A stretch of 64,000 nucleotides of DNA from contig NZ_CP051293.1 of the NCBI RefSeq assembly GCF_013170805.1, positions 3,540,001-3,604,000 on the forward strand. Reading direction: 5' to 3'. This document shows, in pieces, positions 1 through 64,000 of the stretch; positions within the stretch are counted from its first letter, which is position 1; each line of letters starts with the position of its first letter. The position numbers and the translations under genes were made by a program. This DNA is from Mesorhizobium sp. NZP2077. Lineage in GTDB: Bacteria; Pseudomonadota; Alphaproteobacteria; Rhizobiales; Rhizobiaceae. Below the pieces are notes generated by a model, which saw nothing but the letters and a program-made list of their open reading frames with translations, ran no database searches and was not told the origin of the DNA.

Positions 1-1
1 C

Positions 2-1054
2 CGCGGCACCGAGAAGCTGATCGAGGCAAAAACCTATCTTCAGGCTGTGCCTTATCTCGACCGGCTCGACTATTGCGCGCCGATGAACCAGGAGCACGCC
101 TTCGCGCTCGCCGCCGAGCGCCTGCTCGGCATCGAGGTGCCGAGGCGCGGCCAGTTGATCCGCGTGCTCTATTGCGAAATCGGCCGCATCATGTCGCACA
201 TCCTCAATGTGACGACGCAGGCGATGGACGTCGGCGCGCTGACGCCGCCGCTATGGGGTTTCGTCGAACGCGAAAAGCTGATGGTGTTCTATGAGCGGGC
301 TTCCGGTTCGCGCATGCATGCCGCCTATTTCCGTCCCGGCGGTGTGCACCAGGACCTGCCGCGCCAGCTGGTCGAGGACATCGGCAAGTGGATCGACCCG
401 TTCCTGAAGTCGATCGATGATCTCGATCGTCTTCTGACCGGCAACCGTATCTTCAAGCAGCGCAATGTCGATATCGGCATTGTTTCTCTGGCCGATGCCT
501 GGGCCTGGGGCTTTTCCGGCGTCATGGTGCGCGGTTCGGGCGCGCCCTGGGATCTGCGCAAGTCGCAGCCCTATGAATGCTATTCGGAAATGGATTTCGA
601 CATTCCGATCGGCAAGAACGGCGACTGCTACGACCGTTATCTCGTGCGCATGGAAGAGATGCGCCAGTCGGCTCGGATCATGCGCCAGTGTGTCGATCTT
701 CTGCTCGGCAAGGAAAGCACCGGCCCGGTGTCGAATCTCGATGGCAAGGTGGTGCCGCCCAAGCGCCAGGCGATGAAGCGCTCGATGGAAGCGCTGATCC
801 ACCACTTCAAGCTCTACACCGAGGGCTATCGCGTGCCGGCCGGCGAGGTCTATGCGGCCGTCGAGGCGCCGAAGGGCGAATTCGGTGTCTATCTGGTCTC
901 CGACGGCTCCAACAAGCCGTACCGCTGCAAGCTGCGCGCGCCCGGCTTCGCGCATCTGCAAGCCATGGATTTCCTCTGCCGCGGCCACATGCTGGCCGAC
1001 GTCACCGCCGTTCTCGGCTCCCTCGACATCGTGTTTGGTGAGGTCGATCGCTAA
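2..1054 (+). CDS. nuoD: NADH-quinone oxidoreductase subunit D (5' end outside window)
   Basis: This is the 49-kDa subunit of complex I, which together with NuoB forms the quinone-reduction site in the peripheral arm on the cytoplasmic side. The reading frame is already open at base 2, and 350 residues are visible with the start codon outside the window. The conserved block [15 protein letters not shown] and the C-terminal [31 protein letters not shown] ending are characteristic of NuoD/Nqo4. The family is about 395 to 420 residues, so roughly 45 to 60 N-terminal residues are missing. The stop codon is immediately followed by the ATG of nuoE, so the two are cotranscribed. Confidence 0.97.
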
Positions 1055-2362
1055 ATGTCAGTCCGCCGTCTCGCAGAAGCAAGCGTCCAGCCAGCCTCCT
1101 TTGCCTTCAACCGGGCGAACGCGGCGGCGGCGAAGCAATGGATCAAGAAATACCCGAAGGGCCGTGAGCAGTCGGCGATCATTCCGTTGCTGATGATCGC
1201 GCAGGAGCAGGAAGGCTGGGTCACCAAGGCGGCGATCGAGGCGATTTCGGACATGCTTGGCATGCCGCGTATCCGTGGGCTCGAGGTCGCGACCTTCTAC
1301 ACACAGTATCAGCTGAACCCGGTTGGTACCCGCGCGCACATCCAGGTCTGCGGCACCACGCCCTGCATGCTGCGCGGCTCGGAAGCGCTGATGGATGTCT
1401 GCCGTTCGAAAATCCACCACGACCAGTTCCACACCAACGACAAGGGCACCTTGTCGTGGGAAGAGGTCGAGTGTCTCGGCGCCTGCGTCAACGCACCGAT
1501 GGTCATGGTGTTCAAGGATACGTTCGAGGATCTGACGCCGGAACGGCTGGCCGAAATCATCGATCTCTATGACGCGGGCAAGGGCGCCTCGGTGGCGCCG
1601 GGGCCACAGAATGGCCGCACCGGCTCGGAACCAGCCTCCGGCCTGACGACGCTGAAGAGCGAAAAGGCGATCCTCAAGTCGACCCGCGACAAGGAAGCCA
1701 AGGCGGCGACCAAGGCCGCCCAGAATGCGGCGCCGGCCGCTGCAGCCACTCCGGCCGCAGCCGCACCGGCTGCTCCTGCAGCGCAAGCGCCCGCTGCCGC
1801 CCCAGTGGCGCCGTCCAATGCCGGCAAGCCGAAGACCGACGCGCCCGAAACCAGCCCGGCCTTGAAGACGCCTTCGGCGACCAAGGTGGCACCGGCGGCG
1901 GAGAAGGCGGCGAGCGTTTCGGCGCCGCTGCATTCGGCCGCCAACGCCAACACGGCAGCGCCGGAAGTCGAGAAGGTCGCCAAGCAGCGCAATGGGCCGA
2001 CGGCCAAGGCCGAACCGGCCGCTGCCTTCAAGGCGCCGGAAGCCAAGGCGCCGGCGGCCAAGCCGGCAAAGCCGTCGCTGGAGGACAAGAACCGTCCGGC
2101 CGGTATCGACAGACCGGCCGCGGTCGACGATCTCAAGCTGATCTCCGGCGTCGGACCGAAGATCGAAAGCGTCCTGCATACGCTTGGTATTTTCACCTTC
2201 GCGCAGGTTGCTTCCTGGAAGAAGGCCGAGCGCGATTGGGTGGACGGCTATCTCTCCTTCCACGGCCGCATCGACCGCGACGACTGGGTCAAGCAGGCCA
2301 AGGCGCTCGCCAAGGGCGGCGTCGCCGAATACATCCGCGTTTTCGGCAAGAAGCCGGTCTGA
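1055..2362 (+). CDS. nuoE: NADH-quinone oxidoreductase subunit E with long C-terminal extension
   Basis: This is the 24-kDa thioredoxin-like subunit that carries the N1a [2Fe-2S] cluster beside NuoF. The four ligand cysteines are visible as VCGTTPC and ECLGAC within the first 160 residues. At 435 residues the protein is more than twice the usual bacterial length of 160 to 200. The conserved domain is followed by an Ala/Pro/Lys-rich, low-complexity linker (about residues 190 to 345) and a compact C-terminal domain (about 355 to 430). That domain has a helix-hairpin-helix-like signature, [17 protein letters not shown], followed by [13 protein letters not shown]. The same C-terminal domain recurs in the separate gene at 3756. 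Long NuoE tails of this kind are known from rhizobia; their role is not established. The ATG directly abuts the nuoD stop. Confidence 0.95.
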
Positions 2363-2372
2363 GAGACGAAAA

Positions 2373-3677
<1,305 letters not shown>

Positions 3678-3755
3678 ATGAATTTGTGACTGCGGGCGAA
3701 AGTCCGAAGCGAGACTAGCGGGGCGGGGCGAACGAAGAACGACCAGGAGAACTCT

Positions 3756-4451
3756 ATGGCGCCGTATTCGACACCCTACCCAATGATGCCCAATTTGGAC
3801 CAGATCGAGAAGATGAACCAGAACCTGACCAGGATGATACCGAAGGAGATGGCCAGCGCCGTCAACCTTTTCGTGCACCCTGTCGCGGGTGCGGCGGCGA
3901 TGTCGGCGCTTGGCATCGGGCTCGCCAACCATGCGTTCGGCGTCTGGCTGGGTGCGCTTTCGGGAGCCGCCGAGGCGTCGCAGCGCCTGATGCAGCCGCT
4001 GATCGAGGATTTCGAGGCACGCGTCGAGCAGTTCGAGGACGCGAACTCGTCGTCCACCAAGGCGCGGGCGACGGCGAAGACCATGATTGCCGAGGCGCAG
4101 TCCTTCGCGCAGGAAGTCACCGACATCGCCGCCAAGGAAGCCGCCATCACGGCGCCGGCGGTGGAGGTCGCTCCGACAACGAGCGAGGCCGCCGATGTGC
4201 TGCTGCCCGAGGATTTCAGGCAGCCCAAGGCCATGGACAGACCGGCGAAACCTTCCGACCTCAAGGCGATCTCGGGCATCGGCCCGAAGCTGGAAAAGGT
4301 GCTGAACGGGCTCGGTATCTGGACATACGCCCAGATCGCCGCCTGGTCGCCGGAGGAGATCGCCTGGGTCGACGACTATCTGTCGTTCAAAGGCCGTATC
4401 GGCCGGGACGACTGGACTGCCCAGGCGGCGGTGCTGGCAGCGAAGAAGTGA
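3756..4451 (+). CDS. NuoE C-terminal-domain paralogue embedded in the nuo operon
   Basis: This 231-residue protein has two parts. Residues 1 to about 130 form an amphipathic helical, phasin-like region with a small-residue hydrophobic stretch around residues 45 to 70 and no clear signal peptide. The C-terminal 75 residues closely match the NuoE tail, including ISGIGPKLEKVLNGLGIWTY and YLSFKGRIGRDDW. It lies between nuoF and nuoG, with a 78-bp gap before it and about 70 bp after it, so it is cotranscribed with complex I. The helix-hairpin-helix-like motif could suggest nucleic-acid binding, but the shared domain and the position argue for a complex-I-related structural or assembly role. I do not recognise a characterised homologue. 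Confidence 0.8.
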   Translation: MAPYSTPYPMMPNLDQIEKMNQNLTRMIPKEMASAVNLFVHPVAGAAAMSALGIGLANHAFGVWLGALSGAAEASQRLMQPLIEDFEARVEQFEDANSSSTKARATAKTMIAEAQSFAQEVTDIAAKEAAITAPAVEVAPTTSEAADVLLPEDFRQPKAMDRPAKPSDLKAISGIGPKLEKVLNGLGIWTYAQIAAWSPEEIAWVDDYLSFKGRIGRDDWTAQAAVLAAKK

Positions 4452-4524
4452 ATGAAATGCCGGGTGCTGCCTTTGTCGCGCCCGGGAAATGAGATTGCGG
4501 GAAATCCGCAGGGGTTTGAAGCGA

Positions 4525-6606
4525 ATGGCAAAGCTCAAGGTCGACGGGAAAGAGATCACTGTACCCGACCACTACACGCTGCTGCAGGCGGCGGAAGACG
4601 CGGGCGCGGAAGTGCCGCGTTTCTGCTTCCATGAGCGGCTGTCGATCGCCGGCAATTGCCGCATGTGCCTGATTGAGGTGAAGGGCGGGCCGCCCAAGCC
4701 GCAGGCCTCCTGCGCCATGGGCGTGCGCGACCTGCGCCCCGGTCCCAATGGCGAGCCGCCGGAAATTTTCACCAACACGCCGATGGTCAAGAAGGCCCGG
4801 GAAGGCGTGATGGAGTTCCTGCTGATCAACCATCCGCTGGATTGCCCGATCTGCGACCAGGGCGGCGAATGCGACCTGCAGGACCAGGCGATGGCCTTCG
4901 GCGTCGATTCCTCGCGCTATCACGAGAACAAGCGCGCCGTCGAAGACAAATATATTGGCCCGCTGGTCAAGACGGTGATGAACCGCTGCATCCACTGCAC
5001 GCGCTGCGTCCGCTTCACCACCGAAGTCGCCGGCATTTCGGAGCTTGGCCTGATCGGGCGTGGCGAGGATGCCGAGATCACCACCTATCTCGAAAGCGCG
5101 ATGACTTCAGAGCTGCAGGGCAATGTCATCGATCTCTGCCCGGTCGGGGCTCTGACCTCCAAGCCCTTCGCTTTCCAGGCGCGGCCGTGGGAGCTGACCA
5201 AGACAGAATCCATCGACGTGATGGACGCGGTCGGCTCGGCGATCCGTGTCGATAGCAGAGGCCGCGAAGTGATGCGCATCCTGCCGCGCGTCAACGAGCA
5301 GGTGAACGAGGAGTGGATCTCCGACAAGACCCGCTTCATCTGGGACGGATTGCGCACTCAGCGCCTCGATCGCCCCTATGTGCGCAAGGACGGCAAGCTG
5401 GTTGCGGCAAGCTGGGCCGAGGCATTTGCCGCGATCAAGGACGCGGTGTCGAAGACGACGCCCGAGAAGATCGGCGCCATTGCCGGCGATCTCGCGGCTG
5501 TCGAGGAAATCTACGCGCTGAAGCTTTTGGTGGCTTCGCTCGGCTCGAAGAACACCGATTGCCGCCAGGATGGCGCCGCACTCGATCCGGCGCTCGGCCG
5601 CGTCAGCTACATCTTCAATCCGACCATCGAAGGCATCGAACAAGCCGACGCGGTGCTGATCATCGGCGCTAATCCGCGTTACGAAGCCTCGGTGCTCAAC
5701 GCGCGCATCCGCAAGCGCTGGCGGGTCGGCAATCTGCCGGTCGGCGTCATCGGCGATGTCGGCGATACGCGCTATGAATACGAATTGCTGGGCGCAGGAC
5801 CGGATTCGCTGAAGGATCTGGCCGACGGCAATGGCAAGTTCTTCCAGACGTTGAAGAAGGCGACGCATCCGCTGATCATCATCGGCCAGGGCGCGCTGTC
5901 TCGTGCCGATGGTGCGGCGGTGCTTGGCCAGGCGGCCAAGCTCGCTGCGGCCGTCAACGCGGCGCGGGCGGACTGGAACGGCTTTGCCGTGCTGCACAAT
6001 GCGGCCGGACGTGTCGGCGGCCTTGACCTCGGTTTCGTCCCGGGCGAGGGCGGCAAGGATGTCGCCGGCATGCTGGGCGAGACGGACGTGCTGTTCCTGC
6101 TCGGCGCCGACGAGATCGACATGGGCAAGACCGGCGGCGCCTTCGTTGTCTATATCGGCACCCATGGCGACCATGGCGCGCATCGCGCCAATGTCATCCT
6201 GCCGGCGGCCGCCTACACCGAAAAGTCGGCCACCTATGTCAACACGGAAGGGCGTGTGCAGCAGACCAACCGCGCCGGCTTCGCGCCGGGCGATGCCCGC
6301 GAAGACTGGGCGATTCTCAGGGCACTGTCCGATGTGCTGGGCAAGAAGCTGCCGTTCGATTCGCTGCCGCAACTGCGTGCCAAGCTCTATGGCGAGTACC
6401 CGCATCTGGCCCGCATCGATCAGGTCGCGGCCGGCAATGCCGAGGATATCGTCAAGGTGGCGAAGCTTGGCGGTAGGCTGAACAAGGGCACCTTCACCTC
6501 TCCGGTCAAGGATTTCTACCTGACCAACCCGATCGCGCGGGCATCCGCCGTGATGGCGGAATGCTCGGCACTGGCCAAGAGCGGCTTCAAGCAGGCGGCG
6601 GAATAA
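4525..6606 (+). CDS. nuoG: NADH-quinone oxidoreductase subunit G
   Basis: This is the 75-kDa iron-sulfur subunit, which relays electrons from NuoF toward NuoI through N1b, N4 and N5. The N-terminal [2Fe-2S] ligands are visible in [15 protein letters not shown], the His-Cys3 N5 motif in [14 protein letters not shown], and the next cluster motif in [11 protein letters not shown] molybdopterin-oxidoreductase-like domain without obvious cofactor function fills the C-terminal two thirds. The frame is open from 4489, but the ATG at 4525 gives the family start [11 protein letters not shown]. Length is 693 residues. Confidence 0.97.
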
Positions 6607-6608
6607 GC

Positions 6609-7652
6609 ATGGACACCTTCTTCTCCTTCTACGTGCTGCCGGCGCTGCTGATCCTCTTGAAGTCAGTCGTGCTGATCGTCGTGCTGCTGGTCTTCGTCGC
6701 TTACATCCTTTACGCCGACCGCAAGATCTGGGCGGCGGTGCAGTTGCGCCGCGGCCCGAACGTTGTCGGCCCCTGGGGCACGCTGCAGGCTTTCGCCGAT
6801 CTGTTGAAATTCGTCTTCAAGGAACCGGTGATCCCGTCCGGCGCCAACAAGGGCGTGTTCCTGCTGGCGCCGCTGGTCTCCGCCGTGCTGGCGATCTCGG
6901 CCTGGGCGGTCATCCCGGTCAACCAGGGCTGGGCGATCGCCAACGTCAATGTCGGCATCCTCTATGTCTTCGCCATCTCCTCGCTCGAGGTCTATGGCGT
7001 GATCATGGGCGGCTGGGCATCCAACTCGAAATACCCCTTCCTCGGCGCGCTGCGTTCGGCGGCCCAGATGGTGTCCTACGAAGTCTCGATCGGCTTCGTC
7101 ATCGTCACCGTGCTGCTCACCGCCGGCTCGCTCAATTTGACCGATATCGTGCTGTCGCAGCATGATGGGATTGGCACGCGGCTTGGCCTGCCCAACACCT
7201 TCCTCGACTGGAACTGGCTTGCCCTGTTCCCGATGTTCATCATCTTCTTCATCTCGGCGCTGGCCGAGACGAACCGTCCGCCCTTCGATCTGGTCGAGGC
7301 CGAATCGGAGCTGGTCGCCGGCCATATGGTCGAATATTCGTCGACGCCGTTCCTGCTGTTCTTCCTCGGCGAGTATGTCGCGATCGTGCTGATGTGCGCG
7401 CTGGCCACCATCCTGTTCCTCGGCGGTTGGCTGCCGCCCTTTGACTTCGCGCCCTTCACCTGGGTTCCCGGCGTCATCTGGTTCGTGCTGAAGGTCTGCT
7501 TCGTGTTCTTCGGCATCTCCATGGTGAAGGCCTTCGTGCCACGCTACCGCTACGACCAGCTGATGCGGCTGGGCTGGAAAGTGTTCCTGCCGATCTCGCT
7601 GTTCATGGTGGTCGCCACCGCAGCCTTCCTCAAGATCACGGGGTTTGCGTGA
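6609..7652 (+). CDS. nuoH: NADH-quinone oxidoreductase subunit H
   Basis: This is the ND1 subunit, an eight-helix membrane protein that joins the peripheral arm to the membrane arm and lines the quinone tunnel. Conserved loop residues are visible in [19 protein letters not shown], including the acidic cluster of the quinone channel. Length is 347 residues. The ATG at 6609 begins two bases after the nuoG stop. The stop overlaps the nuoI start by one base (TGATG). Confidence 0.97.
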
Positions 7653-8143
7653 TGTCCGCTTTGTCCCAGGCTGCCAAGTCGCTGCTGCTGCAGGATTTCG
7701 TCAGCGCCTTCTTCCTGTCGATGCGCCAGTTCGTCGCGCCGAAGGAGACGATCAACTATCCGCACGAGAAGGGGCCGACCAGCCCGCGCTTCCGTGGCGA
7801 GCACGCGTTGCGCCGTTATCCCAATGGCGAGGAACGCTGCATTGCCTGCAAGCTATGCGAGGCGATCTGCCCGGCGCAGGCCATCACCATCGAGGCCGGC
7901 CCGCGCCGCAACGACGGCACGCGGCGCACGGTGCGTTACGACATCGACATGGTGAAGTGCATCTATTGTGGCTTCTGCCAGGAAGCCTGCCCGGTCGACG
8001 CCATCGTCGAGGGGCCGAATTTCGAGTTCGCGACGGAGACGCGCGAGGAACTCTACTACGACAAGGACAAGCTGTTGGCGAATGGCGACCGGTGGGAGCG
8101 CGAACTGGCGCGCAACATCTCGCTGGACTCGCCCTACCGCTGA
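7652..8143 (+). CDS. nuoI: NADH-quinone oxidoreductase subunit I
   Basis: This is the TYKY subunit carrying clusters N6a and N6b, the last relay before N2 in NuoB. Two ferredoxin-type motifs are present, [12 protein letters not shown] and [12 protein letters not shown], each followed by the fourth-ligand proline context. Length is 163 residues, typical for alphaproteobacteria. A GTG one codon upstream is in frame, but the ATG at 7652 overlaps the nuoH stop and is the likely start. Confidence 0.97.
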
Positions 8144-8273
8144 TATTTGACGCATGGACGGGGCGAGGGGCCTCGTCTAAGGACACAACGAAACTTGTCG
8201 ACCGGAGGCGGTGGCAAGCAAGATCGGGCAGGACGCAAGCGTCGTGCTCGGACAGGAACCCGGGGGAACCCCA

Positions 8274-8894
8274 ATGCTGAGTGGACTAGAGGCGGCCTTT
8301 TTCTACCTCTTCGCCTTTGTCGCCGTGGCGTCGGCGTTCATGGTCATTTCGTCGCGCAACCCCGTGCATTCGGTGCTGTTCCTGATCCTGACCTTCTTCA
8401 ACGCCGCCGGCCTGTTCATGCTGACCGGCGCCGAATTCCTGGCGATGATCCTGCTCGTCGTCTATGTCGGCGCGGTCATGGTGCTGTTCCTGTTCGTCGT
8501 CATGATGCTCGACGTCGATTTCGCCGAGCTCAAGAGCGGCGCCCTGCAATACGCGCCGATCGGCGCGTTGGTCGGACTGATCCTGGCGGCGGAGCTGATC
8601 GTCGTGCTCGGCGGCTACACTTTCGCGCCGAAGCTGGCCGCGACGGTCTCGAAGCCAATTCCCGATCTCGCCGCGCGCTCGAACACGGCGGCACTCGGCG
8701 ACATCCTCTATACCGACTACCTCTACTACTTCCAGATTTCGGGCCTCATCCTGCTGGTTGCCATGATCGGCGCCATCGTCTTGACGCTGCGCCACAAGGA
8801 AGGGGTCAAGCGGCAATCGATCGCAGCCCAGGTCGGCCGCACGCCGGCCACCGGCATGGAAATCCGCAAGGTCAAGTCGGGCGAAGGAGTCTGA
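8274..8894 (+). CDS. nuoJ: NADH-quinone oxidoreductase subunit J
   Basis: This is the ND6 subunit, with five predicted membrane helices, including the pi-bulge helix that moves during turnover. The motif [20 protein letters not shown] is typical of the family. The frame is open from 8211, but the ATG at 8274 gives the usual hydrophobic N-terminus and the expected 206-residue length. A 130-bp non-coding gap separates it from nuoI, the widest in the operon. Confidence 0.96.
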
Positions 8895-8895
8895 G

Positions 8896-9204
8896 ATGGT
8901 CGTCGGCATCGCACATTATCTGACCGTATCGGCAATCCTGTTCACGCTCGGCGTGTTCGGCATCTTCCTGAACCGTAAGAACGTCATCGTCATCCTGATG
9001 TCGGTCGAGCTGATCCTGCTTGCGGTCAACATCAATTTCGTCGCCTTTTCGGCGGCGCTCGGCGATCTGGTCGGCCAGGTTTTCGCGCTGTTCGTGCTGA
9101 CGGTCGCGGCGGCCGAGGCTGCCATCGGACTTGCCATTCTCGTCGTCTTCTTCCGCAACCGCGGCTCGATCGCGGTCGAAGACGTGAACATGATGAAGGG
9201 TTGA
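8896..9204 (+). CDS. nuoK: NADH-quinone oxidoreductase subunit K
   Basis: This is the ND4L subunit, a 102-residue three-helix protein of the proton channel nearest the quinone site. The buried glutamates expected in helices 2 and 3 are visible in [17 protein letters not shown] and [13 protein letters not shown]. It begins one base after the nuoJ stop. Confidence 0.97.
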
Positions 9205-9214
9205 CGGAACCACC

Positions 9215-11188
9215 ATGTATCAGGCCATCGTCTTCCTTCCACTGCTCGGCTTCCTGATCGTCGGCCTGTTCGGCAATTCGCTCGGAGCCAAGGCGTCAGA
9301 ATACATCACCTCCGGTTTCCTGGTGATTTCGGCGGTGCTGTCGTGGGTTGCCTTCTTCAGCGTCGGCTTCGGCCATGGCGAGGTGTTCGTCGTGCCGGTG
9401 CTGCACTGGATCCAGTCCGGCGGGCTGGACGTGTCCTGGGCGCTGCGCATCGACACGCTGACGGTGGTGATGCTGGTGGTGGTCAACACCGTCTCGGCGC
9501 TGGTTCACATCTATTCAATCGGCTACATGCACCACGATCCGAACCGGCCGCGCTTCTTTGCCTATCTGTCACTGTTCACCTTCGCCATGCTGATGCTGGT
9601 GACGGCCGATAATCTGGTGCAGATGTTCTTCGGCTGGGAAGGGGTGGGCCTCGCGTCCTACCTGCTGATCGGCTTCTGGTACAAGAAGCCGTCGGCCAAT
9701 GCCGCGGCCATCAAGGCCTTCGTCGTCAACCGCGTCGGCGATTTCGGCTTCGCGCTCGGCATTTTCGGCTTGTTCGTGCTGTTCGGCTCGGTCAATCTCG
9801 GCACCATCTTCGCCAACGCCGCGACGTTCATTCCGGCCGAGGGCGCGCCGCAAGGTGCGGCTGTGCTGACCTTCCTCGGCCATGCGCTGGACAAGCAGTC
9901 GGCGATGACCGTCGTCTGCCTGCTCCTTTTCATGGGCGCCATGGGCAAGTCGGCGCAAGTGCCGCTGCACACCTGGCTGCCGGACGCCATGGAAGGCCCG
10001 ACGCCGGTGTCGGCACTCATCCATGCCGCCACCATGGTGACGGCCGGCGTGTTCATGCTGGCGCGGCTGTCGCCGCTGTTCGAACTGTCGCACTCGGCGC
10101 TGACGGTGGTCACCTTCATCGGCGCCTTCACCGCCTTCTTCGCGGCGACCGTCGGTCTCGTCCAGAACGACATCAAGCGCGTCATCGCCTATTCGACCTG
10201 CTCGCAGCTCGGCTACATGTTCGTCGCGCTCGGCGTCGGCGCCTATGGCGCGGCGATCTTCCATCTGTTCACGCATGCCTTCTTCAAGGCGCTGCTGTTC
10301 CTCGGCTCGGGCTCGGTCATCCATGCCGTCTCCGACGAGCAGGACATGCGCAAGATGGGTGGCCTCAGGAAGCTGATCCCGACCACCTACTGGATGATGG
10401 TGATCGGCACGCTGGCGCTGACCGGCGTCGGCATTCCGGTGACCGTCATCGGCACCGCCGGCTTCTTCTCCAAGGACGCCATCATCGAGAGCGCCTTTGC
10501 CAGCCACAATTCGGTCGCCGGCCTCGCTTTCGTGCTGCTGGTGATCGCCGCCTGCTTCACCTCCTTCTACTCCTGGCGGCTGATCTTCATGACCTTCCAC
10601 GGCAAGCCGCGGGCGAGCCATGAAGTGATGCACCATGTCCATGAATCGCCGCCGGTGATGCTGGCGCCGCTGTTCATCCTGGCCGCCGGCGCGCTGTTTG
10701 CCGGCATTATCTTCCACAATTCGTTCATCGGCGAAGGCAATGCCGAGTTCTGGAAGGCGTCGCTGTTCACGCTGCCAAACAATCACATCCTGCACGACAT
10801 CGAAGAACTTCCGCTGTGGGTCGAACTGGCGCCCTTCATCGCCATGCTGATCGGCTTCGCGCTGGCCTGGAAGTTCTACATTCGCTCGCCGGAAATGCCG
10901 GTGAACCTTGCCAAGCAGAATCGCGGGCTCTACGCCTTCTTGCTCAACAAGTGGTATTTCGATGAGCTCTACGACTTCCTGTTCGTGCGGCCCGCCAAGC
11001 GGCTCGGCCATTTCTTGTGGAAGACCGGTGACGGCACCATCATCGACGGGCTCGGGCCGGATGGCATTTCGGCGCGCGTCGTCGATGTCACCAACCGCGT
11101 CGTCAAGCTGCAGACCGGCTACCTCTACCATTATGCCTTCGCCATGCTGATCGGCGTTGCCGCACTCGTCACCTGGATGATGCTCTGA
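9215..11188 (+). CDS. nuoL: NADH-quinone oxidoreductase subunit L
   Basis: This is the ND5 antiporter-like subunit and distal proton pump, whose long lateral helix runs along the membrane arm. At 657 residues it has about 16 membrane helices. The channel motif [18 protein letters not shown] and the lysine-bearing block [20 protein letters not shown] are clear. The C-terminal extension beyond residue 520 corresponds to the lateral helix and anchoring helix. The stop overlaps the nuoM start by one base. Confidence 0.97.
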
Positions 11189-12693
11189 TGACCGCCTGGC
11201 CAATCCTCTCGCTGGTCACCTTCCTGCCGCTGGTTGGTGTGCTGCTGATCCTGTTCATCAACGATGACAGCGAAAACGCACGCCGCAACATCCGCGCCAT
11301 CGCGCTGCTGACGACGACGTTCACCTTCATCATCTCGCTGTTCATCTGGACCGGCTTCGACAACTCGCAGGCCGGCTTCCAGTTCGTCGAAAAGGTCGCC
11401 TGGCTCGACTCCGGTATCTCCTACCACATGGGCGTCGACGGCATTTCCATGCTGTTTGTCATCCTGACGACCTTCCTGATGCCGCTTTGCATCCTGGCCT
11501 CGTGGGAATCGATCGAGAAGCGCGTCAAGGCCTACATGATCGCCTTCCTGCTGCTCGAGACGCTGATGATCGGCGTGTTCTGCGCGCTGGATATCGTGCT
11601 GTTCTACGTCTTCTTCGAAGCCGGCCTGATCCCGATGTTCATCATCATCGGCGTGTGGGGCGGCAAGCGGCGCGTCTATGCCTCGTTCAAGTTCTTCCTC
11701 TATACGCTCGCCGGCTCGGTGCTGATGCTGCTCGCCATCATGGCGATGTTCTATCAGTCCGGCACGACCGACATCCCGACGCTGCTGACCCACAGCTTCC
11801 CGGCCAACATGCAGACATGGCTATTTCTAGCCTTCTTCGCCTCTTTCGCGGTGAAGATGCCGATGTGGCCGGTGCACACCTGGCTGCCCGACGCGCACGT
11901 CGAAGCGCCGACGGCGGGCTCGGTGATCCTGGCCGGCATCCTCTTGAAGATGGGCGGATACGGGTTCCTGCGCTTCTCCTTGCCGATGTTCCCGCTGGCG
12001 TCCGAAATGTTCGCGCCGCTGGTGTTCACGCTCTCGGTCGTCGCCATCATCTACACCTCGCTGGTGGCGCTGATGCAGGAGGACATGAAGAAGCTGATCG
12101 CCTATTCGTCGGTCGCCCATATGGGCTTCGTCACCATGGGCATCTTCGCCATGAACCAGGAGGGCGTGCAGGGCGCGATCTTCCAGATGCTCAGCCACGG
12201 CCTCGTCTCGGGTGCGCTGTTCCTGTGCGTCGGCGTCATCTACGACCGCATGCACACGCGTGAGATCGATGCCTATGGCGGCCTGGTCAACAACATGCCG
12301 AAATACGCCACCGTGTTCCTGATCTTCACCATGGCCAATGTCGGTCTGCCGGGCACCTCGGGCTTCATCGGCGAGTTCCTGACCATGCTTGGCGTGTTCC
12401 GGGTCAACACCTGGGTGGCGTTCTTCGCCGCCACCGGCGTCATCCTGTCGGCGGCCTACGCGCTCTGGCTCTACCGCCGGGTGATCTTCGGCGCGCTGAC
12501 CAAGGACAGCCTGAAGGGGCTGCTCGACCTGTCGCCGCGCGAGAAGGTGATCATCTACCCGTTGGTCGTGCTGGTCATCTTCTTCGGCGTCTATCCTGCT
12601 CCCGTCTTCGACGCGACGGCCCAATCGGTCAAGTCGCTCGTCACCAATGTCACCGCATCCATCGGCGCCGCGCAGACCGCGGCGGCGAACTGA
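11188..12693 (+). CDS. nuoM: NADH-quinone oxidoreductase subunit M
   Basis: This is the ND4 antiporter-like proton-pumping subunit, 501 residues with about 14 membrane helices. The family blocks [20 protein letters not shown] and [20 protein letters not shown] carry the key glutamate and lysine of the half-channel. Translational coupling to nuoL is likely through the ATGA-type overlap. Confidence 0.97.
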
Positions 12694-12711
12694 CCAGAGG
12701 TTTTGCGAACC

Positions 12712-14148
12712 ATGACGCCGGACCTTCTCTCCAGCCTGTCGCTCTCGACGCCCGAGCTGATCCTTGCCATCGGCGCGCTCGCGCTGCTGATGGTCGGCGC
12801 CTATTCGCGCGCCAACACCGCCAACTTTGTCACCGGCCTTGCGGTGGCCGTTCTGGTGATCGCCGGCTTCTGGCTGATCTTCCAGACCGGGCAGGGCAGT
12901 GCCTATGGCAACGCCTTCATCCAGGATTCCTTCTCCCACTTCATGAAAGTGCTGGCGCTGGTCGGCTCGGCGGTGACGCTGATCATGTCGATGCGCTTTG
13001 CCAAGGCGGAGCGTTTCGACAAGTTCGAATATCCAGTGCTGATCCTGCTGTGCACGCTCGGCATGATGCTGATGATCTCGGCCAACAGCATGATCGGGCT
13101 CTATCTCGGCCTCGAACTGCAATCACTGGCGATCTATGTGCTGTGCGCGATCAACCGCGACAATCTGCGGTCAACCGAGGCAGGCCTCAAGTACTTCGTC
13201 CTCGGTGCGCTGTCGTCGGGCATGCTGCTCTATGGCATCAGCCTGGTCTATGGCTACACCGGCAACACCGGCTTCCAGGAGATCGCCTCGGCGCTCGGCA
13301 GCGGCGAGCGTCAGCTTGGCCTGGTTTTCGGCCTCGTCTTCGTGCTGGCCGGCCTCGCCTTCAAGATATCTGCGGTGCCGTTCCACATGTGGACGCCCGA
13401 CGTCTATGAGGGTGCACCGACGCCGGTGACGGCCTTCCTGGCGGCAGCCCCCAAGATGGCGGCAATGGCACTGATCGTGCGTGTCACCATGGGCGCGTTC
13501 AAGCCGATCGCCGCCGACTGGCAACAGATCATCGTCTTCATCTCCATCGCCTCGATGGCGCTCGGCGCCTTCGCCGCGATCGGCCAGACCAACATCAAGC
13601 GCCTGATGGCCTATTCCTCGATCGGCCATATGGGCTACGCGCTGGTCGGCCTCGCCGCCAACAGCCAGGCCGGCGTGCGTGGTGTTGCCATCTACATGCT
13701 GATCTATCTGGTGATGACGCTCGGCACCTTCGCCTTCATCCTCGCCATGCGGCGCAAGGAAGGCAATGTCGAGCAGATCAGCGACCTGGCCGGGCTGTCG
13801 TCGACCAATCCGATCATGGCGACGATCCTGACCATCCTGATGTTTTCGCTGGCCGGCATCCCACCGCTCGCCGGCTTCTGGGGAAAATGGTACGTCTTCC
13901 TCGCCGCCATCAACGCACATCTCTACGCGCTGGCGATCATCGGCGTGCTGGCCTCGGTGGTGGGCGCCTATTACTATCTGCGCATCATCAAGATCATGTG
14001 GTTCGACGAACCGGTCGGCGGCTTCGTGCCGATGGCCAGCGAACTGCGTGTCGTGCTCGGCGTCTGCGGCGCCTTCGTGCTGTTCTATGTGCTGATCGGC
14101 GGCCCGATCGGCACCTATGCCGAAGCCGCCGCCAAGACATTTTTCTAG
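12712..14148 (+). CDS. nuoN: NADH-quinone oxidoreductase subunit N
   Basis: This is the ND2 antiporter-like subunit, third of the proton pumps and last complex I gene of the operon. It has 478 residues and about 14 helices, with the conserved [15 protein letters not shown] and [20 protein letters not shown] blocks. An in-frame TTG lies three codons upstream, but the ATG at 12712 is preferred. The stop is followed after five bases by the birA start. Confidence 0.97.
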
Positions 14149-14153
14149 ACGGG

Positions 14154-14975
14154 ATGGCATTTCGGCTGGCCCCAACCTCGGCGTCGGAAGGGTTCCGGCT
14201 CGAGGCCCGTGACAGCGTCGGTTCCACCAATACGGTGGCGTTGGACCACGCAAGGGCAGGCGACCCTGGCAGGCTGTGGGTCGTTTCCAAGAAGCAGGAA
14301 AGCGGGCGTGGCCGGCGCGGCCGCGCCTGGGTATCGCCCGAAGGCAATCTGGCCGCGACCTTGCTCGTCATCACCGGCGGCGAACTTCGCCTTGCCGCGA
14401 CGCTCGGTTTCGTCGCCGGCCTATCGCTTGCCGACGCGCTCGACGCCGTGGTGCCGAAAGGCCGCATCGCCATCGGCCTCGACGGCGCGAGCCAGGGACA
14501 AAACCGTTTCGAGCTGAAATGGCCGAACGACGTGCTTGCCTCCGGCGAGAAGCTCGCCGGCATCCTGCTGGAGTCGGCGATACTGGATGGCGGCCGCTTC
14601 GCGGTCGCCGTCGGCATCGGCGTCAATGTGGTGGCGCATCCGCCTGATTTGCCGTATCCCGCGACATCGCTGCAAGCTCTGGGCGCGACATGCGACGCGG
14701 AAACGCTGTTCCTGGCGCTGTCGGATGCCTGGAGCGAGAACGCCCGCCTGTGGGATGAAGGGCGCGGCCTTGCCGCCGTCAGGCGGCGCTGGCTGGCGCG
14801 CGCGGCGGGACTTGGTGGCGAGGTTGCTGTCAGAATTGACGGTAATGTCGTGCGTGGGGTGTTCGAGACCATTGACGAAGACTGTCGTTTCGTGATCCGC
14901 GACGATGAGGGATCTGTTGTGACGGTAGCAGCCGGCGACGTGCATTTCGGCGCGGTCGCATCCGCCCGGGTTTAG
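14154..14975 (+). CDS. birA: Biotin--[acetyl-CoA-carboxylase] ligase
   Basis: This enzyme activates biotin with ATP and attaches it to the carboxyl-carrier lysine of biotin-dependent carboxylases. The biotinyl-AMP-binding loop is visible as GRGRRGRAW near residue 55, followed by KWPNDV near residue 122. The N-terminal winged-helix repressor domain of E. coli BirA is absent, so it should be an enzyme without DNA-binding control. The frame extends well upstream inside nuoN, but the ATG at 14154 gives the standard 273-residue single-function form. Its position just after nuoN is typical of rhizobial genomes. Confidence 0.93.
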   Translation: MAFRLAPTSASEGFRLEARDSVGSTNTVALDHARAGDPGRLWVVSKKQESGRGRRGRAWVSPEGNLAATLLVITGGELRLAATLGFVAGLSLADALDAVVPKGRIAIGLDGASQGQNRFELKWPNDVLASGEKLAGILLESAILDGGRFAVAVGIGVNVVAHPPDLPYPATSLQALGATCDAETLFLALSDAWSENARLWDEGRGLAAVRRRWLARAAGLGGEVAVRIDGNVVRGVFETIDEDCRFVIRDDEGSVVTVAAGDVHFGAVASARV

Positions 14976-15025
14976 AGCGGTTCATTGTTCGATCTAAACA
15001 ATGACGGCTATAAGTGTTTGTTTCT

Positions 15026-15073
15026 GCGCAATTCCTGTGGGAAAGCCGTTACACGCTTTTCCTGGAATTGCTT
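15026..15073. repeat. Intergenic palindromic repeat element
   Basis: An imperfect hairpin is formed by GCAATTCC (15028-15035) and GGAATTGC (15064-15071), with AAAGC/GCTTTT-like inner pairing. Elements of this composition are dispersed between genes in Mesorhizobium and relatives. Family membership here is from recall of the motif and was not searched. It lies in the birA-rnj gap, so it could sit in the rnj leader RNA. Confidence 0.45.
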
Positions 15074-15109
15074 CAACCGCTTGGCCTGAGGGCCAGGAAG
15101 GAAAAAATC

Positions 15110-16780
15110 ATGGCGAAAGCCGAAAACGCTGAACTCGTCTTCGTGCCGCTCGGCGGCGTGGGCGAGATCGGCATGAACTTCGCCCTTTATGGCTACGGTC
15201 CGCCGAGTGCGCGCGAATGGATCGTCATCGATGTCGGCGTCACCTTCCCGGATGCCAGCCTGCCCGGCGTCGACTTGGTGCTGCCCGATACGCGCTTCAT
15301 CGAGGAGAACCTCGCCAATCTGCGCGGCATCATCATCACCCACGCGCATGAAGACCATTACGGCGCGTTGCTCGATACCTGGCCGAAGCTGAAAGCGCCG
15401 GTGTGGATGACGCCGTTCAGCGCCGGCTTGCTGGACGCCAAGCGGCAGGGCGAGCAGGGGGCACCGAAGATTCCCGTGACGATCTACCGGGCCGGCGAAA
15501 AATTCACCGTCGGCCCGTTCGAGATCGAAGCCATTCCGGTTGCGCATTCCATTCCCGAGCCGATGTCGCTGGCCATCACCACTCCGGCCGGCACCGTCAT
15601 TCATACCGGTGACTGGAAGATCGATCCGGAGCCGACGATCGGCCCCAAGACCGACGAGGCGCGCTTTCGCTGGTATGGCGACAAGGGCGTGCTGGCACTG
15701 ATCTGCGATTCGACCAATGCGCTCAGGGAAGGCGAATCGCCTTCGGAAGTCGCCGTCGGCGAGGGCCTGAAGGGCGTCATTCAGAGCGCTGTCGGCCGCG
15801 TCGCCGTCACCACCTTCTCCTCCAATGTCGGGCGCATTGTTTCCATCGCCAGGGCGGCAAGGGATGCCGGCCGCCAGTGCCTGGTGCTGGGACGGTCGCT
15901 GAAGCGCGTCATCGATGTCGCCGACGAGCTTGGCTATATGGACGGCCTGCCGGAGTTCATCGCCGAGGAAGATTTCGGCTTCATCCCGCGCGAAAACCTG
16001 GTCATCATCTGCACCGGCAGCCAGGGCGAGTCGCTGGCGGCGCTGGCGAAACTGTCGCGCGACGAGATGAAATCGGTGTCGCTGACGGCGGGCGACACCG
16101 TGGTGTTTTCCTCGCGCACCATCCCCGGCAATGAGAAGGCGATCCTCGAGATCAAGAACCGTCTCATCGATCTCGGCGTCAAGATCATCGAGGACGGCGA
16201 TGCGCTGGTGCATGTCTCCGGCCATCCCCGCCGCAGCGAATTGCGCAAGATGTATGAGTGGGTGCGCCCGCAGATCGGCGTTCCCGTGCATGGCGAGGCG
16301 GCGCATCTGGTGGCGCAGGGGTCGCTGATGTCGACCTCCGGCATCGGCCAGGTGGCGCAGGTGCGCGACGGCGACATGCTGAGGCTTGCTCCAGGTCCGG
16401 CCACCATTATCGACCAGGTGCCGTTCGGCCGCATCTACAAGGACGGCAGGCTGATCGGCACCGACCAGGCTATGGGCATCCGTGACCGGCGCAAATTGTC
16501 GTTTGCCGGCCATGTCGCGGTCAATGTCGTGCTCGACGACAAGTATGAACTGGCCGGCGATCCCGACCTGGTCGCCATCGGCGTCGCCGAAGCCGATGCC
16601 AGCGGCGAGACGCTTGAGGATTTGATGATCGATGCGGCCGTCGGCGCGGTCGATTCGATTCCCCGCCAGCGCCGGAAAGACCTCGATCTGGTTCAGGAAG
16701 CGGTGCGTCGCGCGGTGCGCGGCGCCGCCAACGAAGCCTGGGGCAAGAAACCGCTGGTGACGGTGTTCGTTACACGATGA
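15110..16780 (+). CDS. rnj: Ribonuclease J
   Basis: This is a beta-CASP metallo-beta-lactamase ribonuclease with endonuclease and 5'-3' exonuclease activity, important for mRNA decay and rRNA maturation in alphaproteobacteria. The zinc-binding motif HAHEDH lies near residue 78, with further ligands in AHSIPE and TGDWKID. The beta-CASP segment includes CTGSQGE and HVSGHPRR. Length is 556 residues. The frame is open from 15014, but the ATG at 15110 follows AAGGAAAAA and gives MAKAENAELVFVPLGG. Confidence 0.95.
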   Translation: MAKAENAELVFVPLGGVGEIGMNFALYGYGPPSAREWIVIDVGVTFPDASLPGVDLVLPDTRFIEENLANLRGIIITHAHEDHYGALLDTWPKLKAPVWMTPFSAGLLDAKRQGEQGAPKIPVTIYRAGEKFTVGPFEIEAIPVAHSIPEPMSLAITTPAGTVIHTGDWKIDPEPTIGPKTDEARFRWYGDKGVLALICDSTNALREGESPSEVAVGEGLKGVIQSAVGRVAVTTFSSNVGRIVSIARAARDAGRQCLVLGRSLKRVIDVADELGYMDGLPEFIAEEDFGFIPRENLVIICTGSQGESLAALAKLSRDEMKSVSLTAGDTVVFSSRTIPGNEKAILEIKNRLIDLGVKIIEDGDALVHVSGHPRRSELRKMYEWVRPQIGVPVHGEAAHLVAQGSLMSTSGIGQVAQVRDGDMLRLAPGPATIIDQVPFGRIYKDGRLIGTDQAMGIRDRRKLSFAGHVAVNVVLDDKYELAGDPDLVAIGVAEADASGETLEDLMIDAAVGAVDSIPRQRRKDLDLVQEAVRRAVRGAANEAWGKKPLVTVFVTR

Positions 16781-16796
16781 GGACGGCAGCGGTTCG

Positions 16797-17660
16797 CTAC
16801 AAGGTCAACTGATAGCTGACCGGAAGCCAGCGAAAAGAGCCGTTCACCGATTCGATGTAGCCCAGGCCTGGAAATGGCATGTGATGGCCGGCGACCAGCA
16901 GGCGCTGTTCCGCGGCCATCTTCAGCAGGCGCTTGCGGGTCTCGACCGACTGTTCCTTGTCGTCATCGAAGTCGGCATGCCACTCCGGATGCTGGATGGA
17001 CACGACATAGTGCAGGAAGGCGTCCGACCATATCAGCAATCTCTGGCCGCCGCTTTCGACGAGAAATGCCAGCAGCCCTGGGGAATGACCTGACGCGTCA
17101 ATGGCGGTAATGCCCGGCAGCACCTCATCTCCAGGCGCTATGAATGTCGCCCGGTCGGCCAGCCCGGTGCAAATCTGCCTGAACAGACCACGGTTGGCCA
17201 ATCTGGCCTCGCGAACCGCTGTTCCCTCGGTCCAGAACGCGAATTCCGCCGCGCCGAATACATAGGGTGCCCGGCTGAAAACGGGTTCGCCGTTCCTGAC
17301 AAGCCCGCCGATGTGATCCGGGTGGCCGTGCGTGATGACCACCACGTCGATATCATCAGGCCCGAGCCCAAGGTCTTGCAATCCGTCCAGGAGTGAACTG
17401 GCTTCATCTCCGCATCCGGTGTCGAACAGGATCTTCTCGGAACCGGTGTCGATCAGCGTCGGGATGAAACAGTGTTCGTACCGATCCCGGTTGATGAAGT
17501 TCGAGACCGCGAGTTCGAGCACCGCACCTGGCGGCTGTCCGGCTGCGAAGGCCGATGCAAGGTTGTCGCGGACATCTACGGCGTCGAGCAAGGCGGCAAT
17601 CTTGAATGATTCGAGATCGAAGGTGAAAACGCGGGCGCGGGCAGGGCGGATGTAAGACAT
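16797..17660 (-). CDS. MBL-fold metallo-hydrolase
   Basis: This 287-residue protein of the metallo-beta-lactamase fold carries the zinc motif HGHPDH (about residue 111), with further ligands in ASGHSPG, SDAF and AGHHMPFPG near the C-terminus. The overall arrangement resembles quorum-quenching lactonase-like or generic hydrolases of this fold; the substrate cannot be deduced. No signal peptide is evident. It is convergent with rnj and 16 bp from its stop, so the two transcripts meet here. Confidence 0.85.
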   Translation of the reverse strand: MSYIRPARARVFTFDLESFKIAALLDAVDVRDNLASAFAAGQPPGAVLELAVSNFINRDRYEHCFIPTLIDTGSEKILFDTGCGDEASSLLDGLQDLGLGPDDIDVVVITHGHPDHIGGLVRNGEPVFSRAPYVFGAAEFAFWTEGTAVREARLANRGLFRQICTGLADRATFIAPGDEVLPGITAIDASGHSPGLLAFLVESGGQRLLIWSDAFLHYVVSIQHPEWHADFDDDKEQSVETRKRLLKMAAEQRLLVAGHHMPFPGLGYIESVNGSFRWLPVSYQLTL

Positions 17661-17819
17661 TGCCGTTTGTACTTTGCGGTTGCCGATCGGAACAGTCTCG
17701 ATCGCGATTTGGGAGAATGTTCACCAAAGTGCGACAGTGCGCGCCTCGTCAATGGCTGTTGGTCTCGGCCGATTTGACGTATGACGCCAGCCATTGGACA
17801 GAGGAAAGATAGTTCGCAC

Positions 17820-18224
17820 ATGCTCGGACGGCTGAACCATGTCGCGCTTGCCGTGCCGGATCTGGCTGCCGCCATTGCTGCTTACCGCAACACGCTGGGC
17901 GCCGAAGTGACGGAGCCGCAGGCTTTGCCGGAGCATGGCGTCACGGTGGTGTTCGTCAATGTCGGCAACACCAAGATCGAATTGCTGGAGCCCTTGGGCG
18001 AGGGCTCGCCGATCGCCGCGTTCCTGGCGAAGAACCCATCCGGCGGCATGCATCATCTCTGCTACGAGGTCGACGATATCCTGGTTGCGCGCGATCAGCT
18101 CAAGGCCGCCGGCGCCCGTGTGCTGGGCGACGGCAACCCCAGGATCGGCGCGCATGGCAAGCCGGTGCTGTTCCTGCATCCGAAGGATTTCTTCGGCACG
18201 CTGATCGAACTGGAGCAATCATGA
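17820..18224 (+). CDS. mce: Methylmalonyl-CoA epimerase
   Basis: This enzyme interconverts (2R)- and (2S)-methylmalonyl-CoA in propionyl-CoA catabolism. It is a vicinal-oxygen-chelate protein of 134 residues with paired beta-alpha-beta-beta-beta modules. The metal ligands are expected in LNHVALAVPDL, MHHLCYEVDD and the glutamate of LIELEQS. The ATG at 17820 is preferred over an in-frame upstream ATG at 17781 because it places LGRLNHVALAV at the standard distance. The stop overlaps the next gene by four bases (ATGA). Confidence 0.93.
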   Translation: MLGRLNHVALAVPDLAAAIAAYRNTLGAEVTEPQALPEHGVTVVFVNVGNTKIELLEPLGEGSPIAAFLAKNPSGGMHHLCYEVDDILVARDQLKAAGARVLGDGNPRIGAHGKPVLFLHPKDFFGTLIELEQS

Positions 18225-18505
18225 GCTGGGTTTCGTTCACGGCCCTGTTTTTTGCGACATGGTGGGTGGTGCTGTTTGCCGTGCTGCCGTTCAGCGTCCG
18301 CACGCAGGATGACGATCATGACGTGACGCTGGGCACGGTTCCAAGTGCGCCGCGCGGGCCGCACATGCTGCGCGCGGTGATCCGCACCACCATCGTCACG
18401 GCGATCCTGATGGGCACTTTTTATGGCCTGACACACGGGCTGGGATATAGCCTGAACGATATCCCGCACATCGTGCCGGATTTCAGCCAGACCCCGGCTA
18501 AATAG
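18221..18505 (+). CDS. DUF1467 family membrane protein
   Basis: This 94-residue protein has two predicted membrane helices (about residues 5 to 25 and 55 to 75) separated by a charged loop containing RTQDDDHDVTLGTVP. These features fit the DUF1467 family, which commonly sits next to mce and proS in alphaproteobacteria. No function is known. It is translationally coupled to mce through an ATGA overlap. Confidence 0.85.
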   Translation: MSWVSFTALFFATWWVVLFAVLPFSVRTQDDDHDVTLGTVPSAPRGPHMLRAVIRTTIVTAILMGTFYGLTHGLGYSLNDIPHIVPDFSQTPAK

Positions 18506-18996
18506 ATCTTGCCGAGGGCGCGCTCCGACAACATCGGAGTGTTGCGGAGGGGGACTGAGATGCCGCCATGCTTGGGCCGGACGCTAAGCTGACGCTAGGT
18601 CATGCAACTTGGCAACTCGCCGCGCTAACCAGATGATTGCACAAAAAAAATGCAAGGCACGAGGCCTTGCAATTAAACGCGTCCGATCTGTTTCCGTTTT
18701 CCGGCGGCAGCGAGTAACCGCGCCTAGATCGCATCCTCCCAAGACTTTGACCGCGTAGGAGAGCAGATTTTTCTCCGCCCTCTCGGTTATCGCGGGACAT
18801 TAGCCCAAGCCGAATGAAAATGTCACGAAGAATTTTGCCTCGAAACAGGCATTCTCGTGCTGCACTGCACAATAGTGTGGCATGCTTTGCTTTCGAAACG
18901 ACCACAGAGCCTTTGCGGCATGTCCTCAGTTGACGCGCGCAAAGAATTGACGGCCAAATCCCAAGAGGCTGGGCTCTTTCGTACAGTCGGCTGAAC
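18506..18996. other. 491-bp gene-free interval
   Basis: No convincing protein gene is present. A bulged hairpin, CTCCG-a-CAACA pairing with TGTTG-CGGAG (18523-18549), lies 17 bp after the DUF1467 gene but lacks a T run. A strong leftward intrinsic terminator lies at 18643-18671. The roughly 230 bases upstream of that terminator on the minus strand could encode a small RNA, because the caspase gene that also reads leftward ends more than 300 bp earlier. Confidence 0.6.
18643..18671 (-). terminator. Rho-independent terminator for leftward transcription
   Basis: On the minus strand a perfect 8-bp stem TGCAAGGC / GCCTTGCA with a five-base loop is followed directly by eight consecutive T residues. 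It would end a transcript coming from the right, either the read-through of the caspase gene or an unannotated small RNA. Confidence 0.8.
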
Positions 18997-21510
18997 CTAT
19001 TTTGCGACGCCGGACGCAGCCATCGCTTTCTCGACCATGCCGATCCAGCCTTCGTTGGCGCCGGGCAGGCGTCCCTCCGATTTCAGGCCGGTCAGCATGG
19101 CCAGCGCGGCCTTGAAATTTGTCGACGGGTCAACGCCGGCCACGGCAAGCTTGTAGCGGCTGAAGGCGGCATCGACTGTGCGCTGTGCGTTGCCGGGATC
19201 GGCTTGCAGCTGCGCCTTGGCGATGACGAAGCCAGCCTGGTATTCCGCAGCCGCGCCGGTCTTGTCGCCCTTGCCCATCAGCACGTCGCCGATTCGGTTG
19301 TGGCCAATCGCAAGGTCGCGCTGCCATTCGGCATTGTCGGGGTCGAGTTCGGCCAGGTATTCCGCAATGGCCTGCGCGGAACGGCGGTCGGCGAGCGATC
19401 CGTCAAGGTCGCCCGCCTCGGCGCGGGCGTCGGCTATCTTGCCCAGCGCAAGCTCGAGGTCACGCCGCCATAGCGTGTTGCCGGGGTCGCGCGCCACCAG
19501 CTTCCGCGTGGTATCGACGCTGCGCTGGTAGGGTTCGAAAGCCTTTTCGTTGTGCCCGGTCAGCCGCTGCAGGTCGCCGACGGCGGTGAGGCTGACGGTG
19601 ATGTCGCGCTGCAGTTCGGCGTCGTCTGGCATCTTCTTCGCCAGCGCCTCGGTGATCTGCAAGGAGACTTCATATTCGGCGATCGAGCTTTCCAGGTCGT
19701 TGGTCAGCCTGAGCGCCAGCCCAAGCTTGGAATGGCTGACGGCAAGGTCGCGCCGGAAGCCGTCATCATCCGGCGCTTGCTTGACCAGGAATTCAGCCAC
19801 CTTGAGTGCCGAACGGTAATTCGCCAGCGCACCGGGTCCGTCGCCCGAAACCCGCATGGCGTCGCCGATGCGGTTGAAGCAGACGGCGTAGTCGCGCAGA
19901 TAGCCGAAGGTGGGCTCTTTTTCGAGTATGGCCTTCATCGTGGCGAGAGCCTGCTGGTACAGCGCGATCGCGCCGGCGGTATCGCCCATCGCCTTCTTGA
20001 CGTCGGCCACCTTGTTCTGCGCCACGGCAAGGTCGCGCTGGTGGTCGATCTTGTCGGGCTCGGCGGCCGCGCGTTTCTGAGCGGACAGGACCATCGAATC
20101 AAAGGCTTTTCCGGCTTCCTGGAGATGACCGACGGTCGTTTCCAGCGTGCCGATAAATTCCCAGGACAGTGTCTGCCGGTAGCGTGCGTCGTCCGGTATC
20201 TGGAAACCCTCGACGTCAGCGTAGAGCGCCACGGCCTTGCGGTAGTCTTCGATGGCGAGGTCGTAACGCAACTGCGCCTGCGAGGCGCCGCCGGCTAAAT
20301 AGTGCGTCGTTGCCTTGGACAGCGTACGCTCGATGAAGCGGGTTTTCAGATCGTCGCGCGACTTGCCGTCGATATCCGCCGCCTTGCCAAGCAGCGCACG
20401 TGCCTCGTCGAACGAGCCTAGTGCCAATTTCGCCTCGGCCTGTTGGCGCAGCGCCGTTACCTGCGGATCGGAGGAGGCGAAGTTGCGCAAATCGGCTCGC
20501 ACCTTGATGAAGGCATCGGCCGCTTCCTGGAGCTTCTGCTGGCGCTGCCTTGGCGCCATCGCCTTGCCGTCGGAGGTGATGAGCGCGGCGTATAGCGGCG
20601 CCAGCGGCATGTCGGCGTGGGCCGCCACCGTCTCGACCTCGACGCGCAGGTCCGGCGTGACATCGGCCATGGCGAGCAACAGCCGATCGCGCTCGGGCAG
20701 GGCGTCCTTGCTGGCCTGCGCGGCGAAGAAAAGCCGCGGCAAGCCGCTCTCGACATAGGGAAGCTGCTTACCGCGCGACAGATCGTAGACCTGTTGCTGC
20801 ACCAGCGTCAGCACGGAGCGTATTTCCAGCCCGTCGGTGGGCAGGAACTTGGCCAATGCGGCGGAAAACTCGGAGTTGCCGGATGCGCCGTCAGAGGCCG
20901 TCTGTCCGGGCGCCGCGGAGAAGGCGAACAGCACGTTTTCCGCTCGGCCCATGCGTCCGAGCCCCGGCTTGGCCTCGGCTTTCACCTCTGGTGCGATGGA
21001 CACCACGCCGCGTCCGTGGCCAGATTTGCCGTCTCCCGACTGGTCGCCGCCGGATTGGCCGAAAGGATCGTTGCGGCAGGCATCGAGCACCACGAGGCCG
21101 ATCTTGCCGGCTGCTGTCACCGTCTCGCGCACGTCTTCAAGTGGAAGGCTGGTTGCCTTCAGCCGGTCCAGCGAAGACGGATCGGCATCGACCGGCAGAA
21201 GGCGATTGTCGCCGGCGATCTCGACTCCATGGCCGGAGAAATAGATCAGCGCAACATCCGCGCCGGCCGCATCGTCGCGAAAATCCTCCAGCGCGCGCCG
21301 CATGCGCTTCAAGTCGCGGTTCGCTTCGGTGGTGACGTCGAAGCCGAGTTTTTGCAGCGCGGATTCGATCGTGCGGCTGTCGTTCACCGCATTCTTCAGG
21401 GGTCGCACGTTGCGATACTCGTCGGCCGCAATAATGAGCGCGACCCGCCGCTCGGCATGTGCCGCCGAGACAAAAAAGATCCCAAGGATAACTGCCAGGA
21501 AAAAACGCAA
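18997..21510 (-). CDS. Exported caspase-family (C14) protease with TPR repeats
   Basis: The caspase-fold domain begins just after a signal peptide (LRFFLAVILGIFFVSAAHA). The catalytic histidine is visible in FSGHGVEIAG and the cysteine in VVLDACRNDPF. After about residue 330 the protein is helical, with six to eight degenerate tetratricopeptide repeats in which 'AE/GDLDGSL'-type and 'NRIGDVL'-type helices recur. The combination suggests a periplasmic protease or peptide-binding scaffold. The frame opens at an ATG at 21639, but that start would place about 40 non-hydrophobic residues before the signal peptide. A GTG at 21543 or the TTG at 21510 (preceded by GGGG) fits better. The substrate is unknown. 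Confidence 0.85.
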   Translation of the reverse strand: MRFFLAVILGIFFVSAAHAERRVALIIAADEYRNVRPLKNAVNDSRTIESALQKLGFDVTTEANRDLKRMRRALEDFRDDAAGADVALIYFSGHGVEIAGDNRLLPVDADPSSLDRLKATSLPLEDVRETVTAAGKIGLVVLDACRNDPFGQSGGDQSGDGKSGHGRGVVSIAPEVKAEAKPGLGRMGRAENVLFAFSAAPGQTASDGASGNSEFSAALAKFLPTDGLEIRSVLTLVQQQVYDLSRGKQLPYVESGLPRLFFAAQASKDALPERDRLLLAMADVTPDLRVEVETVAAHADMPLAPLYAALITSDGKAMAPRQRQQKLQEAADAFIKVRADLRNFASSDPQVTALRQQAEAKLALGSFDEARALLGKAADIDGKSRDDLKTRFIERTLSKATTHYLAGGASQAQLRYDLAIEDYRKAVALYADVEGFQIPDDARYRQTLSWEFIGTLETTVGHLQEAGKAFDSMVLSAQKRAAAEPDKIDHQRDLAVAQNKVADVKKAMGDTAGAIALYQQALATMKAILEKEPTFGYLRDYAVCFNRIGDAMRVSGDGPGALANYRSALKVAEFLVKQAPDDDGFRRDLAVSHSKLGLALRLTNDLESSIAEYEVSLQITEALAKKMPDDAELQRDITVSLTAVGDLQRLTGHNEKAFEPYQRSVDTTRKLVARDPGNTLWRRDLELALGKIADARAEAGDLDGSLADRRSAQAIAEYLAELDPDNAEWQRDLAIGHNRIGDVLMGKGDKTGAAAEYQAGFVIAKAQLQADPGNAQRTVDAAFSRYKLAVAGVDPSTNFKAALAMLTGLKSEGRLPGANEGWIGMVEKAMAASGVAK

Positions 21511-21726
21511 TGCCCCAATCCACCCCAGCGGACAGCGTCCCACGGCTTTTCGGCTCAAGCAAGCCGGCGCGACATGATCCAAGAAGTGAGGGAATCCGGG
21601 CGCGAGGGCGTCAATGTGCCGCCATGGCCGGGTTCCCATTGTGCCATGAAATGGCTATGAAGCCGGGTCAAGCAAGCTTGTGTCGCGCCGATTCTGGCGT
21701 GGCCGTTCTCATTCACGGACCAGTCC

Positions 21727-23055
21727 ATGCGTTTGTCGCAGTTTTTCCTGCCCATCCTCAAAGAGAATCCGCGCGAGGCCGAGATCATCTCGCACCGGCT
21801 GATGCTGCGTGCCGGCATGATCCGCCAGCAGGGGCAGGGCAGCTTTTCCTGGCTGCCACTTGGCAAGCGCGTGCTGGACAAGGTTTGCCAGATCATTCGC
21901 GAGGAGCAGAACCGCGCCGGTGCGCTCGAAATCCTGATGCCGACCATCCAGTCGGCCGATCTGTGGCGCGAAAGCGGCCGCTACGACGACTACGGCAAGG
22001 AGATGCTGCGCATCAAGGATCGCCAGGACCGCGACATGCTCTACGGTCCGACCAATGAGGAAGTGGTCACCGAAATCGTCCGCGCTTACGTCAAGTCCTA
22101 CAAGGACCTGCCGCTCAATCTCTACCACATCCAGTGGAAGTTCCGTGACGAGGTGCGGCCGCGCTTCGGCGTCATGCGCTCACGCGAATTCCTGATGAAG
22201 GACGCCTATTCGTTCGACCTCGATTTCGAAGGCGCGAGAGCTGCCTACAACAGGATGTTCGTGTCCTATCTCAGGACCTTTACGCGCATGGGCCTGCAGG
22301 CGATCCCGATGCGGGCCGATACCGGGCCGATCGGCGGCGATCTCAGCCACGAATTCATTATCCTGGCCGACACCGGCGAAAGCCAGGTCTATTGCGATCG
22401 CGATTATCTGTCGCTCCAGGTGCCCGGCGAAAACACCGACTTCGCCAATGACGCCGAGATATCGGACATCGTCAAAACGTGGACGACACCTTATGCCGCG
22501 ACTGACGAGATGCATGATGAAGCGGCGTGGGACAAGCTCGGCGAAGCGGACCGGGTCTCGGCGCGCGGCATCGAGGTCGGCCACATCTTCCATTTCGGCG
22601 ACAAATATTCGAAGCCCATGGGCGCCAAGGTGACCGGGCCCGACGGCAAGGATCATTTCGTCTCCGGCGGCTCCTACGGCATCGGCCCGTCGCGGCTGGT
22701 CGCGGCGATCATCGAAGCCAGCCACGACGACAACGGCATCATCTGGCCCGACGCCGTGGCGCCGTTCGACATCGGCCTGATCAACATGAAGGTGGGCGAC
22801 GCCGACTGCGACCGCGTCTGCGACGAGCTCTACGCCGCCTTCGCAGCCAGTGGCAAGGATGTGCTTTACGACGACACCGACCAGCGGCCGGGCGGCAAGT
22901 TCGCCACCGCCGACCTGATCGGCCTGCCTTGGCAGGTGATCGTCGGGCCGCGCGGCGTGGCCGCAGGCGAGATCGAGATCAAGAACCGCAAGACCGGCGA
23001 GCGCGAAACGCTGCCGCTGGCCGACGCGAAAAAACGCTTCGGTGCGGCCGCATGA
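21727..23055 (+). CDS. proS: Prolyl-tRNA synthetase (short alphaproteobacterial type)
   Basis: This class II synthetase charges tRNA-Pro. At 442 residues it is the short form lacking the editing insertion domain, typical of alphaproteobacteria. Visible motifs include motif 2 ([27 protein letters not shown]) and motif 3 ([10 protein letters not shown]), then the anticodon-binding domain ending in KKRFGAAA. The stop overlaps the start of lolC by four bases. Confidence 0.95.
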
Positions 23056-24338
23056 GCGAGGCGGCGGCGACAAGATCGGCGGGCGCCGGCCCTTTCTCCA
23101 TCTTCGAGCGCATGGTGGCGTGGCGCTATTTGCGCTCGCGGCGCAAGGAGACGGTGATCTCGGTGATCGCCTCGATCTCCTTCCTCGGCATCATGCTGGG
23201 GGTGGCGACGCTGATCGTCGTCATGGCCGTGATGAACGGGTTTCGCGCCGAGCTGTTGACACGCATCCTTGGCGTCAACGGCCATCTGATTGTGCAGCCG
23301 CTCGATTCGCCACTTGAGGACTACGCCCAGGTTGCCGGCCGCATCAACGGCGTGCCCGGCGTCAAATACGCCATCCCGCTGATCGACGGCCAGGTGCTGG
23401 CGCAAGGCAATGTCGGCGGCGGTACCGGTGCGCTGGTGCGCGGCATACGCGGTGAAGATCTCGGCAAGATTGCCATCGTCGCCAGCAACATCAAGCAAGG
23501 CTCGCTCGCCGATTTCGATAGCGGCGAGGGCGTCGCCATCGGCAAGCGCATGGCGGAGAATCTTGGGCTAACGCTCGGCGACACCATTACGCTCATCTCG
23601 CCCGATGGCGACGTGACGCCGATCGGCACGACACCGCGCATGAAAGGCTACAAGATCGCGGCGATCTTCGAAGTCGGCATGTCGGAATATGACACGTCCA
23701 TCGTCTATATGCCGTTCTCCGAAGCGCAGCTCTATTTCAACATGGATGGCCGCGCGCAGACGATCGAGATCTATGTCGACAATCCCGACGATGTCGACGC
23801 GCTGAAATCGAAAGTCGAAGAGGCGGCGCAGCGGCCTATCGACATGGTCGACTGGCGCCAGCGCAACGAGACCTTCTTTTCCGCCCTGCAGGTCGAGCGC
23901 AACGTGATGTTCATGATCCTGACGCTGATCGTGCTGGTGGCGGCGCTCAACATCATTTCCGGACTAATCATGCTGGTGAAGGACAAGGGGCACGACATTG
24001 CCATCCTGCGCACCATGGGCGCGACGCGCGGTGCCATCCTGCGCATCTTCCTGATGACGGGGGCGGCGATCGGCGTCACCGGCACGCTTGCCGGCGTGCT
24101 GCTCGGCGTCGTCATCTGCACCAACATCGAATCGATCCGGCAATTCTTCTCCTGGATGACCGGCAAGGTGCTGTTCAATCCCGAACTCTACTTCCTCAGC
24201 CAGCTGCCGGCAAAGATGGATCCGCGCGAGACGACCTATGTCGTCATCATGGCGCTCGGCCTGTCCTTCCTGGCGACCGTGTTTCCGGCATGGCGGGCCG
24301 CCCGTCTCGATCCCGTCGAAGCCTTGAGGTACGAGTAG
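23052..24338 (+). CDS. lolC: Lipoprotein-releasing ABC transporter permease LolC/E
   Basis: This inner-membrane permease of the Lol system extracts outer-membrane lipoproteins for transfer to LolA. It shows the MacB/FtsX architecture: a first membrane helix (about residues 45 to 65), a periplasmic domain of about 210 residues, and three C-terminal helices. There are 428 residues. A single gene rather than a lolC/lolE pair is usual in alphaproteobacteria, where the product probably works as a homodimer. The start ATG overlaps the proS stop, and the stop overlaps the lolD GTG. Confidence 0.92.
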
Positions 24339-25018
24339 TGGCCGAGGTCATTATCGAGCTGAAGAGCGTCGAGCGGCACTATGTGCAAGGGCCGCGCAAG
24401 CTCACCATCCTGAACGGGGCCGATTTTGCGCTGAGGCGCGGCGAGATGGTGGCGCTGGTGGCGCCATCAGGCACCGGCAAGTCGACCCTGCTGCACACGG
24501 CAGGTCTGCTGGAACGCCCTGACGCGGGAGACGTGATCCTGTCCGGCCGGGCCTGCGGACGGCTGTCCGACGACGAACGCACGTCGATCCGCCGCAACGA
24601 TGTCGGCTTCGTCTACCAATTCCATCACCTGCTGCCGGAGTTCACGGCGCTGGAAAACATCATGATGCCGCAGCTGATCAAGGGGCTGTCGCGCAAGGAA
24701 GCGGCGGAGCGCGCCGCACAGCTGCTCGACTATATGCAGATCGGCAAGCGCGCATCGCACCGGCCGGCCGAATTGTCCGGCGGCGAACAGCAGCGCGTCG
24801 CCATAGCGCGCGCCGTCGCCAATGCGCCGCTGGTGCTGCTGGCGGACGAGCCGACCGGCAATCTCGACCCGGTCACCGCCTCCTATGTCTTCGACGCGCT
24901 GGGCGCTCTGGTCAAGCAATCGGGCCTCGCGGCGTTGATCGCGACCCACAATCACGATCTGGCATCGCGGATGGACCGGCGTGTCACGCTGGCCGACGGC
25001 AAGGTGGTGCCGCTTTAG
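24338..25018 (+). CDS. lolD: Lipoprotein-releasing ABC transporter ATPase LolD
   Basis: This is the ATPase that powers LolC/E. Walker A (APSGTGKST), the Q-loop ([10 protein letters not shown]), the ABC signature (LSGGEQQR) and Walker B ([14 protein letters not shown]) are all present, followed by the H-loop histidine in THNHD. There are 226 residues. The start is a GTG overlapping the lolC stop by one base. A weak hairpin GCCGACA/TGTCGGC follows at 25024-25046 without a T run. Confidence 0.95.
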
Positions 25019-25242
25019 GCTACGCCGACACTCAAGTGATGTCGGCCTGACCTGAAGCTCACCATATCCAGCCAGGTTTCCACGACGACAGGTTGACCGG
25101 ATTTCGCCTCGTTTTCCGAGTCTCGCCGACGGGCCGTCGTCACGCATTGTCGTGACCTGTTGATAAGCGCCGCGCCGTCAACCTTTTCTTAACCCTGCCG
25201 ATCTGATCGCCGGAGATTCTGGAGGTGGCGGGATTCTGCGCG

Positions 25243-25277
25243 TTGACATTGAAACAAAACTAGAACAAATTGCGAAC
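25243..25277 (+). promoter_or_regulatory. LexA-controlled promoter with perfect SOS box
   Basis: A consensus -35 box TTGACA lies at 25243-25248. A perfect alphaproteobacterial LexA operator, GAAC-N7-GAAC, occupies 25263-25277, where the -10 element would fall (about 25266-25271). LexA bound there would block the promoter until RecA-driven cleavage. The downstream gene is the microprotein at 25300. Confidence 0.85.
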
Positions 25278-25299
25278 ATATCAACAACAGGAGAGAGTT

Positions 25300-25386
25300 A
25301 TGACCGATCTGGTTCAGGATGTCATCTCGCTGGTTTGCATGAGTGCGTTTCTCGTTTCCATGGCGATCTGGATCGGCGCCATGTGA
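25300..25386 (+). CDS. SOS-regulated membrane microprotein, SidA-like
   Basis: This is a 28-codon gene with a strong ribosome-binding site (AGGAGAGAG, about 8 bases before the ATG). The peptide starts MTDLVQDVISLVCMSAFLVS and is a single hydrophobic helix with one acidic N-terminal patch and a tryptophan near the C-terminus. Its length, one-helix design and LexA control match SidA of Caulobacter crescentus, a 29-residue SOS-induced inhibitor of division that binds FtsW/FtsN. Identity to SidA was not computed. The expected function is delaying division during DNA damage by acting on the divisome in the inner membrane. Confidence 0.75.
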   Translation: MTDLVQDVISLVCMSAFLVSMAIWIGAM

Positions 25387-25497
25387 TTTGGCGGCTCTTG
25401 CCGCCGTCGTCCCCGGCGGTTGAAACCCGCTTCGCCGTTAAGTCTTTCTTGCCGCCGGCGCGCTAGGGTGCATCTCCAAGGCAGGAGCAACGTCCAG

Positions 25498-26748
25498 GTG
25501 TCGCCCATCGTCACGGCCATTCTCGTGGCCAGCAATCTCGGGCTGATCTTTCTCTTGATGACCGTGCCGCTTGGTTTGCGCACGGTGAGGGTCAGCCGCG
25601 TGGTGGCGATGGACCGCCAACGCCTCTGGCGGGCGCTGTGGCCGCTTGGCAGCGATGCCGGCTGGTCCGGCGAGATACTTTCAGCGCAGCCGCTGGACGG
25701 CGAGGGCGTGTCCCGCATCATGCTGTCGTGGGAAGGCCGCGACGGCAAGCCGATCGAGCGCAGGGCGCGGTTTGAAGACGTCGTCGAGGGCAGCCGCTTC
25801 GCCATGCTCGTCCTCGAGGATACCGCGCTCGATGTCTCGTTCTGGAAAGACTATCGCGAAACCGCCGAGCTTGTCTCCGAAGGCGGCGGCACGCGGGTAA
25901 CGCTCAGCCAGACGGATCGTTACCGCGGCGCTGCCTTTCTGGTGTTTCGGTACTTCGCCATACGCCGCGAGCTGTCCAAGCTGCAGCGTTGGGCGATAAC
26001 CGGGCAGTATCGCAAGGGCGGCTGGTTCGAGCATCCGCTGAGCCAGGTCGGCTTTGCCGTGCTGTCGGCATTGATCCTGTGGCCGTTCTTCGGGCTTCAC
26101 CTCGGCGGCCTGGCGCTGGCCGCGATCCTGACGTCGGTCGTTGCCTTGCACGAACTCGGCCATATGGCGGCGTTCCGGCTGATGGGTCACCGCAAGGCGC
26201 GGATGATCTTCATTCCGCTGCTCGGTGGCATCGCCATTGGCGGCCGGCCCTATAACAGCCGTTTCGAGGTGGCGTTCGTTGCGCTGATGGGAGCGGGTTT
26301 CTCCGCCTTCCTGGTGCCGATCGTCATTGCCGCCAGCGCGTTCGCGGGCGGCGAGGGGCACAAGGCCGCGGCCGCGCTGCTGGCGGCGCTGGCAGGCTGT
26401 GCGGCCCTGTTCAACATCGCCAATCTGGTGCCGGTGTGGAAATTCGACGGCGGCCAGGTGCTGCGCCAGATCTGCCCGGGGCCGATTGCGCTGGCGTTGG
26501 CCTCGTTCTTCCTGCTTTCCGTCTTCCTGGCACTCGGCCGACAGGCAGGCTTCTCGTCTGGCTTTCTAATCGTGGCGGGGGCGGTGTTTTCGATCCTCAG
26601 CCTGCTTACTGTCGGCAGCGGCGTGAAGCCGCGCCACGAGTTGGAGCCAATCCGCACCGTTGATCGCTTCGCAATCGCCGGCGCGCTGCTGGCGGTGTTC
26701 ACCATTCATGGCTGCGGCGTGTTGTGGGCATCGGCGCAGCTGCTTTGA
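25498..26748 (+). CDS. START/SRPBCC-like domain fused to site-2 (M50) metalloprotease
   Basis: The protein is 416 residues. After a first membrane helix (residues 3 to 22), residues 30 to 165 look like an SRPBCC/polyketide-cyclase-type ligand-binding domain. The C-terminal half is a multispanning membrane domain with the zinc motif HELGH near residue 218 and the second site-2-protease motif NLVPVWKFDGG near residue 309. The substrate is unknown. The start chosen is the GTG at 25498, which follows AGGAG by 10 bases; the open frame extends upstream to 25420. It has no partner in its immediate neighbourhood. Confidence 0.8.
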   Translation: MSPIVTAILVASNLGLIFLLMTVPLGLRTVRVSRVVAMDRQRLWRALWPLGSDAGWSGEILSAQPLDGEGVSRIMLSWEGRDGKPIERRARFEDVVEGSRFAMLVLEDTALDVSFWKDYRETAELVSEGGGTRVTLSQTDRYRGAAFLVFRYFAIRRELSKLQRWAITGQYRKGGWFEHPLSQVGFAVLSALILWPFFGLHLGGLALAAILTSVVALHELGHMAAFRLMGHRKARMIFIPLLGGIAIGGRPYNSRFEVAFVALMGAGFSAFLVPIVIAASAFAGGEGHKAAAALLAALAGCAALFNIANLVPVWKFDGGQVLRQICPGPIALALASFFLLSVFLALGRQAGFSSGFLIVAGAVFSILSLLTVGSGVKPRHELEPIRTVDRFAIAGALLAVFTIHGCGVLWASAQLL

Positions 26749-26770
26749 GTTCGTGTTGAGCCCGACAGGG

Positions 26771-27514
26771 TCAACCTGCCCTGCGGGCTGCTTCGGCGGT
26801 CAAGGCAGTGGCGGGACCGAACACACCCTCGAAGGCTGATTTCAGCGCCAGATCAAGATCGGCCATGCCAACGGGAAGGCCAAGGTCCACGAGGCTGGTG
26901 ACGCCGTGGTCCTGCACGCCGCAGGGTACGATGCCGCCGAAATGGGAGAGGTCCGGTTCGACGTTGATGGCGATGCCGTGAAAGCTCACCCAACGCCGCA
27001 GCCTTATGCCGATCGCCGCGATCTTGTCCTCGGCCGGCGCGCCGTCCGGCAGCGCAGGGCGATCGGGCCGCACCACCCAGACGCCGACACGGTCCTCGCG
27101 CCGTTCGCCATGGACGTTGAAGGCAGCAAGCGTGCCGATGATCCACTGTTCGAGCGCGGCGACGAAGGCGCGCACGTCCTCGCGCCGCCGCTTCAGGTCA
27201 AGCATGACATAGGCGACCCGCTGGCCTGGCCCATGATAGGTGTATTCGCCGCCGCGCCCTGCCGAAAAGACCGGAAAACGGTCGGGATCGATCAGGTCCT
27301 CGATGCGGGCGCTGGTGCCGGCGGTGTAGAGCGGCGGATGTTCGACCAGCCAGACCATTTCGCCGGCCGCACCGCTGCGGATCGCGTCGGCACGCGCCTC
27401 CATGAAGGCGAGCGCCTCGGGATAGGCGGTGAGACCCGGCTCGATGCGCCACTCGACCGGCGCCGAGCCGGGCAGGGGCAGGAACGACGTGGCGATCTGG
27501 CTGCGTTCTGGCAT
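26771..27514 (-). CDS. lipB: Lipoyl(octanoyl) transferase
   Basis: LipB transfers octanoate from acyl carrier protein to lipoyl domains of 2-oxoacid dehydrogenases and GcvH, the first step of lipoate synthesis. The family blocks are [20 protein letters not shown], the lysine in EDKIAAIG and the catalytic cysteine in [14 protein letters not shown]. The frame extends upstream to 27625, but the ATG at 27514 gives a normal 247-residue protein. It is convergent with the preceding gene. Confidence 0.93.
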
Positions 27515-27741
27515 GACGTTTCTTTTTTCGCTTGTGCCGTCGCGATCCGCTTGCACTTTCGAGCGACATGCATCTGTCTTCCATATGGCGCTATCAGGTG
27601 GAAACGTCCAGTTCCGACCCTTCATTCCAATCCTGTGGACCGTTATGCCAATCGCTTGAGATTATTGCGTGCGGCGCACTTGTTTCGCCGGAAACGATTT
27701 GCTACACGCCGCGAGCCGGTCGGTTCCGGCTCCTACCACGT

Positions 27742-27826
27742 GCGGTCGTGGCGGAATTGGTAGACGCGCAGCGTTGAGGTCGCTGTGGGGCAACCCGTGG
27801 AAGTTCGAGTCTTCTCGACCGCACCA
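27742..27826 (+). tRNA. tRNA-Leu (GAG anticodon)
   Basis: The acceptor stem GCGGTCG pairs with CGACCGC and is followed by an encoded ACCA. The anticodon stem-loop is CAGCG-TTGAGGT-CGCTG, with anticodon GAG at 27776-27778. A long variable arm (TGGGGCAACCCG) marks a class II tRNA, and the T-arm GTTCGAGTC is standard. The 3' end is the probable attachment site of the prophage whose integrase begins 146 bp downstream. Confidence 0.95.
27796..27826 (+). other. Probable phage attachment site attL in tRNA-Leu 3' end
   Basis: Tyrosine integrases commonly recombine in the T-arm/acceptor end of a tRNA gene and rebuild it from phage DNA. The tRNA here is intact, and phage genes start directly downstream. 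The matching right-hand copy is outside the window, so the core length is unknown. Confidence 0.45.
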
Positions 27827-27971
27827 TTTTCTCTCCCGAAATCTTCGCATAGAGCGTTGATTTCATTGCGGAAAATGACATTCGATTTTTCCGGCCTTGC
27901 AGATTTCGCCCGTTTTGTGCCACTAATTGCGCCACACAGCTAGCCCCGACAGGCTTTTTGCAGGTGCGCGC

Positions 27972-29336
27972 ATGGGTCGAAATCGAACCCGGATTGATCC
28001 CGACAGATACCTCACCCTGCGACAGGGAAATTATCACTACAAGCGCCGCGTGCCGGTGACGATCGCGCATCTCGACGAGAGGGCGCCGCATGTGCGCGCC
28101 TCGCTCAAGACCGACGATCGCGGCCTGGCACGGCGCAAACGCGACCTCCTCGAGGCGGCCGATGATGCGCTTTGGGCATCGCTGATCACCAAGGGCGTCA
28201 CCGATCCCGCCCGACGGCGCTATGAGGCGGCGGTCAAACGGGTCGAGGCGCTCGATTTCACCTTCCATGCTGGCCCCTATTTCGAGCAGCCGGAAGCCTT
28301 CGACGATCTCATGGACCGCATCCGCCATGTGCTGGCGACGGGCCAAGAGGACCAGATGACGGCTTTGCCGCTGCTCGGCGCCGTCGACGTGCCCAAGACA
28401 AAGGTCAGCGATGCCTTCGACATCTACTGCAACGAGATCGTCGCAGACGAGCTGATCGGCAAGAGCCAGGTGCAGAAGGACCAATGGAAGAAGGTCAAGC
28501 AGCGCGCCGTCAACAACTTCATCAAGCTGAATGGCGACCTGGCGATGGAAGAGATCACCATCGACCACGCCAAGAAGGTCTACCGGCATTGGCTGAACCG
28601 CATCGCTCCGAAGGAAGGTTCGGCGACGGCCGGCGCCTCGTCAGGCAATCGCGACGTCGGCAACATGCGGGTCCTCTATGAGGCCTATTTCAAGTACCAG
28701 GGCGACGCTCGCCGCGAAAATCCTTTCGATGGCCTCGGCTTCTCGCTGAAGAAAAAGCGCTCGCGCCCGCCCATCCCGACGGAATGGATATCTGGCAAGG
28801 TCATGCACCCGGGCAATCTTGCGACGCTGAATGAGGAGGCGAGGGGTATCCTGTTGATCCTGATCGAAACCGGCGCGCGGCCGAGCGAGATCTGCAACCT
28901 GGAACCGCACGCCATCCGGCTTCACAACCATGTGCCACACCTGTCGATCGAGCCGCGCGAGGATCCGGCCAATCCGCGCGAGATCAAGACCGAATCGTCG
29001 CGCCGCCTGGTGCCGCTGGTCGGCGTCGCGCTTGAGGCGGCAAAGCGCCATCCCTCGGGGTTCCCGCGTTACCGCAACCGTGAGAACGAATTGTCGGCGA
29101 CGCTCAACCAGTATCTGCGCGCGCATTCTTTGCTGCCGACCACGTCGCATACGGTCTACTCGTTCAGGCATTCATTCGAGGACAGGATGAAGGAAGCCGG
29201 CATCGACGACGAGCTGCGGCGGCTGCTGATGGGTCACACGGTGGACCGCCCTAAATATGGCTCCGGCGGCTCGCTCGACTGGCGGCGCAAGGAACTTAAG
29301 AAGATTGCCTTGCCGTTCGATCCGGCGATCGTGTGA
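27972..29336 (+). CDS. int: Phage tyrosine integrase
   Basis: This is a site-specific recombinase of 454 residues. The catalytic residues are visible: the first arginine in ETGARPSEI, the H-x-x-R box in YSFRHSF, the later histidine in LLMGHT and the nucleophilic tyrosine in RPKYG. The N-terminal half contains an arm-binding region and a SAM-like core-binding domain (about residues 120 to 210). A TTG at 27927 is in frame, but the ATG at 27972 is preferred. It is convergent with the leftward operon and overlaps its last gene by 41 bp. Confidence 0.95.
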   Translation: MGRNRTRIDPDRYLTLRQGNYHYKRRVPVTIAHLDERAPHVRASLKTDDRGLARRKRDLLEAADDALWASLITKGVTDPARRRYEAAVKRVEALDFTFHAGPYFEQPEAFDDLMDRIRHVLATGQEDQMTALPLLGAVDVPKTKVSDAFDIYCNEIVADELIGKSQVQKDQWKKVKQRAVNNFIKLNGDLAMEEITIDHAKKVYRHWLNRIAPKEGSATAGASSGNRDVGNMRVLYEAYFKYQGDARRENPFDGLGFSLKKKRSRPPIPTEWISGKVMHPGNLATLNEEARGILLILIETGARPSEICNLEPHAIRLHNHVPHLSIEPREDPANPREIKTESSRRLVPLVGVALEAAKRHPSGFPRYRNRENELSATLNQYLRAHSLLPTTSHTVYSFRHSFEDRMKEAGIDDELRRLLMGHTVDRPKYGSGGSLDWRRKELKKIALPFDPAIV

Positions 29337-29526
29337 GGCGTTCCTTGGCGGCGGCAAGAATGGTGGCGGCTTCGATGCGCTTGTCGCGTTGGAACACCAG
29401 CGCTCGCCAGTGCGGCGTCAACAGTTCCGCCTCACGCGGAAACTTTTCCATCAGCCGGGCGATGAGATCGAGGCCTGCCTCGATCTCATCCAGCGTAACC
29501 GGCTTTCGTTTGGCGCTGCGCGACAT
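29296..29526 (-). CDS. Small phage protein, last gene of leftward operon
   Basis: This is a 76-residue, highly charged helical protein beginning MSRSAKRKPVTLDEIEAG. No family is recognised. It begins six bases after the stop of the repeat protein gene, and its 3' end is antisense to the integrase C-terminus. The frame runs further upstream, but the ATG at 29526 removes an out-of-place Arg/Gly-rich segment that overlaps the repeat gene. Confidence 0.6.
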   Translation of the reverse strand: MSRSAKRKPVTLDEIEAGLDLIARLMEKFPREAELLTPHWRALVFQRDKRIEAATILAAAKERLTRSPDRTARQSS

Positions 29527-29531
29527 CGGCC

Positions 29532-30632
29532 TTACGCAACCTCGACCGGCTTGCCGTCGACCAGCCGATAGAACTGGTCGGGCTTGATTCCGTCCCGGCC
29601 GACGATGCCGGCCCATGCGTTGAGGATCTCGCCACTGCCAGAGCGCTCGGCCAGGAAGAGCACACAGCCTTCCTTGCCGCGGGCCTTGCCCTCATAGCCC
29701 GATGCGGTGGCAGCGCCCTGGAAGCCTGATGCGGTGGCAGCGCCACAGACACCCGATGCGGTGGCAGCGCCCCAGTCACCTGATGCGGTGGCAGCGCCCT
29801 GGTAGCCTAATGCGGTGGCAGCGCCCTGGTAGCCTGATGCGGTGGCAGCGCCTCGCTCGCCCGATGCGGTGGCAGCGCCCCAGTCACCTGATGCGGTGGC
29901 AGCGCCTCGCGCGCCGGATGCGGTGGCAGCGCCTCGCGCGCCCGATGCGGTGGCAGCGCCACAGACACCCGATGCGGTGGCAGCGCCTCGCGCGCCGGAT
30001 GCGGTGGCAGCGCCCCAGTCACCTGATGCGGTGGCAGCGCCTCGCGTGCCGGATGCGGTGGCAGCGCCCCAGTCACCTGATGCGGTGGCAGCGCCTCGCT
30101 CGCCCGATGCGGTGGCAGCGCCTCGCGTGCCGGATGCGGTGGCAGCGCCCCAGTCACCTGATGCGGTGGCAGCGCCCTGGTAGCCTGATGCGGTGGCAGC
30201 GCCTCGGTCCTTGGTTGACTTCACCGCTTCGCTATCGCCGGCCGTATAGTCTCCGTCGACGAGCTTGGCGCGATCCGTCACCCATTTAACCGCGTCGAGG
30301 ATCAGCTGGGTCAGGCCGATTTCCTTGCCGATGGTCAGGATTTCGGCAGCGGTCTTCTCGCCGCCATCGTCGCTGTCGGTGGCGCCCGAAATCTCGACCT
30401 GGCAGATGCGCGTGCCGGCCGGCGCGTAGTAGCTGAACAGCGCCAGCGGGTGGCCGGTGATGACATGGAAGCCGCCCTTGCAGGCCTTGACCTTGCCGTC
30501 ATGCTTGTAGGTCTGGCCGATCTCGAACTGGAAGACCTTGCCGTCTGGGCGGCAGGTCATGTCGTCGAGGAAGCCTTTGTAGGCAGTGATCGGGACAGCC
30601 GAATCGGTGGCGACTTTCTTCTTCGCGGGCAT
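29532..30632 (-). CDS. Phage protein with N-terminal globular domain and nineteen 9-residue GAATASG repeats
   Basis: The product is 366 residues. Residues 1 to about 135 form a compact domain beginning MPAKKKVATDSAVPITAYKG and containing CKGGFHVITGHPL, resembling the DUF7666-type domain of phage proteins. It is followed by 19 tandem units of GAATASG plus two variable residues (YQ, DW, TR, ER, AR, VC, FQ, YE). Such regular nonapeptides could fold as a beta-roll or solenoid. A C-terminal tail of about 50 residues contains CVLFLAERSGSGEILNAW and ends RLVDGKPVEVA. The ATG at 30632 lies two bases after the DUF4326 gene stop. Function unknown. Confidence 0.8.
   Translation of the reverse strand: MPAKKKVATDSAVPITAYKGFLDDMTCRPDGKVFQFEIGQTYKHDGKVKACKGGFHVITGHPLALFSYYAPAGTRICQVEISGATDSDDGGEKTAAEILTIGKEIGLTQLILDAVKWVTDRAKLVDGDYTAGDSEAVKSTKDRGAATASGYQGAATASGDWGAATASGTRGAATASGERGAATASGDWGAATASGTRGAATASGDWGAATASGARGAATASGVCGAATASGARGAATASGARGAATASGDWGAATASGERGAATASGYQGAATALGYQGAATASGDWGAATASGVCGAATASGFQGAATASGYEGKARGKEGCVLFLAERSGSGEILNAWAGIVGRDGIKPDQFYRLVDGKPVEVA
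29691..30203. repeat. 27-bp coding tandem repeat, 19 copies
   Basis: Nineteen head-to-tail 27-bp units share the core GATGCGGTGGCAGCGCC; about 19 bases are nearly invariant and the six bases for the two variable residues differ between units. One unit has TAATGCGG (Leu for Ser). Near-identity at third positions points to recent expansion by slippage or recombination. Confidence 0.97.
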
Positions 30633-30634
30633 GG

Positions 30635-30976
30635 TCAGTCCTTCGGGTTGGAGCGATTGGCGATGTCGAGCAGCACGTCGGCATGGCAGGGCGCGCCGGG
30701 CTTGCACCAGCAGGCGAGGTTCTTGCCGGTCAGTTCTCCGGCGTTGTCGGCGACGAATTGGCGGGTGCGCTCAAGCGCGGCGACATCGGGATCACGTCCG
30801 ACGCGCATGAGGCCGGCGAGCAACGCCTTGTAGAGGTCGACGCAATAGGCGGCGTCGCCGTGCTTGCCGACGATAAACGGATTGCCCCATGGGCCGGGGC
30901 GCGCCACCGACAGCGTGTTTTCCGGCATGCGCCAGCCCTTGCGGCGCGACAGCTGGATGCGCTGCGGTTTTCTCAT
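30635..30976 (-). CDS. DUF4326 domain phage protein
   Basis: This is a 113-residue protein with the family blocks RPGPWGNPFIVGKHGD near residue 27 and the C-terminal CWCKPGAPCHADVLL, a cysteine/histidine cluster that could bind metal. DUF4326 proteins are common in phages; the activity is unknown. The ATG overlaps the stop of the upstream gene (ATGA). Confidence 0.85.
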   Translation of the reverse strand: MRKPQRIQLSRRKGWRMPENTLSVARPGPWGNPFIVGKHGDAAYCVDLYKALLAGLMRVGRDPDVAALERTRQFVADNAGELTGKNLACWCKPGAPCHADVLLDIANRSNPKD

Positions 30977-31320
30977 TTAGGCGCTCCTGGCGATGCTGAA
31001 GCGCGCTCGTGCTTGGTGATGGCGTCAGGAACGTTCTGACAGACGCAGTAATCGTCGGCGCCCATGCAGCCGCACCTTGCGCCCTGTGCTTTTTGCTCGT
31101 CTGCGGACAGGCAGCGGTCATCTGCCTTCTCGTAGCGCTTCGAACTCGTGTTGTAGACGATCAGGCCCGGCATCTCGGCCCTCGCGTCCCGCAAATCGTA
31201 GGACGCTTGCGGCATCGATACGCCGAACTTCGTCTGGATATGCTCGCGGTTGATGAAGCCGTAGATTTCGACCATCTCGGCGATCCATGCGATTCGGGTG
31301 CGCTTGAACCAATCGCTCAC
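30973..31320 (-). CDS. Phage protein with winged-helix-like N-terminus and cysteine-rich C-terminus
   Basis: This is a 115-residue protein. The first 65 residues (SDWFKRTRIAWIAEMVEIYG, then INREHIQTKFGVSMPQASYD) look like a small winged helix. The tail has the cysteine-rich segment ARCGCMGADDYCVC. The start is a GTG overlapping the upstream stop (GTGA). An autonomous DNA-binding role is plausible but unproven. Confidence 0.65.
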   Translation of the reverse strand: MSDWFKRTRIAWIAEMVEIYGFINREHIQTKFGVSMPQASYDLRDARAEMPGLIVYNTSSKRYEKADDRCLSADEQKAQGARCGCMGADDYCVCQNVPDAITKHERASASPGAPK

Positions 31321-31523
31321 AGCAGCCTCCCTTGCGGTCGGGCCGGGCGCGAACAGTCCTGGCAGGTGTGCGTCCATTCGCCGGCGACCTTGGCGAAGAC
31401 AAAACCTTCGCGACGGGCGTCGGACATCATCACGTCGAACTCGTCGGTGGCATAGGTGCGCGTCTGGCTGGCGCCGCATTCGCAGACGATCTGCATCTGG
31501 CCGGCGTGCTTCTCGATCGCCAT
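31317..31523 (-). CDS. Small zinc-ribbon-like phage protein
   Basis: The 68-residue product starts MAIEKHAGQMQIVCECGASQ and has a second pair, HTCQDC, near residue 55. Two C-x-C/C-x2-C pairs fit a zinc ribbon. A TTG codon directly precedes the ATG, but the ATG overlaps the upstream stop by one base (TGATG). No family is recognised. Confidence 0.65.
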   Translation of the reverse strand: MAIEKHAGQMQIVCECGASQTRTYATDEFDVMMSDARREGFVFAKVAGEWTHTCQDCSRPARPQGRLL

Positions 31524-31717
31524 CAACTTGCCCCGGCTTGTTTGGCTTGCTGGTGAAACCAGAGCTGGTAGCAGCCGCGCTTTTCAGCCTTGGGGCAGCC
31601 TTCCCACCAATGCCAGCAGGACCCGGGCCCAGCTGTGGGATCACGCCTGCAGTTATGTCTTCCCTTTGGCGGCTGCCATGTCGCTGCCGGCGGAAGTGAC
31701 AGTGAGAGCTGTTCCAT
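31523..31717 (-). CDS. Small cysteine/tryptophan-rich phage protein
   Basis: This 64-residue protein begins MEQLSLSLPPAATWQPP and contains RDPTAGPGSCWHWWEGCPKAE followed by GCYQLWFHQQ. Three or four cysteines near tryptophans suggest a metal-binding microprotein. It starts 12 bases after the MucR-like gene and overlaps the next gene by one base, consistent with translation as part of the operon. Confidence 0.6.
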   Translation of the reverse strand: MEQLSLSLPPAATWQPPKGRHNCRRDPTAGPGSCWHWWEGCPKAEKRGCYQLWFHQQAKQAGAS

Positions 31718-31728
31718 CGGCTCGGCGC

Positions 31729-32133
31729 CTATTGCAGCGCGTGGTGGCTGCCGGCGCGGCCGAGGCCGGATGCCTTGGCCAGCGCCGAGCGCTTCTCGGA
31801 GTAATTCGGCGCGACCATCGGATAGTCGGGTCCGAGGCCCCATTTGGCGCGGTATTCGTCGGCCGTCATGCCGAGCGCCGCCAGATGGCGCTTGAGCGAC
31901 TTGAAGGGCTTGCCGTCGTCCAGGCAAATGATGTGGTCCGGGAACACCGAGCGCTTCGGGTTGACGGCCGGCACCAGCGCCGGCGCCGGCAGGAGAACCG
32001 GTTCGCCGGCCAGCTTGCGCACCGCGTCGTTGATGCTGGCGATGAGATCCGGCAGGGCGTTGGCCGGCACGGGGTTGTTGCTGACATAGGCCGAGACGAT
32101 GCTGGCGGTGAGTTCGGTCAGTCTGTTTTCCAC
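31729..32133 (-). CDS. MucR/Ros family transcriptional regulator
   Basis: This is a 134-residue protein of the Ros/MucR zinc-finger family. The family segments SVFPDHIICLDDGKPFKSLK and RHLAALGMTADEYRAKWGL are evident, with the finger cysteine and paired histidine in place of a classical C2H2 set. The start is GTG, eight bases after GGAG. Host MucR controls exopolysaccharide and cell-cycle genes; a phage copy may silence phage or redirect host expression. The frame extends upstream as an open shadow, which is not used. Confidence 0.88.
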   Translation of the reverse strand: MENRLTELTASIVSAYVSNNPVPANALPDLIASINDAVRKLAGEPVLLPAPALVPAVNPKRSVFPDHIICLDDGKPFKSLKRHLAALGMTADEYRAKWGLGPDYPMVAPNYSEKRSALAKASGLGRAGSHHALQ

Positions 32134-32138
32134 TTTGC

Positions 32139-32462
32139 TTACTCCACAGGTTGCAGGTTTGAAGGAAAGGCGTTGTGCTCGACGCCGTCGAGCAGGCGGC
32201 CGGCGGCCCGTTTGCCGACGCGGTAGAGGTCTGGCTGATCGTCGAAGTGGCCATCGGTCGAGGCCAGGTTTTCGGTGCCGAACAGCCATTTGTCGTCGAA
32301 CCGTTTTCCCTGCTCGCCGCGCTCGCCGCCTCTTGCCATCGCCTCGATGCGGCCGGCCATCTTCATGGCGTAGCAATGCGTGCAGCCGGGCGAGACGATG
32401 GAGCAGCCGACGATGGGATTCCACGTCGCGTCGGTCCATTCGATGGCGGATTTGTCAGCCAT
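32139..32462 (-). CDS. Miniature DUF5131 (phage Gp37/Gp68-type) protein
   Basis: The N-terminus carries the family block [16 protein letters not shown], then SPGCTHCYA, with the C-x3-SPGC-x2-CY cysteine motif. The C-terminus jumps to the family-terminal block [12 protein letters not shown] followed by HNAFP. The product is 107 residues, whereas the family is usually about 230 to 300, so the central barrel is missing and the gene looks like an internally deleted or miniaturised form. The ATG at 32462 overlaps the upstream stop by one base. Confidence 0.8.
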
Positions 32463-32767
32463 CACATGAACCTCACGCCGGTCACCGGGAAGGCGCCTGC
32501 ATCTCCTTCGCGGGCAAAGAAGTGCCGCTCGCCGTCTTCGCTCTGCTCTGACCTAAGCCAGAAATGTGCGAGCTGCTTGTGGATCGGCTCGCCGTCGAAT
32601 GATTCGCTGACGGCCTCGGCGGTGTCCTCGCCAAATTCCGCGAACGCGGCAACAATCTCCTCGGCAGCATCTGGCAGACTGTTGAGGTCGACATGCCCTT
32701 CCACGAACGCCGAATGTAAGTCACCGTCTTCGGTGATCGCGGCAGTCCATTTTGGCTTCTCGTTCAT
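32462..32767 (-). CDS. Acidic phage protein of unknown function
   Basis: This 101-residue, strongly acidic protein begins [20 protein letters not shown], has a central helix [20 protein letters not shown] and a C-terminal [19 protein letters not shown]. No family is recognised. The acidity would fit a DNA-mimic or anti-host inhibitor, but that is only a possibility. The ATG overlaps the upstream stop (ATGA). Confidence 0.6.
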
Positions 32768-32982
32768 GAATGCATCCCCCAGAAAATCAGCCCGCCGGCG
32801 ATGGCCAGCACGGCTGCGATGAAGCCGAGGAACAGGCGCCAGACCATGCGGGCGTCTTCCATGTCGGCGCAGTTTTGCGGGCATCGGCATTCGGGCCAGA
32901 GCTGGCAGACGATGTGCGGGCGGCCGTTGGCGTCGCAGACGCGGTCGTGGCCGATGGCGACATGGTCGAGCGGCGTTCCCAT
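32764..32982 (-). CDS. Cysteine-motif membrane microprotein B (tandem paralogue)
   Basis: The 72-residue protein carries the motif IVCQLWPECRCPQNC followed by one C-terminal membrane helix (VWRLFLGFIAAVLAIAGGLI). The upstream gene encodes the same design, C-x-LWP-[DE]-C-x-C-x3-C then a helix, so the two are tandem paralogues. The topology suggests a cytoplasmic or periplasmic metal- or disulfide-binding head tethered to the inner membrane. Confidence 0.7.
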   Translation of the reverse strand: MGTPLDHVAIGHDRVCDANGRPHIVCQLWPECRCPQNCADMEDARMVWRLFLGFIAAVLAIAGGLIFWGMHS

Positions 32983-33200
32983 CAGCGCAGCCCCGCATAG
33001 ATGAGACCGGCGCCGATCAAGGCGACGGCGCTCATCAGGCCGAACATGACCCATTGCACCCGGCTCGCCCGCTCGGTGCCGGCGGTGCAGTCGGCCTCGC
33101 AGTCGCAGTCGGGCCACAGCGGGCAGACGCTGATCTGCTTGCCGTTCGGCGGGATGGTGATCGTCTCCCGCGCCGGCATCCTGTTGAGGCGGGCGTTCAA
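32982..33200 (-). CDS. Cysteine-motif membrane microprotein A (tandem paralogue)
   Basis: The product has up to 72 residues with the motif ISVCPLWPDCDCEADC and a C-terminal membrane helix (VMFGLMSAVALIGAGLIYAG). The open frame starts with TTG at 33200, which overlaps the upstream stop (TTGA). An ATG at 33179 would shorten it by seven residues. It ends in a one-base overlap with paralogue B. No family is recognised. Confidence 0.65.
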   Translation of the reverse strand: MNARLNRMPARETITIPPNGKQISVCPLWPDCDCEADCTAGTERASRVQWVMFGLMSAVALIGAGLIYAGLR

Positions 33201-33388
33201 TGCAGCACCTGTGCCTGGATGAGGTTGTAGGGCAGCAGCACCAGGATCTCGGACGGCTTGCGGCCGGCCTTGATCTGCAGCGCAATCCAGTCGTGGATTT
33301 CAGGCGAGAAAGCCGCCGCCGCGATCAGCGCCTCGGCGATGGAGCGTGGCCTCGCAAGGCCGGCGACATTGGAGTTGGCCGCTTCCAT
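33197..33388 (-). CDS. Small helical phage protein
   Basis: The product is 63 residues beginning MEAANSNVAGLARPRSIAEA, largely helical and moderately hydrophobic, ending LPYNLIQAQVLH. No family is recognised. It is the second gene from PL, starts five bases after the preceding stop and overlaps the next start. Confidence 0.55.
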   Translation of the reverse strand: MEAANSNVAGLARPRSIAEALIAAAAFSPEIHDWIALQIKAGRKPSEILVLLPYNLIQAQVLH

Positions 33389-33393
33389 CGGGG

Positions 33394-33627
33394 TTAGCCC
33401 TGCTGGCGGACGGCGCGAGCGCGGGCGAGGTTGCAGGCCTCGGGCGCGTGCTTGTCGATTTCCTCACGGGTGAAATCGGTGTGCTCGTAGAGCGAGTCCT
33501 TGGTGACGGCCGTGCCGTTCATGCCAAGCTCGAGCACGCGATCGGCCATGCGTTCGACGATGGGCGTGGCGATGACAGCTGGTTGCGTCGACAGAGCGCC
33601 AATCGGCGGTTGCTGGAAGGTGATCAT
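33394..33627 (-). CDS. First gene of the leftward early operon
   Basis: The 77-residue protein begins MITFQQPPIGALSTQPAV. Its centre contains DRVLELGMNGTAVTKDSLYE and a Glu/His/Arg-rich tail. The ATG at 33627 follows GGAGG by eight bases; a start 15 bases upstream is possible but would overlap that Shine-Dalgarno sequence. It is the first gene expressed from PL, so it may antagonise host functions or recombination, although nothing in the sequence identifies it. Confidence 0.65.
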   Translation of the reverse strand: MITFQQPPIGALSTQPAVIATPIVERMADRVLELGMNGTAVTKDSLYEHTDFTREEIDKHAPEACNLARARAVRQQG

Positions 33628-33668
33628 GCGGCTTGCCTCCAAATCGCTGAATTGCGAATGGCGGCAAT

Positions 33669-33697
33669 TTAAGCCATATCGGCTAATACTTTGTCAA
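33669..33697 (-). promoter_or_regulatory. Leftward early promoter PL with operator O1 in its spacer
   Basis: On the minus strand TTGACA (33697-33692) is followed after exactly 17 bases by GCTTAA (33674-33669). Operator O1, AGCC-N5-GGCT (33672-33684), fills the spacer and enters the -10. The layout is the same as at PR. Confidence 0.8.
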
Positions 33698-33707
33698 CAA
33701 AAAGTTT

Positions 33708-33720
33708 AGCCAAACCGGCT
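33708..33720. promoter_or_regulatory. Repressor operator O2
   Basis: The sequence AGCC-N5-GGCT within TTAGCC-aaacc-GGCTAC lies upstream of the PL -35 box. The centre-to-centre distance to O1 is 36 bp, the same as between O4 and O5. Confidence 0.75.
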
Positions 33721-33726
33721 ACTAAG

Positions 33727-34041
33727 TCAGAATGGCTCCCAACACTGTCCCGTCAACACCTTCGCCGTTACGCAGTCGAGGACGCGGGTGGACATGCCGC
33801 CCGAATTGCCAACGCTGACGAAGTAGTCACCTTCCGGGCAGCGCACCGCCCAACCGCCAGCGTCGATGCTTGGCATCTCGCCACGATAAAAAATGCGGGA
33901 AACCGAACTGCAGGCCGAGCCGGCTGAGGTGATGACGGTAGCGAAAGCTTCGCCCTGCCGTTGCTGGGACAGGGCCGACAATTGGTCGTAGGCATTGCCG
34001 GCAAGTGCCGGCCCGGCGGCCAGCCAAAGAGCGGCGACCAG
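33727..34041 (-). CDS. Secreted small phage protein of the immunity region (start uncertain)
   Basis: A signal peptide (ATLVAALWLAAGPALA) is followed by a mature domain of about 88 residues with cysteines in SACSSVSRI, VRCPEGD, LDCVTAK and GQCWEPF, possibly two disulfides. The open frame lacks ATG or GTG at a sensible place. A CTG at 34041 preceded by AAGG is the best candidate, and any ATG is far upstream inside the repressor gene. It begins directly after the repressor stop, so it is cotranscribed with it and could be a lysogenic-conversion or superinfection-exclusion factor (inference). Confidence 0.55.
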   Translation of the reverse strand: MVAALWLAAGPALAGNAYDQLSALSQQRQGEAFATVITSAGSACSSVSRIFYRGEMPSIDAGGWAVRCPEGDYFVSVGNSGGMSTRVLDCVTAKVLTGQCWEPF

Positions 34042-34048
34042 GGTCGCC

Positions 34049-34762
34049 TTAAAACAGTTCGTTCGTCGGCAACACGCGGTGGATATAGGTGACAAACCGC
34101 TTCTTGAACCGGATCTCCGCCGGCTGGTTGTATTGATAGAGCCTGTACTCACCCTCATCCTCCCCATCGTAGCGCTTGACCCATGTCTCGGTTCCGGAGT
34201 TGTCATGCAACCTGGTCTGAACAACAACATGGTCGCCTTGATGCAAGGGCTGGTTCGGATTGATGTACAGCCGGTCCCCGGGGAAATAGCGAGGAATCAT
34301 CGATTCGCCGCGAGTGATCAGCGCATAGGCGCCGAAAACGTCGCGCAAGCCTGGCGGGCAAGGGATGTCATCGACGCGGTCGCTGCTCATGGTGTGTGCG
34401 CCCTGCATCGACCCTGCCGCCAGGCCGTAGAGCGGAATTGTTATGTTGTCGTTGGCCGACGCCGGCGCCTTGGTTGGCTTGCCTTTCCTGACGGCTTTTT
34501 TTGGCGAGACATAGATTTCAAAAGGTGCCGGTTCCGGCAGCGGTTCGGTGCCGAACAGGGCGATTTCGTCGATGCCTACGCCGGCGGCGATTCGGGCGCG
34601 CCATTCGTCGTCGAGCTTGAGGACGCCGCCGCGCAATTTCGAAATGGTAACGCTATGGCTGCCGATCTTTTCGGCGAGCCCCTCATTCGTCAGTCGCCGC
34701 GACTTCATCACCAGCTTGAGCCGGTTGCGGTAATGGTCAAATCGTTCCGTCAAATCAATCAT
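34049..34762 (-). CDS. CI-type repressor, S24 peptidase
   Basis: This is a 237-residue lysogeny repressor. The N-terminal helix-turn-helix is in NEGLAEKIGSHSVTISKLRG. The C-terminal S24 domain has the active serine in RGESMIPRYFPGD and the lysine in WVKRYDG. The likely autocleavage Ala-Gly bond is in LAAGS near residue 118, so RecA-mediated cleavage would couple induction to the SOS response. The frame is open to 34840, but the ATG at 34762 keeps the gene clear of operators O3 to O5. It is expected to bind the five AGCC-N5-GGCT sites. Confidence 0.93.
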   Translation of the reverse strand: MIDLTERFDHYRNRLKLVMKSRRLTNEGLAEKIGSHSVTISKLRGGVLKLDDEWRARIAAGVGIDEIALFGTEPLPEPAPFEIYVSPKKAVRKGKPTKAPASANDNITIPLYGLAAGSMQGAHTMSSDRVDDIPCPPGLRDVFGAYALITRGESMIPRYFPGDRLYINPNQPLHQGDHVVVQTRLHDNSGTETWVKRYDGEDEGEYRLYQYNQPAEIRFKKRFVTYIHRVLPTNELF

Positions 34763-34774
34763 ATGGAAGAAATT

Positions 34775-34787
34775 AGCCAATCCGGCT
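34775..34787. promoter_or_regulatory. Repressor operator O3
   Basis: TTAGCC-aatcc-GGCTAA lies 13 bp upstream of the repressor start, where it could overlap the repressor's own promoter, giving autoregulation. It is 24 bp from O4. Confidence 0.75.
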
Positions 34788-34798
34788 AACGGAGAAAG

Positions 34799-34811
34799 AG
34801 CCGAAGCGGCT
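34799..34811. promoter_or_regulatory. Repressor operator O4
   Basis: AGCC-gaagc-GGCTAA lies upstream of the PR -35 box, 36 bp from O5 centre to centre, mirroring O2/O1 at PL. Confidence 0.72.
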
Positions 34812-34821
34812 AAACTTTCAC

Positions 34822-34850
34822 TTGACACGATATTAGCCATTATGGCTTAT
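34822..34850 (+). promoter_or_regulatory. Rightward early promoter PR with operator O5 in its spacer
   Basis: TTGACA (34822-34827), a 17-base spacer and GCTTAT (34845-34850). Operator O5, TTAGCC-attat-GGCTTA (34835-34847), occupies the spacer and reaches the -10. Transcription should begin about 34857, only a few bases before the ATG at 34860. Confidence 0.8.
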
Positions 34851-34859
34851 CCTTTTGCT

Positions 34860-35138
34860 ATGATGTTTCGGGATTGGAGACTTGAGCGGAGACTTGGCCT
34901 GGGCGAGGCAGCGAGGCTGCTTGGCATCAAGGGCAAGAATCCCGGTGGCACCTTGGTGCGCATCGAGAACGGATCCCGTCAGCCGGAAGCCGATATGGTC
35001 GAGCGCATTCTTGCGTTTACAGACGGCGCGGTCACCGCCGCCGATATGCACGAAGTGCGCCTTGCCTGGTTGAAGGACAACCGGCCTGAGAAGTTCTCCG
35101 CGGCGCTGCCTGCGCCACAGACGGAGGCCGCGGCATGA
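34860..35138 (+). CDS. Cro-like helix-turn-helix regulator
   Basis: The product is 92 residues with a helix-turn-helix in GLGEAARLLGIKGKNPGGTL and RIENGSRQPE, and an acidic C-terminal tail. Its position opposite the repressor and directly after PR is that of Cro. An ATG at 34842 also opens this frame but lies inside O5 and the -10 box. With the transcription start predicted near 34857, the ATG at 34860 or 34863 would be read from a nearly leaderless mRNA, consistent with the absence of a Shine-Dalgarno sequence. Confidence 0.8.
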   Translation: MMFRDWRLERRLGLGEAARLLGIKGKNPGGTLVRIENGSRQPEADMVERILAFTDGAVTAADMHEVRLAWLKDNRPEKFSAALPAPQTEAAA

Positions 35139-35656
35139 TCAAGCACCGCCTCGCTTCTCCCGCACTCGCCGATCGCGGCGCGCGTCTCGCCGGCGTCGGC
35201 TTCACCGAGCGCCTGGTTCCCCGTTCTGCGCAGCCCTCCCAAGCGTCCACCCCATGCGCAGAGCCTGCCGCGTCGCCCGCCCCCCGGGGCGACGCGGCCT
35301 TTCTTCACTTCACCGAGTCCTTGTCCGTGGGGGCACGCGACGGGGATAAAAGCGCGCCGGTGGCCCCTTCCGCCGGCGTGCTCTCGCTTTCCGACCACGT
35401 GATGATCCTGCTGCGCGCGGTGGCCAGCTACGAGCAATGCTCCAACGAGCAGGCCGTGGCGATGGCGCTCGCCGACTACGTCACCAAGATCGGCGCCGGG
35501 CCGCTGGCGCGCGCCGTCCTCGACGAGCGCGAGCGGCTTGCCGGCAAAAACATCACGGAGGATCTCGGCGATCTGCCGGACTTCGTCAGGAGTGACGATG
35601 TCCGCTTCGTCGAGGCGCGGAAAGCGCACCGGAATTTCCAGGGGATGCGGCGATGA
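35135..35656 (+). CDS. Phage early protein with disordered N-terminus
   Basis: This is a 173-residue protein. The first 75 residues are Ala/Pro/Ser-rich and probably disordered. The rest is helical, with SLSDHVMILLRAVASYEQCS and an acidic tail, GDLPDFVRSDDVRFVEARKA. The ATG overlaps the preceding stop (ATGA). No family is recognised; the helical domain could be a ribbon-helix-helix relative. Confidence 0.6.
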   Translation: MIKHRLASPALADRGARLAGVGFTERLVPRSAQPSQASTPCAEPAASPAPRGDAAFLHFTESLSVGARDGDKSAPVAPSAGVLSLSDHVMILLRAVASYEQCSNEQAVAMALADYVTKIGAGPLARAVLDERERLAGKNITEDLGDLPDFVRSDDVRFVEARKAHRNFQGMRR

Positions 35657-35721
35657 ACTTTTGTCACTGGGCATGCGGGCCTCCGTAGGTTTGTTGCTCG
35701 CACACTGAATCCAAAAAACCA

Positions 35722-35758
35722 TTCCCACCACGGGAAACGCCGCCGGGATTTCCCGGCG
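35722..35758 (+). promoter_or_regulatory. Competing hairpins in the leader of the CII-like gene
   Basis: Three segments can pair in two ways: TTCCC (35722-35726) with GGGAA (35732-35736), or GGGAAA (35732-35737) with TTTCCC (35749-35754). A strong hairpin, CGCCGGG-ATTT-CCCGGCG (35741-35758), ends nine bases before the ATG at 35768 and could hide it. This looks like a leader-level control element. Confidence 0.4.
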
Positions 35759-35767
35759 CGAGAACGC

Positions 35768-36277
35768 ATGACGCCAAGAGGACCTTTCGCCATGGTGCCG
35801 AACGCCAATGCCCGCCACTTCCAGCTCAAGGCAGCGCAGCGCGACCTGATCGCCGCCGCCGGCGGCATCGAGCGCGCAGCCGCCGTCTGCTCCTATTCGA
35901 AAAGCGAGGTCGGGCGCTGGAACAATCCCGACAGCCCCGACCTGATGGAACTGCCGGCGATCTTCGCGCTCGAGGAAGAAACCGGCCGCTTCGACATGAG
36001 CGAGGTGATCTGTGCCGCGCGCGGCCGCCGCTTCGCCGATGCCGAGCCGGCGATCGCCAACGGCTCGGTGATGGCCGCGCACGCCGAAGCGGTGGTGCGC
36101 ATGGGCGAGCTGATGACCGAAGGCGCGCTTGCCTTCGCCGATGGCAAGTTGACGCCGGCCGAAGGCGCACAGATCGACCGGGCCGTTTCCAAGCTCGTCA
36201 ACGCGGCCGCCGACTATCGCAAGGTGCTGGCCAGCGCGCGTGCCGCCGGCGGCCTGAAGGTCGTCGGTGGCGAATGA
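35768..36277 (+). CDS. CII-like phage regulator
   Basis: The product is 169 residues. A helix-turn-helix segment, AAGGIERAAAVCSYSKSEVG then RWNNP, is followed by a helical region with VMAAHAEAVVRMGELMTEGA and a C-terminal helix. This matches the phage CII/CP76-type regulators found in Rhizobiales phages. An in-frame ATG at 35792 is preceded at some distance by GAGG and is an alternative start. The genomic position, one gene after Cro, supports a role in the lysis-lysogeny decision. Confidence 0.7.
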   Translation: MTPRGPFAMVPNANARHFQLKAAQRDLIAAAGGIERAAAVCSYSKSEVGRWNNPDSPDLMELPAIFALEEETGRFDMSEVICAARGRRFADAEPAIANGSVMAAHAEAVVRMGELMTEGALAFADGKLTPAEGAQIDRAVSKLVNAAADYRKVLASARAAGGLKVVGGE

Positions 36278-36318
36278 GGCCCCGCCTCAACCCCGTTTTC
36301 AACAAAAAGGAGACCGAC

Positions 36319-36567
36319 ATGAAAGCCGTTCTTGGAACCACGCTGCGCGACATCGTTACAGGTTTCTCAGGCGTCGTCGTTGGCCGGGTCGAATACCTCA
36401 CCGGATGCAACCAGGCGCTTCTTCAGCCCAAGGTCAAGGAAGACGGGGCGCTGACCGATTCAGTCTGGATCGACGAGCAGCGCTTGGAAGCCGTTAGCGG
36501 TGTGGCGCGCGTGAAGCTCGACAACGGAACGTCGCCCGGCTTTGACCGGCCGGCACCGAAGCGCTGA
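36319..36567 (+). CDS. Small conserved phage protein with beta-rich SH3-like core
   Basis: The 82-residue product begins MKAVLGTTLRDIVTGFSGVV. A glycine- and valine-rich first half (VTGFSGVVVGRVEYLTGCNQ) suggests a small beta barrel. An AAGGAG ribosome-binding site lies 7 bases before the ATG. No function is recognised; this short sequence type recurs in phages of Rhizobiales and enterobacteria. Confidence 0.65.
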   Translation: MKAVLGTTLRDIVTGFSGVVVGRVEYLTGCNQALLQPKVKEDGALTDSVWIDEQRLEAVSGVARVKLDNGTSPGFDRPAPKR

Positions 36568-36570
36568 CGC

Positions 36571-36852
36571 ATGAGAACGATCGAAGCGATGATTGCCGGG
36601 CGCGATGCGCCGCTGGCGCCGGGCTGCAACAGCCTTGGCCGCTCGATGCTGGAGCTGCGCAGCCATCAGTGCCGGTTTCCGCTGCGCGGTTCGGGCGCGG
36701 CCATGCGCTTCTGCGCGGTCGAGGTTGAGGTCGGCGCGTGGATGCCGGGCCTCAGCCTCGGCAGCTACTGTAGCTTCCACAGGGATTTTCTGCGTGGCCA
36801 GCCCAGTGTTGCTGAAGAGCGTGTCGCTGAAGATCGCAGCGAGGCTGCCTGA
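36571..36852 (+). CDS. GcrA-like zinc-binding protein
   Basis: This 93-residue protein has the GcrA-type C-terminal block: HQCRFPLRGSG, MRFCAVE and GSYCSFHRDFLRG. It lacks the N-terminal winged-helix of GcrA, so it is a fragment-like stand-alone zinc domain. GcrA is the cell-cycle regulator that acts at CcrM-methylated promoters; a phage copy could compete with it at RNA polymerase. The gene follows the preceding stop by three bases and overlaps the next start by one base. Confidence 0.75.
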   Translation: MRTIEAMIAGRDAPLAPGCNSLGRSMLELRSHQCRFPLRGSGAAMRFCAVEVEVGAWMPGLSLGSYCSFHRDFLRGQPSVAEERVAEDRSEAA

Positions 36853-37166
36853 TGTTCCAGCCGGTCGAGCGCAAGCAGTTTGCATTCAACGTGTCGCCGA
36901 AGGTGTTCGACGCCATCGGCAAGCGTGCCCGCGAGCAAGGCTTGTCGCCGACGGCCTATGCCAAGCTGCTGTTCGAGGCTGGCTTCGCCGCACTCGTCGG
37001 CCAGGAGCGCGATGCGCCGGTCGATGATGCCGAACTCGACCGGCAGGTGACGCTGGTTTTCGCCTGCGCGGGGCAGGGCGACATCAAGGCCATCGCCAAG
37101 GCGACCGGCGTCAAGCCGACGCTGGTCGAGCGCATTCTTGAGGCGTGGCGAAAGGCGGGCAAGTGA
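36852..37166 (+). CDS. Probable ribbon-helix-helix/HTH DNA-binding protein
   Basis: The product is 104 residues. The segment [20 protein letters not shown] resembles a CopG/ribbon-helix-helix strand and helix. The C-terminal segment [20 protein letters not shown] resembles a helix-turn-helix. No family is assigned with confidence. It is coupled to both neighbours by one-base or four-base overlaps. Confidence 0.6.
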
Positions 37167-37498
37167 GCGACGATTACGATCCTTACTCGCCGCGCAGGCC
37201 GAAGGGCGAGCGCAAGCGCGAGGCGACGGAAGAGCTTCGCGATGCGGAGACAACCAGCACGGCGCAGACCGTGGCGGCCGGGCAGCTGCGCGCGCTGATC
37301 GAGCGCATCGAGCGGCTGGAGGAAGAGAAAAAGACCATCGCCGAGGACATCAAGGAAGTCTTCGCCGAGGCCAAGGGCACGGGTTTCGACACCAAGGCCA
37401 TCCGCACCATCATCAAGCTGCGCAAGAAAGACCCGGCCGAGCGCGCCGAGGAAGACGCGATCCTCGACCTCTACAAAGCTGCGCTGGGGATGGTGTGA
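37163..37498 (+). CDS. GapR-like protein (DUF2312)
   Basis: The 111-residue product has a disordered, charged N-terminus of about 40 residues and a DUF2312 domain. [32 protein letters not shown] and [12 protein letters not shown] are all diagnostic. GapR is the alphaproteobacterial nucleoid protein that encircles overtwisted DNA. The start is GTG overlapping the upstream stop. Phage DUF2312 genes often accompany DNA-modification genes, as here. Confidence 0.92.
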
Positions 37499-38685
37499 TG
37501 AAATACCAGCTGCTGCCCCGCCTTTCTTCCGAAGAATTCGCCTCGCTCGAACGCTCGATCATCGCGCATGGCGTGCTGGTGCCGGTGGAGTATGACGAGG
37601 CCGGCGACATCATCGACGGCCATCACCGTGTCGAGATCTGCGAAAGCCTTGGCCTGGTCGACTGGCCGAGATTCGTGCGCAAGGGCCTGTCGGAAACCGA
37701 CAAGCGGACGCTGTCGCGCGAACTGAACTTCGCCCGCCGCCACCTGACCACGGCGCAGAAACAGGCTGTCATCGCCGACCAGCTGCGCGACACGCCGTCG
37801 ATCTCGTCGCGCGCCATCGCCGCCATGCTCGGCGTCCATCATTCGACGGTCCAGTCGGTGCGCAAGACGCTGGTCGATGGTGGCGAAATTAGCCACCATG
37901 ACGAGGTCGAGGGCAGGGACGGTGTCGTCCAGCCGGCCCGCAAATCGATCAAGACCGCCTTCGTCCCCGACCGCGAGAATGTCGGTGAGTACATGAAGGG
38001 CGCGAAGATGATCCGCGCCGAAAAGCAAAAGGTCGCGCATACTGTGCGCCTGGCGCATATGGAGATGACTGCCTCTCGCGGGCAGGCCGCGGCGCCCGGC
38101 AAGGTCGGCGGAAAGTATCCCGTCATCTATGCCGATCCGCCCTGGCGCTTCGGCGTTCGCTCGGAAGTGACCGGTCGCGAAAAGAGCGCTGAAAACCACT
38201 ATCCGACGATGGACAGCGCCGACATTGCCGGCCTGTTCCGCGAGATCGGCGAGCCTGCCACCGACGACGCCGTGCTTTTCCTGTGGGCGACAAACCCGAT
38301 GCTGCATGACGGCCTGCGCGTCATGGCCGCCTGGGGCTTCGACTATGTCCATCACTGGATATGGGACAAGGAAGTCGCCGGAACCGGCTACTGGGGCCGC
38401 GACCGCCACGAGCTGCTGTTGATCGGCCGGCGCGGCAATGTGGCATCGCCACTTCCGGGATCGCAGCCGGAGACGGTCTATCGCGAACGCAAGGGCAAGC
38501 ATTCGGCCAAACCGGATTTCTTCGCCGAGACGATCGAGCGGCTGTTTCCGTCGATGCCGCGGCTGGAACTGTTCTGCCGCCAACCGCGCCCGGGCTGGGA
38601 TGTCTGGGGCTTCGAGGCGGGTCTGCCGGAAGGTCCAGTGGCCCTTCCGCCCGTCGAGAAGGCCGGGGAGCCGCGCGATGGCTGA
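37498..38685 (+). CDS. ParB-N domain fused to MT-A70 family adenine methyltransferase
   Basis: This is a 395-residue fusion. Residues 1 to about 110 form a ParB/Srx-like N domain (DIIDGHHRVEICESLGLVDW), followed by a helix-turn-helix (ISSRAIAAMLGVHHSTVQSV). The C-terminal half is an MT-A70 methyltransferase with the catalytic DPPW motif (VIYADPPWRFGVRS) and HWIWDKEVAGTGYWGRDRHE. It probably makes N6-methyladenine in DNA. Target recognition could come from the N-terminal part. The ATG overlaps the GapR-like stop (TGATG). Confidence 0.9.
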   Translation: MKYQLLPRLSSEEFASLERSIIAHGVLVPVEYDEAGDIIDGHHRVEICESLGLVDWPRFVRKGLSETDKRTLSRELNFARRHLTTAQKQAVIADQLRDTPSISSRAIAAMLGVHHSTVQSVRKTLVDGGEISHHDEVEGRDGVVQPARKSIKTAFVPDRENVGEYMKGAKMIRAEKQKVAHTVRLAHMEMTASRGQAAAPGKVGGKYPVIYADPPWRFGVRSEVTGREKSAENHYPTMDSADIAGLFREIGEPATDDAVLFLWATNPMLHDGLRVMAAWGFDYVHHWIWDKEVAGTGYWGRDRHELLLIGRRGNVASPLPGSQPETVYRERKGKHSAKPDFFAETIERLFPSMPRLELFCRQPRPGWDVWGFEAGLPEGPVALPPVEKAGEPRDG

Positions 38686-38980
38686 TCCGTTCGACCGCGC
38701 CCGCTTCGCCGCTTCGGTGCGCCGCCGCCTCGACGGCATCTCCGGCCGCCGCGCGGTCGATGCGTTTCCGGCGCTCAACATCGCCATGATCAGCCGCGCC
38801 AAGAAAGGCGAGAACCTGACCATCGGCAGTTTTCTGACGCTGTGCAAGGCACTGCGGCTGCGCCCGCTGGACTTCTACTTGGCCGGCGTGAAACGCCGCC
38901 GTGTGACGCGAAAAACCATTCTCGATCAGACTGTTACAGAGCGCGTTCCCCGTGAAACACGCCTGCTTGGGGGTGCCTGA
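38678..38980 (+). CDS. XRE-type helix-turn-helix protein
   Basis: The 100-residue protein begins MADPFDRARFAASVRRRLDG. Its helix-turn-helix segment includes ALNIAMISRAKKGENLTIGS and the XRE-like FLTLCKALRLRPLDFYL. The C-terminal 25 residues are basic. The gene overlaps both neighbours (8 bp upstream, 1 bp downstream). It could be a second phage regulator acting on the replication region. Confidence 0.7.
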   Translation: MADPFDRARFAASVRRRLDGISGRRAVDAFPALNIAMISRAKKGENLTIGSFLTLCKALRLRPLDFYLAGVKRRRVTRKTILDQTVTERVPRETRLLGGA

Positions 38981-39270
38981 TGGCCGATACGATGTTGCCG
39001 ATCCTCCGCCAGTTGCACGAAGCTGACGGCGACCGGAGCCGCGCGGACACACTGCTGCGTATGCCCGATTCGGTCATGCTGAAGTACCAGATGGTCATCG
39101 AAGGTGCTTGCCGGCGCGCGGGTTTTGAGGCCGGCCGAAATTACCTGGCGCTGCGCGTCTCGCTCTCGCTTGCCGTGCGTGATGCGGACGGCCTGCCGCC
39201 GACCGAGCTTTCGATCACTTGGGAACAGTACCGGCGAGCGCTCGTCGAGTTCGCGGCAGGTGGCAAATGA
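38980..39270 (+). CDS. Phage protein of unknown function
   Basis: The product has 96 residues and begins MADTMLPILRQLHEADGDRS; a central segment, CRRAGFEAGRNYLALRVSLS, is followed by a helical C-terminus. Nothing recognised. The start overlaps the previous stop by one base and the stop overlaps the next start by four bases. Confidence 0.55.
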   Translation: MADTMLPILRQLHEADGDRSRADTLLRMPDSVMLKYQMVIEGACRRAGFEAGRNYLALRVSLSLAVRDADGLPPTELSITWEQYRRALVEFAAGGK

Positions 39271-39563
39271 CGGCGGTCGGCAAACAGATCGACCCCTTGG
39301 CGCGGGCGCTGGCCCCCGTCGTGCGCGAAATGCTGATGGCGGAGGTCGAGCGGGTCGCGGCCTCGTTGCCGGTGCCAAAGCCCAGGGATGCCAGCACCAA
39401 GGCCGACCGGGACATCATGGCGGCCTGCCTGGAGGTTGCTGAGGCGGCCGACAGACTGGCGCAGGCGAAATACGGCATCGGCGAAATCGTGGCGCGAACT
39501 AAGCTGGAGCGCGCCGGCGCCCATCTCGGGCGCGTCATGAAGAAACATGGGCGGATGCCATGA
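39267..39563 (+). CDS. Phage protein of unknown function
   Basis: The product has 98 residues and is helical and charged, with VVREMLMAEVERVAASLPVP in the first half and LERAGAHLGRVMKKHGRMP at the end. Nothing recognised. Coupled by ATGA overlaps to its neighbours, as are all genes in this stretch. Confidence 0.55.
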   Translation: MTAVGKQIDPLARALAPVVREMLMAEVERVAASLPVPKPRDASTKADRDIMAACLEVAEAADRLAQAKYGIGEIVARTKLERAGAHLGRVMKKHGRMP

Positions 39564-40135
39564 ACGCCCAGGCCGCCATCCGCGACGACGACGGACGCAT
39601 CGCCGATGCCAGAAAGCTGCGCGCAATCCGTTCCTCGCTTGAAGCGATCGCCCCGGCCGACTGGACGCGGGTGCATGGCGAGGCCGGCGCCTTCATCGAA
39701 TCGCGTGGCGAGATGGGCGAGCTGTTCGTGTTGCTGCGCTTCGATGAGGCGACGCCGGATGAGATCGCCTTCGTCTGCGATGCCGCCGATACGGTGGATT
39801 TCCTGCTGCGGCTGGTCGACGACGCCTTCGACACCATCCGTGCACTGAAGGGCGAGCCGCCCCGCCGCAATCCACCCAAGGGCGCAGCGCAGGCCAGCGA
39901 CTTCAAGAACTATTCCGCCGAATGCGCGATGAAATGCCAGGAGCCGGCCTTCAAGGTGTTTTTGAAAGAGCGGCATGGGCTGGAAGGCTCGATGACCGAC
40001 GAGCGCGCGGTGCAAAAGGTGCGCTCGCTGCTTGGCGTCACTTCCCGAAAGGAACTCAACGAAGGCGGGCGGGCCAGCGAAGCGTGGAAAGCGCTGCGCG
40101 CCGATTTCGCCAACTGGCTGAAAGCGGAACGATGA
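39560..40135 (+). CDS. Phage protein of unknown function (191 aa)
   Basis: The product has two helical parts. Residues 20 to 100 contain EAGAFIESRGEMGELFVLLR and an acidic helix; residues 110 to 190 contain SAECAMKCQEPAFKVFLKER and SLLGVTSRKELNEGGRASEA. The second part resembles the compact helical domains found beside phage replication genes, but no family is identified. Confidence 0.6.
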   Translation: MNAQAAIRDDDGRIADARKLRAIRSSLEAIAPADWTRVHGEAGAFIESRGEMGELFVLLRFDEATPDEIAFVCDAADTVDFLLRLVDDAFDTIRALKGEPPRRNPPKGAAQASDFKNYSAECAMKCQEPAFKVFLKERHGLEGSMTDERAVQKVRSLLGVTSRKELNEGGRASEAWKALRADFANWLKAER

Positions 40136-40371
40136 AAAACAGGCTTTCCGATTTGAACAATCACCTGTTTGCGCAACTCGAACGGTTGTCCGACGAGGGC
40201 ATGACGAAAGAGCAGATCGAGCAGGAGGCCACGCGCGGCGAGGCGATCGTCGCCGTCGCCGACCAGATCATCCGCAACGCCGCGTTGCAGATCAGCGCCG
40301 CCAAGCTGGTCGCCGAATACGGGAACGATCCGACGCGCTACCTGCCGCAGATCGAGGGCAAATCTTCATGA
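40132..40371 (+). CDS. Small helical phage protein
   Basis: The 79-residue product begins MKNRLSDLNNHLFAQLERLS, with a predicted long amphipathic helix across EGMTKEQIEQEATRGEAIV. Phage proteins of this type often contain 'LNxxLFxxLERLxD' near the N-terminus; no activity is known. The ATG overlaps the previous stop by four bases. Confidence 0.65.
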   Translation: MKNRLSDLNNHLFAQLERLSDEGMTKEQIEQEATRGEAIVAVADQIIRNAALQISAAKLVAEYGNDPTRYLPQIEGKSS

Positions 40372-41189
40372 GAGGCGGGCGCATCATCTATAGCGGCTCC
40401 GAAATGGCGTGGCTTGAGAAGCACCGCACGATGGTCATCAGCGACTATCACCGCGCCTTTCAAGCCGAATTCGGCCGGCCGGATGTCTTGCAGGTGCACC
40501 TTCACGGCCTTCGCAAACGGCTGGGCTGGAAAGTCGGTCGCGATCCTGCGCGTTATAAGGGCAGACGCCTAAAGTACAGCGATGCTGAAATCGGATGGTT
40601 ACGCGATCGCTGCACGATGGAGATCAACGCCTGGTGCGCGGCCTTCCGGGCGGAGTTCGGGCGGGACGATGTGACACCGGCCAAGCTGCACAGCATGCGA
40701 AAGCGTGAGGGCTGGAAGACGGGTCGTACCGGGCAGTTCGAACAAGGCTCGGTGCCATGGAGTAAGGGCAAGAAACTGCCTTTCAACCCGAACTGCGCCG
40801 AGACACAATTCAAAAAGGGGCAACGGCCACATACCTATCGTGGCGCCGGGCATGAGCGCATCGACTGCCACGGCTACGTCTGGATCGTTATCGATCAACC
40901 CAATCCTTGGACTGGCGCTGCGACATGCAGTGTCCACAAGCATCGTTGGCTTTGGGAACAAGCGAATGGTCCCGTGCCGGAAGGCATGGTGCTGAAGTGT
41001 CTTGGCGACAAAACGAACACCGATCCGGCGAATTGGGAATTGGTGCCGATCGGCTTGTTGCCGCGTCTCAATGGAAGGTCCGGGCGTGATTACGACCATG
41101 CTCCAGGCGAATTGAAACCGACCATCATGGCCATTGCCAAGCTGGAGCATCGAGCACGGACAGCGCTCAAGCTGGGGGCGGCGAAGTGA
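40368..41189 (+). CDS. HNH homing-type endonuclease with duplicated N-terminal motif
   Basis: The 273-residue protein has two tandem N-terminal repeats of about 60 residues. Each runs through 'YSG/DSEMAWL…FRAEFGR…L..LRKRxGW', with SMRKREGWKTGRTGQFEQGS after the second. The C-terminal HNH nuclease segment contains CSVHKHRWLWEQANGPVPEG and KTNTDPANWELVP. HNH proteins of this kind are free-standing endonucleases in phages; the N-terminal repeats are probably DNA-binding. Confidence 0.8.
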   Translation: MRGGRIIYSGSEMAWLEKHRTMVISDYHRAFQAEFGRPDVLQVHLHGLRKRLGWKVGRDPARYKGRRLKYSDAEIGWLRDRCTMEINAWCAAFRAEFGRDDVTPAKLHSMRKREGWKTGRTGQFEQGSVPWSKGKKLPFNPNCAETQFKKGQRPHTYRGAGHERIDCHGYVWIVIDQPNPWTGAATCSVHKHRWLWEQANGPVPEGMVLKCLGDKTNTDPANWELVPIGLLPRLNGRSGRDYDHAPGELKPTIMAIAKLEHRARTALKLGAAK

Positions 41190-42376
41190 GCGCATTCCTG
41201 CTCGGCATAGGCTTTCGCGCCGACATGGGCACCTGCGCCAGAAAACTGGTGCTGCTGAAGCTGATCGACGCCTGCGAGGATGATGGTAGCCGCATCTTCC
41301 CGGCGATCTCGACCATCGCGCGCGCGGCGCAATGCTCTACGCGCCAGGTGCAGCGTGAGCTGAAGGCGTTCCTCGACATCGGGCTGATCAGGCTGGTGCG
41401 CGAGGGCGGCAAGGGGCCGCGCAGCACCAACGAATACGCGCTCGACCTCGACGTGCTGCAAGTGCTGGGCAAGGGCGGCTGGGCGCTGGTGGCCGGCGCT
41501 GAAAATAAGGGTGACACGGTGTCACCCTTCGATAGTGACGAAAAGGGTGACATCGGAGACACCGTAAGGGTGACACCGGAGACGGCTAAGGGTGACAAGC
41601 TGAGTCACCCAACCCCTCAAGACCCCTCCCTTGATCCCTCCCTCGAGAGAGAGCGCGAGCGGGAAGATCCGAAAAAGGTCGAAGAGGCGTTCTGGCGTGT
41701 CGTCAAGGACTGGCCGCGCTTCGCACCGATGCCGAAAGAGCCGGCCAAGCGGGCCTGGTTGAAGCTCGATGCGGTCGATCGGCTGGAGGCGGAGCGCAAG
41801 CTGCCGCTGTGGCTGGCGATGCTCAAGGCCAACAAGCGCGACCATGTTCCGGCGCCGGCGACCTACTTCAACGAAAAACTCTGGCAGGCCGTGCCGGAAC
41901 CGGAGGCCGAGCGGGAGAAGCCGGCCTATGCCCCGGCCTTCGGGCCGGTCTGGGCGGCGATCCGCATGCGCGACCTGGTCACCGGACCGAAGGCACAGCC
42001 GGGCCCGCTCAAGGGCTGGGAAGAGCGGGCAATCGCCGAGGGCACGCTGAACCGTGAGGCGCTGGAGAAGGGCAACCGCATGCGGGCCGGATGGCCGATG
42101 GTCAACGCGTTGCATTTCGCCGCCGAGACACGCGGCCTTGGCATCCACAGCTTCGGTCCCGAGGAAGAGCGGCTCGGCAAGCTGTGCGAGTTCGTGCCGA
42201 TCGGAACCGAATGCTGGGAAGCCTGGAAGGTCGAGCACGATTTGCGCGGCTGGCCATGGCTGCCAGATCCCGGAACGATGCGCGGTGTCTATTTCCCGGC
42301 TGGCGGGCCGGGCGGACTGGAAGCATTCGAAGCAGCACTGCGAGGGGATCATGATGCACAGCAAGCGGCCGAATGA
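41186..42376 (+). CDS. Replication initiator-like winged-helix protein
   Basis: The 396-residue protein has an N-terminal winged-helix: ISTIARAAQCSTRQVQRELK, then FLDIGLIRLVREG. The middle (residues 105 to 165) is low-complexity, charged and encoded by repeated GGGTGAC motifs. The C-terminal half is a helical domain (KANKRDHVPAPATYFNE) of the kind found in phage replication proteins. The start is GTG overlapping the HNH stop. By analogy with lambda O, the DNA repeats within the gene may be the origin it binds. Confidence 0.75.
   Translation: MSAFLLGIGFRADMGTCARKLVLLKLIDACEDDGSRIFPAISTIARAAQCSTRQVQRELKAFLDIGLIRLVREGGKGPRSTNEYALDLDVLQVLGKGGWALVAGAENKGDTVSPFDSDEKGDIGDTVRVTPETAKGDKLSHPTPQDPSLDPSLEREREREDPKKVEEAFWRVVKDWPRFAPMPKEPAKRAWLKLDAVDRLEAERKLPLWLAMLKANKRDHVPAPATYFNEKLWQAVPEPEAEREKPAYAPAFGPVWAAIRMRDLVTGPKAQPGPLKGWEERAIAEGTLNREALEKGNRMRAGWPMVNALHFAAETRGLGIHSFGPEEERLGKLCEFVPIGTECWEAWKVEHDLRGWPWLPDPGTMRGVYFPAGGPGGLEAFEAALRGDHDAQQAAE
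41507..41610. repeat. Iteron-like repeats, candidate phage replication origin
   Basis: Four direct copies of AAGGGTGAC begin at 41507, 41543, 41566 and 41588. Inverted copies are at 41521-41529 (GTCACCCTT) and 41604-41610. The first pair forms a perfect 23-bp palindrome (41507-41529). Copy three is in a different reading frame from copies one, two and four, so the conservation is at the DNA level. Spacings of 22 to 23 bp are close to two helical turns. Confidence 0.7.
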
Positions 42377-42989
42377 TGCGGTCAGGATAGGGCCGACCGA
42401 CCGGCAGACGGCTGCCATCGATCGGGCAGTGGCGAATCGCCGGATGATCGGGCGCCAGGTCGAGGCGGCTGCGGCCGACGAGGGCAGGGCCTGGTATGCG
42501 ATTCGCACGCGGGTCAATTGCGAGAAGGCTGTGGATAAGACGATGGTCGATGCGGGCATCGGCACATGGTTGCCGCTGCGCAAGGTCGAGGGAAAGGTGC
42601 GCCGCGGGCGCATGCTGCCAGCCTCATACCAGCCTGTGATCTGGGGGCTGCTGTTCGTCCATGTCGCCATGAATGGCGAGGCATGGCATGGGCTGATGAG
42701 CATCAAGCATGTGCTTGCCGTGCTCGGTGACGACAGCGGGCCGAAGCCTGTTATCGAGAAGGAATTCAATCGCTTCCGGTCGATGGTGACGCTTGGCGTG
42801 TACGGCGACAAGCCAGCGGGCTGGAAGCCAATGGTGGGTGAGTACGCTGTGATCGGGGCAGGGGCAGCGTTCGGTCAGGGTGCCATGGTCAACGGCTTCA
42901 AGGGCAGGCGTCGCGACCGTGTGCTGGTGACGCTGTTCGGTGGCTCGATGCCGTTCGAGGTGCCACTTGCCATTCTCGTAAAACCGTAA
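42351..42989 (+). CDS. NusG-like (RfaH/LoaP-type) transcription elongation factor
   Basis: The 212-residue protein has an NGN domain beginning at GRAWYAIRTRVNCEKAV near residue 47 and a KOW-containing C-terminal domain, VGEYAVIGAGAAFGQGAMVN, near residue 160. It is unlike host NusG in length and in a long N-terminal extension. Its position as the last early gene, immediately before the gene-free interval that precedes terminase, suggests a late-gene antitermination role comparable to lambda Q (inference). The start is ATG at 42351 or 42354. Confidence 0.82.
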   Translation: MMHSKRPNDAVRIGPTDRQTAAIDRAVANRRMIGRQVEAAAADEGRAWYAIRTRVNCEKAVDKTMVDAGIGTWLPLRKVEGKVRRGRMLPASYQPVIWGLLFVHVAMNGEAWHGLMSIKHVLAVLGDDSGPKPVIEKEFNRFRSMVTLGVYGDKPAGWKPMVGEYAVIGAGAAFGQGAMVNGFKGRRRDRVLVTLFGGSMPFEVPLAILVKP

Positions 42990-43354
42990 TAGCGAATCCC
43001 ACCCAGGACAAGCCGTCGACAGTGGAGCGCGTAACCTGCTCCCGAGACCGTGACACGGCCACGCCAGTGCGGCGTAGGATTGGTGCCGGACGGAACCAGG
43101 TGAGGCGAAGGGCGCGGCCCGGCATATGCTTCACCGCAATCGAAAAGATTCCGAAAACCTCCATCTCGCATCGCACCATGTTGTGCAATGCACCCACCGC
43201 ACCGCACCCACCCCCACCCCTTTGGGTCCTTCCCGACCTCCAAAACGTATGCGGGACGGCGTAGCCCGAGGGTTCGCTAGTGAGAGGGTCCGTAAAGCTG
43301 GGTTTACGATGTTAACGATGACCGGTGAACGGTAAACCTCGGCAGGTTTCAGAC
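42990..43354. other. Gene-free early/late boundary interval (possible late promoter, cos or pac site)
   Basis: A 365-bp interval with no convincing gene. It contains a C/A-biased tract (43191-43222) rich in CACCC, the hairpin CGTAAA-N6-TTTACG (43291-43308) and an overlapping inverted repeat GGTTTAC (43301-43307) / GTAAACC (43332-43338) ending 17 bp before the terminase small-subunit start. Position alone suits a packaging site and the late promoter. Confidence 0.5.
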
Positions 43355-43957
43355 ATGCAATCCACTGCCGAACTGCCGACGCCCGTCTGGAAGTCGCTGT
43401 CCGAGATCGCGGTCATGCGTGGCGTCTCGAAGGTCGCGATCAAGAAGCGGGTCGACCGCTACGAGGCCGAGGGCCTGCTGACGACGCGCCGCAACGGCCG
43501 CGAGCGCCAGGTCGACCTTGCCGCCTTCGACAAGGCAATCGGCACCGCCGGCGACGCCTACCGCGAGCAGGCCGCCGAGACGGTGCGCGAGGAGAAGTCC
43601 GAGCCCGCCAACATTCCGAGCGCGCTGCGCGACGCCCAGACCGAGAAGGCGCAGTGGGAAGCGCGGCGCTCCGCCCTCGACGTCAGCGAGCGGCTCGGCA
43701 AGCTGGTGCCGGTCGCGGAAGTCGAGACCGCCATGGTGCGGGCCGGCGAGGCGATCGTGCGGGCGATCGAGCAGCTGCCGACATTCGCCGGCGAGATCAT
43801 GGCGGCATCCCGCGACGGCGAGCCGGCACTGCGCCGCAAGCTGCGCGATATCAAGGATCAGCTCCGCCGCCGTGCCGCCGATGCGCTCACCCTGCAGCGC
43901 ACCGAAGGCCATGCCGACGAGGAAGCCGGCAACGAGTTCGACTTCGGCACCGACTGA
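43355..43957 (+). CDS. Terminase small subunit (Nu1-like)
   Basis: The 200-residue protein has a winged-helix-like segment (SLSEIAVMRGVSKVAIKKRV then DRYEAEGLL) typical of DNA-packaging Nu1-type proteins. A long helical region, AEVETAMVRAGEAIVRAIEQ, precedes an acidic tail, which would contact the large subunit. An upstream GTG at 43325 is possible, but the ATG at 43355 has GGCAGG at a suitable distance. It would bind the packaging site, probably in the interval just upstream. Confidence 0.85.
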   Translation: MQSTAELPTPVWKSLSEIAVMRGVSKVAIKKRVDRYEAEGLLTTRRNGRERQVDLAAFDKAIGTAGDAYREQAAETVREEKSEPANIPSALRDAQTEKAQWEARRSALDVSERLGKLVPVAEVETAMVRAGEAIVRAIEQLPTFAGEIMAASRDGEPALRRKLRDIKDQLRRRAADALTLQRTEGHADEEAGNEFDFGTD

Positions 43958-43967
43958 AGGACCATCC

Positions 43968-45950
43968 ATGAAACTGAAGCTCAAGCGCTCCGCCCTGGCG
44001 GTGATCGCCGGCACGCTTGCCGCGCTGATCATGCCGCCCGAGCGTATGCTGCCCAGCGCCTCGGCCAAAGGGCTGATCGTGCCGGATGGCCCGCAGGCCA
44101 ACGAGAAGTGGGACGCATCGCTGACGCCCTACATCATCGAGCCGCTCGACCTGATGGCGATGGACTCGGGCGTCAATGAATTCGATATCCGCAAGTCGGC
44201 GCAGACTGGCTTCACCACGCTGATCCTGGCCGCGGTCAAACACATCATCGAGCAGGATCCGTGCCGGGCGATGATCGTGCAGCCGACCTCCGGCGCGCTC
44301 ACTGACTTCAACAAGGACAAGCTAGGCCCGGCGATCGAAAACACGCCGTCACTCAAGCGCAAGGTCAAGCCGCAGACCAGCCGCGCTGGTGACGCCTCGA
44401 CCACGACATCGAAAGTCTTCCCAGGCGGCTCGCTGACGCTGGCGATCGCCTCGTCGCCGGCCGATCTGCGATCGAAGACGATCAAGGTCGCGCTGCTCGA
44501 CGAGGTCGACGAGTATCCCGACGACCTCGACGGCCAGGGCGATCCGCTCGGCATGATCGAGGCCCGGCAGGAATCGTTCCTGATGTCGGGCGAGTGGAAG
44601 CGCGCCAAGATCTCGACGCCGACCGTCAAGGGCGCCTCGAAGATCGACGCTGGGTTCCACGCCGGCGACCAGCGCTATTGGCACATGCCGTGCCCCGGCT
44701 GCGCTGCACCGTTCAAGTTCGTCTTCGACCGCACCTTCTTCAAGTTCGAAGAAACCTTTCCTTACAAGGCCTATTACGCGACGCCCTGCTGCGGCGCGAT
44801 CGTCGAGGCGTCCGACAAGGTCGAGCTGATGAAGAAAGGTCGCTGGATCGCTACGGCGCCGCGGCCAGGCGCGCATCCGAGCTACCATTTCGACGCGCTG
44901 ACCTCGCCCTTCGTGCCATGGGAGAAGATCGCAGAGCGCTTCGTCAAGGCGGCCGGCGATCCGCTCAAGCTGAAGACCTTCGAAAACCTGACGCTCGGCC
45001 TGCCGTTCGAGGTCAAGGGTGACGCGCCCGACCACGCCAAGCTGATGTTGCGCCGCGACAAGGAACAGAAGCGCGGCCACATTCCGGGCGCCGGCCTGAT
45101 CCTGACCGGAGCCGCCGACGTGCAGATGCGCGGCATCTGGTATTCGGTCAAGGCCTATGCGCCGGACGGGCAGAGCTGGGTTGTCGATGCCGGCTACCTC
45201 TCCGGCGAAACCGACGATCCCCACGCCGGCGCCTTCGCCGAGCTGGAAAAAATCCGCGTCACGCAATGGCCGGACGCCTACGGCCGCACCCGCACCGTCG
45301 ACCTGTTCGGCGTCGACTCGGGTTATCGCAGCCATGTCGTCTATTCATGGGTGCGCGGCAAGGCGGCGACCTTCGCGCTCAAGGGCATCGACGGCTGGAG
45401 CCGCCCAGCGCTCGGCCAGCCGACGAAGGTCGACATCGACTTCAAGGGCGAGCGCATCCGCGGCGGCGCCATGGTCTGGGCGGTCGGCACCTGGCCGCTG
45501 AAGGGCGCCTTCTACGCGCAGCTGCGCAAGGAAGGCATCGCCGCCGGGCAGCCGGTCAATCCGGCCGGCTACTGCCACTTCGCCTGGTGGCAGGACGAGG
45601 TCTATTTCCGCCAGATCACCTCGGAATATCTGGCCACCGAAACCTATCGCGGCCGTGCCCGCCGGGTCTGGAAGATCCGTGGCGGCGAGGAAAACCACCT
45701 GCTCGACTGCGAGATCTACAATGCGGCACTGGCCGACTATCTCGGCCTGTCGCGGATGACATCCGACCAGTGGCGCACGCTCGCCGCCGATCGTGGATTT
45801 CCGCAGGATTTCGACTTCTTCGCGCCCGACGTCCTGCAGGTTCAGATGCGTGCTCCGTCCAAGTCGCAGGCGCGTGTGCCGAAAGGTCCGAAGCCCATGC
45901 AGTCGACGTCGGCACCTATAGCTGAAGAAAAACCCGCATTCTGGGATTGA
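43968..45950 (+). CDS. Terminase large subunit (GpA family)
   Basis: This is the packaging motor ATPase plus nuclease. The 660-residue protein has a Walker-A-like RKSAQTGFTT near residue 85 and Walker B with acidic pair in VALLDEVDEYP near residue 175. A zinc-finger-like segment follows (CPGCAAPF and CCGAIVEA). The C-terminal nuclease contains DLFGVDSGYRSHVVYSW, with catalytic aspartates. The ATG at 43968 follows a gap of ten bases after the small subunit. Confidence 0.95.
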   Translation: MKLKLKRSALAVIAGTLAALIMPPERMLPSASAKGLIVPDGPQANEKWDASLTPYIIEPLDLMAMDSGVNEFDIRKSAQTGFTTLILAAVKHIIEQDPCRAMIVQPTSGALTDFNKDKLGPAIENTPSLKRKVKPQTSRAGDASTTTSKVFPGGSLTLAIASSPADLRSKTIKVALLDEVDEYPDDLDGQGDPLGMIEARQESFLMSGEWKRAKISTPTVKGASKIDAGFHAGDQRYWHMPCPGCAAPFKFVFDRTFFKFEETFPYKAYYATPCCGAIVEASDKVELMKKGRWIATAPRPGAHPSYHFDALTSPFVPWEKIAERFVKAAGDPLKLKTFENLTLGLPFEVKGDAPDHAKLMLRRDKEQKRGHIPGAGLILTGAADVQMRGIWYSVKAYAPDGQSWVVDAGYLSGETDDPHAGAFAELEKIRVTQWPDAYGRTRTVDLFGVDSGYRSHVVYSWVRGKAATFALKGIDGWSRPALGQPTKVDIDFKGERIRGGAMVWAVGTWPLKGAFYAQLRKEGIAAGQPVNPAGYCHFAWWQDEVYFRQITSEYLATETYRGRARRVWKIRGGEENHLLDCEIYNAALADYLGLSRMTSDQWRTLAADRGFPQDFDFFAPDVLQVQMRAPSKSQARVPKGPKPMQSTSAPIAEEKPAFWD

Positions 45951-45953
45951 GCC

Positions 45954-46148
45954 ATGGCCTGGACGCAAACCGACATCAACGCCATCAAGAAGGCCATGGC
46001 CTCGGGCGTGCTGACCGTCAAGCATGGCGAGACGCTGACCACCTTCCGCTCGATGTCCGAGATGGAACGCGTGCTGGCGCGCATGGAAGCCGAGGTCAAC
46101 GGATCGGCCGGCGGCGCGATGTTCACCGAATTCCATAGCGGTACCTGA
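45954..46148 (+). CDS. Head-tail joining protein (gpW-like)
   Basis: The 64-residue protein begins MAWTQTDINAIKKAMASGVL. It is a typical gpW-type connector, located between the terminase large subunit and the portal, as in lambda. The ATG is four bases after the terminase stop. Confidence 0.85.
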   Translation: MAWTQTDINAIKKAMASGVLTVKHGETLTTFRSMSEMERVLARMEAEVNGSAGGAMFTEFHSGT

Positions 46149-47663
46149 ATGAACGCGCTCGACCGCCTGATCTCGGTTTTCTCGCCGCAAGCCGGCCTGC
46201 GCCGCGCCGCCGCGCGCGCCTCGCTCGAAGGCTTCGAGCGCAGCTATGCCGCTGGTCAGTCCGGCCGCCGCAACAAGGGCTGGACAGGTCGCGGCACCTC
46301 GGCCAACGTCGAGGTCGGCCAGGCGCTGGCGACGCTGCGCAATCGGGCGCGAGAATTCGTCCGCGATAGCTGGGCGGGTCAACGCATCCTCGACGTGCTG
46401 GTCTCGCATGTCGTCGGCACCGGCATCACCGTGGTGCCGAACACCGGCTCCGACCGTTCAGACAACCAGTTCCGGCTGGCCTACGAGGAATGGCAGGCGC
46501 AGGCCGACCTCGAAGGCGTGCTCGACGCGCCGACCATGCAGGGCCTGGCCTTGCGCTCCATGGTCGAGGGCGGCGACAGCGTCATCCGCTTCATCGATCT
46601 GACGTCGCAGGAGGCCGATGGCAGCGTGCCGTTCAGGTTGCAGGGCCTCGAAGGCGACCAGATCGATGCCTCGCGCGACTATGGCCTTGCCGGTTCCAAC
46701 ACCAGGCTCGGCGTTGAGCTTGGCGACGGTGGCCGTCGCAAGGGCCTGTGGTTGTGGAAAAACCATCCTGGCGACATGTCGGTGTCGGCCTTGGGCGGCG
46801 GCTCGGCGATGGTCGACTGGAAGGATCTCTGCCACCTCTACCGGCCTCTGCGCTGGGGCCAGGTGCGCGGCATCACTTGGTTCGCGCCGATCTTGCTCAA
46901 CGGCCGTGAGGCGCAGGATCTGTTCGATTCTGCCCTCATGCAGGCGCGCACGCAGGCCTGTTTCGCCGGTTTCCGCAAGTCCAATCCCGGCGATCCCAAT
47001 CCGTTCGCGGTCAAGGATGCCGCCGATGGCTCCGGCGACAGCCAGAAAGTCACCCGCATCGAGCCGGGCATGATCGTCGACATCGGCAATTCCGACATGG
47101 TGTTCGCCCAGCCGTCGTCGCAATCGCAGTTCGGCACCGTCTACCTCGCCGCCATGCAGGCAATGGCCGCCGGCGCCGGCATCACCTATGACCAGCTGAC
47201 CGGCGATCTGCGGCAAGCCAACTATTCCAGCCTGCGCGCCGGCAAGATCGATTTCCGCCGCCTGGTCGAGCAGATCCAGTGGCACCTGATGGCACCGCGG
47301 CTGGTGATGCCGACGACGCGCCGTTTCATCGATCGCGCCATCCTCGCCGGCAAGCTTCGGCCGCGCAGCGACGGCTATCCGGTCGACCTGATCATGCCGG
47401 CCAATGAGCCGATCGACCCCAAGAAGGACCTCGACGCCGATATCGCCGCCGTCCGCGCCGGCCGAATGTCTCCGCAGGAGTTCATCTCGGCATGGGGCCG
47501 CGATTGGAAGAAGGTGATCGCCGACACCGAGGCGTTCTTCAAGATCAGCGACAAGGCCAATCTCGCCCTCGATATCGACGGCCGCCGCCCGCTCAACGGC
47601 GGATCGGCGCCATCGCCACAGGATGGCGCCCCGCAAACCCCACAGGATGGCAACAATGACTGA
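46149..47663 (+). CDS. Portal protein (lambda gpB family)
   Basis: The 504-residue dodecamer-forming portal through which DNA enters and leaves the head. Family blocks include RNRAREFVRDSWAGQRILDV near residue 60, VSHVVGTGITVVPN and the C-terminal PANEPIDPKKDLDADIAAVR. It starts directly after the gpW-like stop and overlaps the protease start by eight bases. Confidence 0.93.
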   Translation: MNALDRLISVFSPQAGLRRAAARASLEGFERSYAAGQSGRRNKGWTGRGTSANVEVGQALATLRNRAREFVRDSWAGQRILDVLVSHVVGTGITVVPNTGSDRSDNQFRLAYEEWQAQADLEGVLDAPTMQGLALRSMVEGGDSVIRFIDLTSQEADGSVPFRLQGLEGDQIDASRDYGLAGSNTRLGVELGDGGRRKGLWLWKNHPGDMSVSALGGGSAMVDWKDLCHLYRPLRWGQVRGITWFAPILLNGREAQDLFDSALMQARTQACFAGFRKSNPGDPNPFAVKDAADGSGDSQKVTRIEPGMIVDIGNSDMVFAQPSSQSQFGTVYLAAMQAMAAGAGITYDQLTGDLRQANYSSLRAGKIDFRRLVEQIQWHLMAPRLVMPTTRRFIDRAILAGKLRPRSDGYPVDLIMPANEPIDPKKDLDADIAAVRAGRMSPQEFISAWGRDWKKVIADTEAFFKISDKANLALDIDGRRPLNGGSAPSPQDGAPQTPQDGNND

Positions 47664-48285
47664 GATCATCCGCCTGCCGCAGATGCTGCGCGACGCCGAG
47701 GTGCGCGCCGGATCCTTCGATGAAGCGACCAACTCGATCGACGTCATCTGGACCACTGGCGCCACGGTGCGGCGCTTTTCGTGGATGGATGGCGAGTTCG
47801 ATGAGGAATTGATCGTCAGCGGCAACGCCGTACGCCTCGGTCGCCTCAATGCCGGCGCGCCGTTCCTCGACACGCACGGCCAATGGAGCCTCAACGACGT
47901 CATCGGCTCGGTGGTGCGCGGTTCCGCCAAGATCGAAGGTGGCAAGGGTGTCGCCACCGTCAAGCTGTCGGCCGCCGCCGACGCCGTCGACCGCGTCGCC
48001 CGCATCAAGGAAGGAACAGTCTCCAACATCTCGGTCGGCTACCGCATCCACGCCGTCGAACGCAAGGAAATGGATGGCAAGGTGCCGCTGCACCGCGTCG
48101 TCGACTGGGAGCCGTGGGAAATCTCGGCGGTGCCGATTCCGGCTGATCCCGGCGCGCAGGTGCGCAGTGACGGCGCCAAGCCGGAAACATTCGATTGCCG
48201 CGTCATGCGCACGCTCGCCGACGCTAACGAGGTCCGCCGCATCCGTCTCGGCATGCAGCAGCGGATGGCCGGTCTCGGCCGCTAG
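47656..48285 (+). CDS. Prohead protease (HK97 family)
   Basis: The 209-residue serine protease matures the prohead by cutting the capsid delta domain. The catalytic histidine is probably in LDTHGQWSLND (about residue 73) and the serine in VSNISVGYRIHAVER (about residue 127), with an acidic residue in the following strand. Two earlier in-frame starts (47623, 47647) exist. The ATG at 47656 follows AGGA and overlaps the portal end. Confidence 0.88.
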   Translation: MTEIIRLPQMLRDAEVRAGSFDEATNSIDVIWTTGATVRRFSWMDGEFDEELIVSGNAVRLGRLNAGAPFLDTHGQWSLNDVIGSVVRGSAKIEGGKGVATVKLSAAADAVDRVARIKEGTVSNISVGYRIHAVERKEMDGKVPLHRVVDWEPWEISAVPIPADPGAQVRSDGAKPETFDCRVMRTLADANEVRRIRLGMQQRMAGLGR

Positions 48286-48371
48286 CACACCAGCATATCA
48301 ACGGCCGCCTGCGCTCCACCGGGGACGCAGGGCGACGGCTCATCGCCCCGGAATCGCAAAGGACCAAAGCC

Positions 48372-49997
48372 ATGATGAAAAAGGCTTTCTTCTCCGCGGC
48401 CGTCGCCATGATCTTGTGCGCCGGCCTTATCGTCGGCCTTGGTGCCGACCTGGCATATGCGGCCCCGCATCTGTCCGCCCTCGACCTGCACCAGCATTTC
48501 AACCTTTCCGACCACGCCATGCATGCCGCCATCGGCCTTGCCGCCCTGCGTGTCAGGCTGACCGAACTGACCACCAAGGCCGAACAGAAGAAGGCCGAGA
48601 TCAAGGATGACACCGCCGCCGATGCGGCGCGTGCGATCGAGGCCGACCATGCCAAGATCATGACCGAGATCGAGCAGGTCAAGGCCGACATCCGCACCGC
48701 CGAAGCCGAGGAAACCCGCAGCCAGCAGCAGCTGACTCCGCCGGCCGATGCGGCAACTCGTGCCGCCGACATCGTCGGCATCGCCGCCACGGCGCGCGCC
48801 CAGGGCGTCGATCTGTCGACCGAAGACGAGCAGGCCGCGATCCGCAGCAATGTCGACCCGTCCGCCTTCCGTGCCCAGATGTTCGACCGCCTGGCGGCCC
48901 GCCAGACGCCGACCATCCCGGCCCGCATCGGCCAGGACGATCGCGACGTCCGCCGCACCGCCATGACCGAGGCGCTGGCCTATTCGCTCGGCGCGCCGCT
49001 GCCGGCCGCAGGGCCTTCCGCTGCCGCCCGCCCGTTCATGGGCCGCAGCATCATCGACATTGCGGCGCAGTCGGTCGACTGGCGCGGTGGCATGGTGGTC
49101 AATGCCCGCCAGAAGGACGAGATCCTGACGCGCGCCGGCATGTCGACGTCGGATTTCCCAATCATCTTCGAGAATGCCATCAACCGCACCCTCGAAGGCC
49201 GCTATGCGCTCGCACAGCCGACCTATCGCAGCATCGCCCGCAAGCAGAATTTCAACGATTTCCGGCCGCACACCACGGTCAAGACCGGTGATTTTCCGAT
49301 GCTGCAGAAGGTGCTGGAATCCGGCGAGATCAAATACGGCACCTTCAACGAAGGCAAGGAAACCGTGTCGGCGTTCAGCTACGCCATCGCGCTGTCGATC
49401 ACCCGCCAGATGCTGATCAACGACAACATCGGCGCCATTGCCGACCTGCTGTCGAGCTACGGCCCGACCGTCGCGCTGTTCGAGGAAATCACCTTCTACA
49501 GCTTGGCCTTCAATGCCGCCCTGGCGGATGGCAAGACGGTGTTCCACGCCGACCACGGCAACCTTGCCAGCCCCGGCACGGCGATCGATGTCACCAATGT
49601 CGGCAAGGCGCGCGCCGCCATGTCGAAACAGAAGTCGACCGGCGGCAACCAGCTGCTGTCCAATGCCGCCAAGCTGCTTCTCGTTGGCCCCGACAAGCTG
49701 ACCGAGGCGGAAATGCTGATCGCCTCGATCACGCCGGCGACTGTTGCCACCGTCAACATCTTCTCCGGCAAGCTCGGCGTACTCGACACCGCGCAGATCA
49801 CCGGCAACGCCTGGTATGCCTTCGCCGATCCGGCGCTAGGATCGAATTACCGCTGGGGCTATCTCGAAGGCTACGAGGCGCCGCGCGTGCGCACCGACGA
49901 GCCGTTCGGCACCCAGGGCTTCAAGATGTCGGTCGAGATCGACTTCGGCGTCGGCGCTACCGACTACCGCTTCGGCTACAAAAACCCCGGCAACTAA
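48372..49997 (+). CDS. Major capsid protein with signal-peptide-like N-terminus
   Basis: The 541-residue capsid protein of the HK97 fold. Residues 1 to 31 are MMKKAFFSAAVAMILCAGLI followed by a hydrophobic run ending AYA, a convincing Sec-type signal with an Ala-x-Ala site. Residues 55 to 120 are a coiled-coil delta domain (RLTELTTKAEQKKAEIKDD). The mature fold spans about 200 to 541, with GYEAPRVRTDEPFGTQGFK near the C-terminus. The signal-like leader is unexpected for a capsid protein and would presumably be removed with the delta domain. Confidence 0.9.
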   Translation: MMKKAFFSAAVAMILCAGLIVGLGADLAYAAPHLSALDLHQHFNLSDHAMHAAIGLAALRVRLTELTTKAEQKKAEIKDDTAADAARAIEADHAKIMTEIEQVKADIRTAEAEETRSQQQLTPPADAATRAADIVGIAATARAQGVDLSTEDEQAAIRSNVDPSAFRAQMFDRLAARQTPTIPARIGQDDRDVRRTAMTEALAYSLGAPLPAAGPSAAARPFMGRSIIDIAAQSVDWRGGMVVNARQKDEILTRAGMSTSDFPIIFENAINRTLEGRYALAQPTYRSIARKQNFNDFRPHTTVKTGDFPMLQKVLESGEIKYGTFNEGKETVSAFSYAIALSITRQMLINDNIGAIADLLSSYGPTVALFEEITFYSLAFNAALADGKTVFHADHGNLASPGTAIDVTNVGKARAAMSKQKSTGGNQLLSNAAKLLLVGPDKLTEAEMLIASITPATVATVNIFSGKLGVLDTAQITGNAWYAFADPALGSNYRWGYLEGYEAPRVRTDEPFGTQGFKMSVEIDFGVGATDYRFGYKNPGN

Positions 49998-50076
49998 GCG
50001 GCCTGATCCCTGACGGGCGGCCCAAATCCTATGCCGCTCGTTCCCCCCTCATCCATCCCTCTGCAGGAGGCAAATC

Positions 50077-50427
50077 ATGAAGAACTACATCCAGCCGGGC
50101 AACGAGATTGCCTGGACCAATGAAGACGTCACCGGAGCCGTGGATGTCGCCTCGGGCGACGGCGTCGTTGCCGGATCGTTGTTCGGCGTTGCCAATGGCG
50201 ATATCGCCGTCGGTGACGAAGGCACGCTTTCCCTGATCGGCGTCTACGAACTGCCCAAGGTCTCGGCGCAGGCCTGGACCTTCGGCCAGCGCATCTACTT
50301 CGTCGCCGCCAGCGGCGAATGCACCAGCACCGCCGGCTCGAACAAGCTGATCGGCGTCGCCGTGGAAGCGGCAGACAACCCGTCCGCCACCGGCAAGGTG
50401 CGGCTGTCCAGCGCCTTCACCATCTGA
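50077..50427 (+). CDS. Capsid decoration protein A (DUF2190)
   Basis: The 116-residue beta-rich protein begins MKNYIQPGNEIAWTNEDVTG, with an AGGAGG ribosome-binding site seven bases upstream. DUF2190 proteins decorate the capsid of many tailed phages. A clear paralogue occurs as the N-terminal domain of the protein starting at 53215. Confidence 0.88.
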   Translation: MKNYIQPGNEIAWTNEDVTGAVDVASGDGVVAGSLFGVANGDIAVGDEGTLSLIGVYELPKVSAQAWTFGQRIYFVAASGECTSTAGSNKLIGVAVEAADNPSATGKVRLSSAFTI

Positions 50428-50434
50428 TTGCAGC

Positions 50435-53218
50435 GTGGCGCAGCTCGTCCGCGATTGGGAAGGCGAAACCGCCTTCGTGCTCGCGGGCGGGCCGTCCGTG
50501 CGCAATCTCGACCTGTCGCTCTTGAAAGGGCGGCGGGTCATCGCCGTCAACTCGGCGCATCTGGCTTACCCCGATGCCGATGCGCTCTACTACGCCGATT
50601 CCGACTGGTGGATGCGTACCGGCTCGAAGGAACCGCCTTTCGCCGGCGAGATCTTCACCACCAACGCGCTCGGCGGGCCGAAGTCGGTCAAGCGGCTGGT
50701 CAAGGTCGATCCTGGCCGTGGTGTCTCAATCCATCCCGGTCGCATCGTTGTTTCGGCAACGTCGGTTTCCGGGGCAATGAACATCCTGACCCTGCGCGGC
50801 GTTGCCCGCATCGTGCTGCTCGGCGTCGATGGCTGTGTGGGCGCGGATGGTCGGCGTCATCATCATGATGGGCGCTATCCAGATCCCCTGAGAAAGGGCG
50901 GCTTCGAGCGCCACCGCCGCGAACTCGAAGCGCTGGCGCCGTCGATCCGCAAGCTTGGTGTCGAAGTGATCAACTGTTCCCCGGTCAGCCATGTCGCCTG
51001 CTGGCCGAAAGTGCCCTTTGGAGACGTCATTTCCATGCTCGACCGCGTTGCCGTCAAGCCGCCGCTGACCGTGCTCTCCATGTACGGCATCGGCGACAAT
51101 CTTCATCAGCGCGCCGTATTGCGCGAGCTGATGAAGACGCATGATGTCGAGCTGCAGACCTATTACACGTCGATGTTCCATGACCTCGAAGCCGAAGGGC
51201 TCAAGGTCACGCTGGTCGCCGGCAAGCTCGATCCCCGCATCAATGACAGGGGAAATACCACCGCAGCCCGCAAGCCGGTCCGGTCGCACGACAGGAAGAT
51301 CGGTTATGACCACGCGGCGACGAAGCGGCACGGCACGCTGCTCGCCGCCATGTTCGGCTCGGTAGGACTGCCTGTCCCGGAGCGGCCGGACTTTTCCCTG
51401 CCGGTCAAGCCGGAATGGCGGGAAGCGGCACGGGCATTGATAGGCGATACCAGCGGAAAGCCGATCATGGTCTACCGCCCGATCGTGATCAATGCGACGT
51501 GGTCGGCGCCTGCGCGCTCGCCTGACCCGGCGGCCTATGCCGCGCTCTATGGCGCGATCAAGGATCGCTTCTTCACCGTGTCGGTCTGCAACCTGACCCA
51601 AAAGGGCGAGGAGATCGTCGGCGAGGAACAGCCGGCCGACCTGAAGCTGCACCATGGCGAGGCGGATTTCGAGACGCTGGCCGGGCTGTTCGCCGAGGCA
51701 GCGCTGGTTTTCGGAAATGCCGGCTTCACGCCGATCCTGGCGCAGGCGGTCGGCACGCCGAATATTGTCGTCTATGGCGGCAATGAAAGCTACCGCTTCA
51801 CCAATATCGTTGGCGCGCACCTGGCGCCGACGCTGCCGATCGAGCCGGTCAAGCCGTGCGAGTGTTTTGATCGTCACCACAAATGCGACAAGACCATCGA
51901 CCTGGCGAAGGCCGTGCCATTGGTTGAGGCCTTCGCCACCGAACATGCGGCCATGGCGCGCATCCTGGTGTTCGGCACCACCTATGTTGATACGCCGGCA
52001 AAGGCAAAGCTCGCCGAGCAATGGCAGGCGCTGCACGAGACGCTAAATCCCGGCGCTCATCTGTTGCTGGTCGACAGCGCTTCACCGGAATGGTGGTTCG
52101 AGGACGGATCGCCGAAGCCTGACGACACGATGCCGGGCTGCCAGGTCTATTCTTTCCCCGACAACATCGGCCATCTCGCGCGCGGCGGCAAAGACGGCTG
52201 GGGCAGGGCCTTCAGCAAGGGCCTCGAAATGGCGATCGACGGCCAATATGACTACGTCGTCCACATCGAGGGCGACAGCCTGTTTTCCAAGCCGGTGCTG
52301 CCGATCATCCGCAAGATGATGGCCGATGGCGTCAAGGCCGCCTCGGTGCCGGTCGAGGGCACCAAGCGCAAGGAAACCGGCTGGGCTGAAACCGGCCTGA
52401 TGTTCTTCAGCGTCGACTATCTCTGGCAGTCGAAGTTCATCGAGCGCTACGACTGGTGGAACCGGAGCAAAAGCCCGACGCCGGAGAAGGTGATCTTCGA
52501 CCTGATCGGTGAGGATCTGTGCATGCTGCCGCTCAAGGCCGAGCGCGGCGACAGGGGCCAGTTGACGGCCGCCAACGCTGCCGGCTTCGACTGGATCACG
52601 CACTGCGCGCCGGAAGCGCTGGATGCCTTCGTTGAGGCGGCCATGCCGCCGCCACCGGTCGAGATCGAGGCACCAGCCGCGCAGATCGAGCCGGCGGTCA
52701 AGCTGAATTTCGGCTGCGGCACCAATCGCCTCGACGGCTGGCAGAACTTCGACGCCGAGATCGACATCACCAAGCCGCTGCCGTTCGCCGACGATCATGC
52801 CGATTTCATCTATGCCGAGCATGTCGTCGAGCATGTCGATTACGTCAAGGCGCTGGCCTTCTTCGCCGAGTGCCGGCGCGTGCTGAAGCCGGGCGGCGTC
52901 ATCCGCATCTGCGTGCCCAGCCTCGAAAACATCTGGAAGCGTGGCGACCAGGCTTATTGCGATTTCACCCGCAGATGGGGACCGACCGCCGATCTGCGCG
53001 GCGCCATGCACGCCATCATCTTCGCGCACGGCCACAAGGCGATCTGGTCGCAAGGTCTGCTCGAAGCAGCGCTCTATTTCGCCGGCTTCGACGGGATCGA
53101 AGGGGCGGAGGTGCACAAGTCTTCTCGGGTCGACCTGACCAACGTCGAAGGCCATCACACCGTCATCGGCGAGCACTTCAACTGGATCGAGGCGGCAATC
53201 GCCGAGGGACGGAAGTGA
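50435..53218 (+). CDS. Four-domain DUF115-like / glycosyltransferase / glycosyltransferase / SAM-methyltransferase fusion
   Basis: The 927-residue protein reads as four modules. Residues 1 to about 190 form a DUF115/MptE-like domain (FVLAGGPSVRNLDLSLLKGR). Residues 200 to 500 are a GT9/GT-B-like domain (SMYGIGDNLHQRAVLREL and VFGNAGFTPILAQAVGTPNI). Residues 510 to 750 resemble a GT-A-type glycosyltransferase (VVHIEGDSLFSKPVLPIIRK). Residues 765 to 927 are a class I SAM methyltransferase (LNFGCGTNRLDGW, EHVVEHVDYVKALAFF, RVLKPGGVI). Start is GTG at 50435, seven bases after decoration protein A. The stop overlaps the second decoration gene. I infer it builds or modifies a glycan on the virion or host surface. 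Confidence 0.8.
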   Translation: MAQLVRDWEGETAFVLAGGPSVRNLDLSLLKGRRVIAVNSAHLAYPDADALYYADSDWWMRTGSKEPPFAGEIFTTNALGGPKSVKRLVKVDPGRGVSIHPGRIVVSATSVSGAMNILTLRGVARIVLLGVDGCVGADGRRHHHDGRYPDPLRKGGFERHRRELEALAPSIRKLGVEVINCSPVSHVACWPKVPFGDVISMLDRVAVKPPLTVLSMYGIGDNLHQRAVLRELMKTHDVELQTYYTSMFHDLEAEGLKVTLVAGKLDPRINDRGNTTAARKPVRSHDRKIGYDHAATKRHGTLLAAMFGSVGLPVPERPDFSLPVKPEWREAARALIGDTSGKPIMVYRPIVINATWSAPARSPDPAAYAALYGAIKDRFFTVSVCNLTQKGEEIVGEEQPADLKLHHGEADFETLAGLFAEAALVFGNAGFTPILAQAVGTPNIVVYGGNESYRFTNIVGAHLAPTLPIEPVKPCECFDRHHKCDKTIDLAKAVPLVEAFATEHAAMARILVFGTTYVDTPAKAKLAEQWQALHETLNPGAHLLLVDSASPEWWFEDGSPKPDDTMPGCQVYSFPDNIGHLARGGKDGWGRAFSKGLEMAIDGQYDYVVHIEGDSLFSKPVLPIIRKMMADGVKAASVPVEGTKRKETGWAETGLMFFSVDYLWQSKFIERYDWWNRSKSPTPEKVIFDLIGEDLCMLPLKAERGDRGQLTAANAAGFDWITHCAPEALDAFVEAAMPPPPVEIEAPAAQIEPAVKLNFGCGTNRLDGWQNFDAEIDITKPLPFADDHADFIYAEHVVEHVDYVKALAFFAECRRVLKPGGVIRICVPSLENIWKRGDQAYCDFTRRWGPTADLRGAMHAIIFAHGHKAIWSQGLLEAALYFAGFDGIEGAEVHKSSRVDLTNVEGHHTVIGEHFNWIEAAIAEGRK

Positions 53219-54474
53219 AGAACTATATCGGTCCCGGCAGCACCATCCCCTGGACGAACGATGGCGATGCCGCCGTCGCATCTGGCGATGGCGTGATGGC
53301 CGGCGCGCTCTTCGGCGTCGCGCAGACCGACATCGCGGTCGGCGAGGCCGGCGAGCTGGCGCTGACCGGTGTCTGGATCCTGCCGAAGCCTGAGAATGAG
53401 GACTGGACCGTCGGCCAGCGCGTCTATTGGGACGCCGGCCAGGCGACCGCGACCGAAGGCGACAATCTGATCGGCGTCGCCGTCGAGATCTCTGGCGAAG
53501 CCGCCGGAAAAGTCCGCTTGAGTGCCGCCTTTATCGGTGCGGGCGGGGGTGGTGGGGGCGGACGCATCCTTTATCTCGGTGAAGCCCTGACCGTGGACGG
53601 CGAACCTCTCCTTTCAGGAACGGATGACGATATGGAACTCGTGGATGCACTGGCCGCACTTGGAGCAATCGTTAACCCTGACACGCAGCAATGGGGCTTC
53701 GGCGTTGCGGATATTTCCGAACTGCAACCGGCGCGACTGACGGTTAAGCCGACAGAGGGCGGCCTAGGAAGCGAGCTTGTCAGCAATGGTTCGTTCACCG
53801 GCAACGCAGACGGATGGTCCCTTTCAGAAGGCTGGGCCTACGGTGGTAACAAGGTCACGCGAACTCCGGGCGTGGAGGATGCCGGTTTCGATCAAGCCAA
53901 TTTGGCTACTGTAAAAAACACAGAGTATCGAATAACCGGAACAATAAGCGGGGCCTCCGGTATATGGACATTGCGCGTGGCGATGGGAGCAGCGAATGCG
54001 ACGTTGACCGAAAATGGCGACTTCTCGGTGACGCTATTTTACTCCAACGACACGGGTCAGGGTGACGTTCAATTTGCATCTCTGGATGATACTTTCAATG
54101 GGTCGATCGACAGCGTTTCAGTCAATCAAATCCTCGACATCACGACGTTCGCGTTGCTTCATAACAATGGCGATTTGGCCATCACTTTCGACACCAGTTT
54201 GAACAATTCGACTGAGGTTTCCAAGTTCAAGGTTAACTCAAACGACAATATTACCATTCAGCCGGGCAACTATTTTGGGCTCCGTCAGAACCCTCAGGAT
54301 GGCGATCAGATCACGTTCATCGACCACTACAACGCCAGCCAAGAGCGGACAATCGGTCTACCCGATGGTGATGGTGACGTGGCTCTGGCCAACGGTGCTT
54401 CCGACACGTTCACTACTGTTGACCTGAAGACAGTGACTGTCGACGGCGGCATTGTCAGCAACATAGCGTCCTAA
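53215..54474 (+). CDS. Decoration protein B: DUF2190 domain fused to a jelly-roll-like module
   Basis: The 419-residue protein starts with GTG (overlapping the preceding TGA). Residues 1 to 108 match decoration protein A throughout (VKNYIGPGSTIPWTND, ASGDGVMAGALFGVA). A poly-glycine linker (GAGGGGGGG) follows. Residues 190 to 310 contain SNGSFTGNADGWSLSEGWAY, typical of carbohydrate-binding jelly-roll modules (CBM4/9-like), and the tail is beta-rich. GC content falls visibly after about 53640, so the C-terminal part was probably acquired separately. Confidence 0.78.
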   Translation: MKNYIGPGSTIPWTNDGDAAVASGDGVMAGALFGVAQTDIAVGEAGELALTGVWILPKPENEDWTVGQRVYWDAGQATATEGDNLIGVAVEISGEAAGKVRLSAAFIGAGGGGGGGRILYLGEALTVDGEPLLSGTDDDMELVDALAALGAIVNPDTQQWGFGVADISELQPARLTVKPTEGGLGSELVSNGSFTGNADGWSLSEGWAYGGNKVTRTPGVEDAGFDQANLATVKNTEYRITGTISGASGIWTLRVAMGAANATLTENGDFSVTLFYSNDTGQGDVQFASLDDTFNGSIDSVSVNQILDITTFALLHNNGDLAITFDTSLNNSTEVSKFKVNSNDNITIQPGNYFGLRQNPQDGDQITFIDHYNASQERTIGLPDGDGDVALANGASDTFTTVDLKTVTVDGGIVSNIAS

Positions 54475-54477
54475 CCA

Positions 54478-55170
54478 ATGCCTCCACCAGCCCGAGCGAC
54501 TGACGGTGACCCAGTGAACATAACCCACCGAGATCAATGGTTCGGCGGACGCACCTATGCGCAGCATGGCGACGATCTAGCGGTGCTCAACATCTTCAAG
54601 CGGCTCGGCATCGAAAAGCCGTCCTATCTCGATGTCGGTGCTTATCATCCGTTCGACCTCTCGAACACGGCTCTGCTCTATGAGCGCGGTTCGCGCGGCA
54701 TCAATGTCGAGCCGAACAAGGCGCTGTTCGATGCGTTCAGCAAGGCCCGGCCGGGAGACACCAACGTCCATGCCGGCGTCGCGCCGGTCTGCGGCAGGAT
54801 GACCTTCTATCACGTCAACGCCGATCCCGGCCGCTTTACCTTCGACGTGGCGATCGCTTCCACGCTTGGCTTCACGCGCGCCGAAGAGGTGGACGTCCAC
54901 ACGCTGAACAACATCGTCGACGTGGCGGGCACCGGCATCTGGCCCGACCTGCTCAACATCGACATCGAGGGCCTCGACATCGACGTGCTGCGCGCGGCCG
55001 ATTTCGGCGAAAACCCGCCACGCGTCGTCATCGTCGAAGCCGACAATGGCAGCGGCGACACCAGCCACGAACTGGATGCGCTGATGCATGCCAAGGGTTT
55101 CACCCTGCACAGTTGGGCAGGCTCGAACATGATCTTCGTGCGCGTCGCCGACAGCGACAGGATCTGGTGA
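54478..55170 (+). CDS. FkbM family methyltransferase
   Basis: The 230-residue SAM-dependent methyltransferase has motif I in YLDVGAYHPFDLSNTALLYE, the FkbM acidic segment in INVEPNKALFDAFSKARPGD and DIEGLDIDVLRAADFGENPP. FkbM-family enzymes O-methylate sugars or polyketides. The ATG at 54478 lies three bases after decoration protein B; a GTG at 54514 is an alternative. Methylation of a capsid-linked or surface glycan is inferred from position. Confidence 0.85.
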   Translation: MPPPARATDGDPVNITHRDQWFGGRTYAQHGDDLAVLNIFKRLGIEKPSYLDVGAYHPFDLSNTALLYERGSRGINVEPNKALFDAFSKARPGDTNVHAGVAPVCGRMTFYHVNADPGRFTFDVAIASTLGFTRAEEVDVHTLNNIVDVAGTGIWPDLLNIDIEGLDIDVLRAADFGENPPRVVIVEADNGSGDTSHELDALMHAKGFTLHSWAGSNMIFVRVADSDRIW

Positions 55171-55171
55171 A

Positions 55172-56167
55172 ATGTCGATCCTCGGCATGCGGCAATGGTC
55201 GATGGGTGGGGCGTATCAGTTTGTGCTCGCCGCCGCCGAGGTGCCGTCCTACGCCAATTCCGGCGGATCCGGCAACCGGTCATCGCTGATCACCATTACC
55301 ACCGATGCCACCATGGCCGGCAGCGGCGGCATCGCCGTGATGATCGACGGCGCGCAAACGGACAGCGCATGGTTCGCATCAGGCCAGTCTGGCAAATACG
55401 TCAAGTTCGACTTCGGCGCCGGCAACTACAAGGCGATTTCGGAGATCAAGTGGTACCAGGACAGCGCTGTCTCGCAGGGCAGTTGGGTCTTGGATGGTTC
55501 GAACGACGACGCGAACTGGGTGCCGATTTCTGACAGTTTCACATTGGGCACATCGGCGACCACCACCATCCCCGTGGCTTACAATGCCGGCAAGGGCTAT
55601 CGCTACTATCGGCTGCTCCAGGTCTCCGGTACGACGAGCTCTAGTCCGTACATCCGCGAAGTCGAGTTCAAGATTGCCGCCGCGCCGCAGGCCAACGATA
55701 ACAATTCGGCGGTGCCGTCCTACCTTAATCCCGGCGGCACGGGCGACCGTTCCGCAAGCATCACCGTTACCAGCACGTTCACAGCCGGATCCGGCTCGAC
55801 CTTGAGCAATCTGGTCGACGGCGGATTCGGTCTGAACAGTACCGATAGTCTGGAGATTCCCGGATCGCAGAGCAACCAGACGATCACCTTCGATTTCGGG
55901 GTCGGCGCCAGCAAGATCATCACAGGCTATGCCTTCTGGCAGAACCCTGGGGGCAGTCAAGGTACATGGAAGCTGCGCGCGTCGAACGACAATTCGAACT
56001 GGACCGATGTCGGTGCAGCCGAGACGCTCGGCGGGGTTTTCCGCCAAGTGTCTAAGTCCGCGTCCGCCAACACGACCGGCTATCGCTATTACCAATTGTT
56101 CCAGACATCGGGCTTTACCACCACAACGCCCTGGAACCAAGAAATCCAGTTCGAGATCGCGGCTTAG
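55172..56167 (+). CDS. Protein with two tandem discoidin (F5/8-type)-like domains
   Basis: The 331-residue protein has two repeats of about 140 residues. Each begins 'YANSGGSGNRSSLITIT' or 'YLNPGGTGDRSASITVT', contains a 'DFGxGxxKxI' strand, 'GSWVLDGSNDDANW' or 'GTWKLRASNDNSNW', and ends 'YRYYxLxQxSGxT…EVEFKIAA' or 'EIQFEIAA'. These are hallmarks of sugar-binding discoidin folds. A membrane-independent, virion-attached glycan-binding role is likely. Confidence 0.78.
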   Translation: MSILGMRQWSMGGAYQFVLAAAEVPSYANSGGSGNRSSLITITTDATMAGSGGIAVMIDGAQTDSAWFASGQSGKYVKFDFGAGNYKAISEIKWYQDSAVSQGSWVLDGSNDDANWVPISDSFTLGTSATTTIPVAYNAGKGYRYYRLLQVSGTTSSSPYIREVEFKIAAAPQANDNNSAVPSYLNPGGTGDRSASITVTSTFTAGSGSTLSNLVDGGFGLNSTDSLEIPGSQSNQTITFDFGVGASKIITGYAFWQNPGGSQGTWKLRASNDNSNWTDVGAAETLGGVFRQVSKSASANTTGYRYYQLFQTSGFTTTTPWNQEIQFEIAA

Positions 56168-56180
56168 GGGCAGGTAGATC

Positions 56181-57686
56181 ATGCGCACCATTAAGAAAGG
56201 CGCCACCAGCCAGTCGGTCTATTTCGACGTGCTGGATTCCACATCGACCACAGGTGGGCGCAAAACCGGCCTTGCCTTCAACACGTCGAGCCTGGTTGCC
56301 TATTATGTGCGCAACCAGGGCACCGCAACCGCTATCACGCTGGCAACGCTGGCCGCCGCCAACACGGCATGGTCGTCGGGCGGTTTCAAGGAAGTCGACG
56401 CCACCAACATGCCCGGCATCTACCGCCTCGACGTGCCTGATGCGGCTTTTGCGACCGGAGCGGGTGATGACGTGGTTATCGTGCTCAAGGGCGCCACTGG
56501 CATGGTGCAGGCGAGCGTCGATGTCCAGCTTGTCGCATGGGACCCGCAGGACAGCGTCCGCGCCGGCCTGACCGCGCTGCCCAATGCCGCCGCCGAAGCC
56601 GCTGGCGGGCTCTATACGCGCGGTACTGGGGCAGGACAGATCAACCAGGACGCCAACGGCCGCGTTGACGCCAACGCCAAGGCATGGGCCGGCACCGCGA
56701 CGACGTTGACCTCCGGCTTGCCCGACGTCAACATGAAGACGATCACCGCCGGCATCATCGCCGCGGCCTCCTTCGCCGCCAACGCGCTTGACGCGGTGTG
56801 GTCGACGGCAACCCGCGTGCTGACCGCCGGCACCAACATCGCGCTCGCCAAGGGAACCGGCGTCACAGGGTTCAATGATCTGTCAGCCGCGGAGGTCAAT
56901 GCCGAAGCGGATACGGCCCTCTCTGACGCTGGCGTGACCAGCGTGCGCCAGGCGCATCTGGATGCCGACGTCTCCAGCCGTTCGACCTATGCCGGAGCCG
57001 ACACGGCTGGAACCACGACATTGCTTTCGCGCCTCACCAACACGCGCGCCGGCCTGCTTGATCATCTCGACGCTGATATCTCGAGTCGCATGGCGACGTT
57101 CAGTTATACGGCGCCGCTGGATGCCGCTGGAACACGCTCGGCGCTCGGTCTGGCTTCGGCCAATTTCGACACGCAGATCGCCACACTGGCCACCTCGGCG
57201 GCGCTTACGGCCTTGCAGAGCCACGGCGACAGCACCTGGTCGACGGCGGATGTCTCCGACTTGCCGACCAATGCCGAGCTCGCCACGGCGCTGGCTGGGG
57301 CGGATGATGCCACACTGGCGGCTATTGCCTCGCTGTCGTCAGGCATATCGGCCAGTTTCACCAGCCTCGCCAGCTATGGCGACAGCCATTGGTCGACCGC
57401 TACCGGCTTTGCCACGGTCAACCCAGACAATGCCGGCATCGCCGCAATCCAGGAGCGCACCGACAATCTGCCGGACGATCCTGCTGATGCATCGGTAGTC
57501 GCCGGCGCGTTCACTGCCCTGCAAAGCCATGGTGATGGTGCTTGGGCGACCGGGGCGACTGCGCCGACTGCGGACGCGATCGCCGATGAGGTCGAGACGC
57601 GCACGCTTAACGCCAACATGACCAAGATCAACGGCACCGCGCTGACAGGCGACGGATCGTCCGGCGACAAGTTCGGGCCGGCATAA
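56181..57686 (+). CDS. Beta/alanine-rich phage structural protein
   Basis: The 501-residue protein begins MRTIKKGATSQSVYFDVLDS; residues 1 to 120 look like the beta-sandwich N-terminal domain of baseplate/fibre-type proteins. The rest is Ala/Thr-rich, with repeated segments 'ALQSHGDSTWSTADVSDLPT' and 'ADVSSRSTYAGADTAGTTT', suggesting a fibrous shaft. An attached structural fibre role is inferred. GGGGCAGG is present 10 to 17 bases upstream. Confidence 0.6.
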   Translation: MRTIKKGATSQSVYFDVLDSTSTTGGRKTGLAFNTSSLVAYYVRNQGTATAITLATLAAANTAWSSGGFKEVDATNMPGIYRLDVPDAAFATGAGDDVVIVLKGATGMVQASVDVQLVAWDPQDSVRAGLTALPNAAAEAAGGLYTRGTGAGQINQDANGRVDANAKAWAGTATTLTSGLPDVNMKTITAGIIAAASFAANALDAVWSTATRVLTAGTNIALAKGTGVTGFNDLSAAEVNAEADTALSDAGVTSVRQAHLDADVSSRSTYAGADTAGTTTLLSRLTNTRAGLLDHLDADISSRMATFSYTAPLDAAGTRSALGLASANFDTQIATLATSAALTALQSHGDSTWSTADVSDLPTNAELATALAGADDATLAAIASLSSGISASFTSLASYGDSHWSTATGFATVNPDNAGIAAIQERTDNLPDDPADASVVAGAFTALQSHGDGAWATGATAPTADAIADEVETRTLNANMTKINGTALTGDGSSGDKFGPA

Positions 57687-57896
57687 ATGATCGGCACGGT
57701 CTGGGCGGATTGCTGGCGGGACTGCTGGACCGATTGCTGGGCCGATGCCGTCATCCCGCCGATCGCCACGCTGATCCTAGCGTCCATTTCGATCCGGCCT
57801 TTGCTCGGCGCCTCGCTGCAGATGAAGACCGCGCTTTCAGGCGACATCGACGCCGGCCCGTTGCTTGCCGGCAAGATCAGGACGGATGAAACATGA
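57687..57896 (+). CDS. Small protein with W-x-D-C repeats
   Basis: The 69-residue product begins MIGTVWADCWRDCWTDCWAD. Four W-x-D-(C/A) units are read in tandem, at four-residue spacing, followed by a hydrophobic helix (IPPIATLILASISIRPLLGA). The stop overlaps the next start (ATGA). No family is recognised. Confidence 0.65.
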   Translation: MIGTVWADCWRDCWTDCWADAVIPPIATLILASISIRPLLGASLQMKTALSGDIDAGPLLAGKIRTDET

Positions 57897-58216
57897 CCTG
57901 CCTCGTCTATGTCGACAACACCAATCTGATCGAGGTCGTCGGGCTGAAAAGCGCGGTCGAGGGTGGTTTCGTCAATGATGCCGACGTCAGCGTGACGGTG
58001 AAGGATGCCAGCGGGACCAACGTCACGGGCCAGACCTGGCCGGCGACGCTCGCCTATGTCGCAAGCAGCGATGGCGTCTATCGCGGCATCCTCGAAGACG
58101 ATCTCGCCCTGGTCGACGGCGCGCAATATGTCGCCGTCATCGACGCCGATGCCGGTGCCAATCGCATCGGCCACTGGGAATTCGCCTTCACGCCGAAGAC
58201 AAGGCGCGGCGTATGA
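57893..58216 (+). CDS. Ig-like phage structural protein
   Basis: The 107-residue protein begins MTCLVYVDNTNLIEVVGLKS. Strands such as NDADVSVTVKDASGTNVTGQ and YVAVIDADAGANRIGHWEFA suggest an immunoglobulin- or BppU-like beta-sandwich. Such proteins are often bound to the baseplate or to the fibre. Coupled to the following gene by ATGA overlap. Confidence 0.65.
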   Translation: MTCLVYVDNTNLIEVVGLKSAVEGGFVNDADVSVTVKDASGTNVTGQTWPATLAYVASSDGVYRGILEDDLALVDGAQYVAVIDADAGANRIGHWEFAFTPKTRRGV

Positions 58217-58575
58217 GCATCTGGGATATCCATTACAACGCGCTCTATGCGTCGCCGATTGCGGTCGATGCCGTGCTGACGGTGGCCTGTGGTGAGATGC
58301 CGGTCAGCAAGGGTGCGGATGGCGGGCCGTTGCGGGCCATCGACAAGACGTCGGGCGTCGTCACCGGCGGTGGCCGGTTCCAGTCCGAGGTGCAGACAGT
58401 CAAGCCGGCGGCATCACTGCGCGCCTGCGATCTCGCCGGCATCGAGCCGGAAAAGCTGCAAGGCGCCGAGCTCGTCATCAACGGCAAGACCTGGCTTGTC
58501 GACACCCATGGCTTCCTGCCGGCGCCGACCGGCGAGGCCGCAGGCGAGATCCTGCTTTATCTGACGGAGCGTTGA
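58213..58575 (+). CDS. Head-tail joining protein (lambda gpFII-like position)
   Basis: The 120-residue protein begins MSIWDIHYNALYASPIAVDA and ends AAGEILLYLTER. It matches small joining/adaptor proteins of siphoviruses in length and location, just before the tail completion gene. Assigned mainly from position and composition. Confidence 0.6.
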   Translation: MSIWDIHYNALYASPIAVDAVLTVACGEMPVSKGADGGPLRAIDKTSGVVTGGGRFQSEVQTVKPAASLRACDLAGIEPEKLQGAELVINGKTWLVDTHGFLPAPTGEAAGEILLYLTER

Positions 58576-58576
58576 G

Positions 58577-59023
58577 ATGGATGCCCGCGAAGCGATCCTG
58601 CAGCGCCTGGTGGCGATTGCGCAGACGTTCAAGACGGACGGAATCAAGACGGTCTACCGCAACAACATGCGCCCGCCGGAGCCGAACCTGCCGGCGATCC
58701 TGGTGCTCGACGGCGATGAGGTGGCGGCCGAGGACGATCCGAATTCGCGCGGCTCGCGCGGTCCGCGCCGCATGACCATGACGCCGCAGCTGCTGATCGT
58801 GCTGCCGGAAACGCAAAAGGACGTTGGCACCACGCTGAACGCATGGCGGGCCAAGCTGATCCGCGCCATTGCCACGGATACCGACCTGATGGCGCTGACC
58901 ACCAACCGCATCGGCGGGCGGCTTCACTCGACCCAGACATCGCTGGCCTGGGGCCGCTCGATGCTCGGCGAAATGGGCGTGGCCTTCGCCATCCCCTACT
59001 ACCTCGACCCCAACACGCTTTGA
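58577..59023 (+). CDS. Tail completion/terminator-like protein
   Basis: The 148-residue protein contains REAILQRLVAIAQTFKTDGI, then MRRMTMTPQ-like strands and a central LLIVLPETQKDVGTTLNAW. Length, alpha/beta content and location before the tail tube fit the lambda gpU/HK97 gp10 class. Confidence in the exact role is moderate. Confidence 0.65.
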   Translation: MDAREAILQRLVAIAQTFKTDGIKTVYRNNMRPPEPNLPAILVLDGDEVAAEDDPNSRGSRGPRRMTMTPQLLIVLPETQKDVGTTLNAWRAKLIRAIATDTDLMALTTNRIGGRLHSTQTSLAWGRSMLGEMGVAFAIPYYLDPNTL

Positions 59024-59077
59024 GTTCGAAGAGTTCAACCGCCCGGTGACGGGCAACTTCACCGAAAGGAACGACCT

Positions 59078-59593
59078 ATGGGCGCTTCTCCCGACACTGC
59101 CAATTATCGCATTCCCGCCGCAACAATCGCGATCAAGACCGCCGACGACATGGACTATGTCGATGCCGGCAACCTTGTCGACTTCGTCTACACCCCGACA
59201 GTGACCAAGAAGGAACACTTCTCGGCCAGCGGCGGCTTGCGCGGCAAGGATTTCACCGCCGTTACCCAGGTTGCCGCCAGCGTGAAAATGACGTTGGACG
59301 AAAACACGGCGCGCAACATCCGGCTTTTCCTTCTGGCCGATGTCGACACCAACACGGCCGGCGATGAGATCATCGATCCTCTGAGCCAGCCGAACCTCAC
59401 TGTCGACATCAAGCTGACCGCCGTCAACACGATCGGCCCGATGATCGACTTTGAGGGCAACGTCACCATCAGCCCGTCCGGCGACTTCAACCTGATGGCT
59501 GATAATGACGACTTCGCCCAGATCCCTCTGGTCGCCGACGTCAACAAGGCCGACGGCCGCTATGGTCGCTTCACCATCCGTCAGCAGGCGTAA
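59078..59593 (+). CDS. Major tail tube protein
   Basis: The 171-residue protein begins MGASPDTANYRIPAATIAIK and is beta-rich, with AVTQVAASVKMTLDENTARN and DFEGNVTISPSGDFNLMADN. This length and position immediately upstream of the tail chaperone define the siphovirus tail tube subunit. GAAAGGA precedes the ATG. Confidence 0.8.
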   Translation: MGASPDTANYRIPAATIAIKTADDMDYVDAGNLVDFVYTPTVTKKEHFSASGGLRGKDFTAVTQVAASVKMTLDENTARNIRLFLLADVDTNTAGDEIIDPLSQPNLTVDIKLTAVNTIGPMIDFEGNVTISPSGDFNLMADNDDFAQIPLVADVNKADGRYGRFTIRQQA

Positions 59594-59596
59594 TGC

Positions 59597-59992
59597 ATGA
59601 CCGACTTCATCGACATTGCGCCGCTCACCTTCACGGAGACGGTGCGCGGCAATGAGGTGACGGTGCGCGGTGTCGAGCTGACCGACATCGCGCAGATCAT
59701 CATGCGCTTCCCCGAAGTGGCCAAACTCTTCGACATCAAGGGCAAGGCCAAGGTCGATCCGAAGGCGATGGGCACGCTTTCCGTCGCTTTGCAGGCGGCG
59801 CTGATAGCCGCCGGCGTCGACAGGATCAGGGAAGCGAGCGCTGCCAATTTGACGCCCGGCGAGCGTGCCTTGCTGATCTCGCGCATCCTGCTGCTGACGG
59901 TGCCGAGTCCCGCCGGCCCTTTCCTCGAGGCGCTGGCCAGGCTAACCGGCAAGGACGGCGCCGCGACGATCGGGGAGCCGGGGAGAGCCTAG
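59597..59992 (+). CDS. Tail assembly chaperone (G-type)
   Basis: The 131-residue protein begins MTDFIDIAPLTFTETVRGNE and precedes an open -1 frame extension, as lambda gene G does. It chaperones the tape measure during tail assembly. The stop is TAG at 59990-59992. The last codons pass through G-rich runs (59972-59975 and 59980-59983) at which ribosomes may slip. Confidence 0.75.
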   Translation: MTDFIDIAPLTFTETVRGNEVTVRGVELTDIAQIIMRFPEVAKLFDIKGKAKVDPKAMGTLSVALQAALIAAGVDRIREASAANLTPGERALLISRILLLTVPSPAGPFLEALARLTGKDGAATIGEPGRA

Positions 59993-60195
59993 CGCTGGCT
60001 GCGGCGCGGCTGAAGGGCCTCGGCCACTCCGCCAACGAGATCATGCACTACACGCCGCGCCAGATCGCGGCGTGGCTGCATTTCGGCGAGATCAACCGCC
60101 GGCATGAGATGGCTGACGAACTTGTCATCGGAATGAATGCGGCGCGTGGCGATCCAAAGGACGTCCAGAAACAGATCGAGGATCTGCGCGAATGA
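59983..60195 (+). CDS. Tail chaperone frameshift extension (T-type)
   Basis: In the -1 frame relative to the chaperone, 70 further residues are open: ESLALAAARLKGLGHSANEI, then MHYTPRQIAAWLHFGEINRR and a helical C-terminus ending IEDLRE. The pattern 'GHSxxEIxxYTPRQI' is typical of the downstream half of phage GT chaperones. P-site Gly-tRNA can slip from GGG (59981) to GGG (59980). Alternatively the ORF starts independently at ATG 60042. The stop overlaps the next ATG. Confidence 0.6.
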   Translation, partial: ESLALAAARLKGLGHSANEIMHYTPRQIAAWLHFGEINRRHEMADELVIGMNAARGDPKDVQKQIEDLRE

Positions 60196-60800
60196 CGAGC
60201 AGTCTAAAAATCTTCGTCGAAGCCGCCTCCGGCCAGTTCGATGCGGCCATGGCGGAATCGACCAAGGATCTGACTGCCGCCTCAATGGCCGCTGCCCGCA
60301 AAGGCGCCGACATCGCCAAGCGGGAAGGCCGCGCCAACATCGCTGCTGCGGGCTTCAGCCAGAAATGGCAGAACACGCTGACGACGAAAATCTATCCCGA
60401 CAAGGGCGTGTCGACGCAACCGTCGATCCTGCTCTATTCCAAGATCGCCTATTCGAACATTTTCGAGGAAGGCGGTTCGATCTTCGGCCATCCGCTTCTG
60501 TGGCTGGCGCTGCCGACCGCGCCCAAGATGATCGGTCGCAACCGCACCACGCCGTCGCTCTATGCCAGCCATGTCGGCCCGCTGTTTTCCATCGTCAGGG
60601 CTGGCAAGCGCCCCTTGCTGGCAGCCAGGATCAGGACCGGACAGAAGGGCAAGCGCGGCGGAGTGCAGTTCAAGACGGTGCCGATGTTTGTCGGCATCGA
60701 CGAGACGACGCTGAAGGCGCGCTTTTCCATCCATCAGGTCGCGGAGAAGGTCGGCGAGATGCTGCCGGAGATTTTCGCGGCGGAGTTCAACAAGGGCTAG
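60192..60800 (+). CDS. DUF6441-like phage tail protein
   Basis: The 202-residue protein begins MTSSLKIFVEAASGQFDAAM and contains ANIAAAGFSQKWQNTLTTKI, SNIFEEGGSIFGHPLLWLAL and GKRPLLAARIRTGQKGKRGG. This matches a DUF6441-type minor tail protein found between chaperone and tape measure. It overlaps the chaperone extension by four bases and the antisense gene by four bases. Confidence 0.72.
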   Translation: MTSSLKIFVEAASGQFDAAMAESTKDLTAASMAAARKGADIAKREGRANIAAAGFSQKWQNTLTTKIYPDKGVSTQPSILLYSKIAYSNIFEEGGSIFGHPLLWLALPTAPKMIGRNRTTPSLYASHVGPLFSIVRAGKRPLLAARIRTGQKGKRGGVQFKTVPMFVGIDETTLKARFSIHQVAEKVGEMLPEIFAAEFNKG

Positions 60801-61030
60801 TTTTCGTCGACGACGCTATCGAAGTCGCGGCCGACAAGTAGCAGTACGAAGCCGCCGAGGAACGCCAGGCTAGTGACGGTGATCAAACCGATCGGCCACC
60901 ATCCCGGCGCCGAGACATACCAAAACCAGCCGATGACCTGAATTACTGGCGATGCCAGCAGCAGCCATACCCCATGCACGCCATCGCCGTTCAACCGGCT
61001 TCGCGTCGTCACCCGATACTTGATCGCCAT
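60797..61030 (-). CDS. Antisense-oriented membrane protein (moron)
   Basis: The 77-residue protein begins MAIKYRVTTRSRLNGDGVHG, with two membrane helices (VWLLLASPVIQVIGWFWYVS and GLITVTSLAFLGGFVLLLVG). The ribosome-binding site GGAGGGCGAG lies just before the ATG on the minus strand. It is inserted between two tail genes and read opposite to them, like lysogenically expressed morons or superinfection-exclusion genes. The frame extends to 61078, but the ATG at 61030 is clearly preferred. Confidence 0.72.
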   Translation of the reverse strand: MAIKYRVTTRSRLNGDGVHGVWLLLASPVIQVIGWFWYVSAPGWWPIGLITVTSLAFLGGFVLLLVGRDFDSVVDEN

Positions 61031-61059
61031 ATCTCGCCCTCCCGCAAGGATACAACCTA

Positions 61060-64000
61060 GTGGCTGAACGCAACGCAATCAACGTCCTGATCAAGCTGCT
61101 CGGCGGCAAGGAGATGGTCGAGGAGTTGGTCAAGCTCGGAGAGACCGGCGAAAAAGCTATCCACCAGATCGACACGGCGACCAAGAACGTCAATCTTACT
61201 GGCATCGGCCGCGACCTCTCACTGCTCGCCGGTGACGTCGCCACCTTCGCCACGCGGGCCGTGCTTGGCATCACAGCGCTGAAGGTCGCGGCTGATGGCG
61301 TGGTCGCCGTTCTGTTCGAACTGGCCAAGGCCAGCGCCGAATCTGCTGATGAGGCGGGCAAGGCGGCGCAGGCGGCAGGCCTGTCAGCGAAGGCCTATCA
61401 GGAGTGGGCATTTGCCGCCGACAGCGTCGGTGTCAGCCAGTCGGGCCTGACTACTGCTCTCAACACTTTCAACAAGCAGGTGGTCAAGACCGCCAACGAG
61501 ACAGAAAAAGCCGGCAAGGCTGGCACCAAGATGGGCCGCGATATTCAGCAAGGCGTCGGCTTCACAGTCGAAAGCTTCAAGGATCTCAATGTCGAGGTGA
61601 CGCGGTTCGGCGATACCGTGAAGGGCACGGGCGACAAGGCCAAGTCTGGCGCGTCAAAGGTGAAGACCGGCTTCGATGATCTCGGCATCTCGGTCAAGAA
61701 CTCCAATGGCACACTGAAGTCCAACGAGCAGCTGCTGATCGAGGTCGCCAACGCGTTCCAGAAGCTTCCCGACGGTGCGCGCAAATCGGCCATCGCGATC
61801 AAATTGCTTGGTGCGGAAGGCGCCAAGCTGATCCCGCTACTCGACCAGGGCGCGGCTGGCATCGAAGAGTTCAAGGCCCGCGCGGCAGAATTGGGCATCG
61901 TGTTCACCGATGACCAGATCAAGGCGGCGGTAAAGTTCAATGATGCCCTCAATGAACTGAAGAAAGCGGCCGGCGGCGTGCTCAAGCAGCTTGGCAGCCT
62001 TTTCGTGCCGTCGTTCACCGCAGCGGCCAATGCCTTCCGCGACGTGATCGTGCGCAACAAGGCCGCCATCCTCGACTTCGCCAGCAACGCGCTGGCCAAG
62101 GCGAAAGTCCTGATCGCCGATTTCTTTGCAGCGCTGTCGGGGCGCGATGCGGATGTCAGCGCCAGCGGTAAGTGGATCGTCGAATGGCGCGATGCGATCG
62201 TCGGCTTTGGCGAAGACGTCGTGCACGTCGTCAACGGCGTCGTCATCCCGGCTTTCGCGGCCCTCCGCAAGGCGGCTGGACTGGTGACCGATGCCGTCAA
62301 TGCCGTCTTCGGCACCAACATTTCCGGCGGCGAACTGCTGATCCTGGCCTCGATCACGCAAATCCTTGGCGGCTTCCAGGTGCTGCGCACCGCGATCTTT
62401 ACCACGATCAATGCGCTGTCGATCTTCTCGACCGCGCTGCTGGCCAATCCATGGCTCGCCGTCCTGACCGTCGTCGCCGGTGGCATCCTACTGTGGGCGA
62501 CGAGGACCGACGAGGCGACGGCGGCGCTGCGCGTCCACGATGACCTGATCGGCAAGGTTGGCAGCGCATACGATCAGGCGGGCCGCAAGGTCGCCGAGAT
62601 GACGCAGCAGATGAAGGATCAAGCCCTCATCGCTGCCAGGACTTCTCAGGAGGTGTCTGCAAAGGCGCTGCCTGATGCCCTTGATGAAGCGATTGCCAAG
62701 ATCGGCCAGTTCGAAGGCCAGTTGCCCCACGCGGCGGACGGTCTCTTCAAGCTTTTCGACAAGTTCAAAGACACGAAGGACATCGAGGCATTCCGGGCTG
62801 CCGTTGCCAGCATCGGGGCGCAGAGCCCAGAACTCGGCAAGCTCGCGCAGCAGTTCCTTGATATCACTGAGCCCGCTCATAAGCTCAATGTCGATCTGCA
62901 GGAAAGCCTCAACTGGATCGGCCTATACAGCAATAAGCTGACCGATAGCGAGTTCGCGGCTAAGCAGGCTGCGCTCGGCATCGCTGGTTTCTCCGCTGAC
63001 ACCAAGAGCGCCGCGACCGACGTCAAGGATCTCGGCACGAAGGTCGACGAAACCAAGACGAAAGTCGAAAGCCTAGGCCAGACGATCACGGTCTTTCGCG
63101 GCGGCGGGCCGGGCGGCAGCCTGACGAAGGAAGTCTTCGACGTCGTCGATGGCGTCGCGCATCGCGCCGATCAATCGAAGGCGGCTCTCGACGGCGTGGC
63201 TGCCAGTGCCAAGACGGCCGGCGAAAACATCAAGAACGTCTCCAGCGAGATCACCAATGCCGTTAAGCCGGATGCCGCAACGGCGGGTGTCGACGCTATT
63301 GTCACCGACGTTAACCGCATTGCCCCTGCGGCGCAGCAAACTGCGGACGAGACCAATTCCGCCCTTTCGACGATCGACGCCGGCTCGGCCGCGCAGGCTG
63401 CCGACGCCGTGGTCGCGCCGTTCGAAAGCCTGCCCGGCAAAATCTCTGCAATTCTGTCGGGCATCCAGTCACTGGTGCAGGGCGGCTTTGCCAGCCTGTC
63501 CGCGACCGTCACCAGCCTAGCCGCGCAGATCAATGCGCAGATCCAGAGCATCCTGTCGGCGCTTCGTGCGGCCGCAGCGGCTGCATCGTCCTTGCGCGCA
63601 CAAGCGGCATCGGGTTCGGCATCCGAGCAAGGTGGCTCGCATGGCGGGTTCGCGGGCGGCGGCGATGTGCGCGGCGCAGGCACTGGTACCAGCGACAGCA
63701 TTCTCGCCTGGCTGTCGAATGGCGAGTTCGTCAATCGGGCGGCGGCGGTGGCCTATTATGGCCGCGACATCTTCCACGCGCTGAACAACATGACGCTGCC
63801 GAAAGGTCTGCTGCGCGGTCTGCGCGGATTCAACGTTGGCGGCGCGGTTGAGATCTTCTCGCGATCGATGGCCATTCCAAGGCTGGCTGGCGGCGGCGCA
63901 ATTGCGGTCTCCCCATCGGCGGCGGAGGGCGCTGGCGGCACCATGCGCATCAAGCTCGATTTCGGCCTTGGCATTGATCAGGTGTTTGAGGCTGTCACCG
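61060..64000 (+). CDS. Tail tape measure protein (3' end outside window)
   Basis: The frame is open from GTG 61060 through the window end, at least 980 residues. AAGGA lies nine bases upstream. The N-terminus (AERNAINVLIKLLGGKEMVE) is helical. The middle contains hydrophobic segments near residues 400 to 480, and the C-terminal region visible here contains ILAWLSNGEFVNRAAAVAYY followed by GRDIFHAL, the well-known tape measure signature. It determines tail length and is threaded inside the tube. Confidence 0.93.
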   Translation, partial: MAERNAINVLIKLLGGKEMVEELVKLGETGEKAIHQIDTATKNVNLTGIGRDLSLLAGDVATFATRAVLGITALKVAADGVVAVLFELAKASAESADEAGKAAQAAGLSAKAYQEWAFAADSVGVSQSGLTTALNTFNKQVVKTANETEKAGKAGTKMGRDIQQGVGFTVESFKDLNVEVTRFGDTVKGTGDKAKSGASKVKTGFDDLGISVKNSNGTLKSNEQLLIEVANAFQKLPDGARKSAIAIKLLGAEGAKLIPLLDQGAAGIEEFKARAAELGIVFTDDQIKAAVKFNDALNELKKAAGGVLKQLGSLFVPSFTAAANAFRDVIVRNKAAILDFASNALAKAKVLIADFFAALSGRDADVSASGKWIVEWRDAIVGFGEDVVHVVNGVVIPAFAALRKAAGLVTDAVNAVFGTNISGGELLILASITQILGGFQVLRTAIFTTINALSIFSTALLANPWLAVLTVVAGGILLWATRTDEATAALRVHDDLIGKVGSAYDQAGRKVAEMTQQMKDQALIAARTSQEVSAKALPDALDEAIAKIGQFEGQLPHAADGLFKLFDKFKDTKDIEAFRAAVASIGAQSPELGKLAQQFLDITEPAHKLNVDLQESLNWIGLYSNKLTDSEFAAKQAALGIAGFSADTKSAATDVKDLGTKVDETKTKVESLGQTITVFRGGGPGGSLTKEVFDVVDGVAHRADQSKAALDGVAASAKTAGENIKNVSSEITNAVKPDAATAGVDAIVTDVNRIAPAAQQTADETNSALSTIDAGSAAQAADAVVAPFESLPGKISAILSGIQSLVQGGFASLSATVTSLAAQINAQIQSILSALRAAAAAASSLRAQAASGSASEQGGSHGGFAGGGDVRGAGTGTSDSILAWLSNGEFVNRAAAVAYYGRDIFHALNNMTLPKGLLRGLRGFNVGGAVEIFSRSMAIPRLAGGGAIAVSPSAAEGAGGTMRIKLDFGLGIDQVFEAVT

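Follow-up and report, generated by a model that had tools for sequence, protein, structure and literature searches.

What purpose could glycan-building enzymes serve amid the structural genes of a prophage? We addressed this question in the window, i.e. the whole 64-kb stretch of DNA that was analysed (positions 3540001-3604000 of a 7.69 Mb Mesorhizobium genome). Its late operon runs rightward from the portal gene via an S78 protease, the major capsid protein and a DUF2190 cement protein to a 927-aa fusion protein. It continues with a second DUF2190 protein, an FkbM methyltransferase, a double discoidin protein, a 501-aa protein, several neck-region genes and the major tail protein.

The cassette and its domains

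The genes and domains are listed below by window position, with E-values unless bits are stated.

46149..47663, + strand: portal protein, context (phrog_21, E 4e-76)
47623..48285, + strand: prohead protease of type S78, context (PF04586, 3.3e-7; phrog_4523, N-part)
48372..49997, + strand: major capsid protein, context (PF25209, 1.1e-42; phrog_4523, 7e-113)
50077..50427, + strand: DUF2190 / Phage_cement_2 protein 1 (PF09956, 1.6e-28); the upstream neighbour in eight relatives too
50435..53218, + strand: 927-aa four-domain glycan-enzyme fusion, a single open frame (family profiles, predicted folds)
50435..51052, + strand: fusion domain 1 ('N115'), residues 1-206, DUF115/Maf_flag10-CstII-like (phrog_4603, 1.2e-27; CstII profile match; PF01973)
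51053..51910, + strand: fusion domain 2, residues 207-492, GT9-type GT-B (predicted fold)
51947..52669, + strand: fusion domain 3, residues 505-745, GT-A, GT2/GT8-like, with E612-x-D614 (predicted fold)
52679..53215, + strand: fusion domain 4, residues 749-927, class I SAM methyltransferase (PF08241, 3.4e-9, above cut-off; N758, G760 and C761 in 46/46 rows)
53215..54474, + strand: DUF2190 protein 2 with a 315-residue orphan C-terminal extension (PF09956, 2e-22, residues 7-102); starts within the fusion stop (GTGA)
54478..55170, + strand: FkbM methyltransferase (PF05050, 1.6e-13, or 1.4e-13 if the start is GTG 54514)
55172..56167, + strand: double discoidin (F5/8C) protein (PF22633, 32.1 bits; PF00754, 31.6 bits; both above cut-off)
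56181..57686, + strand: 501-aa protein without a family match at E<=1; same-place relatives in L003, L041, L042, L056 and L086
59078..59593, + strand: major tail protein, right context (phrog_807, 7.6e-12)

On recheck, the coordinates and reading frames that an earlier note had given for the cassette genes were correct, and the cassette lies, as that note had it, within the structural module, with capsid and cement genes to its left and neck and tail genes to its right. From the first cement gene onward, the junctions are 7 bp, a GTGA overlap, 3 bp, 1 bp and 13 bp. For FkbM, the ATG at 54478 and an in-frame GTG at 54514 are equally likely starts, because nucleotide similarity to six relatives sets in only at 54525-54533. 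With the GTG, the gene would begin 36 bases further in. The overlapping or 1-8 bp junctions described earlier hold for the 7 bp, GTGA, 3 bp and 1 bp cases, but the gap between the second cement gene and FkbM may be 39 bp.

Domains 2 and 3 are confidently predicted to adopt GT-B (GT9-like) and GT-A folds, respectively, and the earlier call of these two folds is borne out by the predicted structures. Structures lacking glycosyltransferase folds, which the note had named as a refutation, were thus not obtained for these two domains. The fold list for the fusion was filled by these two domains, and the lack of entries for domains 1 and 4 is no evidence on either of them. For domain 2, the predicted fold is the GT-B fold of heptosyltransferases. 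Its PF01075 score (14.3 bits for the window's own protein) stays below the gathering score of 22 and the single sequence found no PDB match at E<=10, so we call it a divergent GT9-like domain. Domain 3 has an acidic D-x-D-like motif, E612-x-D614.

Conserved motifs were read from an alignment of 46 rows, selected from 120 homologues listed. D221 in the first loop (G-x-G-D) of domain 2 is invariant in 46/46 rows and is a candidate counterpart of Asp-110 of TibC. The cysteines C475 and C484 are likewise present in 46/46 rows, C477 in 42/46, and H482 in 39/46. E612, D614, N758 and G760 are identical in all 46 aligned rows. In domain 1, G19, S21, N39, G130 and D132 are identical in the 27 rows that have this domain, and H142 and H144 are less conserved.

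Domain 1, of about 206 aa and in relatives often a separate protein of about 200 aa, resembles the DUF115/CstII superfamily in its sequence profile. Its family profile matched CstII at E 0.008. Of 19 aligned members, the window's included, 12 matched PF01973 at E<=1 (best 3.4e-5), and 17 of the 120 homologues listed have PF01973 as a precomputed match. The label DUF115-like is therefore supported by the profile, but the window's own domain scores 11.5 bits against PF01973, below the gathering score of 34.6. Domain 4 is a methyltransferase, and the whole-family profile matched only three methyltransferase chains in the PDB. FkbM scored 51.6 bits against PF05050 (gathering score 22.7) and found nothing in the PDB below E 0.08. 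Both methyltransferases named earlier thus exceed their cut-offs.

The cassette enzymes are under purifying selection, with dN/dS ratios of 0.19-0.38. The GT9-GT2-methyltransferase part gave 0.113/0.591 and 0.130/0.641 (0.19-0.20), domain 1 gave 0.141/0.728 against L042 and 0.401/1.054 against L003, and FkbM gave 0.140/0.504.

The cement proteins scored 99.5 and 79.9 bits against PF09956 (gathering score 24), so both of the genes said to bracket the fusion are DUF2190 genes. The bracketing by a second copy is local, however, as tblastn found a single DUF2190 place in each of eight relatives with DUF2190 (L003, L004, L005, L008, L040, L041, L042 and L044). The 315-residue extension of the second copy has no identifiable domain and no relative besides the window's own protein; the sole other match to cement 2, P0122, covers 21%, in the DUF2190 part. 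Both discoidin families reported earlier in the downstream gene were recovered. No relative reaching that far has a discoidin match between FkbM and the neck genes, and the sole match among relatives lies upstream of the fusion in L064. Because the discoidin protein is about 39% identical to part of a protein from Roseobacter-group phages, annotated as 'virion protein' in three of four matched records, its sequence suggests a particle component. A glycan-binding role is putative, with the discoidin match as its one ground, including a weak match to the sugar-binding module 4a42 (E 0.003). Cement 2 with its extension and the discoidin gene were thus added locally, in DNA whose G+C is somewhat lower than that of the surroundings (0.585-0.594 in 2-kb windows at 53-56 kb vs 0.623-0.640), and should carry no argument on the function of the cassette.

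Elsewhere in the window, an integrase adjoins a tRNA-Leu (27742-29336), and the 24-base 3' end of this tRNA has no second genomic copy with up to two mismatches that would mark the attachment site. A 515-aa protein at 37138-38685 unites ParB-like and DNA methyltransferase regions.

Occurrence beside head genes and modular inheritance

The fusion has at least 181 protein relatives, the window's own included, and its named close relatives are from Mesorhizobium. Scans of viral contigs yielded 7 and 51 loci, partly on the same contigs, and a scan of genome contigs yielded five, two of these with GT-A only. Some match at E<=1e-3 was found in 76 of 146 genomes of the genus, mostly weak matches to GT9 or methyltransferase, and a near-complete fusion in five, our own included. 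Domain 1 matched at E<=3e-13 in 11 of the 146, with head genes beside it in 11/11; a weaker match (G047, 9e-5) falls outside the 11 inspected. Across the order, a search for GT9-GT2-methyltransferase at E<=1e-60 found no genome other than our own (1 of 397).

Dropping L061 and L080, which are near-identical to L060, reduced 28 domain-1 loci to 26 distinct ones; L038 and L039, which repeat L002 and L003, had not been counted. Within the fetched stretch, a capsid gene is present at 21 of the 26, and at least one of capsid, portal and terminase at 24. The two without a head gene are short contigs (L058 and L063), and L063 adjoins a DnaB-like helicase. Viral contigs are viral by selection, and the meaningful part of these counts is the adjacency to head genes together with the genus set. 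The recurrence of this gene order beside head genes of other rhizobial prophages, which the earlier note had proposed to look for, was thus found. Where a capsid gene is shown, domain 1 follows capsid or cement with at most two small genes between, and the right-hand neighbours in head-class loci reaching far enough are usually neck and tail genes. By best family, the neighbouring capsids belong to phrog_4523 (window), phrog_29 (six loci), phrog_10 (L060, L046) and phrog_617 (L047, from a separate family scan). Three of these four families cross-match weakly, and the capsids are therefore divergent rather than all unrelated. Some cassettes neighbour a capsid that has no DUF2190 gene with it.

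A further 20 distinct loci have GT9-GT2 without domain 1, although in some cases the gene is cut off by the start of the contig. No capsid gene is seen at any of them, and a tape-measure-like gene lies upstream in six of the 20 (L067 by family, five by similarity to L067). Loci L064-L085 (e.g. L068:8749-12042) encode such fusions of about 1000-1140 aa with some 200-250 extra C-terminal residues after the methyltransferase, which gave no Pfam match in the three scanned. Two cassettes contain a radical SAM/SPASM gene (L086:8659-9495, L089:10597-11454). The prophage locus L045 (7405-13592, genome G127) carries a glycan cluster of about nine ORFs between terminase and portal. It includes GT9, a hexapeptide transferase and two methyltransferases, and a DUF6716 glycosyltransferase was matched weakly.

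We compared 15 head-class loci by rank correlation of protein identities, with 13-15 loci per comparison, and 13-14 for those among GT9, GT2, methyltransferase and capsid. Identities of GT9 and GT2 co-varied (r = 0.91, p = 0.0005; 0.85 without the outlier L086), as did those of GT9 and methyltransferase (0.70, p = 0.0005; 0.51) and those of methyltransferase and FkbM (0.54, p = 0.0005; 0.24). L042 holds only a remnant of FkbM, and comparisons of FkbM with GT9, N115, MCP and p171 were left out. Capsid tracked portal (0.52, p = 0.0005) and neck tracked tail (0.72, p = 0.002). The glycan unit did not track the capsid (0.07-0.11, p = 0.11-0.23; 0.01-0.09 without L086), and co-evolution of domain 1 with the capsid is unsupported (0.08, p = 0.19). 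Over all loci, domain 1 correlated with methyltransferase (0.47, p = 0.007), tail protein (0.46, p = 0.013) and p148 (0.42, p = 0.03), and methyltransferase with tail protein (0.47, p = 0.03), but these four ties dropped to 0.06-0.16 without L086 (0.13 for domain 1 with methyltransferase, 0.16 for domain 1 with tail protein). Tail protein and GT9 gave 0.25 (p = 0.13; 0.03 without L086).

The sister prophage L042 (genome G060) aligns with window positions 43198-51047 at 84% nucleotide identity, from terminase through capsid, cement and domain 1. The alignment ends 5 bases before the border between domain 1 and GT9 and, for this region, resumes only at 55092-55170, the end of FkbM. In L042, domain 1 is a separate gene, 78% identical to the window's, and is followed by a GT9 gene with 46% identity to orf12 of Pseudomonas phage D3 and 24% to the window's, and then by a Methyltransf_23 gene. 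Conversely, in L002 and L006 the GT9-GT2-methyltransferase-FkbM unit is retained (71-90%), but the capsid beside it is of phrog_29 type and shows no detectable similarity to the window's. Hence, GT9, GT-A and methyltransferase domains travel as one unit regardless of the capsid beside them, and relatives have been swapped among many phages, with a DNA breakpoint at the domain border in L042.

More distant phages carry the same enzyme types. Domain-1, GT9 and methyltransferase genes stand in a row in Pseudomonas phage IME307 (Methyltransf_23) and, with a domain-1-like gene and an annotated methyltransferase, in Psp6, both times between the capsid and head-tail connector or tail genes. In the Klebsiella jumbo phage Eowyn, which also has the row, no neighbour is annotated as structural. 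In Caulobacter phage CcrColossus, domain 1, a nucleotide-sugar transferase, a methyltransferase and GT9 follow a tail gene, with an endolysin two genes on. Three of these four trios thus lie inside head or tail regions. Phage D3 has the GT9 gene (orf12) and no domain-1 match, and PAJU2 has domain 1 (ORF010) before GT9 (ORF011). Among 50,697 phage records, there is no match to the GT-A domain of the fusion and none that spans 80% of the whole protein. The domain-1 homologue ORF010 of PAJU2 (L116:4492-5061) is annotated as 'structural protein', an odd label for a pure enzyme; if virion proteomics is behind the label, the enzyme may be retained by the particle. Three records named as green-alga viruses, held in the phage collection, also encode a domain-1 homologue, among them Tetraselmis viridis virus S20 (HQ632857.1:30241-30816, 30% identity).

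Donor sugars, proposed reaction and rival explanations

The HldE kinase domain scored above its cut-off in all six cassette genomes asked, out of the 11 with domain 1, which points to ADP-heptose as a donor. KdsB, the maker of CMP-Kdo, is encoded in our own genome. NeuB was found in 0/6 cassette genomes and in 9 of 14 control genomes, including Caulobacter vibrioides. Literal transfer of sialic or nonulosonic acid in these hosts was therefore rejected, and 'sialyltransferase' is unlikely to be a literal name here; it could be for the Caulobacter phages, given the NeuB match of C. vibrioides. If the cassette does glycosylate virions, the label 'alpha-2,3-sialyltransferase' on such phage genes would not be literal in hosts without the pathway, and could be elsewhere. 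Heptosyltransferase I (WaaC) normally adds heptose to Kdo, and ordinary laboratory E. coli contains both CMP-Kdo and ADP-heptose. Maf enzymes have a CstII-like central domain, PF01973, and can transfer Kdo directly onto Ser/Thr of flagellin if the native donor is absent (PMC11339370).

We consider it fairly probable that the cassette serves phage-encoded glycosylation and methylation of virion proteins. Expressed late along with the structural genes, the fusion would work as a cytoplasmic assembly line. Domain 1 would start the chain on a virion protein with one sugar, probably Kdo taken from CMP-Kdo. The GT9 domain would add a heptose-type sugar, presumably from ADP-heptose, the GT-A domain would add another sugar, and the fused methyltransferase and FkbM would O-methylate the chain. 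This order is proposed because of the donor genes, the Kdo transfer by Maf enzymes and the reaction of heptosyltransferase I. Taken further, the product would be a miniature of the host's LPS inner core on Ser/Thr of the virion, with Kdo, heptose, a GT-A extension and methyl caps, and the DUF115-type domain would be the common priming transferase of exchangeable phage 'capsid glycan loci' that give the same head different glycans. This elaborate version we regard as unlikely.

The main rival explanation, which seems to us rather unlikely, is late modification of the host's own LPS. Changes in the inner core (Kdo, heptose, methylation) during lysis would prevent re-adsorption of progeny to debris, or would block superinfection. 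LPS synthesis employs GT9 heptosyltransferases, CstII-type enzymes and sugar methyltransferases. All enzyme types of the cassette also suit the making of an LPS core, and the donors for which genes were found are those of the LPS core. A late operon would fit the timing, and in CcrColossus the last cassette gene precedes the endolysin by two genes. What speaks for the virion instead is where the cassette lies, close to capsid, cement and neck genes and in heads whose capsids belong to four PHROG families. The cassette proteins also include no flippase, anchor or polymerase family, which is weak evidence because the lipid-A core is made in the cytoplasm. Counting against the virion, the types of capsid, cement and tail-tube protein change while the cassette stays similar.

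Which virion protein would be modified is a related matter. Because the cassette varies independently of the capsid and occurs without DUF2190, there is no specific reason to prefer the decoration proteins as acceptor. A special case of virion glycosylation, overlapping with it in probability and itself somewhat doubtful, is that a tail-tube, neck or fibre protein is the acceptor and the place behind the capsid merely an insertion spot. This would fit the GT9-GT2-methyltransferase fusions downstream of tail genes, the cassette behind the tail gene in CcrColossus, the usual neck and tail neighbours on the right, and the co-variation of domain 1 with the tail protein over all loci. However, that tie and the one between tail protein and methyltransferase fade without L086, tail identity does not track GT9, and domain 1 keeps its close position after capsid or cement. 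The last 25 residues contain 6-9 Ser/Thr in some tail proteins and one in the window's own. We regard it as very improbable that the glycosyltransferases decorate phage DNA. Phages do use such enzymes on DNA bases (PMC12619734), but no base-modifying precursor gene occurred among 18 prophage and neighbouring proteins scanned, the methyltransferases are of FkbM and Methyltransf_11 types, and the cassette is linked to structural genes.

Comparison with known glycosylation systems

Virion glycosylation is reportedly present in Che8, Rita and relatives (Freeman et al. 2023). According to PMC12619734, mycobacteriophages carry glycans on capsid and tail-tube proteins, the work of phage-encoded glycosyltransferases. 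Our cassette likewise encodes predicted glycosyltransferases, and its glycans would likewise sit on virion proteins. The putative glycosyltransferases of the relative Maravista reportedly lie near the 3' end of the genome rather than in the head module. Furthermore, no Ser/Thr-rich C-terminal tail stood out on the capsid or cement proteins of our prophage, in contrast to the mycobacteriophage system, and the 48 phage records that match the fusion include none named Mycobacterium.

The superfamily suggested for domain 1 is that of the Maf/DUF115 flagellin O-glycosyltransferases (PF01973). According to PMC11339370, Maf proteins attach nonulosonic acids directly to Ser/Thr of a self-assembling protein and have three domains, whereas domain 1 is a single domain of about 200 aa; moreover, their usual donor is a nonulosonic acid, whereas our six cassette hosts lack NeuB. 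Unlike the GT9 heptosyltransferases WaaC, WaaF and TibC, the GT9 domain is here fused to three other domains. TibC has a four-cysteine iron finger (Cys 339, 342, 358 and 370). In its place, domain 2 has a C-x-C plus a later C with another spacing, and membership of the TibC type (BAHT) was rejected.

The GT9 genes of the D3-like phages and Psp6 (D3 orf12, PAJU2 ORF011, IME307, Psp6) also lie between capsid and tail genes. They differ in being separate genes with 24-27% identity to the window's GT9, and no GT-A match occurs in any phage record. We found no function for these genes in the open-access literature searched. Seroconverting gtr cassettes of temperate phages encode a flippase and a lipid-linked glucosyltransferase, and scans of the cassette proteins matched neither family at E<=1.

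The cassette is unnamed in the open-access literature searched, but it may still have been published. Glycosylation of virions by phage enzymes is already known from the mycobacteriophages. Our searches found no precedent for the four-domain fusion, its embedding beside four capsid families or the swapping at a domain border, and these are apparently new. If our reading of virion glycosylation is true, such glycosylation is widespread and modular in tailed phages of Proteobacteria, and its loci are exchanged between heads much like O-antigen loci between strains.
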